Of a stretch of DNA of 57,831 nucleotides, positions 1 to 57,831 are shown one piece after another. The position numbers were made by a program, and so were the translations under genes. The DNA is from an uncultured Acholeplasmatales bacterium (GTDB lineage Bacteria; Bacillota_I; Bacilli_A; Acholeplasmatales; UBA5453): positions 1 through 57,831 of the forward strand of contig CAKMJY010000056.1 in NCBI GenBank assembly GCA_927433595.1, written 5' to 3'. How positions within the stretch are numbered: position 1 is the first letter of the stretch; each line of letters starts with the position of its first letter. The notes beneath the pieces are model-generated. The model was not told the DNA's origin and made no database searches. It saw nothing but the letters and a program-made list of their open reading frames with translations.

Positions 1-55
1 ATTGAAAAAAATATTTTATTGGCTCAACACCCCACAATAAGTAGATAGTTGAAGA

Positions 56-239
56 ACCTATTTTGATACAAAGAAATCACTACTTTCAAACAAATCCAGA
101 ATAAAAGGGCGAAATTAAGCCATATTTTAGGGGTGCGTAAATTCTTGCTAGGGGTGCGTAACTTTTTAGCAGGGGTGCGTAAATTCTTGCTAGGGGTGCG
201 TAAAAAACTCTAGGGGTGCGTAATTGTATCAAAATAGGT
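56..239. repeat. 16-bp perfect inverted repeat enclosing the array
   Basis: ACCTATTTTGATACAA at 56-71 is exactly the reverse complement of 224-239. The two arms bracket the five direct repeats with about 152 bases between them, giving a 184-base unit. This suggests a discrete element, such as the remnant or end of a mobile element, or an origin-like module. No target-site duplication was identified. Confidence 0.75.
129..223. repeat. Five tandem 21-bp-phased direct repeats
   Basis: The 12-mer AGGGGTGCGTAA occurs five times, starting at 129, 150, 171, 192 and 212, so the spacing is 21, 21, 21 and 20 bases, about two helical turns. The full 21-base units starting at 129 and 171 are identical; the others vary only after the 12-mer. 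The GC-rich core stands out in a very AT-rich background. Phased direct repeats of this length are typical of iterons or of arrays of protein sites, and IS21-type elements also carry repeated terminal motifs. No replication or transposase gene lies beside it, so its role is open. Confidence 0.85.
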
Positions 240-620
240 CATTCAACACATATAATAAGCATAGGTTTGATACATAAGCGAATTAGTTATTCGTCCTATT
301 ATCAGACCTTTTTTCTTGCAAAACGGCAAGTTTATCCTGCTTATATGGTTCTTCAAAAGTCTATCTATAGTCGATAAATAGAGTTTAGGTAGGTTGAATT
401 GATTTGATACAAAAACCTTATTACAAGCAAACACTGATAGAATAGTTACATTCATTTTGGTGAGATTAAGATTTACTATGTAGCCACACGAGCAGCTTTT
501 CCTAGGTCATTACATTGTGCCTATAATAATATTTGATAGTAAAAAAAGAAGACAGACGGTATATTTCAAACGACTCGTATTGAAAGTAATTTAAAATAAA
601 TCTATTTGCATATCTTTTTT

Positions 621-629
621 TGATATAAT
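621..629 (+). promoter_or_regulatory. Extended -10 promoter element
   Basis: TGATATAAT fits the extended -10 form TGnTATAAT and lies about 100 bases before the first gene. No good -35 is seen. The same nine-mer precedes the genes at 32189 and 45151. Confidence 0.55.
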
Positions 630-732
630 ATATGTAATATAACTTGATTATTTAGCAAGCATCATACAAAGATCCGTCTAACATGAAAATTGAAATATAG
701 TTCAAATTGATTTGGACCAAAGGAAATGTATA

Positions 733-3528
733 ATGAAAATAAAAGATAGATTTAGTGAAAAAGACGAGCAGGAATTTCTAGAACAACAACAATCGACAAA
801 TTCGAGATATATTCGGAGAGTATTTTTAATATTCATATTTTTATATGCCTTTTTTGCGCTATCAGATTATTACTATTACCCAGACGCATTAACTGCACTT
901 TTCATCATAAGATTTGCAATTGTCATCCCAGCATTTGTTTTAACAATAATCGCATCATTCAATAAACATCTTTTTAGATTCCATCAATACATTGTTGCTT
1001 TAAATTTCTTCATTGGTGGCGCAGGTATTGCTTTCATGTTGATTTTACATCCTGACAATATGGTTTATTACGGCGGATTGTTCATGGTTTACTTTTCCGG
1101 ATATCTTGTTATTAGATTGCGTTATATATATGCAGTTTCTGCAGGAATAGCCATCTTATTATTCCATCTTATTTTCCATAGTATTTTAATAGGCGAATTT
1201 ACCGAGACCTTTTTGTTTGGGATGTTGTTTTTTATGGGTGCTAATATAATTGGTATTGTAGGTGCATATCACTATGAACAACAAGCACGCACTCATTTTA
1301 TAAATGATATACTTGAGAAGAAAGCAGTAGAAAAGGAATTAAATATGAGTTTGAACGATTTAGTGAGGACTCAAAAAATTGCCAAAATCGGGACTTGGAG
1401 ATTAGATATAAAGACAAATCAAGTCGTTTGGTCAGAAGAACTTTATAAAATGTACGGTTTCGATCCAGCCCTGCCAGTTCCACCTTATACTGAACATATG
1501 AAGCTATTCACACCCGAAAGTTGGAAAATGTTATCTGAAGCGCTTGAAATGACTAGCACATTGGGAACGCCTTATGAACTCGAACTCGAAATGATTACAG
1601 CAGAAGGCAAGAATCGCTTTATGTTTGTTAGTGTTGAAGTTGTGCGCGATTCTAATGGTGACATCAGTGGTATTAGAGGAGTAGCACAAGATATTTCGAT
1701 TCGTATGAATGAAAAAAGAGCATTAGAAAGAAGTGAGAAAAGGTTCCGTGAAACGGTACTGAATATTGATGCTGGCGTCGTTTTTCATGCACCAGATAGT
1801 TCAATCATTGATTGCAATAATCGCGCATCAGAGTTATTAGGTTTGAGTAAAGAGCAGTTGCTAGGCAAACTTTCAATTGATTCTAATTGGCAGTTTGTCA
1901 ATGAAGATGGCGCATCTACGCCATTTGAACAGTATCCAGTCAATCTTGTCTTGAAAGATAAAAAGCCATTTAAAAATAGAATATATGGTATTTCCAACGA
2001 TGAACATGACAATATTGTCTGGGTCAATACTAATGGAACATTAATTACAAATGATGCTGGCATAACCACTGAAATATTGATAACGTTTACGGACATTACT
2101 GAACTTAAGAATTCTAATGATTCGCTTAGTAAAAGTGAAAGACAGTATAGACTTTTAACGACTCAAATGCAATCTGGTCTTGCTTTGCACGAGGTTATAT
2201 TGGATAATGAAAATAATCCAGTAGACTTTAGATTCATTAATGTAAATGATAAATGGGAACGTGTCATGGGACTTAAAAGAGAAGACGTCATTGGAAAATG
2301 CGTCATGACATTATTCCCAAATACTGAAAAATACTGGATTGAGCTTTATGGAAGAGTTGCCACCACTGGTGAACCGAATCATTTTGAAAATTACGCTAAA
2401 GAACTAGGCAAACACTTAAGATCTTCCGTATACTCACCCGATAAAGGCTATTTTGCAGTTGTTGTTGATGATATTACAAGTGAGATAAACCTTGAACAAG
2501 AGAAAGAATTTCTTAGAACACATGATGCGTTGACTGGATTAACGAATAGACAATATTTTGATCAGATGACTTTAAAGGTGGATTTAATTGAATGCTTACC
2601 TGTCTCCGTCATCAATTTCGACATAAATGGACTGAGGATTATCAATGAGGCATTCGGTTATGAATATGGGAATCAACTATTGATACATGTCTCGAATATA
2701 TTGACAGACTGTTTCAAAAAAGAGGATATTATCTCAAGAGTTGGTGGTGACCAATTTGCCGTAATCTTAAAGAATACCTCGAAAGAAGCAGCAGAGATGA
2801 TCGCAAAACAAGTTGTTAAAAAAGTCTTTAATTTCAAGATTAAAGACACTCAATTATCAATTTCATATGGGGTTGCTTCGAAAGTAAATAATGAAGATAT
2901 TAATCAACTGTTTCTAATTTCTGAGAATGCCATGTATTCTAATAAAATATTCGAATCAGAATCCTCTAGTAATCAGTCAATACAGTCACTAATGACCGCA
3001 TATCATGAAAAGAATCCTAGAGAAGCAGAACACTCAAAACGGGTGTCGACCTTGTGTGAGAAATTTGGTTATGCTGTCAATATGGGTGATGAAGATATTA
3101 ATAAGCTTAAGGCTATCAGTTATTTACATGATATTGGTAAAATCGCAATCGATGATTCAATCATCAACAAGCCAGGAAAACTTTCTGATGACGAATGGGA
3201 AGTCATAAAAAAACATCCAGAAATTGGCGCACGCATCATTTCAGCTTCAGATGACTATGCAATTATTGCAGAAGACATCTTAGCTCACCATGAGAGATAT
3301 GATGGAAAAGGTTATCCATTTGGTATAGCAGGTAAAGATATTCCAATCCGTGCTCGCATGATAGCTATTGTTGATTCATATGATGCGATGAGTTCGGACA
3401 GACCTTACCGAAAAGCGTTAAGCCACGACGAAATTATTAAAGAACTTTGTAGATGTGCTGGGACACAGTTCGATCCTGAACTGATTGATATTTTTATTGA
3501 AAAAATTATATCAGTTGATCACTTATAA
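733..3528 (+). CDS. Membrane PAS-GGDEF-HD-GYP cyclic-di-GMP protein
   Basis: Six hydrophobic segments fill roughly residues 25-185, followed by three PAS-like sensory regions (about 210-580), a GGDEF domain (about 640-765) and an HD-GYP domain (about 770-930). The HD-GYP part is complete, with HDIGK near residue 799 and HHERYDGKGYP near 851, so cyclic-di-GMP hydrolysis is expected. The GGDEF part looks degenerate: the signature reads GGDQF near 671 and the first metal loop reads FDIN. It may bind GTP or be inactive, leaving a phosphodiesterase. The start was placed at the ATG at 733 because AAGGA lies 8 bases upstream; an in-frame TTG at 712 lacks this. The protein is 931 residues, monocistronic, and followed by a terminator. 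What it senses is unknown. Confidence 0.9.
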   Translation: MKIKDRFSEKDEQEFLEQQQSTNSRYIRRVFLIFIFLYAFFALSDYYYYPDALTALFIIRFAIVIPAFVLTIIASFNKHLFRFHQYIVALNFFIGGAGIAFMLILHPDNMVYYGGLFMVYFSGYLVIRLRYIYAVSAGIAILLFHLIFHSILIGEFTETFLFGMLFFMGANIIGIVGAYHYEQQARTHFINDILEKKAVEKELNMSLNDLVRTQKIAKIGTWRLDIKTNQVVWSEELYKMYGFDPALPVPPYTEHMKLFTPESWKMLSEALEMTSTLGTPYELELEMITAEGKNRFMFVSVEVVRDSNGDISGIRGVAQDISIRMNEKRALERSEKRFRETVLNIDAGVVFHAPDSSIIDCNNRASELLGLSKEQLLGKLSIDSNWQFVNEDGASTPFEQYPVNLVLKDKKPFKNRIYGISNDEHDNIVWVNTNGTLITNDAGITTEILITFTDITELKNSNDSLSKSERQYRLLTTQMQSGLALHEVILDNENNPVDFRFINVNDKWERVMGLKREDVIGKCVMTLFPNTEKYWIELYGRVATTGEPNHFENYAKELGKHLRSSVYSPDKGYFAVVVDDITSEINLEQEKEFLRTHDALTGLTNRQYFDQMTLKVDLIECLPVSVINFDINGLRIINEAFGYEYGNQLLIHVSNILTDCFKKEDIISRVGGDQFAVILKNTSKEAAEMIAKQVVKKVFNFKIKDTQLSISYGVASKVNNEDINQLFLISENAMYSNKIFESESSSNQSIQSLMTAYHEKNPREAEHSKRVSTLCEKFGYAVNMGDEDINKLKAISYLHDIGKIAIDDSIINKPGKLSDDEWEVIKKHPEIGARIISASDDYAIIAEDILAHHERYDGKGYPFGIAGKDIPIRARMIAIVDSYDAMSSDRPYRKALSHDEIIKELCRCAGTQFDPELIDIFIEKIISVDHL

Positions 3529-3619
3529 AATACAGGGATGATTAAATAAATCAGTTAGATTGATAAACAATTTTTAGAGTAATTATGTATGACGAATAGT
3601 ATAAAGGTTATTTTGTAGT

Positions 3620-3652
3620 GAGCATCCGCAAAGTTAAAAGGATGCTCTTTTC
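3620..3652 (+). terminator. Rho-independent terminator
   Basis: GAGCATCC (3620-3627) pairs with GGATGCTC (3640-3647) and is followed by a T run. It lies about 90 bases after the PAS/HD-GYP gene. Confidence 0.75.
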
Positions 3653-3879
3653 ATTGAGTGATGGCACAAAAGTTGAATGTACTTGGATAAGATAGGTTTT
3701 AAAAAGTTTGATATCGTATCGTAGTCATTTATATGATATACTGCTAACATTATTATCTATAGGTTTTATTGAAATCATTTGTATAGTATAATAATGGATA
3801 CCAATTTCACGCGCATGGTTATTTATTTTGGATAATAGAGTATCAACTATTTGAAATTTTTTTGCTGGAGGTATAATAA
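3653..3879. promoter_or_regulatory. Promoter region of the nitroreductase gene
   Basis: The 351 bases between the first two genes hold the terminator and then only promoter-like sequence. TATAAT is at 3787-3792, and an extended -10 (TGATATACT) is at 3734-3742. The ribosome site GGAGGT at 3867-3872 sits 7 bases before the start. No other gene is seen. Confidence 0.45.
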
Positions 3880-4434
3880 ATGAATGAAGTGCTAAATGTA
3901 ATAAGAGAACGAAGAAGTGTCAGAAAATTCCTAGACGTACAGTTGTCAGATGAAGACATAAATACCATAATTGAAGCTGGAATCCATGCGCCAAGTGGCC
4001 ATAACGCTCAATCTGTCTGGTATACAGTCATCCAAAATAAGGATTTAATCAACTATATTAGTAGGAAATCAAAAGAAGAAATGTGTAAGTCTGATGTGGA
4101 TTGGATTAAAAGGTTTGGCTCTAGTGAAAGATATCATTTATTACATCATGCACCAACAGTCATCGTGGTGTCTGCAAACAATGATGCGTACTCACCAATA
4201 GAAGATTGTAGTGCTGCAGTAGAAAACATGCTGTTGGCAGCCAAGAGTATTGGTATTAGTTCTGTGTGGGTAGGTTTATCAAAATACTTCTTTAAACTTG
4301 AGGAGTCCAATACGCTATTACATATAAAAGATGGATTTGAGCCACATTATGCTATTTGTTTTGGTTATGAGGATGTCGAAAAAAAGTATCCAAAACCAAC
4401 TCGGAATTATGAGGTAATAGACTGGATTAAGTAA
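3880..4434 (+). CDS. Nitroreductase family protein
   Basis: This is a 184-residue FMN-dependent NAD(P)H oxidoreductase of the nitroreductase fold. The N-terminal RERRSVRKF motif (about residues 8-16) and APSGHNAQ (about 37-44) are the usual FMN phosphate and ring contacts. The C-terminal part has the expected glycine-rich GYEDVEKKYPKPTR region. Length is normal for the family, and the start has a strong GGAGGT site. It appears to be a single-gene unit, with lplA behind its own promoter. The natural substrate cannot be read from the sequence; quinone, flavin or nitro compound reduction are all possible. Confidence 0.9.
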   Translation: MNEVLNVIRERRSVRKFLDVQLSDEDINTIIEAGIHAPSGHNAQSVWYTVIQNKDLINYISRKSKEEMCKSDVDWIKRFGSSERYHLLHHAPTVIVVSANNDAYSPIEDCSAAVENMLLAAKSIGISSVWVGLSKYFFKLEESNTLLHIKDGFEPHYAICFGYEDVEKKYPKPTRNYEVIDWIK

Positions 4435-4534
4435 CGTGATTCATTAAGTCGTAAACAAACTTATTAGTTAAACTTGATTAATACCAAATTAACATATTAA
4501 ACGACTTTAGTTCATAGCTTTCCCATGCAATTTA

Positions 4535-4563
4535 TTGACATTTGGATTAAATATCATTATACA
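4535..4563 (+). promoter_or_regulatory. lplA promoter
   Basis: TTGACA (4535-4540), a 17-base spacer and TATACA (4558-4563) form a near-consensus sigma-A promoter 36 bases before the lplA start. Confidence 0.75.
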
Positions 4564-4598
4564 GTCAACAGTAGTAGTTAAGTAAAGTAGGTTAATTA

Positions 4599-5552
4599 AT
4601 GAAAACTATCATTAGCAATTCGACAGACCCATATTTTAATCTAGCTTGGGAAGAGTATATCTTTAAACACACTTTGTTAGAAGAAGATATACTTTTGTTA
4701 TGGCAAAATGAGCCTGCGGTCATTGTAGGTAGAAACCAAAATATATTTGGCGAAGTCAATGTCTCTTTCTGTCAATCAAAACATGTCCCGACGATCAGAA
4801 GAATTTCTGGTGGGGGGACAGTTTATCACGACTTAGGTAATATCAACTATTCTGTCATTACGAAAAACTATCAAGATGTCCTAAGTAATTATAGTTATTT
4901 TACAAAGCCAGTGATTGAATTCCTAAATGAACTCGGGTGCAATGCGACTTTTAGTGGTAAAAGTGACATCAAAATTGGCGATAAAAAAATCAGTGGCAAT
5001 GCACAAATGTATCATCAAAATAGAATGTTACACCATGGTACAATCTTATTTGATACCGATTTGAATCGACTGCACCAAGTTATCAAAAATAAAACCAATG
5101 ATATCGAATCCGTTGGTGTTGAGTCAAATCGCACCATGACGACCAATGTCATAGACCACTTACAAGTAAGCATGTCTTTAAGTACATTCAAACAAAGCTT
5201 ATTAGCCTATTGGTTAAATAAAGACATAAAGTCTAATACACTCAAACTCACACAAGAAGACCTGGATATCATAGAACAAATGAAGCGTCAGAAATATATG
5301 AGTTGGGCTTGGAACTTTGGAGAATCGCCTGCATTTGAAATCAATAAACATACAGACGAGGATTCAGTCCGTATCAAAGTCACAGCAGGATTGATTGAGG
5401 AGTTCTTATATAAATACGCAGACCAATCAATTCGAATACACACATTTAGTGGCATCAAGTTTGATCAAGCATCCTACAAACAAACATTGAACCAACTAGA
5501 AGATAACACCAAAACTGCACTAGAAAAATTCACAGCTTTATTATTTGATTAA
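4599..5552 (+). CDS. lplA: Lipoate-protein ligase A
   Basis: This enzyme activates free lipoate with ATP and attaches it to a lysine of lipoyl domains in the cytoplasm. The hallmark RRISGGGTVYHD motif is present near residues 67-78, followed by the conserved lysine loop SGKSDIKIGDKKISGNAQ. The length, 317 residues, matches two-domain ligases with the C-terminal accessory domain. The gene is convergent with the pyruvate dehydrogenase operon, whose E2 subunit (minus strand, 6955-8223) carries a lipoyl domain and is the obvious substrate. No lipoate synthase is in the window, so salvage of external lipoate is likely. It has its own promoter at 4535 and shares a terminator with the pdh operon. 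Confidence 0.95.
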   Translation: MKTIISNSTDPYFNLAWEEYIFKHTLLEEDILLLWQNEPAVIVGRNQNIFGEVNVSFCQSKHVPTIRRISGGGTVYHDLGNINYSVITKNYQDVLSNYSYFTKPVIEFLNELGCNATFSGKSDIKIGDKKISGNAQMYHQNRMLHHGTILFDTDLNRLHQVIKNKTNDIESVGVESNRTMTTNVIDHLQVSMSLSTFKQSLLAYWLNKDIKSNTLKLTQEDLDIIEQMKRQKYMSWAWNFGESPAFEINKHTDEDSVRIKVTAGLIEEFLYKYADQSIRIHTFSGIKFDQASYKQTLNQLEDNTKTALEKFTALLFD

Positions 5553-5554
5553 AC

Positions 5555-5583
5555 AAAAAGGCATTCTCGCGAATGCCTTTTTG
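5555..5583. terminator. Bidirectional terminator between lplA and pdhD
   Basis: AAAAAGGCATTC (5555-5566) pairs perfectly with GAATGCCTTTTT (5571-5582) around a 4-base loop. The flanking A and T runs let it act on both strands. It lies directly after the lplA stop and abuts the pdhD stop at 5585. Confidence 0.9.
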
Positions 5584-5584
5584 T

Positions 5585-6955
5585 TTATATATGAATGGGC
5601 TTATCCATCGCACCAATCGCAGATTCCATCACAGATTCTGATACCGTCGGATGTAAGTGAATCGCATTCGCAATATCCGCAATGGTTGCTTCTGATTTGA
5701 TTGCGAGCACGACTTCAGCTAGTAAGTCTGATGCATTTGACGCCAGAATATGCGCACCTAATATCTCACCATTATCTGGATTCATTAAGACTTTAACAAA
5801 TCCATCCGTTTGACCTTCAGCCAGTGATCGACCATTAGCAAGTAGTGGGAATTTACTGGATTTATAAGCAATACCCTCTTTTTTCGCTTCTTGTTCCGTT
5901 AAACCAATCCAAGCAATTTCTGGAAATCCATAAATTGCTGATGGGACATGATCAAAGTAGAATCTCGCATCTTTACCACTGATGTGTTCGATGGCAACAA
6001 CACCTGCTGCAGATGCGGCATGTGCTAACATCATTTTACCGATGATATCACCAATCGCATAAACGCCCTTTAGATTGGTTTCTAAGTGTTCATTGACGAC
6101 AACCCCTTGTTGAGTTGTCTCTATATTTAATGACTTAAAAGCTTCCAGATTCGGTTTCATCCCAACCGATAACAATACAATCTCACTTTCAATTGTATGT
6201 GATTGTCTATCTAGTTGATAGGTAACATCTTTTTTATGGATATCAGTCACGGTTGCACGTGTGATGATGTCGATATCATCTTTTTTAAGTAGTCTCAAAT
6301 AAGCTTTTCTGATTTCATCATCAACAGCCATCAAAATGTCATCCAGTCGTTCGATGATTGTAACTTTCGTACCGAAACTTGCGAATAACTGTGCAAATTC
6401 CAATCCGATTACCCCACCCCCAATGACGGTTAAAGTCTTGGGTATTTTTGGATAATCTAGTAAGCTCTTATAAGTATAGACAAAGCCATTATCAAGTGCT
6501 TCTCTTAAACCATTTATTGATGGAATTACAGGCGAAGCACCAGTTGCTAATATCAAGTATTTGGTTTCGATGATGTCTTTGTCGACTAAAACGTGTGTGG
6601 CATCAATGACTTCACCATAGTGATTAAAAACGGTTACGCCATTTTTCTTTAGTAATCCCCTGACGCCATCTGTCAGTGTTTTGATGACTTTGGATTTTCG
6701 ATTTTGGATGTCTGTCCAATCAAAAGAAACAGCGTTATCTTTTACATGTATGCCATAAGCAGAAGCGTGATTAAACAAACGCAACACTTTCGCACTTTTA
6801 AGCAATGTTTTCGTTGGGATACACCCTTCATTCAAACAAACACCACCAACGGTGTTTTTTTCGATTAAAGCGACTTTGAACCCGAGTTGTGCACCTTTGA
6901 TAGCGGCGACATAGCCACCCGGACCGCCACCAAGGATTAAGATATCATAAGTCAT
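5585..6955 (-). CDS. pdhD: Dihydrolipoamide dehydrogenase (E3)
   Basis: E3 re-oxidises dihydrolipoamide on E2 and passes electrons through FAD to NAD+. The N-terminus has the FAD-binding GGGPGGYVAA motif, followed by the redox-active disulfide GGVCLNEGCIPTK (about residues 37-49). A second Rossmann motif (IGGGVIGLEFA, about 178-188) binds NAD. The C-terminal HLHPTVSE motif carries the catalytic His-Glu pair. At 456 residues it has standard length and no N-terminal lipoyl domain. It is the last gene of pdhABCD, and its ATG overlaps the pdhC stop by one base (TAATG), so translation is coupled. Confidence 0.96.
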   Translation of the reverse strand: MTYDILILGGGPGGYVAAIKGAQLGFKVALIEKNTVGGVCLNEGCIPTKTLLKSAKVLRLFNHASAYGIHVKDNAVSFDWTDIQNRKSKVIKTLTDGVRGLLKKNGVTVFNHYGEVIDATHVLVDKDIIETKYLILATGASPVIPSINGLREALDNGFVYTYKSLLDYPKIPKTLTVIGGGVIGLEFAQLFASFGTKVTIIERLDDILMAVDDEIRKAYLRLLKKDDIDIITRATVTDIHKKDVTYQLDRQSHTIESEIVLLSVGMKPNLEAFKSLNIETTQQGVVVNEHLETNLKGVYAIGDIIGKMMLAHAASAAGVVAIEHISGKDARFYFDHVPSAIYGFPEIAWIGLTEQEAKKEGIAYKSSKFPLLANGRSLAEGQTDGFVKVLMNPDNGEILGAHILASNASDLLAEVVLAIKSEATIADIANAIHLHPTVSESVMESAIGAMDKPIHI

Positions 6956-8223
6956 TAGGATAACAACATGAATACAGGATTGATTAATAATGATTTGAAC
7001 ATCATCACAAACCTGCCTGCATCGGCTCCATCGATGATTCTGTGGTCTACAGCGAATGAGATTGGCATGATATCTGCAATCACAATCTCATTGTTTTTGA
7101 CAACGGGCTTTTTGGTAATTTTGCCTATACCCATGATGGCTACTTCAGGGTATTTAATAATTGGTGTGCCAAATAGAGCATCAAATGCACCATAGTTTGT
7201 TACGGTGAATGTCCCATTTTGAATGTCTTTTAACTGGATGGTTCTTTCAACAGCACGGGTTTGTAAATCTTTGAGTTGTCTGGCTAAATCGTATATGGAT
7301 AATTGATCTGCATTTTTAATGTTTGGTACGATTAACCCTTCAGGTGTATCGGCAGCAAATCCAATGTTTATATAGTCTTTATAGATGATCTCACCTTTTT
7401 CGTGATCGAAAGAAGCGTTAAAGATTGGAAATGCTTCGATGGTTTTCGTTAAGGCTTTGATGATGAATGGCATAAAGGTTAAATGAATGCCCAGAGATTT
7501 TGCAAGTTCTTTTTGTTCGCTTCTTAGTTTTACTAATGAAGTGACATCAATTTCATCCATTAAAATGGTATGTGGAATGATTTGTTTCGATAAAGACATG
7601 GCGTTCACAATGGCTTTACGAACAGATGTGATTGGTACACGTCTGGTACCACTACCAGATTCAAATTTAGGCACTTGAAGCGGTTTGTTCGGTGCTTGTT
7701 TTGTGTTAAACATTGCTTGTTCAACATCGGTTTTTAAGATGCGGCCAAACTCACCAGTGCCTTTTAAGGACTGAATGTCAATTTGATTATCTTTCGCCAG
7801 TTGTCTAGCTAGTGGCGATGCCAGCACTTTGGTTTTAGTGGTTTCATTTGTCTCACTATCTGTAGATGAAGCAATCACATGAGATGATACTTCAAGTTGA
7901 CCAACGACACCTGCATTGTCACCTTCATCCACAGACGTTGTTTCAACTTTAGCGGTTTGAGGTTCTTTTTCTTCAGGTTTGGATTCATTTGGTTCTTCAA
8001 TTAGAACTAATGTGTCGCCAACATGAATGATATTGCCGACCTCAACGCCTTGTTTTTTCAATATACCTGAAACGGGACTTGGTATCTCTGCATTCACTTT
8101 ATCGGTTTCAATCAGACATAACGTCTCACCTTCACCAACTTGGTCGCCTACCTTAAAAAACCATTTTAAGAGCTTACCTTCGTGAATGCCTTCACCAATA
8201 TCTGGGAATTTAAAATTATACAT
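6955..8223 (-). CDS. pdhC: Pyruvate dehydrogenase E2, dihydrolipoyl acetyltransferase
   Basis: E2 is the core of the pyruvate dehydrogenase complex and moves the acetyl group to CoA. One N-terminal lipoyl domain (about residues 1-78) has the lipoylated lysine in ETDKVNAEIP. An acidic, Glu/Thr-rich linker (about 80-130) follows. A peripheral subunit-binding domain (about 133-170) contains SPLARQLAKD and GRILKTDVE. The catalytic domain (about 190-422) ends with the active-site motif HRIIDGADAG. The length of 422 residues is typical for a single-lipoyl E2. It lies 9 bases after pdhB with a good ribosome site. The convergent lplA is likely to supply its lipoate. Confidence 0.95.
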   Translation of the reverse strand: MYNFKFPDIGEGIHEGKLLKWFFKVGDQVGEGETLCLIETDKVNAEIPSPVSGILKKQGVEVGNIIHVGDTLVLIEEPNESKPEEKEPQTAKVETTSVDEGDNAGVVGQLEVSSHVIASSTDSETNETTKTKVLASPLARQLAKDNQIDIQSLKGTGEFGRILKTDVEQAMFNTKQAPNKPLQVPKFESGSGTRRVPITSVRKAIVNAMSLSKQIIPHTILMDEIDVTSLVKLRSEQKELAKSLGIHLTFMPFIIKALTKTIEAFPIFNASFDHEKGEIIYKDYINIGFAADTPEGLIVPNIKNADQLSIYDLARQLKDLQTRAVERTIQLKDIQNGTFTVTNYGAFDALFGTPIIKYPEVAIMGIGKITKKPVVKNNEIVIADIMPISFAVDHRIIDGADAGRFVMMFKSLLINPVFMLLS

Positions 8224-8232
8224 AAAAACCTC

Positions 8233-9216
8233 CTACGCTTTCAGTGAAATCAATGTTTTGATTTCTTTCGCGATTTGTTTTGGTGTGACCATAAAGTGAT
8301 GTTCACCACGTGGTAGTGGGACAGTCACATCTGGTGCAGTTAACCTTCTAGGTGCAGCTTCTAAATGATAAAAAGCATGTTCTGTTACAGCTTGAATGAT
8401 TTCTGCGCCTGGACCGAATGATTTCACCGCTTCATGAACCACCAGCAATCGACCCGTCTTTTTAACAGAAGTGACAATGGTCTCTAGGTCAAATGGGGCA
8501 ATTGTTCTTAAATCAATGAGTTCAACCGATAACGCATCATCTTTTAATAAAGCAAGTGCGGATTCAACTTCACGAACCATCGCACCCCAGGCAACGACCG
8601 TTAAATCAGTCCCTGATTGAACGACTTTAGCCTTACCGATTGGGACAACAAAATCCGTTTCTGGGACTTCCTGTTTAAACGCTCTATAAATACGCTTTGG
8701 CTCCATAAAAATAACTGGATCTGGGTCTCTCATCGCACTTCTTAATAAGCCTAGGGCATCATAAGGTGTCGATGGGATGACTAATTTAAGCCCCGGAATA
8801 TGGGCAAATAAAGTTTCTAAACTTTCAGAATGGTGTTCTAAGGCTTTGACCCCACCACCATAAGGCATACGAATAACTATCGGTAAGTGGTACTTACCTC
8901 TAGAACGATTACGGTATCTAGCCGCGTGGGTTACGATTTGGTTATAACCTGGAAACATAAAGCCTGAAAACTGTAGTTCAACCACAGGCTTTAACCCGTT
9001 GATCGCCATACCGATGGCAGAACCGATGATCGCAGCCTCAGCAATCGGTGAGTCAAACACACGGTCTTCGCCATATAGTTTTTGTAAGCCAGCGGTTGCT
9101 CTAAAAACGCCACCTTCAAAACCGGCATCTTCACCATAAACGACGATTGACTGATCTTTTTCCATTTCGGTTTCTAACGCTTTATTGACCGCTTCTAATA
9201 CATTGAGTAATGGCAT
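8233..9216 (-). CDS. pdhB: Pyruvate dehydrogenase E1 beta subunit
   Basis: This 327-residue protein is the beta half of the thiamine-diphosphate E1 heterotetramer that decarboxylates pyruvate. It has the conserved N-terminal VVYGEDAGFEGGVFRAT, the middle segments RMPYGGGVKALEHHSES and the C-terminal transketolase-type domain with VVHEAVKSFGPGAEI. Its ATG overlaps the pdhA TAA by one base, as usual for equimolar partners. A closely related acetoin or branched-chain enzyme is formally possible. The full gene set with E2 and E3, and the fermentative setting, favour pyruvate. Confidence 0.94.
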   Translation of the reverse strand: MPLLNVLEAVNKALETEMEKDQSIVVYGEDAGFEGGVFRATAGLQKLYGEDRVFDSPIAEAAIIGSAIGMAINGLKPVVELQFSGFMFPGYNQIVTHAARYRNRSRGKYHLPIVIRMPYGGGVKALEHHSESLETLFAHIPGLKLVIPSTPYDALGLLRSAMRDPDPVIFMEPKRIYRAFKQEVPETDFVVPIGKAKVVQSGTDLTVVAWGAMVREVESALALLKDDALSVELIDLRTIAPFDLETIVTSVKKTGRLLVVHEAVKSFGPGAEIIQAVTEHAFYHLEAAPRRLTAPDVTVPLPRGEHHFMVTPKQIAKEIKTLISLKA

Positions 9217-10298
9217 TATTGGTTGTCCTCACTTTCTTGCTTTAATTGTTCATACTGTGCTTTTAATTGTGGGGTTAGATGTTCATACGTATAGTTGAAA
9301 ATATCTTCAAGTGGTACTAAACCACTGGATTCCACTTTTTTAAATGTATCTAGTATGAGTTGATTATAAGTTTTATTTAAAGCCTCATCAGATGCTTCTG
9401 TGATGATCTTTTTTTCTAATAAGTATTGCTTAAATCGTTTAAGTGGGTCTTTAGTTTCCCATAAAGCAACCTCTTCATCCGTACGGTAAATCTTTGGGTT
9501 ATCTGATGTGGTATGAGGCCCGATACGGTATGTAATGGCTTCAATTAAGACAGGCCCTTTACCAGCCTTTATCCACTTGATGGCCTCAAGGGTAGCTACA
9601 TACATAGCGAGGACATCGTTGCCATCGACTTGAATCCCAGGGATACCATACCCAATCGCCTTTTGAGCCAGTATTTCAGCTTTGGTTGCTTTCGCTCTTG
9701 GGGTAGAGATTGCCCATTGGTTATTTTGAATGATGACAATCATGGGTACATTTAAAACTGACCCAAAGTTTAAGCCTTCATGGAACTCACCATGAGAGGT
9801 ACCACCATCCCCAATATAGGCAATGACGACTTCATCTTTTTTCTGTATTTTAGCCGCATAAGCAATACCCGCAGCATGCGAGATTTGAGAACCAATTGGC
9901 ACATTAACCGGTAATACTTTAACATCGTCATCAAAATGACTCCCCGCTTCATTGCCATACCAGTACAAGAAGTACTGTTCAAGGGTAACCCCTTTATAAA
10001 GCATGGCGTTAAATTCTCTGAATGCTAAGACCAACCAGTCTTGTTTCGTGGTTGCGGCCATAGGACCGATTTGTGCAGCTTCTTGACCAATGTTTGGTGC
10101 ATAGGTTAAAAGTCTACCTTGTCTTTGAAACTGAATGGCTTTAATATCCGCTAAACGACCTAAAGTCATCGTTTCATACATCTTAATTAGTGTTTCTTTA
10201 GGTATTTTGGGTTCCTCTCTAGGGTTAACCATAACACCTTCTGGATCAAGTATTTGAAATACCTTTTTTTTGAGTGGATCATAATCACTAAACGTCAT
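9216..10298 (-). CDS. pdhA: Pyruvate dehydrogenase E1 alpha subunit
   Basis: This is the thiamine-diphosphate-binding subunit of E1. The TPP motif runs from GDGGTSHGEF to NNQWAIS (about residues 163-198), and GNDVLAMY and TYRIGPHTTSDNP follow in the expected order. The length of 360 residues is typical of Firmicutes PdhA. It is the first gene of the operon, with an AGGAGG ribosome site just before the ATG. The promoter between 10358 and 10385 carries a palindrome that resembles the operator of the divergent PadR operon. Confidence 0.95.
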   Translation of the reverse strand: MTFSDYDPLKKKVFQILDPEGVMVNPREEPKIPKETLIKMYETMTLGRLADIKAIQFQRQGRLLTYAPNIGQEAAQIGPMAATTKQDWLVLAFREFNAMLYKGVTLEQYFLYWYGNEAGSHFDDDVKVLPVNVPIGSQISHAAGIAYAAKIQKKDEVVIAYIGDGGTSHGEFHEGLNFGSVLNVPMIVIIQNNQWAISTPRAKATKAEILAQKAIGYGIPGIQVDGNDVLAMYVATLEAIKWIKAGKGPVLIEAITYRIGPHTTSDNPKIYRTDEEVALWETKDPLKRFKQYLLEKKIITEASDEALNKTYNQLILDTFKKVESSGLVPLEDIFNYTYEHLTPQLKAQYEQLKQESEDNQ

Positions 10299-10357
10299 AA
10301 TATCCTCCTATTTTTCGTTATTTAAGCATTAAACAACCGCTTAAGCTCTTCATTTTC

Positions 10358-10385
10358 AGTATACCTTTTAAAGGTATGCGGACAA
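10358..10385 (-). promoter_or_regulatory. pdh operon promoter with palindromic operator
   Basis: On the minus strand, TTGTCC (10385-10380), a 16-base spacer and TATACT (10363-10358) form a plausible promoter. The 17-base palindrome ATACCTTTTAAAGGTAT (10361-10377) fills the spacer, the usual place for a repressor site. Its half-sites ATACCT and AGGTAT also occur in the promoter of the divergent PadR operon. Confidence 0.5.
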
Positions 10386-10508
10386 AATGATACGCTTTAA
10401 AACAGTTTGAACTACAAATAATATTACATAATTTGGCTTATCTGTTAGTCATACAAGGCTATTTACTCAAATAGAAATAAATACATATGGCATAAAAAAT
10501 ATTCAAAC

Positions 10509-10531
10509 GATACCTTGACAGGTTAGGTATC
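10509..10531 (+). promoter_or_regulatory. PadR-type operator overlapping the -35 box
   Basis: GATACCT (10509-10515) and AGGTATC (10525-10531) are a perfect 7-base inverted repeat, with TTGACA (10515-10520) as the -35. A further AGGTAT half-site is at 10562-10567. The -10 is weak (around 10538-10544). The site suggests autoregulation by the PadR protein encoded second in the operon. Confidence 0.55.
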
Positions 10532-10577
10532 TATATGTTACTTTATATACATAGTCAGATTAGGTATGGAGGATACT

Positions 10578-11786
10578 ATGAAAAATAAGATTAAAACCTA
10601 TGTCGATCACTATTTCAGATTCGATAAACGGGCAGATTTAGAACAATTAAAGTCAGAAATCGTCGGGAACTTATATGACCGTTATGATGAAGCCATAGAA
10701 AATGGATTAACTGAAACAGAAGCGTATATCAAAACGGTCAAATCTATGGGTGATTTTCAAGCAGCCAGCTATAATCAAACGGATATTAGTGACTTAGTAT
10801 TGCCAAGCTTACCGGAGTACTTATTACCAGCATCTGCAATTCTAGCCGCATTTGCCGTCATTTTGATTTTTTTAAATACAGTCGTTGGCGGTGTCTTAAC
10901 AGCAGTCTCAATCATTTTATATGCAGTTGGTGGGAAATATCTATATGCTTTGGCCATGTATGCGAAATCACATGATTTAGACATCGAACTACATAAAAAC
11001 TACTTAACCAAGATATTTAAATATATGAAGACCTCATTCGCATTTTGGTCTATTAGTATTGCGTATTTATTTGCATACATTCCAACTATGTTATCACAAT
11101 TGTTTGTATATATCGTTAGCTTAGGGATTGAACCAAATTATGAAACTATCGCACCTTTTGTTCAAGCGCTTTTTACAATTTCACTCCTGACATTTATGTT
11201 ATCATTCATCATTTTGATTATCATAAGCTATAATCTCTATCAAAAATTAAAACTCAAGTACTACATTTTAACTGGTGAATCAGAATTACCAGGCAAAATC
11301 AAAGATTCTTTTGATTATATCCAATTTGCTGATATGCCAAAAGCCAAAAACATTAACCAAATACTATCTTACATTTTAGGTTTAGGTTCACTTGGCATAT
11401 TCCTATTAACGCATGCATCGTTTGAAAGAAATATTTCCGGTACAATGGTGGATGGTTACGCAAGCATTCAGTTGACTTCCATATTTAGACTACTTCAGTA
11501 TGAATTCTTTCCAGGATTATGCTTGCTTACTGGCTTCGTTTGGGTAATTTTTACTTATATTTTAGTATTAAAGTACAAGAAATCGACGCATTTGCTTTAC
11601 CAATCCTATATCGTATTACTGATCTTATTCAGTGTTCACGCAACACTGTTAGATCAAGCAGACATCTTTTGGGATTATGGCTTCTCACCTATTTTCATTG
11701 TGATACCAGCATTGCTTAGTATAATCTATTATTTGGTTTATGGGATACAATATGGGTATAAGCTTTTATCAAGTAAAAAAAGATAA
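10578..11786 (+). CDS. Polytopic membrane protein with N-terminal HAAS-like domain
   Basis: The first 60-65 residues form a soluble helical region (KIKTYVDHYFRF to MGDFQAASY) like the permease-prefix/DUF1700 N-terminus that commonly accompanies PadR regulators. About seven or eight hydrophobic segments follow between residues 70 and 395, and the tail is Lys-rich. The start was set at the ATG at 10578 because GGAGGA at 10568-10573 is properly spaced; an upstream ATG at 10566 overlaps that site. The protein is 402 residues. It is co-transcribed with a PadR regulator 24 bases downstream, so it is probably the controlled output of that regulator. No transport substrate can be assigned. Confidence 0.75.
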   Translation: MKNKIKTYVDHYFRFDKRADLEQLKSEIVGNLYDRYDEAIENGLTETEAYIKTVKSMGDFQAASYNQTDISDLVLPSLPEYLLPASAILAAFAVILIFLNTVVGGVLTAVSIILYAVGGKYLYALAMYAKSHDLDIELHKNYLTKIFKYMKTSFAFWSISIAYLFAYIPTMLSQLFVYIVSLGIEPNYETIAPFVQALFTISLLTFMLSFIILIIISYNLYQKLKLKYYILTGESELPGKIKDSFDYIQFADMPKAKNINQILSYILGLGSLGIFLLTHASFERNISGTMVDGYASIQLTSIFRLLQYEFFPGLCLLTGFVWVIFTYILVLKYKKSTHLLYQSYIVLLILFSVHATLLDQADIFWDYGFSPIFIVIPALLSIIYYLVYGIQYGYKLLSSKKR

Positions 11787-11810
11787 ACAATCAAGAATGG
11801 AGGGGTTGAT

Positions 11811-12134
11811 ATGGATTTGTTTGGGGATACATTAAGAGGTTACACGGATGCAATTATATTGTCTATTCTAAGTGAAGGCGATTCCTATGGATATCTGATT
11901 AATCAAACCATATCTAAACGCACGAATGAACGTTTTGTGTTAACAGAAGCTACCCTCTATACCGCTTTTAAAAGACTAGAATCTGCTTTATTAATCGAAT
12001 CATACTGGGTAGATACCAACCCAGTGAAGCGTAAATATTATGCGATTACAAATCTCGGGAAAAGCGTATTAAAAGAAAAAAAGGATAGTTTCATCGAAAC
12101 TACCCAAATATTAGAAACATTTTTGAAAAAGTGA
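11811..12134 (+). CDS. PadR family transcriptional regulator
   Basis: This is a 107-residue winged-helix protein. The pattern from LRGYTDAIILSILSEGDSYGYLI to the conserved LTEATLYTAFKRLE recognition region and the wing KRKYYAIT is characteristic of the PadR N-terminal domain; the dimerisation helix at the end is short. It has an excellent GGAGGGG ribosome site and lies in an operon behind the membrane protein at 10578. It is expected to bind the GATACCT/AGGTATC inverted repeat in its own promoter, and possibly the related palindrome at the pdh promoter. The inducing signal is unknown. Confidence 0.9.
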   Translation: MDLFGDTLRGYTDAIILSILSEGDSYGYLINQTISKRTNERFVLTEATLYTAFKRLESALLIESYWVDTNPVKRKYYAITNLGKSVLKEKKDSFIETTQILETFLKK

Positions 12135-12140
12135 TTTGAA

Positions 12141-12168
12141 GGCTGCGTATCTTACGCGGCCTTTATTA
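12141..12168 (+). terminator. Terminator after the PadR operon
   Basis: GGCTGCGTA (12141-12149) pairs with TACGCGGCC (12153-12161), with one G-T wobble, across a 3-base loop, followed by TTTATT. Confidence 0.7.
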
Positions 12169-12498
12169 TAGCCTTATAAGTTTTTTTCTTCGATGACATG
12201 TAAAAACTTCTAACCACTAGCGTAAACACAATGATATAAATTGCCCATTGATCACAACTAAATCGATAGCTACCATATAAGAAAAGATAACCGAGATGAG
12301 AATCTGAGTATAACCTTTTAGTATGTTTTTCCTAATGACTACGACGCTTAACAATATTGCTAGGTTTGGTAGATTGTGCATCAAAATACAAAAGAATTCC
12401 ACTGAAAAAGACACGTCTTCAAAGCTGTTAAATGACATAATCGTCATTAACACAATGAATACTAACCAAGCATTTATAGAATACAGAGTGATTTTCAT
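12152..12498 (-). pseudogene. Small membrane protein, probably frameshifted
   Basis: An open frame from the ATG at 12498 to a TAG at 12217 encodes 93 mostly hydrophobic residues with three or four membrane segments. Its last codons look unnatural (INGQFISLCLR). The neighbouring frame downstream continues as QWAIYIIVFTLVV followed by SSKKKTYK, a typical final membrane helix with a basic tail, ending at 12152. A single-base indel near 12240-12270 would join the two. This reading is an inference. The alternatives are an intact 93-residue protein or a sequencing error. The ribosome site is weak. The organisation resembles small four-helix membrane proteins of unknown function. Confidence 0.4.
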
Positions 12499-12535
12499 CT
12501 ACTAATCATTCTAGCGTATTTATACACCTATAAAC

Positions 12536-12558
12536 ATAAAAAAAACCCGATTAGGGTT
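12536..12558 (-). terminator. Terminator of the VTT-type membrane protein gene
   Basis: On the minus strand, AACCC and GGGTT (12544-12548 with 12554-12558) form a short stem followed by an eight-base T run. It touches the stop codon at 12557. Confidence 0.55.
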
Positions 12559-13198
12559 AGTTTTCAATCTTCTTTTCAAAATAAATCAATAATAGTTTTT
12601 GTATGAGTACCATGATAACGGTGAATGCTACCCCAATAATGGTTAACCATAAAATGATCCAACCTGTATTGACGCTTGTACCTGCAATCACGGCTCTATG
12701 AATAAAGTATGTGGTAAATAAGAATCTCAAACCGCGACTAACGATAGTAGATAATAAGTAGGTTGTAAACTTCATCCCACCCAATGATACCGTAAACAAG
12801 ATCACAAAGAATGGCAGTGGTGTCATGGCAAATATAAAGACTGCCCAAAAACCATATCGATTGAATAGCTTCTTGGCCTTATCTTGATTTTTTTTACTCA
12901 CAATCTTACGGTAAAAGAAGTTGTCCTCTTTCGCCATAAATAGATATACAATGACTGCACCTAGTGCATTTGCTAAAACAAGGTTTAGAGTCAGTAGAAG
13001 CCATCTGTCTGGACTATCTATAATCATTGGTACTAAGAAAAATTCAACACCAGCCAAGGGTGTAATGGTTTCAATGATGGAATATAAAAATAGACCTAAC
13101 TCGCCAAATCGTCTGAAGAATGCAATGATTGGGTCGATCCAATGAGAAGCATCATCGATGCTGGATGCTAGTAATAAAATTTGATTCAAAATATGCAT
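12557..13198 (-). CDS. VTT-domain (DedA/YqaA-like) membrane protein
   Basis: The protein has 213 residues and about five hydrophobic segments. The central region has the SNARE-associated/VTT pattern of the YqaA branch: an N-terminal acidic re-entrant loop (SIIETITPLAGVEFFLVP) and the later TPLPFFVILFTVSLGGMKF with conserved prolines and glycines. Such proteins are thought to act as lipid scramblases or transporters in the membrane. AAGGGG precedes the ATG. It stands alone on the minus strand. The exact substrate is not visible. Confidence 0.8.
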   Translation of the reverse strand: MHILNQILLLASSIDDASHWIDPIIAFFRRFGELGLFLYSIIETITPLAGVEFFLVPMIIDSPDRWLLLTLNLVLANALGAVIVYLFMAKEDNFFYRKIVSKKNQDKAKKLFNRYGFWAVFIFAMTPLPFFVILFTVSLGGMKFTTYLLSTIVSRGLRFLFTTYFIHRAVIAGTSVNTGWIILWLTIIGVAFTVIMVLIQKLLLIYFEKKIEN

Positions 13199-13426
13199 TA
13201 AATATAGCCCCTTTATACTTAAAGGCTTAATCGCCCTTATTGATTGTATATGATTATTGGTTAAAAATCAAATATAATTGATTAATCTTTAAAAACAATG
13301 ATAATCCGGGATTTTTTACAGTTTATTCATAAAAAACTAGCATTTTTTTACAATTATGATAAAATGTTATGTGATGTTAAACATAAACATGTAACCGGTT
13401 GTATAAACTTAATCTATGGGGGAAAT

Positions 13427-14362
13427 ATGAATCAATATTTTTTGGATGCAAAAAACAAACTAAAGAAAGAACACAATATCGATGTCATCGAAGACATTCT
13501 TTTAAATAGGGAAGATCGTATCATCGCTTATGCGGATATTAGTAATCCAAATCATATTGAACTTTTTGTCATATCCGGGTCTTTTACTTTAATCGGTCTT
13601 GAAGATAGAAAAAGCTATACTTTACAAGACATCATCCGATTATTCGAATACGACAATGCTTATGTTGAAGTTGCCGGCAAAGCAGAATATAGAGCATACG
13701 TGAATCAAAGATTATTCTATTTCAAGGATGACTCGGATGTCACTTTTCCAATCAGCGTCAATGACCAAAAAGTATGGATTAAAATTAGTAGTTATCCAAT
13801 TCTTAAAAAACCTAATATTTGTACGTTTTTCATCTCCAATAAGTCTGATATCATGGTGCATGAAGAAGCCTCATATACGAAAACACATCGAGATGCATTA
13901 ACGGGGTTATTTAATAAGTACACATTAGATTATCAATATGGCCAACGATATGAAAGATCTAACCTACACGTCTTTTATTGTGATATTGATGATTTCAAAA
14001 CAGTAAATGATACAGATGGCCATAAAGCAGGCGATGTTGCCTTAATGTCATTTGCCAACATATTAAAGTCACATGAAACCGAATATGACCGATTCTACCG
14101 AATTGGTGGCGATGAGTTTGTCGGGCTATTTTTCGTTACAGAAGAAAAAGCCAAAGCCATTGCAGAGGATATCTTAAGTAAAACCAGACAAATCAAATCG
14201 AAGTTTTCGCAAATTTCATTAACCGTCTCGATTGGCGTGGTAAAAGCAGAACAAAGAGAAGATGTTATAAGAAAAGCTGACGTTATTTTATATCAAGCAA
14301 AAGATAACGGGAAGAATCAATTTAAGTATGAACTAGAATCTAATATACTATTGGCCTTGTAA
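13427..14362 (+). CDS. Diguanylate cyclase (GGDEF)
   Basis: A soluble N-terminal PAS-like sensory region (about residues 1-145) precedes a complete GGDEF domain (about 150-305). It shows DALTGLFNK, the metal loop FYCDIDDFK, NDTDGHKAGD and an intact IGGDEF signature, so synthesis of cyclic-di-GMP from two GTP is expected. No RxxD inhibitory site is seen before the signature. The start is placed at 13427, behind GGGGGA at 13418-13423. The in-frame extension up to 13298 contains the likely promoter (TGATAAAAT at 13357-13365), so it is not translated. The protein is 311 residues and cytoplasmic. It lies 1.5 kb upstream of the surface-protein operon. Confidence 0.92.
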   Translation: MNQYFLDAKNKLKKEHNIDVIEDILLNREDRIIAYADISNPNHIELFVISGSFTLIGLEDRKSYTLQDIIRLFEYDNAYVEVAGKAEYRAYVNQRLFYFKDDSDVTFPISVNDQKVWIKISSYPILKKPNICTFFISNKSDIMVHEEASYTKTHRDALTGLFNKYTLDYQYGQRYERSNLHVFYCDIDDFKTVNDTDGHKAGDVALMSFANILKSHETEYDRFYRIGGDEFVGLFFVTEEKAKAIAEDILSKTRQIKSKFSQISLTVSIGVVKAEQREDVIRKADVILYQAKDNGKNQFKYELESNILLAL

Positions 14363-14377
14363 ATAAGGCCTTTATTT
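14353..14377 (+). terminator. Terminator overlapping the GGDEF stop codon
   Basis: GGCCTT (14353-14358) and AAGGCC (14365-14370) enclose the stop codon and are followed by TTTATTT. Confidence 0.65.
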
Positions 14378-14394
14378 ATGCCTAATAACTCATA

Positions 14395-14446
14395 AATTAT
14401 AATTATTATCATTAGTGTTGAAAAATAACTTGTCATCCTTTATAAT
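14395..14446 (+). promoter_or_regulatory. zupT: zupT promoter
   Basis: TTGAAA (14418-14423), 17 bases and TATAAT (14441-14446) form a strong promoter. The AT-only stretch just upstream (14395-14414) vaguely resembles a Fur/Zur-type box, but it is too simple in composition to call. Confidence 0.75.
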
Positions 14447-14479
14447 CTATTCATAAATAATATATATAAGGAGTATACT

Positions 14480-15271
14480 ATGTCAGATTTTTGGTTTGCA
14501 TTACTATTAACCATATTTGCAGGTCTATCCACCGGTATTGGTGGGTTACTTGCTTTTCATAAAAAAGCATCAAGTCACACATTTTTATCATTCAGTTTAG
14601 GTTTTTCTGCAGGTGTGATGATTTATGTATCCTTTGTCGAGATTTTCGTTAAAGGAAAAGATGCATTATCACAATCTTATGGGGTAAAGACGGGGTATAT
14701 CTATACGACGATTGCCTTTTTCCTAGGGATACTTTTAATTGGTGTCATCGATAAATTGGTACCTGAAAAAGAAAATCCTCACGAACCTAAAGACCCAGAT
14801 GATTTTAAATTTAAAGAGAAGACACTACTTAGAATGGGCTTATTTAGTGCACTTGCGATCGGGATTCATAATTTCCCAGAAGGGCTTGCGACCTTCATTG
14901 CAGCACTAGATGACAGAACATTAGGGGTAGGGATTGCGGTTGCAATCGCGATCCATAACGTACCAGAAGGTATTGCAGTAGCCATCCCAATATTTCATGC
15001 GACAAAGAGTAAGAAAAAAGCTTTCGGTTATGCCTTTTTGTCCGGATTGTCTGAACCAATTGGGGCATTGATTGGCTATTTATTGCTAAGAACATTTATC
15101 TCGGATTCGTTATTTGGATTTGTCTTTGCATTTGTTGCAGGGATTATGGTATATATATCCATAGATGAACTCCTACCAACTGCGGAAAAATATGGTAAAC
15201 ACCATGTGGTGATTTATGGTTTGTTAGCAGGTATGGGGTTAATGGCACTAAGCTTAATTTTATTCATGTGA
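14480..15271 (+). CDS. zupT: ZIP family metal transporter
   Basis: This 263-residue inner-membrane protein has about eight hydrophobic segments. The two ZIP metal-binding helices are clear: [10 protein letters not shown] (about residues 130-139) and [10 protein letters not shown] (about 159-168), the signature of the ZupT branch that imports zinc and other divalent cations. A charged cytoplasmic loop ([12 protein letters not shown], about 96-107) lies between helices 3 and 4. It has a clear promoter and an AAGGAG ribosome site. A DUF1801 gene follows after 7 bases, probably in the same transcript. The metal preference cannot be told from sequence alone. Confidence 0.92.
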
Positions 15272-15278
15272 GGACACG

Positions 15279-15620
15279 ATGACTATAGAACAATACAATC
15301 AACAATTTGATTTAGATTTGATCGTAAAATTAAATGAACTAACGCAATTATTAAGGCAATTAATGCCAGGTTGTGAAGAAACATTTGCTTATCAAATGCC
15401 AACATTCAAAGTTAAAAAGAATATCATCCATTTTGCAGTTCAAAAACATCACATCGGTATATATCCAGGACCAGATGCAATTGCTTATTTTGAATCTGCT
15501 TTGAAAGACTATAAACATGCTAAAGGCAGTTTTCAAGTGCCTTTTAATAATGATTTGCCACTAGAATTGATAGAAAAAATGGTAAAGTATAATTTAGAAC
15601 TTATAAAAAGACAATCATAG
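15279..15620 (+). CDS. DUF1801 (YdhG-like) protein
   Basis: This is a 113-residue cytoplasmic protein of the DUF1801 family, structurally related to frataxin-like YdhG proteins. The diagnostic segments are MPGCEETFAYQMPTFK (about residues 29-44) and HHIGIYPGP (about 57-65), plus the C-terminal GSFQVPFNNDLP. It lies 7 bases behind zupT with GAGG upstream of the ATG, so co-expression with metal uptake is likely. Some members are named iron chaperones by analogy, but the function is not established. Confidence 0.85.
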   Translation: MTIEQYNQQFDLDLIVKLNELTQLLRQLMPGCEETFAYQMPTFKVKKNIIHFAVQKHHIGIYPGPDAIAYFESALKDYKHAKGSFQVPFNNDLPLELIEKMVKYNLELIKRQS

Positions 15621-15694
15621 GCACAATCAATTTTAAAAGTAGTGAATATATTAAACTGAATCAATTTAGGCATAAATTTGCTGCAAATTATGTG

Positions 15695-15723
15695 TGTGTC
15701 GACACAATTATGTGTATACACAT
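15695..15723. promoter_or_regulatory. Twin palindromes upstream of the surface operon
   Basis: TGTGTCGACACA (15695-15706) and ATGTGTATACACAT (15710-15723) are perfect palindromes of 12 and 14 bases with centres 16 bases apart. Both contain TGTGT/ACACA half-sites. They end about 40 bases before the -35 box, a position typical of an activator or cooperative regulator. The protein that binds is unknown. Confidence 0.6.
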
Positions 15724-15761
15724 GCATTTTTTCGACATTTTTTTGGCGGAAGTACTTCAAA

Positions 15762-15791
15762 TTGACTTACAAATGAAGTGAATGGTATAAT
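15762..15791 (+). promoter_or_regulatory. Promoter of the surface-fibre operon
   Basis: TTGACT (15762-15767), 18 bases and the extended -10 TGGTATAAT (15783-15791) make one of the best promoters in the window. An ACTTCA/TGAAGT inverted repeat (15754-15759 and 15774-15779) spans the -35. It drives the genes from 15851 to 25556. Confidence 0.8.
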
Positions 15792-15850
15792 TTGACTATC
15801 ACAAAATGACAGTTATTTTGTCTGCACTATGTGGGAAAGGGGTGGACGAG

Positions 15851-16495
15851 ATGAATCATAAATCAATGAGTGTTTCTATAATCATGCTTGTGCTATCTTT
15901 ACTCCTTTTTACAGCGTCCAGTTTTGCGTGGTTTGCGTTATCAGATGCAGCCAAAGTAGACCCGTTTATAGTTGAGGTAAATGAGTATGAAGCGGACATT
16001 GTTTTTCAAATCAGTAAAAACGGTGGTGCACCTCAAACACTAATAACACAATCAGAAATCGCACAATTCTTAGCAAATAGTGTACCGTCTGATTATTTTG
16101 ACTTTGTAATCACAGTTGAAAATTTATCCAGTACTCAAGTGACTGCAAGCATTTATTTTAATGATATCTTATCGACAACATCCGATAGTAACTATGACAT
16201 GCGCGATGTTTTTTTGATTACAGATGGCTTATTAAGCGTGAATGCCTCTACTAATCCAATCCCACAAAATGATCCTACAGCTGTCACTAAATATGGTCAA
16301 TTGTTATCCAACTACCGCTTATCAAATTTGATTGATGGCTCGAATGATTTTATGATCATAGAAGAAATAAATCTTTCAATCGGTCAAACCGTATTCATTG
16401 AGTTTGGTTTAACTTATCATGAAACCACAGAACACATGGCTTACCAAGGTGGTATCTTAACCATTGGTGGCTTATATGTGGTCTTTGATACTTAG
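15851..16495 (+). CDS. Exported TasA/camelysin-like protein 1
   Basis: A signal-peptide-like helix (about residues 8-30) ends in SFAWFALSD and is followed by DPFIVEV, the pattern shared by the next three genes. The rest is beta-rich (VENLSSTQVTASIYFND) like the core of TasA/CalY fibre proteins. No C-terminal membrane segment and no cysteine are present. The start at 15851 follows GGGGTGG. A start at 15806 would lie only about 15 bases from the -10 box and would add the operon's only cysteine, so it is rejected. The protein is 214 residues and first in a five-gene operon. Family assignment rests on general pattern and is not certain. Confidence 0.65.
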   Translation: MNHKSMSVSIIMLVLSLLLFTASSFAWFALSDAAKVDPFIVEVNEYEADIVFQISKNGGAPQTLITQSEIAQFLANSVPSDYFDFVITVENLSSTQVTASIYFNDILSTTSDSNYDMRDVFLITDGLLSVNASTNPIPQNDPTAVTKYGQLLSNYRLSNLIDGSNDFMIIEEINLSIGQTVFIEFGLTYHETTEHMAYQGGILTIGGLYVVFDT

Positions 16496-16505
16496 GAGGA
16501 CGATG

Positions 16506-17096
16506 ATGAAAAAAAATAAACTTGCCTTAGTCCTTTCCACTATCACACTCATGTTGACTTTAACGGCCATCGTTACATTGATTTATGCTTACTATGTCGA
16601 TACTGAAACGACAGAACCCATTGAGTTTGTAGTAGGGGATGTATCATTCTTATATCAAGGTGACTTAAAAGAACAGTTGGTCATACCGGGTGAGAACTTA
16701 GTCTTAACCCCATTAGCACTGACAAATCAATCCTCGATTTTAACTGAATTGAGAATGAAAATAGAAGTAACGTCAACCGTTACAGGTTCGTTAGCATTAG
16801 ATGACATATTCATCCATGACTTAAGTAGCGATTGGGTATTAGAAGTGGATGGGTTTTACTATTATAGAGGGCTAGATACAGATCAAACAGAAATTGGAAA
16901 ACATAAAATTCTAACTTCTACAACTAGTATCGCTATCATATCCAATCTAGAACTAGATGGTTATGTCATTAGAAATGAACATGAGGGAGAAACTATCACC
17001 GTCAAAATCACATTTCAAGCAAAACAAGCGGATTATGTGAACTGGGCAACACTCGGTTCACAAAACTACGATTTTACTACAGGCACATCCAGTTAG
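16506..17096 (+). CDS. Exported TasA/camelysin-like protein 2
   Basis: A hydrophobic N-terminal segment (about residues 7-26) ends in IYAYYVDTETTEPIEFVVGD and leads into the beta-rich run PGENLVLTPLALTNQS. This resembles the fibre proteins in which GxL/GDV and PG-turn segments follow the signal sequence. It has 196 residues, no cysteine and no C-terminal anchor. The start at 16506 has AGGAGG at 16494-16499 with a 6-base gap; the ATG three bases earlier is too close. The gap to the previous gene is 10 bases, so it is co-transcribed. It probably forms or caps extracellular filaments together with its paralogues, by inference only. Confidence 0.65.
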   Translation: MKKNKLALVLSTITLMLTLTAIVTLIYAYYVDTETTEPIEFVVGDVSFLYQGDLKEQLVIPGENLVLTPLALTNQSSILTELRMKIEVTSTVTGSLALDDIFIHDLSSDWVLEVDGFYYYRGLDTDQTEIGKHKILTSTTSIAIISNLELDGYVIRNEHEGETITVKITFQAKQADYVNWATLGSQNYDFTTGTSS

Positions 17097-17108
17097 GAGG
17101 GGTGATTC

Positions 17109-17681
17109 ATGAGAACAAAATGGCAACTTGGATTAAGTATTGTGCTTTTTAGCGCGATTTTAGTGTTGGTTGCGTTATTTAGTTATGCATGGATTATCGC
17201 GACATTTAAATCAGACCCAATTATTGTTGAAACAGGCACACTCGATTTAGATTACACATTCAGTATAGCGAATGATACCAATCATGATGGCATATTGGAT
17301 GGTGGATATGTTGAGATTACAGCAGGGGGATTAACATTTAATGAAGTCATCCCTGGTATGGTTTATACATACCGACTAGAACTAACAAATTTAGGATCCA
17401 TTAATGGTCACTTAGATATAAGTATCCAAGATATCTTGCCTTCATCTGTTGGTATGAATCAAGCGTTGATCATAAAGTATATTAACCCAGTTACCAGTCT
17501 ACCGGTTGAAACGCTGTTAGATTCAAGTACTGAAACCTTATTTCAAAATTACGTTTTAATTAGTACAGGTAGTTTAATATTTGATTTTACGATTACCATA
17601 AACCCTGAACTTGGGAACATCAACCAAAGTGAATCAATCCTAATATCGTATTTTGAACTCAGACTAGACCAAATCATTTAA
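17109..17681 (+). CDS. Exported TasA/camelysin-like protein 3
   Basis: This is the clearest TasA-like member. After a signal helix (about residues 7-28) come SYAWIIATFKSDP, IIVETGTLDLDY and then FNEVIPGMVYTYRLELTNLGS. That matches the family order of a post-signal GTLDL strand, a PGM/PGD turn and an L.LTN.GS strand. An aspartate-rich loop (NDTNHDGILDGG, about 55-66) could bind calcium. It has 190 residues, no cysteine and no C-terminal anchor. AGGAGG precedes the ATG, 12 bases after the previous stop. No SipW-type signal peptidase lies nearby, so processing would depend on a gene elsewhere. Confidence 0.7.
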   Translation: MRTKWQLGLSIVLFSAILVLVALFSYAWIIATFKSDPIIVETGTLDLDYTFSIANDTNHDGILDGGYVEITAGGLTFNEVIPGMVYTYRLELTNLGSINGHLDISIQDILPSSVGMNQALIIKYINPVTSLPVETLLDSSTETLFQNYVLISTGSLIFDFTITINPELGNINQSESILISYFELRLDQII

Positions 17682-17691
17682 GGAGGACAAC

Positions 17692-18357
17692 ATGAAAAAG
17701 CTATTAATCGCAATGACATCCATTTTCATACTACTAGTTGCGTCAACGCGCTTTTTTGTGCTAGCCTATTTAACAGATCAAGACGTCACGGAAGAACCAC
17801 TATTGATTGGTGATGTTGAAGTCGATTATGACATCTATTTTGACAAAGATGGCATCTTATATCCAGCCACTGAAGTGGTGATTGATGAAAATCTTAATAT
17901 CACCAAACCTGGTGTTTATAGCGTCAACGTCACAGATGCCCAATCCATTAATTTTATCGAGCATTTACGTATTCGATTCTTTGTATCTTCAAATGTGGAT
18001 ACTTACATTAGGATTCAACTCATTGATTATTTATCGTTAACCCTTGAAAACTTCGAAGGCATCATCACAGAGATTCCAATTGTTGGTCAAGAAACCGCAT
18101 TTAATCATGTGTCCACTTGGTATGACTATCAAGCTACCGATGGGTATTACTATTTGATGAATCCAGTAAAACAAGTTAGTGTCACCACACCTTTAACAGT
18201 GGATTTCATTAATGCGTATTTTCCTGGTGTGAATTACAGTGCTAGACCGATTGGTTATGCCCTTCAACTTGGCATCAAGATTGAAGCGGTTCAAGCGGTT
18301 AGGGGCCCACAAATGCGTTGGGGTCTAGCAAATCCACCATGGGGAGGTAACTGGTAA
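17692..18357 (+). CDS. Exported TasA/camelysin-like protein 4
   Basis: A signal-like helix (about residues 4-26) ends in FVLAYLTDQDVTEEPLLIGD. The paralogous strand pattern VEVDYDIYF follows, with an acidic FDKDG loop. The middle and C-terminal part (about 75-221) is longer than in the other three and ends in an unusual RGPQMRWGLANPPWGGNW, rich in Trp, Pro and Gly. It has 221 residues and no cysteine. AGGAGG precedes the ATG. The stop overlaps the start of the giant protein gene (TAATG), so the two are translationally coupled and may interact. The function is inferred from context only. Confidence 0.6.
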   Translation: MKKLLIAMTSIFILLVASTRFFVLAYLTDQDVTEEPLLIGDVEVDYDIYFDKDGILYPATEVVIDENLNITKPGVYSVNVTDAQSINFIEHLRIRFFVSSNVDTYIRIQLIDYLSLTLENFEGIITEIPIVGQETAFNHVSTWYDYQATDGYYYLMNPVKQVSVTTPLTVDFINAYFPGVNYSARPIGYALQLGIKIEAVQAVRGPQMRWGLANPPWGGNW

Positions 18358-21300
18358 TGAAGAAAATCATTAAAATCACCTTAAGTAGCCTCATGGTACT
18401 TTTATTAGTTGCCATGTTTTCAAGTAAACCAATCCAATCTAATGTGGATGATACAACGTTTGAATTTGGCAATCACAGTTTTGATCCAATTACACCTTCA
18501 ACCTTGGATACAAGCTATGTGACTTATACGAATTTTAGGTTAAATATTGCGAATGCTGCATCTACTGCTGCAAGCATTATTACTAATATGGCCGGTAAAA
18601 AGGTTAGAATCGATACAGCTGAAGAATTGTATCGATTTAGTGTCGATGTCAGTTACCATGCGGATCAAATCTATATCACAGGTAATCCGACAGAAGACGT
18701 TAAGTTAAGTAGCGATAAAATTGGTGCGCTATTGTCTCTTGATTACGTATTAGGTAATGATATTGATTATTCAGTCATGCAATCTAGACAATTCATCCCA
18801 ATTGGTTATAGTTTTTACTCATTAAACCTAACCTTAAATGAAAATAAGTTTACAGGAACATTTGATGGTAGAGGGTTTGAAATTTCAAACCTGTATTTTG
18901 CAGGATATAATCTGTTGACTACCATTGAAGGTACAGGAGAAGAAGCCCAAGATTTGGCCATCACACCTTATTATGCGATGTTTACATTTAACGAGGGTGA
19001 AATCAAAAACTTAGGTTTGATTAACCCGACTTTAGAAATCAAATACGAACACGAAGATTTAACCAAAGCTGCTACCCTAGTAGGTAAAAACAGTGGTATA
19101 GTCGATCATGTTTATGTGATTGATGCAAGAACCAGTGCCACCACAGCCGGCATTAGAATGAAAGCTGCTACAGGGATTGGGGTCTCAAGTTATGAAGCAG
19201 CTGGCGTTATTTACAATAATACAGGTACATTTACCAATGCGTATTATGTATCACCAGTCGTTGTGAATGCATCCTATATTACTAACTTCCAAGTCCAACC
19301 AGTCTTGTTTTACAATACTGGGACTGCAACAAACTTATACTATGATCAGACGGTTTATTTAACGACAATTAATATTAGTGGTCAAACATTTAATGTGAAT
19401 GCTGTTAATGGGCTTAACACACCTAAAACAACCACGCAACTTAAAACAGGTCTAGCCACTGGTAATTGGTTTTATTATGCATCTGACCGATACCCATCTT
19501 TAATGGGCTTAGTCTATAGTAGTGGCAGTTATCTCATTTATGATGCGATTGATTTAATCGCATTCTCAAAGATGATTAACTATATCACGGTTAAAAATGG
19601 TCAACCATTTAGACAATCAGATTATTTGGTCATGGATGATTTAGATATGTCACAGGTTGCTGCCGGCGCATATAAAACACCTGAAATTGAGTTTTCTGGC
19701 TCTTTAAAGGGTAATAGCTTGGTTGGCAATTACTACATTAAAAATTTAGCATTAACCAATGGCACTGCGTTTAGTGAATACTATGCAGGCTTATTTAGTG
19801 TGCTTTCAGGTGAAGTATCTTACTTAACCTTCTCTAATGCATCCATTACAATTACCAATAGTGCGACTTATTATTCACTGCCGTTTTATATTGGGGTGGT
19901 TGCAGGTAAATTGGACAATGGGATCGTTTCAAATGTTTCGGTATCCGCCAATATCCAATTAGGCTCAACCTCAATCGGAGAAACGTCAGTCGGTAGCATC
20001 GTTGGTGAGGCTTCAGGGACAATCACAAATGTGTACGCAGAAGGGACACTTAATGCCGGTGAACATACATTTACAACAGGTCAAAGTGTCATACCTACCT
20101 ATTCAATAGGTGGGTTAGTTGGGAAAACAGGTGCAACTGCTTTATCCTTGTACAATGGGTTAAATCATACGACAATCACAGGAATTTCTACCACGGCATC
20201 TGTCACAACCACACCAGTTTCTATTAGACTTGGTGGTGTCGTTGGCTATGTCGAAAATACAAGTACTATTAAACACATGATTGGCTTGGTATCCAATAAC
20301 GCAACCATCACACCAAAAACCTATCTAGCATCATCTACTGTAAGTCAATATGTTGCTGGTGTCATTGGCTTAAGTGCAGGCGCAAGTAATGAGTTGACCA
20401 ATCAGTTTGGACTTTGGACCAATGATGGTTTACTAGATTTCACACAAAGAGGGTCAAATACAATTTATAGTGCAGGTGTTGTCGTAACAAATCATACCGC
20501 ACAATCAGAATACATTTTCCTTTACAACCATGAGACATTTACAACCAGTAGTTATACAGGTTTAACTTATACTACTTTATTATTAAACCTCTCAACATCA
20601 GGGATTACATTATCTCAATCTGAAAATACTGCCGATACAGATATTAATACCAGAATCGATTTTTCAGGGGTATATCATTCCACTGAAGATGCCACCTCTT
20701 TATTAAGATTTGTTGAAAATAGTGGCGATATCATATTCCATCCAACTACCTTAACGACTGAAACTAAAATCAGCGGAATTACCTTATCCAACAATGTAGA
20801 CTTCCTAAATGTGACAATGTCAGGTGATATCAAAGCTTACAATATCGGCACGTCTGCTCAACTATGGTTAGCTGGGTTTTCTACTAACTTATCAGCTGGA
20901 AGATATATCAAGAATGGTTTGCATGACGGCAATATTATCATTGGTGGTATTAACTCATCCACCAATGAATCCACTGCACAAAATATCTATTTAGGTGGAT
21001 TTGTCAATATCAACCAATCTGGTGATTTAAATCAACAAGATGGGTCAAACTTACCAAAAGCAACCATCGGTATCATCAATAGTGTGAATAATGGCGATTT
21101 TTTATCCAAGTATGATAATACCTATTATGGTGTTAGTGGGGCGGCAAATGTCTTTGTTGGTGGTATATCGACCCTAAATTCAGGTTCTATTCAAGACTCT
21201 GTTAATCTAGGTCATATTAAAGTATCTAACACGAGCGGTTATGTCAGTAGTGCAGTAACTTATAATCCGGATTCTAGTTATGGTGGCCGTGTCACCAAGT

Positions 21301-24300
21301 TTAGATATGCAGTTATCGCAGGTGGTGTATCTGCCGCAGTTACCGCTGGGACATCGAGAATTTATGACGTTGTGAATAGTGGTGATATCATTGCGATATC
21401 TGCAAACTTTACACGTTCAGGTGGGATTTTAGCCCAAGCCCTTTACGAAGAGTTACAAAGTGGTTTGGTCTCGTCTACCCTATTTAGTACAACCATTCCT
21501 TCCTCAATTCTATCTAATAGTTTAAACTATGGTAGTGTGGTTGCCTTAACACAAAATATCCATATTTACAGCACAACACCTTATAATCTAACCACAACAT
21601 ATTTCTTTAATGGCTCACAGCGAAATAGCACAGGTGTATCTAACTTAACAACCACGTATGGCACTGAAGAACGTCCAGGTATTTCAGCATCAGCGGGCGG
21701 AGTCATTGGTTATGGGCTAAGTGTCATGAGAAGAATGATCAATCATGGTGAAGTCTCATCAACCGATGTCGCAGGCGGTATCGTTGGTGCATCATTTGTA
21801 TGGGAATCAGATGCGACAACGGTTGTATATATTGATACAGCCTTAAACTATGGTTCGATTAGAGCTATTAACAATAATCTTTACAGTCAAATTGATAAGA
21901 AAGACATTGAATACACACAAATTCAATCCGCATTTTATGCAGTCGACAGTACATTTATATTTCCAACACCAGCATCATCCGCAGGTGATTTAAGAAAGTT
22001 CCCTGAAGGAAAACGCGGTATTGGTGGGATATTTGGTAGACTTCAACGTGGGGTTAACCAAGTTATGACATCAGCTGGTGGGACATTTGACTTTATCGTC
22101 AACTTTGATGAAAATGTCGACTTAATTGGTCGACTTGACCAAGTTATGAACTGGACGTCATCCTCTAGATTCTTTAGATTCAATAATGCGAAATATTATA
22201 GTGCTAAGTATAATGATACGACGCAAGGTGTTTTTACTGGTTACTATTATTTCTATGATTCGTCATCATCTAATATTCAAAGAACAACTAGATATAGAAC
22301 ATATATTCTAAAAGAACGTTACACATATGAAAACAGAAGTGGCACATGGTATTTAGTAACTGATCGCTATTATGAAAACAGAAGTGACGTCGAACATTAT
22401 GGTGTCCTATCGAGACAAGTTGGTAGTACAATGAATACTTTAGGCGTACAAACGCGTATTCGTGAATATTCATCGGTTACAGCATCTGGTTGGTATTTTT
22501 ACCAAGAACAGGCACTACCTGCAGGTACATATACAGCTGGCACGACTGAACAACTAATTAATCCAATCGTGACATTAAATAGTAGTTCGAGTACAGCAAA
22601 CCTTGGGTCACCTTACTATTTCTTTAACGATGTGTTGCCGGTACCTGTCATCACTGAAGATGATGATTTTGCATGGATGGGTGATTATGCATATGACCCT
22701 AACTTTGAAATGCGTGATGATAGTACATTATTAAGTAATGGTCAGCCTATTACTTCATATATTTATTACGCGGAAAATGGTCTTTTAGCAAGCAGATTCT
22801 CTAGTTCAAGAACCAATGGGATGTATGTACTTTCAACCTCATCCGGTTCAGCTTTCGGTTCTGTATTACCAGCTAACTTGGTCCTAACCAATTTATACCC
22901 ATTAGATGGCATGCAACCATATAATACAAACTATGAAACAACCATTAACCGTGTGCCGATTGATCCAATCATTTCAACGGCATATTACGGGTTACTTCAA
23001 ACCGCATATAGCGATAAATCGGCACTACTTGAAACCAATCAATATGTCGCGATGAGTGAAAATGGTGGGTCACAGACGAAACTTTTAAACCCAACCATCG
23101 ATTACAACAATAAAATCATCACATTTACATTGTCACTCGATTTGATTGCGAGCGGTCAAACATCGATTAGTTATCAATTAACCGATGCATTGATACCTGC
23201 TAATGCCTTAATTGCAGAGCGCATAAGCGATTATTATAGTGGTAGTCCAATTAATTATGCTGAGTACCAAGATTTATTAGAAGCAGAAGCCGATAGTGGG
23301 ATTGCTTCTACATTAGCACCGGTATTAACCACAACCTTACCAAATGTACCGAATGGTGGTTCACAAACCATTACGTTAGGTTATTTCACATCTTATTCTG
23401 AAGCAGCTGTTTATAATGCGGCCTTCATCAATTCAACTTATACCACCGATTATCAGGTGAGGTTAAATGTATTAGGTAGAGCATCCAGCTTGCCTCAACC
23501 ATATTTATACTCAATTGATGGTGGTACAACTGCATCATTTACGGAAAATCAAGTGTTCACTCAACCTGTATCATCGACGTTAAGGCTAATGTTCGATGAT
23601 CAATCGCCATTTGTTTTAAACACAGGCGCAGACATCAAAGAATTTATTAGACTTGAGTATCAAAATGAACTGGTTGAATTATCTGATTATGGGCTTACAA
23701 CCGTACCTGTTTATGGACAGTGGAATGACTTTGAATTTACGATTACCTTAAATCCCAATCTGCGGGATGGTGAGTATAAGGTCTATTACAAGTATTACTA
23801 TGCCGATACGGAGAAAGTGATTACTTTCACGAAAGCAAGTTCTACTGCAAGCAACATTGAAAGCTTATCTTATTATTCGTCTGGTACAGTGACACCTGTC
23901 GGTACCACGTTTACATCGTATGTCGATTTCGGGTTTGATTTAGGGTTCTCTAGTGTTACTTTTACACCAAATACCAATACAGACCCATTACTAAAACCAT
24001 ATCAAGATAATATGTCTTATGATATTTCATTTATGGATAGTTTTACCCTAGCACCGTTTGCAACCCTGATTTCAACGACTTATAATGGCGTTAGTTATGT
24101 CAATGGGTATCGTGTTTATCAATTACTTTATACCATTGAATCTGAAAGTGGCGTTCAAACTGTTTATACACATAACATTCAAGAACGACCAATTGATATT
24201 ACCAATATATACAAAAATAACAACAAAGTATTGATTTCTAATGTTTTCGCAACTAGAGAAGCTTTACAAACCAATTTCGCGGTTGACTTTGGGATTAACG

Positions 24301-25556
24301 AATTGGTATCTGAACAAATGTATAATCTATTTGAAGATGATCCAAATGCTTACTTCTCAATTACCGTAGATGCAGTCGATTATGATTTAAACCCAATGCC
24401 AGCACTGGATATAAAGGGCATCACCTATTCAGCGGATAGCTTCTTAAATATCATCATGAGTAATCAAACATTACCAGGCTTCTACACATTTACATTTGAG
24501 TATATTAGAGCTGGTAATGCCATTCAATTTACCCAATTGGTGATTGAAAAGAAAGAGGGTATCAGTGCGTATTTAACAGATATTCAGTTCTCAGAATCCG
24601 CTACTGAAACCGATTATGCCGACATGAGTGTTGCTAACCCTGATGGGTCAGTAGACACAACATCGACCTATGACCCAAGTATTTACTTTGCCGGGATCGA
24701 CTATGATGGTTCACAAAACATCGTGTTCAATTACCGCGTAGATGGCCAAGTTTCCAATACGCCATTAAATGAATTTATACCATTCTTCCTAGAGTTCTTA
24801 CCAGCTGGGGCAACCATTTCAAGAAAAGTTTATCCACTTGAAAATCCGTCCATCTCTTGGACCAGTGAAGTGACAAATGCATCAGACCCTGCTATAAAAG
24901 CAGAACTTGCTGCTGACTTTACAATTATGCCAGATACTGGCTTAGAACCAACTGAACTTGAAGACGTTGTAATCACATACCGCGTCACATCTGAAAATGG
25001 CTTAAATGTGGTCTACTACCATATTACGGTTATTGACATCATATATAATGTATCACTCATCTTTGACGTTTATTATGATGATAATGGCGTACCTATTGAA
25101 GCGGCTAACTCAGAACTCGCGAACAAAGTTGTTTTAATTAACGTTAGAAACTTTAATACCGATGTGGCAGTGACAACCTCACTAGCTCCAACGGTTGCTG
25201 ATTTTCCAACATTCACAACCATTGGTACAACCAATAACTCGATTTATATGTTTTATGTGGGTAATAACAGTAACTACCGTTACCGTTACGGTAGAAATAT
25301 ATCCGGGTTCTACGGGTTTGAAGTACTCTTGCCTAAAGATCCAAACGGCAATGACTATACCTACTATATTACATTTGATGGCGATACATTAAGTGATTTA
25401 AGTAGTTATGTTACCGGCACCACTGGCAAATATTTCTATATCAACGGTGGGACAAAAAACCGTACCAGACGGTTTGAAATTCACGTCGTTAGAACCAATC
25501 AATCAATCGATAATGGTTGGGGATTAGACGATGATTCTGATACATATTTTGATTAA
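18357..25556 (+). CDS. Giant GLUG-repeat secreted surface protein
   Basis: This 2,399-residue protein has an N-terminal signal sequence (about residues 1-30). From about 160 to 1230 it carries many GLUG-type beta-helix repeats: FTGTFDGRGFEISNLYF, VGKNSGIVDHVYV, VGSIVGEASGTITNVY, VGGISTLNSGSIQDS, GGVIGYG and GGIVGAS. Such repeats are typical of bacterial adhesins. A Tyr-rich segment with two YENRS copies (about 1278-1350) precedes a C-terminal half (about 1400-2399) of repeated beta-sandwich-like regions rich in Ser, Thr and Asn. It has no cysteine, no LPxTG motif and no C-terminal membrane helix; the end is acidic (DDDSDTYFD). It is coupled to the fibre-like gene upstream, which may provide attachment. 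The start has GGGGAGG 10-15 bases upstream. Confidence 0.8.
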   Translation: MKKIIKITLSSLMVLLLVAMFSSKPIQSNVDDTTFEFGNHSFDPITPSTLDTSYVTYTNFRLNIANAASTAASIITNMAGKKVRIDTAEELYRFSVDVSYHADQIYITGNPTEDVKLSSDKIGALLSLDYVLGNDIDYSVMQSRQFIPIGYSFYSLNLTLNENKFTGTFDGRGFEISNLYFAGYNLLTTIEGTGEEAQDLAITPYYAMFTFNEGEIKNLGLINPTLEIKYEHEDLTKAATLVGKNSGIVDHVYVIDARTSATTAGIRMKAATGIGVSSYEAAGVIYNNTGTFTNAYYVSPVVVNASYITNFQVQPVLFYNTGTATNLYYDQTVYLTTINISGQTFNVNAVNGLNTPKTTTQLKTGLATGNWFYYASDRYPSLMGLVYSSGSYLIYDAIDLIAFSKMINYITVKNGQPFRQSDYLVMDDLDMSQVAAGAYKTPEIEFSGSLKGNSLVGNYYIKNLALTNGTAFSEYYAGLFSVLSGEVSYLTFSNASITITNSATYYSLPFYIGVVAGKLDNGIVSNVSVSANIQLGSTSIGETSVGSIVGEASGTITNVYAEGTLNAGEHTFTTGQSVIPTYSIGGLVGKTGATALSLYNGLNHTTITGISTTASVTTTPVSIRLGGVVGYVENTSTIKHMIGLVSNNATITPKTYLASSTVSQYVAGVIGLSAGASNELTNQFGLWTNDGLLDFTQRGSNTIYSAGVVVTNHTAQSEYIFLYNHETFTTSSYTGLTYTTLLLNLSTSGITLSQSENTADTDINTRIDFSGVYHSTEDATSLLRFVENSGDIIFHPTTLTTETKISGITLSNNVDFLNVTMSGDIKAYNIGTSAQLWLAGFSTNLSAGRYIKNGLHDGNIIIGGINSSTNESTAQNIYLGGFVNINQSGDLNQQDGSNLPKATIGIINSVNNGDFLSKYDNTYYGVSGAANVFVGGISTLNSGSIQDSVNLGHIKVSNTSGYVSSAVTYNPDSSYGGRVTKFRYAVIAGGVSAAVTAGTSRIYDVVNSGDIIAISANFTRSGGILAQALYEELQSGLVSSTLFSTTIPSSILSNSLNYGSVVALTQNIHIYSTTPYNLTTTYFFNGSQRNSTGVSNLTTTYGTEERPGISASAGGVIGYGLSVMRRMINHGEVSSTDVAGGIVGASFVWESDATTVVYIDTALNYGSIRAINNNLYSQIDKKDIEYTQIQSAFYAVDSTFIFPTPASSAGDLRKFPEGKRGIGGIFGRLQRGVNQVMTSAGGTFDFIVNFDENVDLIGRLDQVMNWTSSSRFFRFNNAKYYSAKYNDTTQGVFTGYYYFYDSSSSNIQRTTRYRTYILKERYTYENRSGTWYLVTDRYYENRSDVEHYGVLSRQVGSTMNTLGVQTRIREYSSVTASGWYFYQEQALPAGTYTAGTTEQLINPIVTLNSSSSTANLGSPYYFFNDVLPVPVITEDDDFAWMGDYAYDPNFEMRDDSTLLSNGQPITSYIYYAENGLLASRFSSSRTNGMYVLSTSSGSAFGSVLPANLVLTNLYPLDGMQPYNTNYETTINRVPIDPIISTAYYGLLQTAYSDKSALLETNQYVAMSENGGSQTKLLNPTIDYNNKIITFTLSLDLIASGQTSISYQLTDALIPANALIAERISDYYSGSPINYAEYQDLLEAEADSGIASTLAPVLTTTLPNVPNGGSQTITLGYFTSYSEAAVYNAAFINSTYTTDYQVRLNVLGRASSLPQPYLYSIDGGTTASFTENQVFTQPVSSTLRLMFDDQSPFVLNTGADIKEFIRLEYQNELVELSDYGLTTVPVYGQWNDFEFTITLNPNLRDGEYKVYYKYYYADTEKVITFTKASSTASNIESLSYYSSGTVTPVGTTFTSYVDFGFDLGFSSVTFTPNTNTDPLLKPYQDNMSYDISFMDSFTLAPFATLISTTYNGVSYVNGYRVYQLLYTIESESGVQTVYTHNIQERPIDITNIYKNNNKVLISNVFATREALQTNFAVDFGINELVSEQMYNLFEDDPNAYFSITVDAVDYDLNPMPALDIKGITYSADSFLNIIMSNQTLPGFYTFTFEYIRAGNAIQFTQLVIEKKEGISAYLTDIQFSESATETDYADMSVANPDGSVDTTSTYDPSIYFAGIDYDGSQNIVFNYRVDGQVSNTPLNEFIPFFLEFLPAGATISRKVYPLENPSISWTSEVTNASDPAIKAELAADFTIMPDTGLEPTELEDVVITYRVTSENGLNVVYYHITVIDIIYNVSLIFDVYYDDNGVPIEAANSELANKVVLINVRNFNTDVAVTTSLAPTVADFPTFTTIGTTNNSIYMFYVGNNSNYRYRYGRNISGFYGFEVLLPKDPNGNDYTYYITFDGDTLSDLSSYVTGTTGKYFYINGGTKNRTRRFEIHVVRTNQSIDNGWGLDDDSDTYFD

Positions 25557-25616
25557 GGCACTCATTTATGAGAGCCTTTTCGTATACTAAGACTAGGAGT
25601 TATTCTCTTAGTCTTT
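25555..25616 (+). terminator. Two tandem terminators ending the surface operon
   Basis: The first hairpin pairs AAGGC-A-CTCAT with ATGAG-A-GCCTT (25555-25578), overlaps the stop codon and runs into TTTT. The second pairs AAGACTA (25589-25595) with TAGTCTT (25609-25615), followed by TTATTTTT. Confidence 0.75.
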
Positions 25617-25986
25617 TATTTTTATATAATTGGTAGTAAAATGAAGGCGAAGGCGTAGTTAAACAATTTGAACTTCGAGTTCGTAAAAACTAGTATACCT
25701 TTGAGTATTTATGATAGTCTACGCCTTCCTATGATTTACTACGAGCTAAGAGAGATGACTCTTGGCTTTTCTTTTTTATAGGCATATAGAAAAGAAAGTT
25801 TGAAAGGAAGGACGTGAGCTTTTTTGAACCTTGAGTTCGTGAAAAAAAATGTCCAAAATTTCAGTTTATACACGAAACTAGTTTAGATCTAATGGTGTCA
25901 ATGAACACGTATGAACAACGAAAAAAAGTAAGTGTATTCCAACTGAAACGAACCGTATCATCTAACAAAGAAAGGTGGTAATTACT
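25617..25986 (+). ncRNA. IS110 left-end non-coding region, candidate bridge RNA
   Basis: About 370 bases without a gene precede the IS110 transposase, the position where IS110-type elements encode their structured bridge RNA. GAAGGCGTAG (25649-25658) pairs perfectly with CTACGCCTTC (25719-25728). A hairpin GCTAAGAG/CTCTTGGC (25745-25766) followed by a T-rich run could end a transcript of about 130 bases. Two imperfect repeats carrying GAACttcgAGTTC and GAACcttgAGTTC lie at 25668 and 25824. RNA identity and ends are inference; the exact left end of the element was not found. Confidence 0.35.
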
Positions 25987-27186
25987 GTGAAGAGTCCATG
26001 TGTAGCAGTGGACGTATCAAAGGGAAAGAGTTATTATCAAGGGTTTATTGAAATAGATAAACCAGCTAACAAAGCGACACCTATCGAGCACGACTTAGAG
26101 GGGTTTAAGTCTGTGTATGAATTAGGTCAAACATTGAAGGAAACGTATAGCGATGTCGCCTACGTATTTGAATCAACTGGGATCTATCATAAAGCGTTAG
26201 AAACATTTCTTATGAATCATGATGAAAAGTGTATTATTCTAAATCCTTTAGAGGCTTCAAAAATTCGTAAAACAGACTTAAGATCGACTAAGACAGACGC
26301 TAGGGACTGTAAGAGTATCGCTAAGGCATACTTCATGAAAGACTTTAGATTACACGATCAAAAAGATGAACTCTATGAGAAACTTCATAGTATGAATGGA
26401 CATTACAATTTTCTTATTCAGCAGTTAAGAGAAATGAAGGTCCATTTTAGAAATGCCTTAGACATCGTGTATCCAAGGTTCGATGTAGTTTATCCAAATC
26501 CTTATTTGGACATTCCCATGTCAATCTTAAAGCGATATGCTCATCCAGACGAACTAAAGAATAAGCGCTTCGAAACAATTGTGAAGTATATCATGAAAGA
26601 TACCAAACATAGAGAACCAAAAGCAATGGATGAAGCTAAGAAACTCAAAGGTTATATTGACAATGTGTCTTCAGGTTGTCGTAGTAGTTCCTTTGAAGTG
26701 ACCATTCTAAAGACTATGGTTAATAAGATCAGTGATCAAGAAGTTGAAATCGAGTTATGTTTGGATGAAATGAGAGAATTAGTGAGTGAAGTACCGCTTT
26801 ATCATCAATTGATGAGTATTCCAGGCATCGGAGACAATCTCGCAATCAGACTCATTGGTGAGTTAGGTGATTTAGACCGGTTTGAACGTAGTGAACAACT
26901 AGTCGCCTATGCTGGTATCGATCCTAGAGTGTATCAATCTGGTCAAATGACAGGTGAACATCTACACATTACGAAGAAAGGTAATAAACACCTAAGGACG
27001 TTATTATTCTTGGCTATGTCGAGTAATGTGAGAATTGGAAAAACAAACATAATTTTAGATTTTTACAACAAAAAAAGGCAACAAACGAACCCTCTCGTTT
27101 ATAAAGCTGCCTTAATTGCCTGTGCCAATAAACTACTCAGAATAATCTTTGGCATGTATAAGAGTGGAAAGAACTTCCACAAATAA
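25987..27186 (+). CDS. IS110 family transposase
   Basis: This is a DEDD-type recombinase of 399 residues. The N-terminal domain has VAVDVSKGK (first catalytic Asp), FESTGIYHKAL with the Glu, and TKTDARDCKSIA with the last acidic pair. The C-terminal Transposase_20 domain has the helix-hairpin-helix-like SIPGIGDNLAIRLIGELGD, AYAGIDPRVYQSG and a serine-bearing AMSSN segment. The GTG at 25987 lies 8 bases behind AAGGTGG and is preferred over the GTG at 25975, which overlaps that site. It appears intact. The long non-coding leader and short downstream sequence fit the IS110 branch rather than IS1111. Confidence 0.92.
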   Translation: MKSPCVAVDVSKGKSYYQGFIEIDKPANKATPIEHDLEGFKSVYELGQTLKETYSDVAYVFESTGIYHKALETFLMNHDEKCIILNPLEASKIRKTDLRSTKTDARDCKSIAKAYFMKDFRLHDQKDELYEKLHSMNGHYNFLIQQLREMKVHFRNALDIVYPRFDVVYPNPYLDIPMSILKRYAHPDELKNKRFETIVKYIMKDTKHREPKAMDEAKKLKGYIDNVSSGCRSSSFEVTILKTMVNKISDQEVEIELCLDEMRELVSEVPLYHQLMSIPGIGDNLAIRLIGELGDLDRFERSEQLVAYAGIDPRVYQSGQMTGEHLHITKKGNKHLRTLLFLAMSSNVRIGKTNIILDFYNKKRQQTNPLVYKAALIACANKLLRIIFGMYKSGKNFHK

Positions 27187-27400
27187 ATTTCAATTCCATT
27201 ATACTACTTAGAATACTAGATTTCAAATCTGGTTTTTAAGTGTGTTCATAAATAGGGATAAATAAAACTTAAACTAGTGTTGACTTCCTTTATCTAATTT
27301 TTTTCAATTAATTAAAGAACTAAAACAAATTTCTATTTATTTCAAATCCTTTTCGATATAATAGAGATATATAACATATGAATAGAATGAAGGTGTTTCA

Positions 27401-29026
27401 ATGAGTCAAAGTATTTACCGAGAAATTTCTGGGTCTTTCTTTAAGAAAAAAGAAGTCAGATATGGAGTTGGCGTTTTGATTATGCTAGCATTGCCTTTAG
27501 TATATGCACTAGTATATGCAACAGGTGGCATTACCTACGTGTATTCTCATACGATGTATATACCTATTCTTTTAGCAGGTATCTTTTTTGGACCAAAGTT
27601 TGGATTGGCGATTGGCATCATTGCAGGTATCTTACTAGGGCCAATCATGCCTTTAAGTGTGGCCGATGGTACCAATCAAGAGTTAGCCAATTGGTTATAC
27701 CGGTTCTTTATTTTCTCTTTAATGGGATTAATCAGTGGGTATGCTTCTGATGAACTCAGAAAAAGTGCGGTAAAAATTGATGCACTATCTTCCATTGATC
27801 CAGAGACGCTTATTCCAAATACCAATTTCTTGAAACACATGAATAAAGTCATGTTAGAAAAAGAAGTTAGCTTAATCACGATTTTAGTTAATAACATCGA
27901 TTCTATTACAGACATATTAGGTGTAGATGTTTATCATCAATTACTAAAAGACCTACACTTGGATTTCACACATCAAAGTAGAGAAATGCTGATGATTCAA
28001 CCAGATAGTAATAAGTTATGGTTGATCATTGCGAAAACCGACATTGAATCAGATTTAAACTACATCATGCAGATATTAAATAAATCGAGGACAGTCCATC
28101 AAATTCCACTATATGTAGACTATGCAGTAGGTATAACATCAACCATTTGTGTTGAACAACACTTAGATATCCAAGCCTTTTCTGAATGTGATATTGCGGC
28201 ACGTCACGCACAAATTAATAACTTGCCGACGTTCATTTTTGACGATGGTAAATTAAAAAAACGCAGTGATTATGAACTGATTTCAAGCTTTACTCAAGCA
28301 CTTGAACAAAATCACACATTCTTAATGTATCAGCCAATCATGGATTTAAAGACCAATAAAGTTAGATCCATTGAAGCGCTCATCAGATGGGAACATCCTA
28401 CTAAAGGATTAATCATGCCAGACCGGTTTATTCCGCTTGTAGAAGAAACTAAACTCATTCATTTACTAACAGATTGGGTTGTTGAAAAGGCTTTATTAAT
28501 GCTTAAAAAAATGAGTGATCAAGGCTTAGATACCGGAATCTCTATTAATGTATCTGCCAAAAACTTATATGACCCGTTATTTTTTGACCGTACGATGGCG
28601 ATCATTAAAAAGCATAAAGTAGATATTAGTAAACTCGAAATTGAAATCACTGAAACCGAACTCATGGTCAATCCAGCAGAAGCAAAAGAAGTCTTAAACC
28701 AATTTGCGAAAGAAGGCTTGAAAGTTGCACTCGATGATTTTGGTTCTGGTTATTCATCCCTGGCTTATCTCACACAGTTTCCACTGGACGTCATTAAGAT
28801 TGATAAGATTTTTATGATTGACATCTTAACGAGACCTCAAATTAAGCAAATCGTTTCAGCAACGGTCGCTTTATCCAGGGAACTTGGGTATAAAGTGGTT
28901 GCTGAAGGGATTGAAGACAAAGAAACGTCTGATTACTTGACGTCAATTGGGTGTGATTATGCACAAGGCTATTATTATGCCAAACCAATGCGTGAATTAG
29001 ATATCCTAAAGTTCATGATCCAATAA
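27401..29026 (+). CDS. EAL-domain cyclic-di-GMP phosphodiesterase, membrane bound
   Basis: Several hydrophobic segments (about residues 20-120) precede a strongly degenerate GGDEF-like region (about 128-285, no GGDEF signature) and a complete EAL domain (about 290-540). All catalytic elements are visible: EALIRWEHP, the Asn in INVSAKN, EITETEL, ALDDFGSGYSS, the Lys in IKIDK, VAEGIED and CDYAQGYYY. Hydrolysis of cyclic-di-GMP to pGpG at the membrane is therefore expected. TATAAT at 27357-27362 and GAAGGTG before the ATG support expression. It lies just beyond the IS110 element and 1.8 kb from the surface-protein operon. Confidence 0.92.
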   Translation: MSQSIYREISGSFFKKKEVRYGVGVLIMLALPLVYALVYATGGITYVYSHTMYIPILLAGIFFGPKFGLAIGIIAGILLGPIMPLSVADGTNQELANWLYRFFIFSLMGLISGYASDELRKSAVKIDALSSIDPETLIPNTNFLKHMNKVMLEKEVSLITILVNNIDSITDILGVDVYHQLLKDLHLDFTHQSREMLMIQPDSNKLWLIIAKTDIESDLNYIMQILNKSRTVHQIPLYVDYAVGITSTICVEQHLDIQAFSECDIAARHAQINNLPTFIFDDGKLKKRSDYELISSFTQALEQNHTFLMYQPIMDLKTNKVRSIEALIRWEHPTKGLIMPDRFIPLVEETKLIHLLTDWVVEKALLMLKKMSDQGLDTGISINVSAKNLYDPLFFDRTMAIIKKHKVDISKLEIEITETELMVNPAEAKEVLNQFAKEGLKVALDDFGSGYSSLAYLTQFPLDVIKIDKIFMIDILTRPQIKQIVSATVALSRELGYKVVAEGIEDKETSDYLTSIGCDYAQGYYYAKPMRELDILKFMIQ

Positions 29027-29033
29027 CTCATAG

Positions 29034-29074
29034 AAGAAGATATACGCTTTTTTGCAAAATATCTTCTTTTTTTT
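29034..29074 (+). terminator. Terminator after the EAL gene
   Basis: AAGAAGATAT (29034-29043) pairs with ATATCTTCTT (29059-29068), followed by eight T. It ends two bases before the next -35 box. Confidence 0.8.
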
Positions 29075-29075
29075 G

Positions 29076-29106
29076 TTGACATTAGATACTATGCAATGTA
29101 TAGTAT
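29076..29106 (+). promoter_or_regulatory. Promoter and operator of the second PadR operon
   Basis: TTGACA (29076-29081), 17 bases and TATAGT (29099-29104) form the promoter. The inverted repeat ATACTAT-N7-ATAGTAT (29086-29092 and 29100-29106) covers the spacer and the -10, as expected for PadR autorepression. Confidence 0.75.
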
Positions 29107-29126
29107 TATGTGAGAGGAGGTATAAC

Positions 29127-29429
29127 ATGGATGCACAATTAAAAAAAGGATTTCTAGAAATGTTAGTGCTAGCATCACTGAAAGTAGAACCTTCTTATGG
29201 CTATAAGATCATTCAAGACGTTTCAAACGTCATTGACATCAAAGAATCCACATTATACCCGATTTTGAAAAGACTTGAACAACAAGCATTTGTCAAAACG
29301 TATACAGAACAACATCAGTCTCGCTTGAGAAAGTATTATATGATTACGACCTTAGGTAGACTTGAGATTGAAAAAGCAAGAAAAGATTATCAAGAGATTG
29401 AAGCAATCTATCGTTATATATTAAGGTAA
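29127..29429 (+). CDS. PadR family transcriptional regulator
   Basis: This 100-residue winged-helix repressor has the family pattern MLVLASLKVEPSYGYKII, then KESTLYPILKRLEQQ and the wing RLRKYYMIT. The start is 29127, with GAGGAGGT just upstream. A longer in-frame reading from 29052 would include the terminator and the promoter/operator and is not real. It is followed after 9 bases by the DUF1700 gene and then by DUF4097, the standard PadR-DUF1700-DUF4097 module of Firmicutes. It probably represses the operon from the ATACTAT inverted repeat. Confidence 0.93.
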   Translation: MDAQLKKGFLEMLVLASLKVEPSYGYKIIQDVSNVIDIKESTLYPILKRLEQQAFVKTYTEQHQSRLRKYYMITTLGRLEIEKARKDYQEIEAIYRYILR

Positions 29430-29438
29430 GGTGAGCAT

Positions 29439-29954
29439 ATGACAAAACAAGCATTTTTACAAGCACTTAAACAAGCTTTGGGGAATGAACCTGAAGCACA
29501 TGAAATCATCAACTATTACGATGAACTCATCGATGAAGCAACCCTTAGTGGGGAATTAGAATCAGATGTTATCCAAAGACTCGATTCGGTCGATCAAATC
29601 GTCCGATCTTTAGGCAAGGACCCACAAGCATACAAACGGAAAAACACGGTCGTCGATAAAACAGTGAGTTTGACTGTAACTTTAATTGGTAAAATCGCAA
29701 TTGTCTTTTTATGCGGTGTGACAGCACTCATTGGCATCAGTTTTGTCTCATCTGGTGGTATCAGTATTTTCTCATCTATCTATCGGTTAGTTGGTATCAC
29801 GGATACCATGGTCATCCTCTATTTTGTTAGCCAATTGGTTTTCTCAGTTGGATTAACCTTAATTGGTGTTTGGATGACCATCAAGATGATTGGCTATATC
29901 AAACAAACGATTCAAGAGATTGATCAATTATTCAATCAAAAGAAAGGCGTATAA
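29439..29954 (+). CDS. DUF1700 (HAAS) membrane protein
   Basis: This is a 171-residue protein. The first 65 residues form the conserved helical HAAS region (FLQALKQALG, INYYDELIDEA, LDSVDQIVRSLG). Two hydrophobic segments follow (about 78-102 and 120-150), with a charged C-terminus. It is the middle gene of the PadR module, 9 bases behind padR and one base before DUF4097. Family members are membrane proteins linked to envelope stress sensing, but the mechanism is not known. The membrane protein at 10578 starts with a related domain. Confidence 0.88.
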   Translation: MTKQAFLQALKQALGNEPEAHEIINYYDELIDEATLSGELESDVIQRLDSVDQIVRSLGKDPQAYKRKNTVVDKTVSLTVTLIGKIAIVFLCGVTALIGISFVSSGGISIFSSIYRLVGITDTMVILYFVSQLVFSVGLTLIGVWMTIKMIGYIKQTIQEIDQLFNQKKGV

Positions 29955-29955
29955 C

Positions 29956-30840
29956 ATGAAAGCAATTATCAAATTAAGCGTACTAATGCTAGTCATCGGT
30001 GCAATCGGTTCAATCACGTTTGGCTTACTGGCAAACGATGCGTTAAAAGATGAATTAGAACTCACTGAAGTGACATATACTTATGAAAAAACCAGATTTT
30101 CTACTATCGATTTATCCTTTGAAAATAATCCAGTTGTCATCCTACCAAGTGAAACAGACGATATTGTTATCACGTTTAATTACGATCAGTATGAAACCGT
30201 TACTGAGACCAAAACCGAAACGGATTTAGGTATCAAAGTCACCTCTAAGTGGTATGAACGACTATTCTTCGGCAGTATGGTGTTTAACTTTAACATGTTT
30301 GAGAATAGAACTGTTTATGTCTACCTACCAGTTGCTCAATATAGTCTGCATGTTAGCACATCGAATGGCGCAATTCGTTTAAACGATTTATCACTTGGTA
30401 TCACAACATTAAGATCTTCCAATGGCGCAATCACAGTTAAAGATTCAAGCTTTGTAGGTCTATTAAAGAATGTGACGTCAAATGGCACAATTTCAATTAA
30501 TAACATCACAGCTCAAACCATCGAGAATACCACTTCTAATGGCCCAATTATCCTAGATAACTTGACTGCGGATACCATTAAGGCATCTAGTTCAAATGGT
30601 AGAATTAGTGGTACGAATATCACATCGGACTATCTAACGACAGCCACATCTAACGGTTCAATTGATTTGAATATCAACGGCGCATTCGCAGATTTTAAAG
30701 TTAAAACCAGGACGTCTAATGGCGATGTTGAAATCAATAATCAAAATTATGGTAATGATACCTATCACGAAACAAAAACACCTTTTGTCAGTGCCATAAC
30801 CTCAAATGGCGATATTGACTTAACCTTTTCACTTGATTAA
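29956..30840 (+). CDS. DUF4097 beta-repeat exported protein
   Basis: A single N-terminal hydrophobic segment (about residues 5-26) is followed by eight copies of an [S/T]SNGxI/V motif at about 20-residue intervals (about 135-290), for example TSNGAIRL, SSNGAITV and TSNGDIDL. This is the turn-rich beta-helix pattern of DUF4097. The start at 29956 is the ATG directly after the DUF1700 stop; an extension to 29890 would overlap DUF1700 heavily. The protein has 294 residues. It is probably membrane-anchored with the repeat domain outside. The function is unknown. Confidence 0.88.
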   Translation: MKAIIKLSVLMLVIGAIGSITFGLLANDALKDELELTEVTYTYEKTRFSTIDLSFENNPVVILPSETDDIVITFNYDQYETVTETKTETDLGIKVTSKWYERLFFGSMVFNFNMFENRTVYVYLPVAQYSLHVSTSNGAIRLNDLSLGITTLRSSNGAITVKDSSFVGLLKNVTSNGTISINNITAQTIENTTSNGPIILDNLTADTIKASSSNGRISGTNITSDYLTTATSNGSIDLNINGAFADFKVKTRTSNGDVEINNQNYGNDTYHETKTPFVSAITSNGDIDLTFSLD

Positions 30841-30872
30841 GATGCGTGTGCAATCTGCACGCATCTTTTTTT
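30838..30872 (+). terminator. Terminator after the PadR-DUF1700-DUF4097 operon
   Basis: GATGCGTG (30841-30848) pairs with CACGCATC (30858-30865), followed by seven T. Confidence 0.85.
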
Positions 30873-30913
30873 CTGTCTTTGTGATAAAATAAGCATAACA
30901 AGTGAGGTTTCTT

Positions 30914-31360
30914 ATGGATAAAATCATCTTTGAAACGATATTAGGTAATATGAAAATCACATCAGAAAATGGCTTTCTAAAGACCGTTGATTTAACAGAT
31001 GAAGCGAAAGTGGATTCAAATGAAGCAGTCTTATTAAGTGCAAAACAACAAATGCTTGCCTATTTAGAGACAAAAACAGCGTTTGATTTACCGCTGAACC
31101 CTAAAGGCACACCTTTTCAACAAAAAGTGTATGAAGCGCTACTTAAAATACCTTATGGGAAAACCGCATCTTATGGCGAAATTGCAGCGATGATTGGCAA
31201 ACCTAAAGCAGCCAGAGCTGTTGGCCAAGCCGTGAACAAAAACCCATTGATGATCATTGTGCCATGTCATAGGATTATCGGTAAAGATGGTAGCTTGACG
31301 GGCTTTTATGGGGGCTTAGCATTAAAAGAAAAACTCTTAAAAATCGAGGGCATACGATGA
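30914..31360 (+). CDS. ogt: Methylated-DNA-protein-cysteine methyltransferase
   Basis: This suicide repair protein takes the methyl group from O6-methylguanine onto its own cysteine. The active-site motif IVPCHRIIG is present near residues 113-121. PYGKTASYGEIA and ARAVGQAVNKNP give the DNA-binding helix-turn-helix and arginine finger. Its 148 residues fit the short Ogt form without an Ada activator domain. The start at 30914 has GTGAGGT upstream. The TGA overlaps the ATG of the glycosylase gene (ATGA), so the two repair genes are coupled. An extended -10 (TGATAAAAT, 30882-30890) precedes it. Confidence 0.95.
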   Translation: MDKIIFETILGNMKITSENGFLKTVDLTDEAKVDSNEAVLLSAKQQMLAYLETKTAFDLPLNPKGTPFQQKVYEALLKIPYGKTASYGEIAAMIGKPKAARAVGQAVNKNPLMIIVPCHRIIGKDGSLTGFYGGLALKEKLLKIEGIR

Positions 31361-31977
31361 TATTTCAATATGAAGATAAAGACTTAGAAGCGTTAAAGAA
31401 AAAAGATGTCAAATTGAAAGCTGTGATTGAACAAGTGGGTAAAATCGAACGACTGATTAATGAAGACTTGTTTGAATCTTTGATTTCATCGATTGTTGCA
31501 CAACAAATCTCAGGCAAAGCCTATGAAACGGTTTTTAAGCGCTTAAAAGCTTTAACACCAATTACCCCGACAGATATCTTAAAAACACCGGATGATCTCA
31601 TTCAAGCCTGTGGATTATCCTATAAAAAAGTATCTTATATGAAGCATGCGGCTACCTACTTTAGCCATACCGACATCAACCAGCTTAAGTCCATGTCAAA
31701 TGAAGACTTAATTCTAGTCTTAGATGATTTAAAGGGCATTGGTAGATGGACTGCAGAGATGTTACTGATATTTTCGTTAAACCGAATGGACATTTTTTCT
31801 AAACAAGACTTAGGGATTAAACGTGGAATCAGTATGATTTATCACCATCAGAAAATCACCGATGACTTGATGAAAAAATACGAAAAAAGGTATAGCCCAT
31901 ATGGGTCACTCGCGTCGCTTTATCTATGGGAAATCTCAAGTGGTCAATATGGTCATCAAGATTACCAAGTTAAGTAA
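31357..31977 (+). CDS. alkA: DNA-3-methyladenine glycosylase, HhH-GPD family
   Basis: This 206-residue base-excision enzyme removes alkylated purines. The helix-hairpin-helix LKGIGRWTAEMLLIFSL (about residues 127-143) is followed by the catalytic Asp in SKQDLGIKRG. An earlier SLISSIVAQQISGKAYET helix pair and the late PYGSLASLYLWE segment complete the AlkA-type fold. It lacks the N-terminal extension of E. coli AlkA, like most Firmicutes homologues. It overlaps ogt by four bases, which makes an alkylation-repair operon. Confidence 0.9.
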   Translation: MIFQYEDKDLEALKKKDVKLKAVIEQVGKIERLINEDLFESLISSIVAQQISGKAYETVFKRLKALTPITPTDILKTPDDLIQACGLSYKKVSYMKHAATYFSHTDINQLKSMSNEDLILVLDDLKGIGRWTAEMLLIFSLNRMDIFSKQDLGIKRGISMIYHHQKITDDLMKKYEKRYSPYGSLASLYLWEISSGQYGHQDYQVK

Positions 31978-32004
31978 CCCAATTTATTAATATACATCGC
32001 GACT

Positions 32005-32031
32005 AAAGTTGTCAATTTGACAACTTTTTTT
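32005..32031 (+). terminator. Terminator after ogt-alkA
   Basis: AAAGTTGTC (32005-32013) pairs with GACAACTTT (32019-32027) and leads into a T run. Confidence 0.85.
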
Positions 32032-32155
32032 CTTTCTAATACCGGTTTTTTGGTTGAATATGTCATAGGTAATGTATGTCCCATTTTGGGTGAAAAACCA
32101 CTCTTTAGTTACATTTTAAACAAGCTTATTTTCATCTTTTTTCCGTCATCATACT

Positions 32156-32164
32156 TGATATAAT
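32156..32164 (+). promoter_or_regulatory. Extended -10 promoter of the Y-family polymerase operon
   Basis: TGATATAAT lies 24 bases before the start. No CGAAC-N4-GTTCG LexA box was found between the preceding terminator and the gene. Confidence 0.55.
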
Positions 32165-32188
32165 AGGAGCACAAAAGGTGGTGATCGA

Positions 32189-33454
32189 ATGGAAAAGTAT
32201 AAAATTCATAGGCATATATTATGCATTGATTTAAAAAGTTTTTATGCCTCTGTTGAGTGCGCACTTTTAGGCTTAGACCCATTTAAGACACCACTGGTCG
32301 TGGCAGATTTATCTAGAGGTGGTGGCGGGATTGTATTAGCTGTCTCACCCTATTTGAAATCATTAGGTGTCCCATCACGTTGCCGCATTTATGAATTACC
32401 AACGAATTTAAACATCATCTACAGAACCCCACAGATGCAAACCTATTTAAGTTATTCAACTGAAGTATTGAGCATATATTTAGAATACATTTCTGAGGCT
32501 GATTTATATGTTTACTCCATTGATGAAGCATTTTTGGATGTCACGAGCTATTTAAGCTATTATCAAAAGACCGATGAAGCGTTGGCACTAGACATCTTAA
32601 ACCGAATCCGTGAGAAATTATCTTTATTCGCGACTTGTGGGATTGGTGAGAATATGTTGATGGCAAAACTCGCACTGGATATCGAGTCTAAGAAAGCCAA
32701 AAACTTCATTGCCAAGTGGCAATATGAGGATATTGAGAAAAAACTGTGGCCAATTGCCCCATTATCAGAAATGTGGAGCATTGGGCATAACATGCAAAGG
32801 CGTTTAAATGCGATGGGTTTTTATGAGATAGGGGACATTGCCAAATCCGATCCGAAACGACTTAAAAAGGCGTTTGGTATCCTTGGTGAAGAGCTTTACT
32901 ATCATACCCATGGCATTGATATGTCTAACATTCAAGATAAAGGTAAGCTTAGGGTGGTATCTAAAAGCTACGGCATGGGTCAAACCCTGTATAAAGACTA
33001 TTATGGTCGCGAGGTTTACCAAATCATTTTAGAGATGACCGATGAAGTTGCGAAACGGTTGAGACTCCATAAAAAGCACGCAAGAATCATTCATTTTGGC
33101 TGCGGGTATTCAAAAGCATTCGGTGGTGGGTTTTCACGACAAATTGCATTACCAAGCCACACATCCAGTCCTAAAGTCATTTTTGAAACGTGTATTAGTA
33201 TATTTGAAGCTTACTATGAAGACTTACCAATTAGACATGTACATATTTCTGTCTCCAGCTTGATAACCAACGATATTTATCAACCAAACTTATTCGAAGA
33301 CTTAGATGACACTTATCGAGAATATCAAATTGGTCTCGCAATGGATGAGATTAAAACACGTTTTGGTAAGAATGCCATTAACCGTGCATCCAGTGAATTT
33401 GAATCATCGACGATCAAGAAACGAAACGCGATGATTGGTGGTCACCATGCCTGA
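32189..33454 (+). CDS. Y-family DNA polymerase, UvrX/UmuC type
   Basis: This is a translesion polymerase of 421 residues. The catalytic acidic residues lie in CIDLKSFYASVEC (about residues 11-23) and YSIDEAFLDVT (about 111-121). Thumb and little-finger regions follow (IGHNMQRRL; GFSRQIALP). The insertion VADLSRGGGGIVLAVSPYLKSLG is characteristic of the UvrX/YqjW branch rather than DinB. It overlaps a YolD-like gene by 8 bases, the same pairing as uvrX-yolD in Bacillus. AAAGGTGGTGA precedes the ATG. It is probably induced by DNA damage, although no LexA box was seen. Confidence 0.92.
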   Translation: MEKYKIHRHILCIDLKSFYASVECALLGLDPFKTPLVVADLSRGGGGIVLAVSPYLKSLGVPSRCRIYELPTNLNIIYRTPQMQTYLSYSTEVLSIYLEYISEADLYVYSIDEAFLDVTSYLSYYQKTDEALALDILNRIREKLSLFATCGIGENMLMAKLALDIESKKAKNFIAKWQYEDIEKKLWPIAPLSEMWSIGHNMQRRLNAMGFYEIGDIAKSDPKRLKKAFGILGEELYYHTHGIDMSNIQDKGKLRVVSKSYGMGQTLYKDYYGREVYQIILEMTDEVAKRLRLHKKHARIIHFGCGYSKAFGGGFSRQIALPSHTSSPKVIFETCISIFEAYYEDLPIRHVHISVSSLITNDIYQPNLFEDLDDTYREYQIGLAMDEIKTRFGKNAINRASSEFESSTIKKRNAMIGGHHA

Positions 33455-33782
33455 TTATATCGATAGAGGCATCATGAAGTGGCAACCATTTGATGCATTG
33501 GCTGGTTACCACGACATGATTAAAGAGATGGTGCATCTTAAAAATAAACGTCAAAAGCCAGTGTTATTAGAAGATAAACTAGAAGAGATGAACCGTGTGA
33601 TAGAAGAAGCGATATCAAATAAAGCAGTGGTTCGAGTCACTTATTACGATGATGGTTACCTATATTATGAATCAGGGTATATCAGTAAAATTGATTCATA
33701 TACACAAACCATGGTGCTAAAACCAAGGGTAAATTTAGCCTTAGATGACATCATCCAAGTTGAAATATTAGATGGCTTTTAG
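33447..33782 (+). CDS. YolD-like protein
   Basis: This small 111-residue cytoplasmic protein has the YolD pattern: DRGIMKWQPFDALAGYHDMI (about residues 5-24) and then an SH3/Sm-like beta part with VRVTYYDDGYLYYESGYISKID. YolD proteins accompany UvrX-type polymerases and are thought to modulate them, like UmuD with UmuC, but this is not proven. The start at 33447 lies inside the polymerase gene behind GGTGGT, so translation is coupled. Confidence 0.88.
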   Translation: MPDYIDRGIMKWQPFDALAGYHDMIKEMVHLKNKRQKPVLLEDKLEEMNRVIEEAISNKAVVRVTYYDDGYLYYESGYISKIDSYTQTMVLKPRVNLALDDIIQVEILDGF

Positions 33783-33843
33783 GAAAAGAATTTACAAATA
33801 AAAGATAAATCGGTATAATCAATCATAAAGATTGAGGTGCCTG

Positions 33844-34662
33844 ATGAAAAAAATTGCCATACTAGGGCCAACAAAGACCTATTCAGATTTATGTTATCAT
33901 CAATTTATCGGACAAACGGGCTTGAGTTTAGAGCCTGTTTATTTTAAAAATATGCAACAAGTGATTAGCCATGCAACAACGTTTAGCTACGCCATTATGC
34001 CTTTTGAAAATACGCTAGAAGGTTATGTACAACCCCATATGGACCTGTTATTAGACAGTGGACTTGCAATCGATTGTGAATTAAGGCTACCCATTGACTT
34101 TGATTTTGTTTATAAAGGTGATAAGGCAACAGGGAATCTCTATGTTCAATACGCGACAAAAAATCAATGTTTAAAGTTTATCGAGCAATATCCCAATTTA
34201 AAAGTCATCATTACCGAAAGTAATGTAGACTCCTATCATCAATATCAAGCGGACCCATCTGGCAATGCAATCGTGCCAAGTCATTTAACACAAGCATCGG
34301 ATTTAGCCATCAAAGGTGTCGCCGATGAGTCTCATAATCATACACGCTTCTTGGTGTTAAAAAATCAAAGTGTATCACTTAAACGATATCAACCGAAACT
34401 TGAGTTTAAAGTATCACTCGTCATCACCCCATATCAAGATAGACCAGGGTTGTTATATGACATATTAAAAGAGTTTTCAAGCCATTCTGTGAACTTGATT
34501 TCCATCATGTCAAGACCCACCAAAAAACAAATGGGTAATTACCATTTCTTCATCGAATTATTGAGTACTGACACCCAATATGAAACCATCATTCTTGTCA
34601 TTGAAAACCTCAAAAAAGACTTTGATGTAAAAGTCTTAGGTATTTACCAAGTGTTGGAATAG
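33844..34662 (+). CDS. pheA: Prephenate dehydratase
   Basis: The enzyme converts prephenate to phenylpyruvate for phenylalanine. The catalytic half (about residues 1-180) starts KIAILGPTKTYSD and has the conserved FAxxPFENT-like segment (IMPFENTLEGYV) and the TRF motif in NHTRFLVL. The C-terminal ACT domain (about 190-270; DRPGLLYDIL, then SRPTKKQMGNYHFFIE) gives feedback regulation by phenylalanine. At 272 residues it is a normal monofunctional form. The start at 33844 has GAGGTG upstream. No other aromatic pathway gene is nearby. Prephenate is also used by the TrhP proteins encoded at 55050-57112. Confidence 0.9.
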   Translation: MKKIAILGPTKTYSDLCYHQFIGQTGLSLEPVYFKNMQQVISHATTFSYAIMPFENTLEGYVQPHMDLLLDSGLAIDCELRLPIDFDFVYKGDKATGNLYVQYATKNQCLKFIEQYPNLKVIITESNVDSYHQYQADPSGNAIVPSHLTQASDLAIKGVADESHNHTRFLVLKNQSVSLKRYQPKLEFKVSLVITPYQDRPGLLYDILKEFSSHSVNLISIMSRPTKKQMGNYHFFIELLSTDTQYETIILVIENLKKDFDVKVLGIYQVLE

Positions 34663-34773
34663 TTACCTAACGTTTAATAAAGATTTATATACTTTGTATA
34701 TAGTCAAAAATAATATCACTAAATGCATATTAACAGGATTAATAAAATTCAATAATGCATCATAAAAATATGC

Positions 34774-34807
34774 AAAAAAAAGAGAAATCCAATGATTTCT
34801 CTTTTTT
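34774..34807. terminator. Bidirectional terminator between pheA and the TPM lipoprotein gene
   Basis: AGAGAAATC (34781-34789) pairs with GATTTCTCT (34794-34802), flanked by A and T runs. It abuts the stop of the minus-strand gene at 34806. The 110 bases between pheA and the hairpin hold nothing else recognisable. Confidence 0.8.
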
Positions 34808-35567
34808 ATCTTCGTCGTTTAAATATACCTGCACCACCAGATGAACCACCGCCACCTTTGATTTTTAAGAACCCAAATCCACCGCCGAGTAAGGCAAATA
34901 AAATGATGAAAATGATGCTTGTGTTGCTACCATCAAAGAGGGTTGACAAAATGAGCCAATCATTCGGTTCATCGTCTGGAATATAAGGTGCATCCATCAT
35001 CTCTTCATAGAATAAATCCATGTCATAATCGATGGGTGTCTCGTCATATAAATCAACATATAGTTTGTTCAACAACTCGTAATTCAAATGCATGACCATG
35101 AGGTCTGTAATATCGGCGTAATCCTCAATCGAAAATATCTCTTCGGTTGTTCTACCTAAATAGCCAGCTGGTAGATAAGGTTCTAGATTATAGCCAATTT
35201 CAAACGCATAGCCAACCAGTGTTTCAGATTCGTAATCATCGATTAGGATGGGTTCGAAAAATAATATGATTAATAGCCCCATATCGTTCTTACCAATTTC
35301 CCATTGTCTGAACAGGTCAGTTTTGTCATAGTTTGCCACCTCTTCAAAACTAGATACCATAAAAGTAGCGTATACAATTTGGATTTCACCATAAACTTCA
35401 TACATATAGCGATTATAGGCGACAATCTCTTGTTCAGTGTAACTCATCAAAGCGTCTGCATAGTCGTTCACATAAAACTTACTTGTTGGGTCTGGGTATG
35501 CCTTTTGTTTACACCCAGTTAATAACAACAATAAAAAAACGATGATCAAACTGAGTAAACGTTTCAT
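34806..35567 (-). CDS. TPM-domain lipoprotein
   Basis: A lipoprotein signal (LLLLLTGC, Cys near residue 18) is followed by a TPM domain (about 30-170) of the YgcG/TPM_phosphatase type: FYVNDYADALMSYTEQEIVAYN, YLPAGYLGRTTEEIF. A membrane helix (about 215-235) and a Gly-rich tail ending in KRRR follow. It has 253 residues. The ATG at 35567 is one base after the lemA stop; a TTG at 35579 is less likely. Together with lemA it forms the common LemA-TPM pair of the cell envelope. Its biochemical role is unclear. Confidence 0.82.
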   Translation of the reverse strand: MKRLLSLIIVFLLLLLTGCKQKAYPDPTSKFYVNDYADALMSYTEQEIVAYNRYMYEVYGEIQIVYATFMVSSFEEVANYDKTDLFRQWEIGKNDMGLLIILFFEPILIDDYESETLVGYAFEIGYNLEPYLPAGYLGRTTEEIFSIEDYADITDLMVMHLNYELLNKLYVDLYDETPIDYDMDLFYEEMMDAPYIPDDEPNDWLILSTLFDGSNTSIIFIILFALLGGGFGFLKIKGGGGSSGGAGIFKRRR

Positions 35568-35568
35568 A

Positions 35569-36162
35569 CTAATCGCCAAAATCGATAGTTGGGACCTCTG
35601 TTACGCCGTCTTCAATCTTCCAATAATCTCTACTACCTTCGAAATCAAACATCGATGCGAATACCATACCAGGGAACCTTCTAACAGATTTATTGTATTT
35701 CTCAACTGCGGTATTGTAATCTCTTCTGGAGACACTTAATGTCGATTCAATTGAAGCAATCGTATCCAGTAGCGTATTGAAACTACCAGACACCGTGATT
35801 TGTGGGTTATCTTCAATCGCAACTAATAGTTCCGTAATAGCTAGAGACTCTAAAGCATCCGCTTCAGCGAGCGCTTCTAAGTCACCTGATAATTGCGCAG
35901 CTGCATAAGCAGTTCTTGCTTCAACAATCTTATTGTATATTTCTACTTCATGTTCCTGTAAACCCGACACGGTTGCAACCATTTGTTCAATGGTATCATG
36001 ACGTTGTTGCAACCTGTTTTCAACTTGTGAATATTTTGATTCAATCGATTCATCTAAATCGACTAAATTATTATACCCACTGATGAGTATAATCCCAAAA
36101 ACTAAAATCAATAAAGATGTAATGCCAACCACAGATAATGTAATGACTCTCCCAATGTTCAT
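35569..36162 (-). CDS. lemA: LemA family protein
   Basis: This 197-residue protein has one N-terminal membrane helix (about residues 8-28) followed by a long helical-bundle domain: SGYNNLVDLDESIESKYSQVENRLQQR, YNKIVEARTAYAAA, YNTAVEKYNKSVRRFPGMVFA. The NxYN and RFPG segments are LemA hallmarks. Most of the chain would lie outside the cell. GGAGGA precedes the ATG, and a -10 (TATAAT on the minus strand, 36194-36189) is seen. It is the first gene of a two-gene operon with the TPM lipoprotein. The function is not established. Confidence 0.93.
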   Translation of the reverse strand: MNIGRVITLSVVGITSLLILVFGIILISGYNNLVDLDESIESKYSQVENRLQQRHDTIEQMVATVSGLQEHEVEIYNKIVEARTAYAAAQLSGDLEALAEADALESLAITELLVAIEDNPQITVSGSFNTLLDTIASIESTLSVSRRDYNTAVEKYNKSVRRFPGMVFASMFDFEGSRDYWKIEDGVTEVPTIDFGD

Positions 36163-36254
36163 AAATATCCTCCATTTATTTTTGGAATATTATACATCTA
36201 AATTATGAAAAATGCTATTTATTCACATAGGTATAAAAACCAATTTTTTAAGTT

Positions 36255-36281
36255 AGATAAAAAAGACCCCAAACTGGGGTC
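36255..36281 (-). terminator. Terminator of the GH13 gene
   Basis: On the minus strand, GACCCC pairs with GGGGTC (36281-36276 and 36270-36265), followed by TTTTTT. Confidence 0.85.
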
Positions 36282-36290
36282 GATTTGATA

Positions 36291-38372
36291 CTATTTTTTG
36301 AACGCAAGCACTTTAACTTCACCTGCACCTAAGAAGAAGTATGGGTTTTTGTTTTCATCAAACTCATAGAACATTCTTGGGCCAGCTTCATGCATGGCAT
36401 AAAGCATACGGGCTTCGTTTTGATTCATATTGAATTTCTTTCTAATTGGGGCTAAATCTAATTTGGCATGTTGCGCATCAAATGGATTTGCATTACCAAC
36501 GATTAATAGAATTTCATCTTTAGTTTCATAGGCGAATCCAACTGGGTTATAGCCTTCTAGGAAAGTAACTGGGATATAGTTCTTTTTATTTGAGATGACA
36601 TTTAAATATTTCTTGCGGATTGGGTTAACTTTCGCAAGGTTATCTGGAATGTCGTTATGCATGTGGTTTAAGTAGTGTAATGCAAACTTATCGAATAAAG
36701 CTAGTTTTGCGTAGAATGGATCGGTTGGTTCTAACATATAAAGCTCATTTGGTCTTGGGTCAATACCTGTATTCATTGGCTGACGTTCATAGACTTCTTG
36801 ACCTGAGTTAATGAATGGCACACCATTTGGCATAAACATGTTCATCACAGTTAAGAATTTAGATAAGTTTTGTCCACCATCTCTCGCCGCTAGTCTTGGT
36901 GTATCGTGTGTTTCACCACAAGCGAATACAGCGCAATCTAGGTCTACAGATTTATAGTAGAAGTGGTGTAATTTACCTTCCCAAATGTGTGGTTCCATTG
37001 AGAATCCATTACCGATGATCATGTTATAACCAAGGCCTCTAGCATGTTTGGCATTTTCAGGGTTTAACTCTTCGGCAATGAATGCGAAGTCTGGGTCCAC
37101 TTTTCTGGCGGTTTCAATGATTTGATTTACCAATTCTTTAGGTAGTGCATGGCCCATATCAATTCTGGCACCATCGATGCCATACGTTTTTTGATAATGA
37201 GGAATGATATTAGCAAGTGTATCCCATAAAGCTTTGTTTGGCTTATGACCTGGATATAAGTTAGATTTGATGGTATCAAATAAGATATACGGTGGGATAT
37301 TTTTATCTTTTAAGAATTTAGCTGTTTCAATTGGATGGTCTAAATACATTCTAAAGAAGGTTACATCGGTCCATGGTGGTTGAATATCATTGATATGGTC
37401 AGAGAATGCTGGTGCAATCGTTAAACCAAAATGTTTATCAATGAGTTCTAAGATAGAACCACCCTTTTTAGCGTATTCTTTTTTCAATTTAGCCCATTTG
37501 GCTTTATCTTGTGTCTCAGGGTCAAATTGGAACATACCAATGTGTCTTAAGACAGCTTTACTTTGATAAACCGTTGGCATATACTTGATCGTTGGTGAAA
37601 CGGTGCGATCATTGATTTCATCCACATAAGGTGGCTTATAAAACGGTAAGTCACTTGAATTAATCCAATAAAACCAATCTGGATGATCGATGATTAAATC
37701 ACTTTCGGTAGCGTTGGTTCTTGGGATGATATCAATCATCACACGCATACCCATGGTATGTGCTGCTTCAACCAAAGCTTGGAACTGTTCATCTAAGGAA
37801 AGGGTATTATCGATCATTGGATCAGATAAGGATGGGTCTAATTCAAAGAAATTTGAGACCCCATAAGGCGAACCTAGTTCACCCTTTTTGTTTTTTAATG
37901 AGAATTTAGAAATTGGCAATAAGTAGATGGCATCTACACCCATTTTGTCTAAAAGTGGTAGTAGTGCTAATGTTTTTAAGAATGTACCCGTTTCTTTGAC
38001 ATGGTAAATATTGTTTTCATCAATATAACCGTTTCTGTCATGGTCCCAAGTAGTAGATGTTCTAATCATCATCGAATAGACAGTCGATTTTAAAATCCAA
38101 TCGCCACCCATTTTCTTTTTAGTTGGTTTTGGTACTTTTACCCCTTTTAATTGAGATAATGACCCAACCGGTTGTGACTCATAATTTTTTAATAAGACTT
38201 GATCAATTAAATCGACCAAAAAATCATATGGGTTAACTAAGTGTTCCCCATTATTTAAAACCGATAGTGCGTCGTGCCCAAATAAATTGAATGTAGCAGG
38301 AATTGCATAGTTCATTGGATATTCAGGTTTGTTTGCAACTAAGGCTTCGCGAAGTTTAAGTAATTTTGACAT
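36291..38372 (-). CDS. GH13 alpha-amylase family protein
   Basis: This 693-residue cytoplasmic glycoside hydrolase or transglycosidase lacks a signal peptide. The GH13 regions are present: GVDAIYLLP, the nucleophile Asp in GARIDMGHA, the acid/base Glu in FIAEELNP, and the third acid in GETHDTPRLA. The C-terminal beta-domain ends at about 690. The size and the insertion between the first strands resemble enzymes acting on alpha-glucans or maltodextrins, but the exact substrate is not visible. Its promoter has an extended -10 and an upstream cre-like site (38444-38457), which suggests control by carbon catabolite regulation. Confidence 0.85.
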   Translation of the reverse strand: MSKLLKLREALVANKPEYPMNYAIPATFNLFGHDALSVLNNGEHLVNPYDFLVDLIDQVLLKNYESQPVGSLSQLKGVKVPKPTKKKMGGDWILKSTVYSMMIRTSTTWDHDRNGYIDENNIYHVKETGTFLKTLALLPLLDKMGVDAIYLLPISKFSLKNKKGELGSPYGVSNFFELDPSLSDPMIDNTLSLDEQFQALVEAAHTMGMRVMIDIIPRTNATESDLIIDHPDWFYWINSSDLPFYKPPYVDEINDRTVSPTIKYMPTVYQSKAVLRHIGMFQFDPETQDKAKWAKLKKEYAKKGGSILELIDKHFGLTIAPAFSDHINDIQPPWTDVTFFRMYLDHPIETAKFLKDKNIPPYILFDTIKSNLYPGHKPNKALWDTLANIIPHYQKTYGIDGARIDMGHALPKELVNQIIETARKVDPDFAFIAEELNPENAKHARGLGYNMIIGNGFSMEPHIWEGKLHHFYYKSVDLDCAVFACGETHDTPRLAARDGGQNLSKFLTVMNMFMPNGVPFINSGQEVYERQPMNTGIDPRPNELYMLEPTDPFYAKLALFDKFALHYLNHMHNDIPDNLAKVNPIRKKYLNVISNKKNYIPVTFLEGYNPVGFAYETKDEILLIVGNANPFDAQHAKLDLAPIRKKFNMNQNEARMLYAMHEAGPRMFYEFDENKNPYFFLGAGEVKVLAFKK

Positions 38373-38398
38373 GATATTTCCTCACTTTACCATAAATC

Positions 38399-38457
38399 AT
38401 TATAACATTGAAAAGGCATAAAAGCACTTTATCTGAAAATTTCCGTAAGCGTTTACA
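38399..38457 (-). promoter_or_regulatory. GH13 promoter with cre-like site
   Basis: On the minus strand, TGTTATAAT (38407-38399) is an extended -10. CGTAAGCGTTTACA at 38444-38457 differs from the cre consensus TGWAANCGNTNWCA only at the first base. Its centre lies about 58 bases upstream of the likely start of transcription. Confidence 0.65.
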
Positions 38458-38494
38458 CATAGAATCTATCGAAAAAAAAGATGGACGAGCCATC

Positions 38495-40033
38495 TTATGC
38501 TTTAATGATTAAGGATTTGCCTGTCATTTCTTTTGGTTGGGCAACGCCAAGGATGTCTAACATCGTTGGTGCGATGTCACATAAAGCCCCACCACTGCGT
38601 AGTGTGATGCCTTTTTTTGTCACGACAACAGGGACTAAATTAGTCGTATGTGCGGTATGTGGTTTGCCAAATTCATCGCGCATTTTTTCTGCATTACCGT
38701 GGTCTGCAAGGACAATTGCAACCCCACCAATTGAATCGATTGCTTGTAAAACTCTACCTAAGCAAACGTCGACAGCTTCAACGGCCAATTTGGTTGCTTC
38801 AATCGAACCAGTATGACCAACCATATCTGGATTCGCGAAGTTTAGTACCATCGTATCATAAGTACCTGTCTTTAATGCTTTAACCACTTCATCGGTTAAT
38901 TCGTAGGCACTCATTTCAGGTTTTAAATCATACGTAGGTACTTTTGGTGATTGAACAAGTATTCTGGTTGCGCCTTCTAACTCATAATCTGCACCACCAT
39001 CAAAGAAGAAAGTAACGTGTGCATATTTTTCAGTTTCAGCTGCTCTTAATTGTTTTAAACCCGCTCTTGAAATGACTTGACCATAAATATTTTGTAAGTC
39101 TTGTAAAGGATAAGCGATTAAGCCTTTCACCGTTGCATTGTAGTGCATCATTGAAACAAAGAAGATGCCTTTAGGTGCATGGTCATAATTAAATCTAGCT
39201 TTACCTTCTGAGTAGTAATTACTTACTGCATCAGGATTGGATAATGCGGTTGCAATTCTAATCGCTCTATCTGGACGGAAGTTTGCGAATATAATCGCAT
39301 CATTTTCTTCAATTAACCCTTTTTTATTGACAACAAATGGCACTAAGAATTCATCGGTTACGCCATTGTCATATGATGCTTGAATCCCACAAATTGGGCA
39401 ATCCATCAATTCACCAGAACCTAAAGTCATGGTGTCATAGGATTTTTGTAGTCTATCCCAGTTATTGTCTCTATCCATGGCATAGTATCTACCATGAACG
39501 GTTGAAATGCGTGCGCCGCCTTCAATCAATTCTTTGACATAACCTAAACCAGATGTTTGTGGTGTATCTCTACCATCTAAAAAAGCATGATAGTATGTTT
39601 TTTGTTCTAAGCCATGTTTGGTTGCTAAGTCAATTAACGCTAAAATGTGTTTGCTGGATGCGTGGACACCACCATCACCTGCAAGCCCTAAAATGTGTAG
39701 TTTTGAATTGTGTTTCTTAACATGTTCAATGGCAGCTAAAAAAGCATGGTTTTCATAAAAGGAACCATCTTTAATGGATACGTTGATTCTAGTTAATGAC
39801 TGATAAACAACTCTACCAGCACCTAAATTCAAATGTCCAACTTCACTGTTACCCATTTGTCCTTCAGGTAATCCAACTGCTTCCTCAGATGCTTGTAGGG
39901 TTGAATTAGGAAAATCTTTTAATATGCGATCGAGGTTAGGTTTTTTCGCAAGTGTCACTGAATTTGAGTCACTTTCAGGTGCTAAACCTTGGCCATCTAG
40001 GATGATCAATCCAACGAATTTTTTATTACTCAT
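38495..40033 (-). CDS. gpmI: 2,3-bisphosphoglycerate-independent phosphoglycerate mutase
   Basis: This glycolytic enzyme interconverts 3- and 2-phosphoglycerate using two Mn ions and a phosphoserine. The N-terminal metal motif reads ILDGQG, where DGWG is usual. The catalytic serine is in GNSEVGHLNLG (about residues 61-71), and later metal ligands lie in HAFLDGRDTPP-like HAFLDGRDTPQ, ADHGNAE and KPHTAHT. At 512 residues it is complete. A cre-like site lies upstream, as for the neighbouring GH13 gene and eno. GAGG precedes the ATG. Confidence 0.96.
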   Translation of the reverse strand: MSNKKFVGLIILDGQGLAPESDSNSVTLAKKPNLDRILKDFPNSTLQASEEAVGLPEGQMGNSEVGHLNLGAGRVVYQSLTRINVSIKDGSFYENHAFLAAIEHVKKHNSKLHILGLAGDGGVHASSKHILALIDLATKHGLEQKTYYHAFLDGRDTPQTSGLGYVKELIEGGARISTVHGRYYAMDRDNNWDRLQKSYDTMTLGSGELMDCPICGIQASYDNGVTDEFLVPFVVNKKGLIEENDAIIFANFRPDRAIRIATALSNPDAVSNYYSEGKARFNYDHAPKGIFFVSMMHYNATVKGLIAYPLQDLQNIYGQVISRAGLKQLRAAETEKYAHVTFFFDGGADYELEGATRILVQSPKVPTYDLKPEMSAYELTDEVVKALKTGTYDTMVLNFANPDMVGHTGSIEATKLAVEAVDVCLGRVLQAIDSIGGVAIVLADHGNAEKMRDEFGKPHTAHTTNLVPVVVTKKGITLRSGGALCDIAPTMLDILGVAQPKEMTGKSLIIKA

Positions 40034-40063
40034 GTGTATGCCTCATTTCTTTTTACCATAGTT

Positions 40064-40108
40064 ATTATATAACATTGTATGTTAAAATGAAAATTGAAAG
40101 TGTTTACG
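40064..40108 (-). promoter_or_regulatory. gpmI: gpmI promoter with cre-like site
   Basis: TATAAT on the minus strand (40069-40064) is the -10. TGAAAGTGTTTACG at 40095-40108 matches the cre consensus at all but two positions and is centred about 44 bases upstream of the likely transcription start. Confidence 0.5.
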
Positions 40109-40245
40109 AGAATAAAAATGTAGCAGATGGATTATGCCATTATAAATGTGTCTGTTTTCTAGGGATTAGTATCCTAAATCGATAAACTATTTATATATGC
40201 CTTTAAATATGCTAGAATGATGAATGGGTTCTATAAGGAGTAATT

Positions 40246-41067
40246 ATGACAAAAGCACAGATTTTACAAGAGAAATCTAAATACGAGTTTTATACTTATA
40301 TGTCGATTGTATCCATCGTATTAGGTTTTTTATTATTCATACCATTACCACCATTAGGCTTACCATTATTTATGGGTGGTGGTTTTTCGCTGGCATTTGT
40401 TCAAAAAGGATTTAAGAAAGTCAGTATTACGTTTAAAGAACACTATGTAAAAGAAGCAATATTAAGCATTGTAGAAAATGGAACTTATGAACCGTTAAAT
40501 GGGTTTAACAAAGAAGAAGTTTATGGGGCTAGATTACTTAAAAAAGAAGATCGATATCAAAGTGAAGATTTAATCACAGGCGAACTATTGGGTAGAAAAA
40601 TCAGATGTGCTGACTTACACCTACAAGACGTTAGAAGCAATGGTAAAAGCACCTCTGTTGTCACAGTGTTCAGAGGTAAGTATTTTGAAGTAGAACTCGA
40701 TAAACCCATCAACCAATTTGTCTATATTGTCCAGAATCGTTATTATTTTTTCAATAACGGGACAAACTTAAAGAAAATGGAAATGGAATGGGTGGGCTTC
40801 AATCAGGCATTTGATGTCTATGGGGAAGATGAATTAGAAACGTTTAAATTACTTAAGCCAGCATTCATGGAAAAACTAATCGGTTTAAAACAATATTATA
40901 AAAAGATTTCGTTTGGCTTTATTGGTAAAAAACTTGTGATTGCGATTAATAACGGGAAAGACTCATTCGATTTAAGGTTATTTCATCCATTCAACGATCA
41001 ATTTTCAGAAGAGATTAAAAAGGAACTCATGGATTTAAAAGATATCATCACACTATTGGTAGAGTAA
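40246..41067 (+). CDS. DUF3137 membrane protein
   Basis: This 273-residue protein has two closely spaced hydrophobic segments (about residues 18-60), then a cytoplasmic beta-rich domain typical of DUF3137. Conserved segments are YEPLNGFNKEEVYGARLL, then DLITGELLGRKIRCADLHLQD and FRGKYFEVELDK. It is preceded by AAGGAG. It stands alone upstream of the riboflavin uptake operon, which has its own promoter. The function is unknown. Confidence 0.85.
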   Translation: MTKAQILQEKSKYEFYTYMSIVSIVLGFLLFIPLPPLGLPLFMGGGFSLAFVQKGFKKVSITFKEHYVKEAILSIVENGTYEPLNGFNKEEVYGARLLKKEDRYQSEDLITGELLGRKIRCADLHLQDVRSNGKSTSVVTVFRGKYFEVELDKPINQFVYIVQNRYYFFNNGTNLKKMEMEWVGFNQAFDVYGEDELETFKLLKPAFMEKLIGLKQYYKKISFGFIGKKLVIAINNGKDSFDLRLFHPFNDQFSEEIKKELMDLKDIITLLVE

Positions 41068-41073
41068 TTCTCG

Positions 41074-41102
41074 TTGACAGTAAAATAGAAATACTCTATA
41101 AT
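41074..41102 (+). promoter_or_regulatory. Promoter of the riboflavin uptake operon
   Basis: TTGACA (41074-41079), exactly 17 bases and TATAAT (41097-41102) form a consensus promoter driving the FMN riboswitch leader. Confidence 0.9.
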
Positions 41103-41115
41103 ATGGTTGAGTTAA

Positions 41116-41227
41116 TACTTCGGGGCAAGGTGAAATTCCTTGATCGGCGGTAAAGTCCGCGAACCTTTTTGGTTGAACTGGTGCAATTCCAGTACCGACA
41201 GTACAGTCTGGATGGGAGAAGAAAGTA
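41116..41227 (+). promoter_or_regulatory. FMN riboswitch (RFN element)
   Basis: The conserved RFN core is easily read: GGGGCAAGGTGAAATTCC, CGGCGGTAAAGTCCGCGA, then ACTGGTGCAATTCCAGT, ACCGACAGT and GTCTGGATGGGAGAAG. The closing P1 stem pairs TACTT (41116-41120) with AAGTA (41223-41227). FMN binding should favour the terminator at 41247-41275 and shut off the transporter gene. Confidence 0.96.
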
Positions 41228-41246
41228 GGTTTTTTAGCCTGTTTTT

Positions 41247-41275
41247 TGCCGTCACCCTGAAGTGGCGGCATTTTT
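41247..41275 (+). terminator. Riboswitch-controlled terminator
   Basis: TGCCGTCAC (41247-41255) pairs with GTGGCGGCA (41262-41270), with one wobble pair, followed by five T. It lies between the aptamer and the ribosome site of the transporter gene. Confidence 0.9.
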
Positions 41276-41294
41276 GTTTCTTAAGGAGGATAAA

Positions 41295-41993
41295 ATGAGA
41301 ACAAATTACAGCACAAAAAGACTTATTTTTGTCGCAACGCTTGCAGCCATTTCAGTGGTATTTGGGTTATTCGAAATACCACTAGGATTACCATGGTTGA
41401 AACTAGACGTAAGCGAGATTGCGATTCTTGTAGCAGCAGTTGTTGTTGGCTACAAAGGGGCATTTAGCCTAGTATTAGTAAGGGGCATATTTAGACAAGC
41501 CATTCAGGGGGATTTGTTTATGCCAACAGAATTAGTGGGCGAGTTAATCGCGATTTTAGCGAGCGCCATCATTTTAGGGTCATACTTCATGATCTCGAAG
41601 CTGATTCAAACCCACAAAAAGCCCTTATTATTAGAAGCGGTAGTGGATCCAAAACCACTGTCATTAAAAGAAACATTATTCGTTTCAATTGGTGTGACAT
41701 TAACCTTAACCATCGTATTGGTTGGATTAAATATTCTTGTATTAACCCCAATCTATTTATCAACATACGATGCTGTATTTAGTTTCTTTGGGTTCAATCA
41801 ATTCCATTTAACCGTGTTTACGTTGTTAGAAGACCCAGGTATGGCCAATATCTTTGGTGTTGATTTATCTAACTGGGGGTTATATTTAACCTACATCATC
41901 ACGAACTACACACTTTTAAATGTATCAAAAGGCTTATTGACAACTTTGTTATTTTTACCAATAAAATCAAGATTAGAAAAAGTTGAGTTATAA
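41295..41993 (+). CDS. ribU: Riboflavin ECF transporter S component
   Basis: This is a 232-residue membrane protein with about six hydrophobic segments, the substrate-binding subunit of an energy-coupling-factor importer. The N-terminal RLIFVATLAAISVVFG and the conserved PWLKLDVSEI and GYKGAFSLVLVRG segments are typical of RibU. Control by an FMN riboswitch fixes the substrate as riboflavin or a related flavin. The start at 41295 has AAGGAGGA upstream; the in-frame ATG at 41262 lies inside the terminator hairpin. The energising ECF A/A'/T genes are not in the window. Confidence 0.94.
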   Translation: MRTNYSTKRLIFVATLAAISVVFGLFEIPLGLPWLKLDVSEIAILVAAVVVGYKGAFSLVLVRGIFRQAIQGDLFMPTELVGELIAILASAIILGSYFMISKLIQTHKKPLLLEAVVDPKPLSLKETLFVSIGVTLTLTIVLVGLNILVLTPIYLSTYDAVFSFFGFNQFHLTVFTLLEDPGMANIFGVDLSNWGLYLTYIITNYTLLNVSKGLLTTLLFLPIKSRLEKVEL

Positions 41994-42016
41994 TAGTATT
42001 AAAAGGTGGTGACTAG

Positions 42017-42490
42017 ATGAAACGGTTTTTATACGAATTAAAACAACCTTTCATCAAAAGTGATTTAATCCGATTTGTGATTGAAGGGATCTTAGGTAGT
42101 TTAATATTTGGGGCCTTTATTGGTGCCTTAGACTTCTACTTAACCGTCTATTTCCAATCCATTTTATCGATTTTCACATTTTTGATTTATTATTATTTTA
42201 TATCCAATAGATTATATAGAAGCTTTAACCAATACCATATCTTATATTCAATCCTCGCGGTGGTATTTTTACTGACTGGGGTTTACATGATGGGGTTGGT
42301 TGGCCAAATATTTTATCTACAGGTGATTACGGGCAATTTAAGCCGGTTTGCACAGTTCTTAAATCCATTACTGTATTTTGATTTCATTTGGCGATGGTCA
42401 TTTGACTTCGGTGTGATATTTTTTAATCTTATTTATATCTTGTTATATATATGGATTTGTAGAACGATTTATATGCAAATGAAAAGATAA
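42017..42490 (+). CDS. Membrane protein of unknown function
   Basis: This 157-residue protein has four hydrophobic segments (about residues 20-45, 50-65, 75-100, 125-150) and Lys/Arg at both ends. It is rich in Tyr and Phe. No family was recognised. It lies 23 bases behind ribU with an AAGGTGGTGA ribosome site and no promoter or terminator between, so it is likely in the riboswitch-controlled transcript and may take part in flavin uptake. That role is an inference from position only. Confidence 0.7.
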   Translation: MKRFLYELKQPFIKSDLIRFVIEGILGSLIFGAFIGALDFYLTVYFQSILSIFTFLIYYYFISNRLYRSFNQYHILYSILAVVFLLTGVYMMGLVGQIFYLQVITGNLSRFAQFLNPLLYFDFIWRWSFDFGVIFFNLIYILLYIWICRTIYMQMKR

Positions 42491-42494
42491 AGTG

Positions 42495-42549
42495 CGTAAA
42501 CGCTTTTATACCTGATTTGCTTTATTTTCAATACCCTTTGGGGTATAAT
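42495..42549 (+). promoter_or_regulatory. eno: eno promoter with cre-like site
   Basis: CGTAAACGCTTTTA (42495-42508) matches the cre consensus at all but two positions. TATAAT (42544-42549) is the -10; no strong -35 is seen. The cre-like centre is about 55 bases upstream of the likely transcription start. Confidence 0.55.
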
Positions 42550-42577
42550 ACTTACGGTAATATAGAGATACTAATAA

Positions 42578-43891
<1,314 letters not shown>

Positions 43892-43896
43892 ATATA

Positions 43897-43925
43897 AAAT
43901 GCTGACTTCGGTCAGCATTTTTTTT
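43897..43925 (+). terminator. eno terminator
   Basis: AAATGCTGAC (43897-43906) and GTCAGCATTT (43911-43920) close a TTCG tetraloop, followed by a T run. It may also serve the convergent lipoprotein gene ending at 43924. Confidence 0.92.
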
Positions 43926-44961
43926 ACCTTAAAGCGCTAATAGCTAGCGACTTTTTCTTTAAGATGTTATCTTCCAAATAATAATACGTAATCCACGCTT
44001 CATAATCGAGTGAGAAGTGATTTAAGCCCACATAAATGAGATTAGAATCCTTTTCTAAATCATATATCAAGGTTAGTGTTGTATCAAAAAATAGAATATG
44101 TGTATTGGTTTCTATCACATGATACCTGAGGGCAGCACCTTCATAATAGGCTTTATATGGATAGAAGTTCTTAATCTCACCCTCAATGAGATAGGTAGTT
44201 AGGACACTTGATTCATCTAAATAGTTGATTTCGTTTTCGTGGTTGATATAAATAATGGCATCGTGGTCAAACTCATAATAAGCATCAATGACCTCACTAT
44301 CAATGACCTCATCAGAGACTAAAACCGGTTCAACATAAGACGTGAATGTCATATCGTGTAACTGATTACCGTTTAAGGCAAGTACGCTAACGCTATCAAT
44401 GGTTGATTTATTTTCATTCATATTGAATCTGAAATCAAGTACGTGATAGGCTTCATAGTTTTCTATGACAATCGATTGGTCTTGGTTAATCAACGCACCA
44501 ACTTGTTCCAGTGCCTTTAATCTGTGATAAGGTGACTCTAGAATCACCGAGTTACTCTTGTTACTATAATTCTTATACCCGGCTGTAATAGAAGCGCTAA
44601 ACATGGATTCATAAGGTTCATCTTCAAATAAAGCGAGTATGAATTTCTTACCACCATGATTTCTATATTCAGCAATTTGATAGTTATCGGGTGTATAGAC
44701 AAGGGAATCTTCTATTTTTGAATAGATTAATTTTGTATGACCAGATGAGGCAATCTCATGGGTAGTCATGTATAAAGCACGCTCATCATCAATCAAAAAA
44801 TGCGCTAGAAATGGCGAAGCTTTATCCGCTTCTACAAAATAAAGGCTTTTCAAAGGATTATCAGGATTGACAGTTAGTGTATAATCAAACGTTACACTTT
44901 GACAACCAGATAGTATCATAGCTAATAGACTTAATAAGAACACTGAAACGAATTTTTTCAA
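43924..44961 (-). CDS. Lipoprotein of unknown function
   Basis: This 345-residue protein begins with a lipoprotein signal peptide ending in the lipobox MILSGC (Cys near residue 20), so it should be anchored outside the membrane. The rest has alternating aromatic and charged beta-strand-like stretches with frequent Tyr and Asp/Glu. No domain was recognised. The start is a TTG at 44961 directly behind GGAGGGA, an unusual but well-supported choice. It is monocistronic and convergent with eno. Confidence 0.75.
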   Translation of the reverse strand: MKKFVSVFLLSLLAMILSGCQSVTFDYTLTVNPDNPLKSLYFVEADKASPFLAHFLIDDERALYMTTHEIASSGHTKLIYSKIEDSLVYTPDNYQIAEYRNHGGKKFILALFEDEPYESMFSASITAGYKNYSNKSNSVILESPYHRLKALEQVGALINQDQSIVIENYEAYHVLDFRFNMNENKSTIDSVSVLALNGNQLHDMTFTSYVEPVLVSDEVIDSEVIDAYYEFDHDAIIYINHENEINYLDESSVLTTYLIEGEIKNFYPYKAYYEGAALRYHVIETNTHILFFDTTLTLIYDLEKDSNLIYVGLNHFSLDYEAWITYYYLEDNILKKKSLAISALR

Positions 44962-45116
44962 GGATATCCCTCCTTAATTTGATTTGATTTTATCATAAAA
45001 GTGTCAAACTAAACCATTAACTTTTATTAATTTATCCTGAAAATAAAGATATTGATTGATTTTGACGAAAAAGCCGTCTTATATTACAGATAACTGACAA
45101 GAAATATCATCATATA

Positions 45117-45125
45117 TGATATAAT
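45117..45125 (+). promoter_or_regulatory. Extended -10 promoter of the rnr operon
   Basis: TGATATAAT lies 26 bases before the rnr start. A CTGACA at 45094-45099 is 20 bases upstream of TATAAT and is only a weak -35 candidate. Confidence 0.55.
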
Positions 45126-45150
45126 TAATCTAAAGAAGTTGGTGAGCAGT

Positions 45151-47208
45151 ATGTCCATATTAAAATATTTTAAAGACAATCAAACCCATTCATTTGATGA
45201 ACTTCAAGCTGTATCAAACTTAGATGTGATTACACTAACAGAAGCATTAGATGAATTGATTCATAAAAAAAGAATCGAATTTAAAGATGGTATTTACCAG
45301 TTAAAACATAATTATCGAATTGGTATCCTTGAAATCAAAAACCAAGGATTTGCCTTTTTACTTCAAAAAGAAGATGATTTATACATCTATGAAGAAGACC
45401 TAGGTTTAAGTTTAGATGGCGACCTTGTTTTAGTCCATGTTGGCAAAAACAATAAGGTTGTCGACGTATTAGAACGTACATTAAAGCAAATTGTCGTACA
45501 CGTGAAAAAGGTTAAAGAAACCATTTTGTTTTTACCAATTAAACCGTTTAGACTTCAAATCGAGGTTGTTAATACCGAACCATTTTTAGGTGGTGAGGTT
45601 TTATTGGTCGAATTTACCGAATTTGAAGGCAAAAAAGCAATTGCCAAAATCGTTAGTCATTTAGGATTTGAAACTGACCCAGGTATGGATATATTAGAGT
45701 TGGTTTACCAAGCCAACTGGCCATATGAGTTTAAACCAGAAACCCTAGAAGAAGCTGAGAAAGTCCAATCAGTAGATCAATCACCTAGAAGAACGGTTAA
45801 TGATGAATTAATCGTTACCATTGATGGTAAAGATGCTAAAGATTTAGACGATGCCGTCGCGCTTAAAAAAGATGGAACAGACTATATCTTATCTGTTCAT
45901 ATCGCCGATGTATCGGCTTATGTCAAACCAAATTCTTTTTTAGATCAAGAAGCATATGAAAGAACGACCTCTGTTTACTTAGCAGACCGTGTCATTCCAA
46001 TGTTACCTAGAAAATTATCCAATGATTTGTGTAGTTTAAATGCGGATACCTTAAAAAAATGTTTGAGTGTCACGATGAGATTAGATGCCTATGGTAATCC
46101 GATTTCTCACCAAATCGAACAAACGTGGGTTAAAGTGGATTACCGTTTAAACTATGATGAAGTCAATGAATTTTTAGACAATCAAGCGCCATTGGTTAAC
46201 CAAGACGTTGAAGAAATGATGCGTTTAATGTACCAACTATCTTATATCCTTGAACAAAAAAGAACTGCCCGTGGTTCGTTAAACTTTAAGACATTAGAAT
46301 TCAAATATGAAACCGATGATTTAGGGCATATCATTGATATTCACCCTTATGAAACCGGTAAAGGCCAAGCATTGATTGAATCATTCATGGTCTTAGCCAA
46401 TGAGACGGTATCGATGCATTTATCGTCACTCAATCTACCTTGTATATACCGTGTCCATGATAAACCAAACCCGGATAAATTACTACAAGTCATGTCAATG
46501 GTAAAAGACTTAGGGATAAAATTACCGAAACTGAACCATATTACACCAAAAACACTACAAAATATCATTAAAAAACTAGAAGGTAATCCCCTTGAATTGG
46601 TATTCCATACCATGTTTTTAAGGGCGATGCAAAAAGCGGAATATAGCGGAACCAATATCGGTCACTACGGCTTAGCTTCAACCTTCTATTCACACTTTAC
46701 ATCGCCAATTAGACGTTATCCAGACCTACTGTTACACCGATTGATTAGAGCATTTTTAATCGATACCGAAGGGTTCGATCAAAACTATGCTTACTATGAA
46801 TCTGCGATTGATGTGATTGCAGAAAGATGTTCTATTATGGAACGAAAGTCAGATGAACTTGAACGTGAAACCGATAAGTTAAAGACAACTCAGTTCATGG
46901 CCAATAAAGTCAATCAAGTGTTTGAAGCCGTGATTTCAAATGTCACCAAAGCAGGCTTGTTCATCAGACTGGATAACGGCATTGAAGGCTTATGTCCGAT
47001 TAGATTGATGAAAGATTATTATTACTTTGATGATAAGAATCTAAGTCTACAAGGAAAAGCATCTAGACAAACCTTTAAGCTGGGACAAACCGTTAAAGTA
47101 AAATTAAAAGACGTCGACTTAAAACTCCGTCAACTCACATTTGTGTTAAACGAGGAAAAATCATATGAAAGAAAAGATAGTCGCCCAAAACAAAAAGGCA
47201 AGGCATGA
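45151..47208 (+). CDS. rnr: Ribonuclease R
   Basis: This processive 3'-5' exoribonuclease has 685 residues. An N-terminal winged-helix and cold-shock region (about residues 1-200) precedes the RNB catalytic domain (about 220-550). That domain has the metal-binding aspartates in [10 protein letters not shown] and HIADVSAYV, the [14 protein letters not shown] motif and [15 protein letters not shown]-terminal S1 domain (about 590-670) follows. The ATG at 45151 is preferred to a TTG at 45139. smpB overlaps its end by 44 bases, the well-known RNase R-SmpB pairing in trans-translation. Confidence 0.95.
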
Positions 47209-47629
47209 TTACTTCATAGAACAAACCTATGAAGCAGGCTTGCAGTTAAAAGGCACAGAAATTAAATCCATCAGACAAAGTAAAGCAAACATCAATGATG
47301 CGTTTGTAACGATCAAAAGCGGTGAAATCTTTGTTGTGAATATGCACATTGCCCAATATGATCATGGCAATCTTTTTAACCATGAAGAAACCAGAACTAG
47401 AAAGCTATTGATGCATAAAAAAGAAATACTTAAATTAGAATCCAAGTCTAAAGAGGACGGATTTACATTAATACCACTAAAACTTTATATCAACGAAGGC
47501 TTAGCAAAACTTGAAATCGCGGTTGCAAAAGGTAAAAAGCTTTATGACAAGCGCGAAGATTTGAAAGAGAAAGACGCTCAAAGACATATTAAAAAAACGT
47601 TGAAGGAAGCGTTTAGACGTGAAACCTAA
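47165..47629 (+). CDS. smpB: SsrA-binding protein SmpB
   Basis: SmpB carries tmRNA to stalled ribosomes. It has 154 residues and the conserved start [24 protein letters not shown]-type segment, the LLMHKKEI loop, [33 protein letters not shown] and the basic C-terminal tail [14 protein letters not shown], which reaches into the decoding centre. It starts inside rnr with GAGGA upstream, and its stop overlaps the next gene. The tmRNA gene (ssrA) itself is not in the window. Confidence 0.97.
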
Positions 47630-48623
47630 AGTTGGATTGATGCTTGGTGGTGGCGGCGCAAAGGGTGGCTACCAAGTTGGTGTCATTCGTGCCCTTCAGG
47701 AAGCTAAACTTGTTGATCATATTGATGTGATTGCCGGTACATCCATTGGCGCAATCAATGGTTTGTTGTTAGCCAGTCTCGAATCAACCGATAAGTTATC
47801 AGAAGTATGGCGTTATGCACAGTCAAAAAACATCTATAAACAAGGCTTTACAAGACTAAAAACAGACCGTGAAGGGCTATATAGTCTAGACATATTAAGA
47901 GATGTTTTTAACCACTATATTGATCCTAAAAAGATTAGAAATGCAAAAATTGATGTATACGCTGTTGCTGCTAAAATCATCGATCCAAAAAAGATTGCAT
48001 CACAAATCAGAAAAGACAACCATGAAAAAGTTGTATTTCACGTGAATAAACATCAAACCCCATTTGAACCAGTCATCGCGAGTGCATCGATTCCCCTATT
48101 CTTTGGGACAACTTATATCGATAACGAGCCTTACGTCGATGGTGGGGTCATTGACAACAATCCAATTGATGTATTGGTTGACCAAGGGTGTGACATCATT
48201 CTAGCAGTCCCACTCGATTATAATTTTGATGTTAGACCGTATACGAATCGTAATATACTAATCGTGAATTTAACCGACTTATCGGTATTTTCTTCTAAAC
48301 CCATTCAAGATGCCTATGACATCATCCGGTTTACTGAAGATGCACTAACAGAAAGACAGAACTACGGTTACTTAGCAGCCAAGGAAGTCATTCAAAAATT
48401 AAGAACCTTGGGCTTCTTAAAAAAAGGGATGTTTGGCTTTAATGAAAATTTTAGATCACCAGAACGCTTTACCTATGTGGATGTACCAATGGATACATAC
48501 GATAAGATTAAGGCGTCCAATCAAGAACGTCATATTCCCAGAAGAGAGTCTAAGAAAAGGGCCTCTATACAACATAAAATTATTGAAAGAATAAGTAGAG
48601 GTAATAAAGATGGCAATAGTTGA
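47619..48623 (+). CDS. Patatin-like phospholipase
   Basis: This 334-residue lipid acyl hydrolase uses a Ser-Asp dyad. It has the oxyanion glycine loop [13 protein letters not shown] (about residues 8-20), the nucleophile in GTSIGAING (about 40-48) and the dyad Asp in DGGVIDNNP (about 173-181). The C-terminal part is basic. The start is a GTG at 47619 overlapping smpB by 11 bases, with GAAGGAAG upstream. Patatins deacylate phospholipids or lysolipids; in a wall-less bacterium membrane turnover or host-lipid use is plausible, but this is inference. Confidence 0.9.
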
Positions 48624-49482
48624 GTTTTTACAACAGTTTTCAAATCCAGTATTAGACTGGGTCATGCGTATCATCACAGAGTTTGGTGATCAATATTTCT
48701 TCATTTTATTATCCGCTGTGATTTACTGGACAGTCGATAAGAAATTCGGATTTAGATTTATGATTGCCTTTTTGGGTAGTGCATTTATCAATGGCGGCCT
48801 AAAGGCAATGACCAATAAGCCAAGACCATATCAAGATGGCGCAAGAGCCATCTTACAAGAAACACATGGGTCATCCATGCCATCAGGTCATGCACAATCT
48901 GCAGGGGCAATTGGCATCAACTTATGGAATGAATATTATTATGCCAAATGGGTTAGAGTCGCCATGATTTTATTGGTGATTTTAGTCCCACTTTCAAGGG
49001 TATACTTAGGACAGCATTACTTGATAGATGTAGTGGTTGGACTAGCCTTAGGGTTATTCTTAGGTAGTTTATTCATGTTTTTACTGGGTGTGGGCAATCC
49101 AAATAAAGAACACATCAGAGCGCTTTATCCAATCCCATTACTTATCATATTGATGTTTTTTGTCAAACAAGAACCTTTATTTGTTGCCGGTGGTGCTTAT
49201 ATGGGTTTAAGTGTGGGTTATTATATTGAGAAACTTTATGTCAAATCCAAAGTTTCTGCACCGGTGATGATTCAAATCATTAAAGTTGTGGTTGGTATCT
49301 TGGTGGCATTACTCATTAAAGAAGGGTTAAAGTTTGTGTTCCCTTATAGTGCAAACGTCGACGTTGACCCAACCAATTTAGATTTATTCCTCGATTTCGT
49401 GCGTTACTTCTTGATTGCAATCTGGGCATCTTTAGGCTTAATGTACGTCAACAAAAAAGTATTGGGTGACAAGGTTAAATGA
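48610..49482 (+). CDS. PAP2 family membrane phosphatase
   Basis: This 290-residue integral membrane enzyme has about seven hydrophobic segments. The three-part PAP2 signature is complete: K-PRPYQ in TNKPRPYQD (about residues 72-80), PSGHAQS (about 96-102) and SRVYLGQHYLIDV (about 137-149). It should dephosphorylate a lipid phosphate such as phosphatidate or a polyprenyl diphosphate. It overlaps the patatin gene by 14 bases and the CotH gene by 4, so the three envelope genes are co-expressed. AGAGG precedes the ATG. Confidence 0.92.
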   Translation: MAIVEFLQQFSNPVLDWVMRIITEFGDQYFFILLSAVIYWTVDKKFGFRFMIAFLGSAFINGGLKAMTNKPRPYQDGARAILQETHGSSMPSGHAQSAGAIGINLWNEYYYAKWVRVAMILLVILVPLSRVYLGQHYLIDVVVGLALGLFLGSLFMFLLGVGNPNKEHIRALYPIPLLIILMFFVKQEPLFVAGGAYMGLSVGYYIEKLYVKSKVSAPVMIQIIKVVVGILVALLIKEGLKFVFPYSANVDVDPTNLDLFLDFVRYFLIAIWASLGLMYVNKKVLGDKVK

Positions 49483-50921
49483 AGAAGTTAATTAGTAGTT
49501 TATTATTGGTCTTATTCATCGTTGGGTGTGATGAGGTAATCATTCCACCAGTGGATGAACCAATCATCGATAACCCTGTCGTAGAACCAACACCAATCGA
49601 TGAGAATTATAGCCGTTTATTTGACCGTGATGTAGAAAAAATATTCACGATTGACATCTCGCAAACAGAATTTAATAAACTAGACCAATACATGGTGTCA
49701 TATAGAAATCAGTTCGGCAATTATAAAACCGATCAAGTGGTATCCGGGAAGCTCACCTACGAAGATGACCTAGGTACCGTGATACTCGATAACATTGCTT
49801 TTAGAGCAAGAGGGAACACCTCACGCGTTAGGTTAGTTAACGATGATCAATCCTGGAATCCATCCCACTATAAAGTGTATTTCGATAAGCCACTATATTT
49901 AGATGAAACAAGTGAAGCCTATCAAGCGATTGATAAAAGAAGTGCGTTTGGCGTTTCCGAATTAAACTTTAAATATAACCGAAACGGTGAATCATCTTAT
50001 GTGGCAGAACGTTACAGTTACGAGTTATTCGATGATTTTGGCGTTTTAGCACCCAAAGTTACACACGCAAAAGTTTATTTAAAAATAGGCGCAAAGAAAA
50101 TGTATATGGGTATTTATAACGTCATCGAATCCATCGATAAAGATTTTCTTAAAAAAAGAATCAATGAAAACGATGGCGACTTGTACAAATCACTTTGGCA
50201 ACAATTTGGTCCAGCGACCTTAGAGGATAACTATCCCGAAGGCGCAATGGGCCTTAAGAACGAACTCGATAATTATTTCCCTGCTTATGACCTAAAGACC
50301 AATAAGACCGATAACACCCATCAAAATTTAAAAACACTCATCACCATGTTAAATGATCTCGATGGAAAATACTTCGAATCATACATCGAATCCAATTTCG
50401 AGGTAGATCAATTAATTAGATATTTAGCAGTAGGTGTCTTGATTGGCAATCCAGATGATTATAGGGCGATGGGCAATAATTATTATCTATATCAAAATAG
50501 TGAGACATTGAAGTGGCAAATCATTCCATATGACTATGACCACAGTTTAGGTCAAGGTTGGGATGGTGCACCGATATTCTCCAATTATACAATCGGATCT
50601 GACATATATGCATGGGGCAATTTAAATAGTCATATGCTTGGCCGTGACGTTAATCATCCGTTGGTGGACAAAATTTTAAAAATAGAAAAATACCAACTAT
50701 TATATGAAGCTTACTTAAAAGAATTATTAGACAATCATTTCACGTTTGAATCCTATAAAACCTTGTTTGAAACGGTGATGGATTTATATTTGAATGACGA
50801 TGAAACTGGCTTAATCAAAGTCCCATTTGGACTTAGAGGTCAATCTTATTTTGAAGGCAAGAGAACTGATGTCTTAAGTCAATTAGAATATTATCAAAAC
50901 AATCCATCTAAAAGACCATAA
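49479..50921 (+). CDS. CotH kinase family lipoprotein
   Basis: A lipoprotein signal (LLVLFIVGC, Cys near residue 17) and a Pro-rich spacer are followed by a CotH-type kinase domain (about 45-470). It shows FTIDISQTEFNKL, the RARGNTSR motif, YKVYFDKPLY-type strand, MGIYNVIESIDKDFLKKR, GNNYYLYQN and the acidic IPYDYDHSLGQGWDG. In Bacillus, CotH phosphorylates spore-coat proteins; here the cell has no spores or wall, and the domain faces outward on a lipid anchor. It is the last gene of the rnr operon, overlapping PAP2 by 4 bases. Its substrate is unknown. Confidence 0.85.
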   Translation: MKKLISSLLLVLFIVGCDEVIIPPVDEPIIDNPVVEPTPIDENYSRLFDRDVEKIFTIDISQTEFNKLDQYMVSYRNQFGNYKTDQVVSGKLTYEDDLGTVILDNIAFRARGNTSRVRLVNDDQSWNPSHYKVYFDKPLYLDETSEAYQAIDKRSAFGVSELNFKYNRNGESSYVAERYSYELFDDFGVLAPKVTHAKVYLKIGAKKMYMGIYNVIESIDKDFLKKRINENDGDLYKSLWQQFGPATLEDNYPEGAMGLKNELDNYFPAYDLKTNKTDNTHQNLKTLITMLNDLDGKYFESYIESNFEVDQLIRYLAVGVLIGNPDDYRAMGNNYYLYQNSETLKWQIIPYDYDHSLGQGWDGAPIFSNYTIGSDIYAWGNLNSHMLGRDVNHPLVDKILKIEKYQLLYEAYLKELLDNHFTFESYKTLFETVMDLYLNDDETGLIKVPFGLRGQSYFEGKRTDVLSQLEYYQNNPSKRP

Positions 50922-50927
50922 TTTCAC

Positions 50928-50955
50928 TTGTAAAAAATAGGGATTATGTTAAAAT
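50928..50955 (+). promoter_or_regulatory. Promoter of the alaS T-box operon
   Basis: TTGTAA (50928-50933), 16 bases and the extended -10 TGTTAAAAT (50947-50955) lie just upstream of the T-box leader. Confidence 0.7.
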
Positions 50956-50961
50956 ATCATA

Positions 50962-51170
50962 TATAGCGATGAACAAGCTGAGTAATTGAATGTATCTATA
51001 AAGAGAGGTTACGGTTGGTGTGAGTAACTTAGATTCAACAATGAAGCTACTTGGGAGCAAAGGTAAGTCGGCCATAACGATAAATTAAGGGCTAGTGTTT
51101 AGACGCTAGAACTAAGGTGGTACCGCGATTATGTCGTCCTTAGGAATATCAATTCTTAAGGACTTTTTTT
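50962..51170 (+). promoter_or_regulatory. Alanine T-box riboswitch with terminator
   Basis: The leader has a Stem I with AGTA (about 50981-50984) and a likely specifier codon GCT (51046-51048, Ala) followed by A. The canonical T-box AAGGTGGTACCGCG (51114-51127) is present, with a terminator GTCCTTA...TAAGGAC (51136-51163) followed by seven T. Uncharged tRNA-Ala should pair with the T-box, form the antiterminator and switch on alaS. Confidence 0.94.
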
Positions 51171-51182
51171 ATGGAGGTATGT

Positions 51183-53783
51183 ATGCGATACATGACAGCA
51201 AAAGAAATTAGAGAAACATGGTTATCATTTTTTGAATCAAAAGGACATAAAATCGAACCATCATCCTCATTAATACCGATGGGTGATAAGACGTTATTAT
51301 GGATCAACGCTGGGGTTGCCCCACTTAAGAAGTATTTTGATGGGTCTGCAATTCCACCAAAACCACGCTTAACGAATATTCAAAAGTGTATTCGTACGAA
51401 TGACATTGATAACGTAGGTAAAACAGCTAGACACCACACATTCTTTGAAATGCTTGGGAATTTTTCCATTGGCGATTACTTCAAAGCAGAAGCCATTGAA
51501 TATGGATTTGAACTGTTAACCAGCGACAAATATTTTGGATTCCCAGTTGAAAAATTATATATGACTTACTATCCAGATGATGTGGTAGCAAGAGATAAAT
51601 GGTTATCACTTGGGGTTGAAGCATCCCACTTAATCCCACTTGAATCTAACTTCTGGGAAATTGGCGAAGGTCCATCTGGTCCGGATACGGAAATCTATTA
51701 TGATAGAGGCGAATCTTACGATAGCCGCGGTAAAGAATTGATTGAACAAGATTTGGATAACGAACGGTTCATCGAAATCTGGAATATCGTGTTTTCCCAA
51801 TACAATGCCAAACCAGGGACACCACGAAAAGACTATAAAGAATTACCAAATAAAAACATCGATACAGGTGCAGGTTTAGAACGCTTTGCCTGTGTCATTC
51901 AAGGGACTAAAACCAACTTCGAAACCGATTTGTTCATGCCAATCATCTCTAAGGTAGAAACATTATCGGGTGTTAAATATGATGGTCAAATGGCATTTAA
52001 AGTCATTGCAGACCACATCAAGACCTTATCGATGGCCATCGCCGATGGTGCGATTTTATCGAATGAAGGTAGAGGTTACGTGTTAAGAAGATTATTAAGA
52101 CGTGCTACAAAATATGGTAAAAAATTAGGATTAAATGACGCCTTCTTACACCTACTAGTCGATGATGTCATCGACATCATGGCACCATTTTATCCAAACG
52201 TTTTACAAAACGAAAAAATGGTTAAACGTGTCATTTTATCGGAAGAAAATAAATTCTTAGAAACGTTATCACTTGGTGAAAAACACTTACTTGAAGCGTT
52301 AGAAAAAACAACTGTTTTATCCAAAGAAGATGCCTTTAAACTCTATGATACTTACGGGTTCCCAATCGAATTAACGATTGAATTATCCGAAGAACACGGC
52401 AAGCAAGTGGATACAGAAGGTTTTTATGAATTGATGGAAAAACAAAAAGAGTTATCAAGAGCTAACCGTAACCAAACCGGTTCGATGAAAGTCCAAGAAG
52501 CCCTTTATTTGGCATTTAAAGAACCATCCTTATTCATCGGTTATGAAACATTTGAGTCAAGAAGCCAAGTCATCAAAGTATTTGAAAAAGGCATAGTCTT
52601 AGATGAAACGCCATTTTACGCGACCATGGGTGGACAAGTTGCCGATAAAGGTACGATCAATGGCTATGATGTCTTAGATGTCGTCAAGCTACCTAATGGC
52701 CAATCGTTACATGTGGTGGAAGCATCATTTGATGAAGGCGAAATGGTAATTGCGAAAGTCGATATGAGTCATAGAGACCCAATTTGTATGAACCATACTG
52801 CGACCCATTTATTACATAAAGCACTCAAAGTCATTTTAGGTGACCATGTCAACCAACAAGGTTCACAAGTTACCAAAGAAGCGCTACGTTTCGACTTTAA
52901 TAACTATGAAGCACTCTCCAAAGAAGAATTATTGAGAATTGAAGCAGTCGTCAACGAAGCCATCTTAATGGGCTTTGATGTGGTTACCAAAGAAATGCCA
53001 ATCGATGACGCTAAAAAACTAGGTGCCATGGCTTTATTCGGTGAAAAATACCATGACATCGTGAGAGTCGTTGACATCGGTGGGTATTCCATTGAATTAT
53101 GTGGGGGTACACACGTCAAAAATGTGAAACAAATTAAACAATTTGCGATTGCATCCTATGAGTCTATCGGATCAGGTATTTACCGTATTGAAGCGGTAAC
53201 TGGTCACGTCTTAGAAGACATTAAACCATACTTGAAGCCTCATTTTGATGAGGTTATAACCTTAGAATCAAAAAGAGATCGTCTCTTAGAAGAGATTCAT
53301 TCAATTGACAAATCCTATGACTTTGACTACAAACAAAAACCACATTTAATGGGATCATATCTTGATTTCATTAACATCAGAGGTTATATTGAATCCATCA
53401 AAGAAGACAACAAGCAATTAGAGAAGAGCGTTCTACAACTTAAACAAAAACAAGCGTTAACCAATTTAGACCAATACATCAAACAAGATAGCTTACATCA
53501 AGTGGTCATTGTAAAAGATTTTGATAAAGACGTATTAAAACAACTCGTCGATGCAATCTATGATAAAATAAAAGCAGAAGCAGTATGCTTAATCAATGAA
53601 ACCGATGATAAGTTGATGTATCTATGCAAAACCAATCAATTAGATGCGAAAAAGATGATCCAAAAAGCCGCATCCGTATCAAATGGTTCTGGTGGTGGTA
53701 GACCTGATTTCGCACAAGGTGGGACATCAGATAAATCTAAACTACAAGCGATTATTGCATCTTTCGAGGAGTGGTTTAATTGA
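51183..53783 (+). CDS. alaS: Alanyl-tRNA synthetase
   Basis: This enzyme charges tRNA-Ala and edits mischarged Ser/Gly. The aminoacylation domain (about residues 1-240) has FFESKGHKIEPSSSL and TRHHTFFEMLGNFSIGDYF-like (ARHHTFFEMLGN) class II motifs. The editing domain has HTATHLLHKAL and the zinc-binding CGGTHV. The C-Ala domain ends with GGGRPDFAQGG. It has 866 residues. The start at 51183 has GGAGGT at 51173-51178, while an in-frame ATG at 51171 overlaps that site. A T-box controls it, and the downstream ruvX overlaps it. Confidence 0.97.
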   Translation: MRYMTAKEIRETWLSFFESKGHKIEPSSSLIPMGDKTLLWINAGVAPLKKYFDGSAIPPKPRLTNIQKCIRTNDIDNVGKTARHHTFFEMLGNFSIGDYFKAEAIEYGFELLTSDKYFGFPVEKLYMTYYPDDVVARDKWLSLGVEASHLIPLESNFWEIGEGPSGPDTEIYYDRGESYDSRGKELIEQDLDNERFIEIWNIVFSQYNAKPGTPRKDYKELPNKNIDTGAGLERFACVIQGTKTNFETDLFMPIISKVETLSGVKYDGQMAFKVIADHIKTLSMAIADGAILSNEGRGYVLRRLLRRATKYGKKLGLNDAFLHLLVDDVIDIMAPFYPNVLQNEKMVKRVILSEENKFLETLSLGEKHLLEALEKTTVLSKEDAFKLYDTYGFPIELTIELSEEHGKQVDTEGFYELMEKQKELSRANRNQTGSMKVQEALYLAFKEPSLFIGYETFESRSQVIKVFEKGIVLDETPFYATMGGQVADKGTINGYDVLDVVKLPNGQSLHVVEASFDEGEMVIAKVDMSHRDPICMNHTATHLLHKALKVILGDHVNQQGSQVTKEALRFDFNNYEALSKEELLRIEAVVNEAILMGFDVVTKEMPIDDAKKLGAMALFGEKYHDIVRVVDIGGYSIELCGGTHVKNVKQIKQFAIASYESIGSGIYRIEAVTGHVLEDIKPYLKPHFDEVITLESKRDRLLEEIHSIDKSYDFDYKQKPHLMGSYLDFINIRGYIESIKEDNKQLEKSVLQLKQKQALTNLDQYIKQDSLHQVVIVKDFDKDVLKQLVDAIYDKIKAEAVCLINETDDKLMYLCKTNQLDAKKMIQKAASVSNGSGGGRPDFAQGGTSDKSKLQAIIASFEEWFN

Positions 53784-54196
53784 TTTATATTGGCTTAGAT
53801 TTAGGTGAAAAAACACTCGGGATATCAAGAAGCGATTCTGGTATCATTGCCCAAGCCATTAGCACGTATCGGTTTTATGAAAACCATTATGAAGATGCAG
53901 CCGACTATATTTCAAAATATATCCAAGCAGAATTCGTAGATGTGGTGATACTAGGCTACCCTAAGCACATGAATAACGACATCGGGATTCGTGCCAAAAT
54001 TAGTGAAGATTTTAAAGCCATGATTGAGAGTAAAACCCAAGCCAAAGTGGTATTATGGGATGAGAGGTTATCGACATTCCAAGCGAAAAACCATATGGCT
54101 GAAATGGGTTTTAAACGTGATAAACAAAAAAAGAAAAAAGACGAAATGGCGGCGCAAGTTATACTACAAAGCTATTTAGACAACAAAGGAGCGTAA
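53780..54196 (+). CDS. ruvX: Putative Holliday junction resolvase RuvX (YqgF)
   Basis: This 138-residue RNase H-fold protein has the motifs IGLDLGEKTLGIS (about residues 3-15), ILGYPKHMN and LWDERLSTFQA, with the acidic catalytic residues, and a basic C-terminus. YqgF proteins also act in 16S rRNA processing. The start is a TTG at 53780 overlapping the alaS TGA, supported by GAGGAGTGG. The order alaS-ruvX-DUF1292 is conserved in Firmicutes. Confidence 0.93.
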   Translation: MIYIGLDLGEKTLGISRSDSGIIAQAISTYRFYENHYEDAADYISKYIQAEFVDVVILGYPKHMNNDIGIRAKISEDFKAMIESKTQAKVVLWDERLSTFQAKNHMAEMGFKRDKQKKKKDEMAAQVILQSYLDNKGA

Positions 54197-54197
54197 C

Positions 54198-54494
54198 ATG
54201 GATGAAAACAAATTAACCATCATATTAGATGGTGAAGAAGTCATGTGTGATATATTATTTACACACTTTAGCGAACAATACGAGAAGAATTATGTCGTAT
54301 TTCAATTTTCTGACCGCGACGAAATTAGTGCGGCAGTATTCGTAGAAACTGAAAATGGAGAAGGCTTTTTTGAGGATGTGCAAACCGAAGAAGAATGGGA
54401 AATGCTCGATGAACTATTAGAAAATTACTTAGGTGATGATAGTGAAGAAGATGACCAAGATGACGACGATGCACTGGATGACGAAAGAGCTTAA
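54198..54494 (+). CDS. DUF1292 (YrzB-like) protein
   Basis: This 98-residue acidic protein has the DUF1292 pattern LTIILDGEEVMCDILFTF-like N-terminus (about residues 5-22), YVVFQFSDRDEISAAVF and EEEWEMLDELL. The tail is almost wholly Asp/Glu. It starts one base after ruvX, as yrzB does in Bacillus. Its 3' end is shared with the start of trmR. The function is unknown. Confidence 0.9.
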   Translation: MDENKLTIILDGEEVMCDILFTHFSEQYEKNYVVFQFSDRDEISAAVFVETENGEGFFEDVQTEEEWEMLDELLENYLGDDSEEDDQDDDDALDDERA

Positions 54495-55053
54495 AGCACT
54501 ACAATTAAAAGCCCAAAACGATAACATACCAATCCTATCTAACGATGGGCTTTTATTTTTGGTTGAAACCATTAAACGCAAAAAGGCGAGCAGTGTCTTA
54601 GAAATCGGTACAGCAACCGGATTTAGCGCCATTGCCATCGCTTTATTAACCGGTGTGACGGTTACCTCTGTCGAACGCGATGAGGTTAGGTATCTAGAAG
54701 CCGTCAACAACGTTAAAGCGTTTGGATTAGAAGACAAAATCACCTTGATTTTAAAAGATGCACTTGAGATAGACATCCAAGAAACTTTTGACTGTTTATT
54801 CATTGATGCGGCCAAAGCCCAATATGAAAAGTTCTTCAATAAATTCGAACCAAATGTATCAAAAAATGGGTTTATCATCACAGATAACCTCAATTTCCAT
54901 AACTTAGACATCAACAAAGTTTCAAGAAGCACACGACATTTGATCAAAAGACTAACGTCATTTAAAGCATTTTTAAAAGACAACCAAGCGTTTGATACCA
55001 CATTTTCAGACATTGGTGATGGTATGAGTGTTTCAGAAAGGATCCAAAAATGA
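54478..55053 (+). CDS. trmR: tRNA 5-hydroxyuridine methyltransferase TrmR (YrrM)
   Basis: This class I SAM-dependent methyltransferase has 191 residues. Motif I is VLEIGTATGFSAIAIAL (about residues 27-43), followed by VERDEVRYLEAVNNV and FDCLFIDAAKAQYEKFF with the metal-binding aspartates of the catechol-O-methyltransferase-like group, then ITDNLNFHN. In Bacillus, YrrM (TrmR) methylates 5-hydroxyuridine 34 of tRNA to 5-methoxyuridine, and here it is next to the genes that make 5-hydroxyuridine. The exact start is uncertain: ATG at 54478 is chosen, overlapping DUF1292 by 17 bases, with ATG at 54469 as alternative. Confidence 0.88.
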   Translation: MTKELKALQLKAQNDNIPILSNDGLLFLVETIKRKKASSVLEIGTATGFSAIAIALLTGVTVTSVERDEVRYLEAVNNVKAFGLEDKITLILKDALEIDIQETFDCLFIDAAKAQYEKFFNKFEPNVSKNGFIITDNLNFHNLDINKVSRSTRHLIKRLTSFKAFLKDNQAFDTTFSDIGDGMSVSERIQK

Positions 55054-55931
55054 AAAAATTAGTTACCTTATTTGATATCCAATCGATTCAATCACTCAGT
55101 CAATATGCCGACGGATTTATCGTTGGACAAGATCAAGTATCCACAAGAATCACGAGAAGCTTTTCTAGTGATGACATCATAAAAGCCAGTTTGTTGGCCA
55201 AATCACTTGGAAAATCATTTTATATCATGATGAACCGGATGCTTCATAACAAAGATGCACATCACTATGAGACGTTTATCAACGAAGTCGATAGTGATGC
55301 TATCACGGGTTATATGATTGGCGACATCGGGATTGCAAGTATCTTAAAAAGTAAAGGCATTGAATCAAAAGCGGTTTACAACCCGGAAACCTTATTAGCC
55401 AATCAGTACGATGTTTTTTACTACAAAGAATTAAATTTTGATGGTGTATTTTTAGCCAAAGAAATCACCCTCGAAGATGTCATTGAAATCGGTCAAAATA
55501 GACCTTATCACTTATATATGTATATCCATGGGTATCTCAATATGTTTTACTCAAAAAGACAATTGATTGAAGCATACTTTGAAAATCAAGGTGTGAAAAA
55601 TCTGTATCATAACAAAAGAGATTTAAAAGTAGTTGAAGAAAAAAGACCGGATTTCGTTTATAAAGCATTAGAGGATGAAGCTGGCACACACATATTTAGA
55701 GAACATGTGTTGTGTGGGCTCGATTATCTAGATGACCTAAAGAATAGTGTTGACTACATAGTGTTCGATACGATTTTTCACGATGACCAATACGCACTAG
55801 ATGTTTTGAAATACTATGAAACAAAAGATGAGGCTATTAAAACTCATTTAATGGAAACTTATCAAGAAACATGGGATCATGGCTTCTTGTTTAAAAAGAC
55901 CGTCTATAAACCAAAGAAGGTGACCAAATGA
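55050..55931 (+). CDS. trhP1: U32 family protein, tRNA U34 hydroxylation subunit (YrrN-like)
   Basis: This 293-residue protein is of the short U32 type found as the first of a pair. It has a TIM-barrel-like pattern (ADGFIVGQDQ, SLGKSFYIMMNRML, LNFDGVFLAKEITLEDVIEIG, YMYIHGYLNMFYSKR) but lacks the cysteine cluster of the longer partner. In Bacillus, YrrN and YrrO (TrhP1/P2) are required for prephenate-dependent 5-hydroxyuridine at tRNA position 34. It overlaps both trmR and trhP2 by four bases (ATGA), so the three are coupled. Confidence 0.88.
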   Translation: MKKLVTLFDIQSIQSLSQYADGFIVGQDQVSTRITRSFSSDDIIKASLLAKSLGKSFYIMMNRMLHNKDAHHYETFINEVDSDAITGYMIGDIGIASILKSKGIESKAVYNPETLLANQYDVFYYKELNFDGVFLAKEITLEDVIEIGQNRPYHLYMYIHGYLNMFYSKRQLIEAYFENQGVKNLYHNKRDLKVVEEKRPDFVYKALEDEAGTHIFREHVLCGLDYLDDLKNSVDYIVFDTIFHDDQYALDVLKYYETKDEAIKTHLMETYQETWDHGFLFKKTVYKPKKVTK

Positions 55932-57112
55932 CCGAACTATTAGCACCAGCAGGTGATTTAGAAAAACTCAAGATTGCGATCCTTTATGGCGCGGATGCAG
56001 TATTCATTGGCGGGCAAGAGTTTAGTCTACGTGCAAGAGCATCTAACTTTACTTTGGACGATATAAAAGCAGGCGCACAGTTCGCGCATGACCACGGTAA
56101 AAAACTATATGTCACGACCAACATCATTCCCCATAATGAAAATATGTCAGACTTAATTGAGTACTTAAAAGGCTTAGAAGATGCGAAAGTGGATGCGATT
56201 ATCGCAGCTAGTCCATATATCGCTAAAACGGCTTTAGAACACACAAAAATCCCTGTTCATATCTCGACTCAACAATCAGTCGTGAACACACACGCCGTTA
56301 AGTTTTGGCAAGACTTAGGCGCAGAACGTGTGGTCTTAGGTAGAGAACTAGACATCCATGAAATTAAAGAAATCACAGCACAATCCGAGGTGGAAATTGA
56401 AGTCTTTATCCACGGTGGGATGTGCGCATCCTATTCTGGTAGATGTACTCTATCCAATAATATGACCGATAGAGACGCCAACAGAGGTGGTTGTGCACAC
56501 AGTTGTCGCTGGAATTATGATTTATATAGTGGCGATGAAAAAATATCAGAAGAATCGATGCCATTTTCCATGTCTTCAAAAGACTTACAAACCTTGGCAT
56601 TTATTCCAAACTTAATCGATGCCAATGTCGCGAGTCTTAAGATTGAAGGCCGTATGAAAAGCATTCATTATATCGCAACGGTTGTCAGAAGTTACCGATT
56701 ATTAATGGATGAATACATCGAAACCGGTACGGTTAAAGATATGGCTTTCTATGAAAATGAAATCAAAAAAGCTGAAAATAGATTAACATCCTATGGCTTT
56801 ATGGATGGCATACCAAAAGCTGAACAACAACTGTATAACTTAAGAAGTGAAGAACCAACCAAAGAATTCTTAGGGATTGTCGTGGATTATGATCAAAATA
56901 CACAGATTGCTACGATAGAACAACGCAATTATTTTAAACCCGATGAAGAAATCGAATTGGTCGGACCAAAATATCAAAGACGTATGATCGTTGGTGAAAT
57001 CAAAGATACCGATGGTAATCTTTTGGATGCAGCAAGACACCCTAAACAAATCCTAAAGATCGCTATTCCATTTGAAGTCAAACCATTTGATATGGTTAGA
57101 AAAGTCTTATGA
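55928..57112 (+). CDS. trhP2: U32 family protein, tRNA U34 hydroxylation subunit (YrrO-like)
   Basis: This 394-residue U32 protein starts ELLAPAGDLEKLKIAILYGADAVFIGG. It carries the family signature EVFIHGGMCASYSGRC (about residues 157-172) and a second Cys pair in GGCAHSCRW, which together would hold an iron-sulfur cluster. A C-terminal beta-barrel (about 315-394) follows. Although filed as a peptidase family, characterised members (TrhP, RlhA) are RNA hydroxylation factors. It overlaps trhP1 and the metalloprotease gene by four bases each. Confidence 0.92.
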   Translation: MTELLAPAGDLEKLKIAILYGADAVFIGGQEFSLRARASNFTLDDIKAGAQFAHDHGKKLYVTTNIIPHNENMSDLIEYLKGLEDAKVDAIIAASPYIAKTALEHTKIPVHISTQQSVVNTHAVKFWQDLGAERVVLGRELDIHEIKEITAQSEVEIEVFIHGGMCASYSGRCTLSNNMTDRDANRGGCAHSCRWNYDLYSGDEKISEESMPFSMSSKDLQTLAFIPNLIDANVASLKIEGRMKSIHYIATVVRSYRLLMDEYIETGTVKDMAFYENEIKKAENRLTSYGFMDGIPKAEQQLYNLRSEEPTKEFLGIVVDYDQNTQIATIEQRNYFKPDEEIELVGPKYQRRMIVGEIKDTDGNLLDAARHPKQILKIAIPFEVKPFDMVRKVL

Positions 57113-57753
57113 TCATTCAAAAAGGCGATTTAGAAATTCGCTATGAGATTATCGTTAAACCAATCAAACATGCCTATTTTCACTTCAAAGATGACCATAT
57201 TTTGGTCACGAAACATAAAAGAATCAGCAATGAACATATTGAAAGCTACTTACTAACCCATTTTGATAAGTTTTACCAAAGACTCAATCAACAAAAGAAA
57301 ATACCAACCTATTTTGGGTTAGATGTAAAAATCCATACAGTCTTATCGGACAGTTTTCATTACACCATAGGTGATGACATTACGATTTATCATAAAGCGA
57401 CAATGTCTTTAGATAAAGCAATCGATACGTTTTACAAAAAAGAATTAGAAAACACATTGAAAGCACTAGAACCTTGGTTAATGGATGCCTTAAAACCGAT
57501 AGGGTTAAGCCCATTGCCAACTAAGATAAAAAAGCTCAAAACAAAGTATGGTAGCTGTCATACCAGGAAACATGAGATTACACTAAATCTGTTCTTGGCC
57601 AAACTAGATGTCATCTATTTAAAGTATGTATTATTGCACGAATATGCACACATTATCGTGCCTAATCATCAAAAACCGTTCTATCAAGTCTTGGATAAAC
57701 TCATGCCAGGACACAAAGATATCCAAAAAGCGTTAAAGAAACATCATCTTTAA
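57109..57753 (+). CDS. YgjP-like zinc metallopeptidase
   Basis: This 214-residue protein has the M48-related YgjP/DUF45 metal-dependent hydrolase pattern, with TKYGSCHTRKHEITLNLFLAK-type region (SCHTR, about residues 146-150) before the zinc site LLHEYAHIIVPNH (about 181-193) and a third ligand near KPFYQVL. Its ATG overlaps the trhP2 stop by four bases. The function of this family is uncertain; in this place it probably shares regulation with the translation operon. Confidence 0.85.
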   Translation: MIIQKGDLEIRYEIIVKPIKHAYFHFKDDHILVTKHKRISNEHIESYLLTHFDKFYQRLNQQKKIPTYFGLDVKIHTVLSDSFHYTIGDDITIYHKATMSLDKAIDTFYKKELENTLKALEPWLMDALKPIGLSPLPTKIKKLKTKYGSCHTRKHEITLNLFLAKLDVIYLKYVLLHEYAHIIVPNHQKPFYQVLDKLMPGHKDIQKALKKHHL

Positions 57754-57777
57754 CTATCATAATTTATAAAATTATAG

Positions 57778-57783
57778 TATAAT
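57778..57783 (+). promoter_or_regulatory. -10 element of the gene at the window end
   Basis: TATAAT lies 29 bases before the start of the partial gene. The -35 region is AT-rich and unclear. Confidence 0.5.
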
Positions 57784-57812
57784 TAGAAAATGAAAAAACA
57801 AGGAGTGATTTT

Positions 57813-57831
57813 ATGGCAAAGAATAAACAAG
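57813..57831 (+). CDS. Start of a gene cut by the window end
   Basis: An ATG at 57813 with AAGGAGTGA just upstream and a -10 element opens a frame reading MAKNKQ before the window ends. Too little remains to name it. Confidence 0.5.

Follow-up and report, generated by a model that had tools for sequence, protein, structure and literature searches.

The five-gene operon at positions 15,851 to 25,556 of the window, a stretch of 57,831 nucleotides from an uncultured Acholeplasmatales bacterium, is probably the cargo half of a surface-fibre system of the SipW/CoCoPALM kind, in which the fourth small protein couples a giant adhesin to TasA-like subunits. The system is real, conserved and under-described, and is a variant of the TasA/SipW fibre made from known kinds of parts. 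The first-pass annotation had described four TasA-like exported proteins encoded with a very large adhesin, and this central picture was largely right. The host is taken to be wall-less from its taxonomic placement and general knowledge. Wall-less Bacilli have no peptidoglycan, and no sortase was detected in the genome searched (1.59 Mb in 133 contigs, 86% complete), which puts the display and anchoring of large surface structures at issue. The features of the operon were as follows.

15762..15791, plus strand: promoter-like site TTGACT-18-TATAAT with extended -10 (TG), directly 5' of g1 (consensus scan, 11 of 12 matches)
15851..16495, plus strand: g1, exported protein of 214 aa with putative SipW-type signal SSFAWF and predicted beta-rich body (ORF, synteny orthologues, g3 paralogue)
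16506..17096, plus strand: g2, exported protein of about 196 aa (IYAYYVD), assigned as a TasA/camelysin relative (ORF, hhalign)
17109..17681, plus strand: g3, exported protein of 190 aa (FSYAWII), probable TasA relative (ORF, hhalign, orthologues)
17692..18357, plus strand: g4, exported protein of 221 aa (LAYLTD) with conserved tail EAVQA..GP..WGL..PPWGG.W (ORF, hhalign, adjacency to giant)
18357..25556, plus strand: giant, secreted protein of 2,399 aa with C-terminal tail WGLDDDSDTYFD (ORF, full-length homologues, composition and hydropathy)
25589..25615, plus strand: terminator-like hairpin 3' of giant (11 pairs and T-run)
25743..25768, plus strand: second terminator-like hairpin (10 pairs and T-run)

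The coordinates confirmed the four small genes and the 2,399-residue gene, which are tightly packed. All five ORFs lie on the plus strand, 10-12 bases apart except that g4 and giant overlap by a single base, shared by the stop codon of the one and the start codon of the other. Good ribosome-binding sites precede each of them. The start of g1 was set at 15851, since an earlier in-frame ATG, at 15806, follows the -10 by only 15 nt. The common layout noted earlier was seen in all four small proteins. In each, a sole hydrophobic helix at the N-terminus leads into AW or AY and then DP or EP, with no second membrane span. A strong promoter and two terminators had also been claimed. All three sites are present, but promoter-like sites were no commoner in the region than expected by chance (60 compared to 68 in shuffles) while terminator-like sites were commoner (15 compared to 7.8 ± 3.1). 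Both terminators are 3' of the unit, and the interval between g1 and the gene preceding it gave none. Gene order in relatives, set beforehand as a test that could refute the reading, was strongly conserved. Orthologues of the small genes occur there in the same order with identities of 42-57% (g1), 37-49% (g2), 43-48% (g3) and 31-43% (g4), which argues that the operon is more than a chance grouping. Full-length homologues of giant were 30-46% identical.

The relationship of the small proteins to TasA and CalY was examined with family alignments from relatives. With the signal helices removed, these were compared by hhalign to a set of eight PF12389-type proteins, none of them from the order. 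The match was strong for g2 (97.3%, P = 1.6e-11, 148 columns) and g4 (95.1%, P = 3.4e-8, 169 columns), lower for g3 (84%, P = 7.5e-6, 82 columns) and only 20% for g1. The g1 alignment matched that of g3 at 97.6% over 163 columns, and g2 matched g4 at 93.5%. Controls for g1-g4 stayed low, with 30 column shuffles per family giving at most 1.4% (for g2, g3 and g4 no more than 0.6%) and a reversed alignment, one for each, at most 0.2%. On these profiles g2 and g4 are firmly placed as TasA/camelysin relatives, g3 is a probable TasA relative, and the relationship of g1 is indirect, by way of g3. The likeness to TasA and CalY proposed from the sequence was therefore upheld for g2 and g4, moderately for g3 and for g1 only through g3, and the structure models added little to it.

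None of g1-g4 matched PF12389 at E ≤ 5 and no protein of the genome exceeded its cut-off. A g2 homologue from another family did exceed it (27.5 bits compared to 22.5), and the g2 orthologue at locus L031 fell short at 20.5 bits. The window proteins had no match to TIGR04088 at E ≤ 5, and the L031 orthologue scored 16.9 against a cut-off of 19. Nothing above cut-off was found for g1-g4 or giant in PHROGs, NCBIfam or Pfam. No TasA chain came up when the PDB was searched by sequence with g1 or g3 singly, with the g1-g4 profiles or with a PF12389-type profile. The models of g1 and g4 had pLDDT values of 85.9 and 93.9. In the fold search with g1 the TasA fibre 8aur_A ranked fifth, amid other beta-sandwich proteins, with a probability of 0.99 and a TM-score of 0.35, the usual threshold being 0.5. 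The g4 model, although confident, had no significant match in the PDB. The fold evidence for a TasA jelly roll is weak.

No sipW gene is present within the window, and its absence had been noted in the first-pass annotation. This was true of the window. Elsewhere in the same genome two SipW-type peptidases are encoded, on contigs C24 and C96, and in other genera such genes adjoin g1. The apparent absence is an artefact of viewing one contig, and the idea that the organism is without SipW was rejected. The product of sipW1, on C24, matched TIGR02228 at 60.6-61.6 bits and NF046067 at 3.7e-20. Both SipW1 and SipW2 carry S-x-S-M, and at the position of K-R in the housekeeping signal peptidase I (contig C62) they have H-R. 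The C24 cluster has the order two GGDEF-EAL genes, A, B, C, sipW1, AAA, D, sipW2. A encodes 256 aa, and B and C have the signal sites FAWA and FAWF. C24 ends within sipW2, and 115 identical bases overlap the end of C96 to give a complete sipW2 of 216 aa. The next gene on C96 after sipW2 is a convergently oriented TetR gene.

The two loci are joined in other genera. At L032/L049 a single cluster has the order A-B-C-sipW1-AAA-D-sipW2-g1-g2-g3-g4-giant, and sipW2 is directly followed by g1 at L031, L032/L049, L039/L076 and others. A third small peptidase is found within the cargo half at L031, L039/L076 and L164. Within the genus the order A...sipW2-TetR recurs (L166-L168), and at L035-L037 g1-g4-giant is separate from the peptidases and neighbours a ZIP transporter, an arrangement shared with the window. 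Among loci with at least 8 kb of upstream sequence, SipW and AAA were both found there in 10 and neither in 14. AAA was present elsewhere in the genome in all 14 genomes chosen from loci without AAA near giant. Sampling across the class recovered it in 110 of 296 genomes.

The AAA protein has a Walker A motif (GISGTGKT), a Walker B motif of the form DE(L/M)N (IVLDELN) and NKDD, which fits both NxD and NxxD. Its N-terminal segment is hydrophobic by inspection. Matches to McrB models were weak, and the candidate defence family PDC-M26A of PADLOC matched at 2.2e-35. No Pfam domain was found in D itself. A homologue of D (L156:6888-8117) matched DUF2357 (PF09823), the N-terminal domain of McrC, above cut-off at 1.1e-15. 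D was tied to this homologue at 4e-29 through a model built from D sequences. By these matches D is a relative of McrC and AAA a probable one of McrB, and the two sipW genes lie on either side of the pair. In the main text of Bell et al. (2024), McrBC relatives with signal-peptidase-family genes are named CoCoPALM, with their description deferred, and are presented as McrBC linked to pilus assembly, with a McrB-like protein carrying an N-terminal membrane segment and a DUF2357 partner (PMC11090510). The system found here shares the DUF2357 partner and the linked signal-peptidase-family genes and, probably, the McrB-like NTPase with an N-terminal membrane segment. It differs in that the main text, so far as it was searched, describes neither TasA-like substrates nor a g4-giant pair, and in that the cargo of this genus is at a separate locus. 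The operon is probably the cargo of a CoCoPALM. In the open-licence literature searched, the CoCoPALM mention was the only one bearing on this gene combination, and the name gave nothing further.

Giant had been labelled a GLUG adhesin. Its N-terminal half is rich in Gly, Asn, Thr and Ser with spaced GG motifs, and in its Gly-rich repeats with GG motifs it resembles GLUG-repeat adhesins (PF07581). Unlike these, it gave no match to the GLUG model PF07581 at E ≤ 5, nor did eight homologues at E ≤ 0.1. On this basis giant was rejected as a member of the GLUG family as Pfam defines it, and of the label only the spaced GG motifs were retained. Giant has an ordinary-looking signal and, by composition and hydropathy, lacks cysteine, a second membrane span and a C-terminal membrane anchor.

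The gene for g4 is immediately upstream of that for giant in all 49 loci. Automatic labelling gave 48 of 49, the exception (L044) being a g4 masked by an antisense ORF. Most g4 proteins end in the tail pattern listed above. A related pattern, [WFY]G[LF]x5-6[WY], was found at the C-terminus in 31 of the 40 giant ORFs whose 3' end is present, and a slightly looser form of it in one of 351 unrelated ORFs. Two of the nine giant ORFs without the pattern are broken fragments. Scored by locus, both tails were present in 23, neither in six, the giant tail only in two and the g4 tail only in none (Fisher p = 3.8e-5, which overstates independence as the loci are related by descent). The W-G-L...W tails may be a shared docking or sorting feature of the two proteins. 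The two genes are coupled genetically, and the invariant adjacency and shared tails suggest that their products are coupled physically. Since the signal of giant looks ordinary and giant itself lacks an anchor, g4 would be its natural link to a fibre or to the membrane.

Three other explanations were weighed against a fibre. In one, which was considered unlikely, g1-g4 and giant make up a coat or a cluster of adhesins tethered to the membrane, the N-terminal helices of the small proteins staying uncleaved and no fibre being built. The four subunits are different and only modestly similar to one another, with no single abundant major subunit, and the confident compact model of g4 without a TasA match also suits such a complex. 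Giant, having no C-terminal anchor in a genome without a detectable sortase, would need to be retained by partners. Dedicated SipW-type peptidases are, however, kept with their substrates across genera, which argues for cleavage, and g2 and g4 belong by profile to the TasA superfamily, whose studied members, TasA and CalY, make filaments. Small proteins that stay unprocessed in the membrane were rejected as the main reading and kept only as this rival.

A defence or conflict system, in which the McrBC-like pair would be the effector while the surface proteins served as decoys or sensors for phage, is improbable. It draws on the McrB-like AAA protein with its NKD motif and PDC-M26A match of 2.2e-35, and on the finding that McrBC homologues are mainly Type IV restriction systems (PMC11090510). 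Against this, no Pfam domain and hence none of a nuclease was recognised in D, and the cargo resembles an adhesin of giant size. The module is also widespread (110 of the 296 genomes sampled from the class) and has conserved neighbours, in which it differs from a defence island of patchy occurrence. Least probable, and already disfavoured, is a reading in which the small proteins are secreted and beta-rich but unrelated, with a convergent A-[WY] site, and SipW serves only B and C of C24. B and C do have clear SipW-type sites and adjoin sipW1, and g1 alone reached only 20% to the PF12389 set. The hhalign values of 97.6% for g1-g3, 93.5% for g2-g4 and 95-97% for g2 and g4 to the PF12389 set, compared to values close to zero in the shuffled and reversed controls, run against convergence, as does the presence of sipW2, and sometimes of a third peptidase, inside the g1-giant module in other genera (L031, L039, L164).

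For the preferred reading, a SipW-processed fibre carrying giant, the following scheme is proposed. The small proteins appear to be precursors of the SipW substrate type, and SipW-type enzymes are encoded in the same genome. These Sec-exported TasA-superfamily precursors would be cut by the SipW-type (Ser-His) peptidases of C24 and C96, and SipW2 may free mature g1-g4 with a free N-terminal strand. TasA subunits join through an N-terminal strand (PMC9674648). By analogy, mature g1-g3 would polymerise extracellularly, probably by N-terminal donor-strand exchange. Residues 32-43 of g1, after the signal helix, had pLDDT below 50 in the monomer model and would suit a free donor strand. A dedicated adaptor role is proposed for g4, which would join giant to the fibre or hold it at the cell surface. 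Giant would be the large adhesive component, exported through its ordinary-looking signal and probably processed by housekeeping signal peptidase I. From gene order, the membrane-anchored McrB-like NTPase and its McrC-like partner may assist, power or gate export or assembly.

Regulation by cyclic-di-GMP is suggested by genes adjoining the operon, the C24 cluster and the giant loci. A GGDEF gene (13298-14362) and an EAL gene (27401-29026) lie on either side of the operon in the window, two GGDEF-EAL genes precede the C24 cluster, and cyclic-di-GMP genes are directly 3' of giant in many Izemoplasmatales loci. With these neighbours, cyclic-di-GMP probably regulates the proposed fibre system.

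The Bacillus tapA-sipW-tasA operon and the Bacillus cereus TasA, CalY and CapP proteins (PF12389) share with this system Sec-exported subunits, a dedicated SipW, the lack of a sortase and profile homology to g2 and g4, and probably also SipW-type signals. They have one or two subunits compared to four divergent ones here. A 2,399-aa partner and an attached McrBC-like pair are additional here, the relatives are wall-less, and in the genus the peptidases are encoded at another locus. In Clostridium perfringens BsaA forms a SipW-processed, sortase-independent filament with sipW in the operon (PMC7395162). That operon, sipW-bsaABCRSD, likewise combines SipW with several small exported proteins; no giant or McrBC-like pair is reported for it, its control is by a two-component system compared to the apparent cyclic-di-GMP genes here, and its BsaA filaments build a pellicle biofilm (PMC7395162). 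The first-pass annotation had suggested an undescribed system. TasA/SipW fibres and the CoCoPALM name exist already, and it is the combination with the g4-giant pair that was found in no description.

It is possible, if rather doubtful as a whole, that a McrBC-derived membrane NTPase and SipW assemble a TasA-like heteropolymer carrying the adhesin of about 260 kDa via g4 under cyclic-di-GMP control, and that this is widespread in wall-less and wall-poor Bacilli. If true, it would give a McrBC relative a non-immune role and would mean fibre building without a cell wall or sortase. The findings link three things studied separately, namely TasA-type fibres, SipW peptidases and the CoCoPALM McrBC relatives, and the g4-giant pair offers concrete candidate substrates for CoCoPALM. 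The system is present in a named Paracholeplasma vituli strain and is testable there. The lineages with AAA included ones with a different final protein. In two genomes (G042 and G046) the genes after sipW2 encode one protein whose signal resembles that of TasA and another, of 708-745 aa, with CBM_5_12 matches, and a similar arrangement was seen in a third (G032).

The split arrangement, in which the genes from g1 to the giant gene lie apart from the sipW/AAA half, and the joined arrangement, in which both halves form one cluster, are bridged by locus L064. A single stretch of this locus (L064:9092-28469) contains a g4-giant pair, two GGDEF/EAL homologues downstream and an A-C-C-C-sipW1-AAA series. 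In the window's own genome contigs C24 and C96, which carry the sipW/AAA cluster, overlap over 115 identical bases inside the signal peptidase gene sipW2 (L005:174-7546; L006:13475-14063) and can be read as adjacent. The McrB-like AAA protein of this cluster (L005:2254-3783) matched PDC-M26A, a candidate anti-phage family (2.2e-35). Despite this match the adjoining genes are peptidase and surface-protein genes. Automated defence annotation of the AAA family may be misleading.

The operon in the window is flanked by cyclic-di-GMP genes, with a transposase on one side:

13298-14362, GGDEF (cyclic-di-GMP) gene on one flank
25975-27186, single-copy IS110-type transposase between the giant and EAL genes
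27401-29026, EAL (cyclic-di-GMP) gene on the opposite flank

The IS110-type element looks like a later insertion because the EAL homologue is immediately 3' of the giant gene in the same-genus genome G002 (L038). Related GGDEF-EAL genes likewise flank the C24 cluster and are immediately 3' of the giant gene in many Izemoplasmatales loci.

In other Acholeplasma-like genomes the place of the g4-giant pair is taken by a FAWF protein of 206-234 aa together with a second protein of 708-745 aa:

L160:10779-13611, FAWF and 708-745-aa protein pair
L161:10655-13509, the same pair
L171:10683-13557 (reverse-complement coordinates), the same pair

Two of the 708-745-aa proteins in this set had CBM_5_12 matches.

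The giant gene was broken in G005 (550 and 1782 aa; L042, reverse-complement 8779-15902) and in G034 (1132 and 1494 aa; L076:8515-16461). The broken copies may be pseudogenes or phase-variable genes, or the breaks may come from misassembly.
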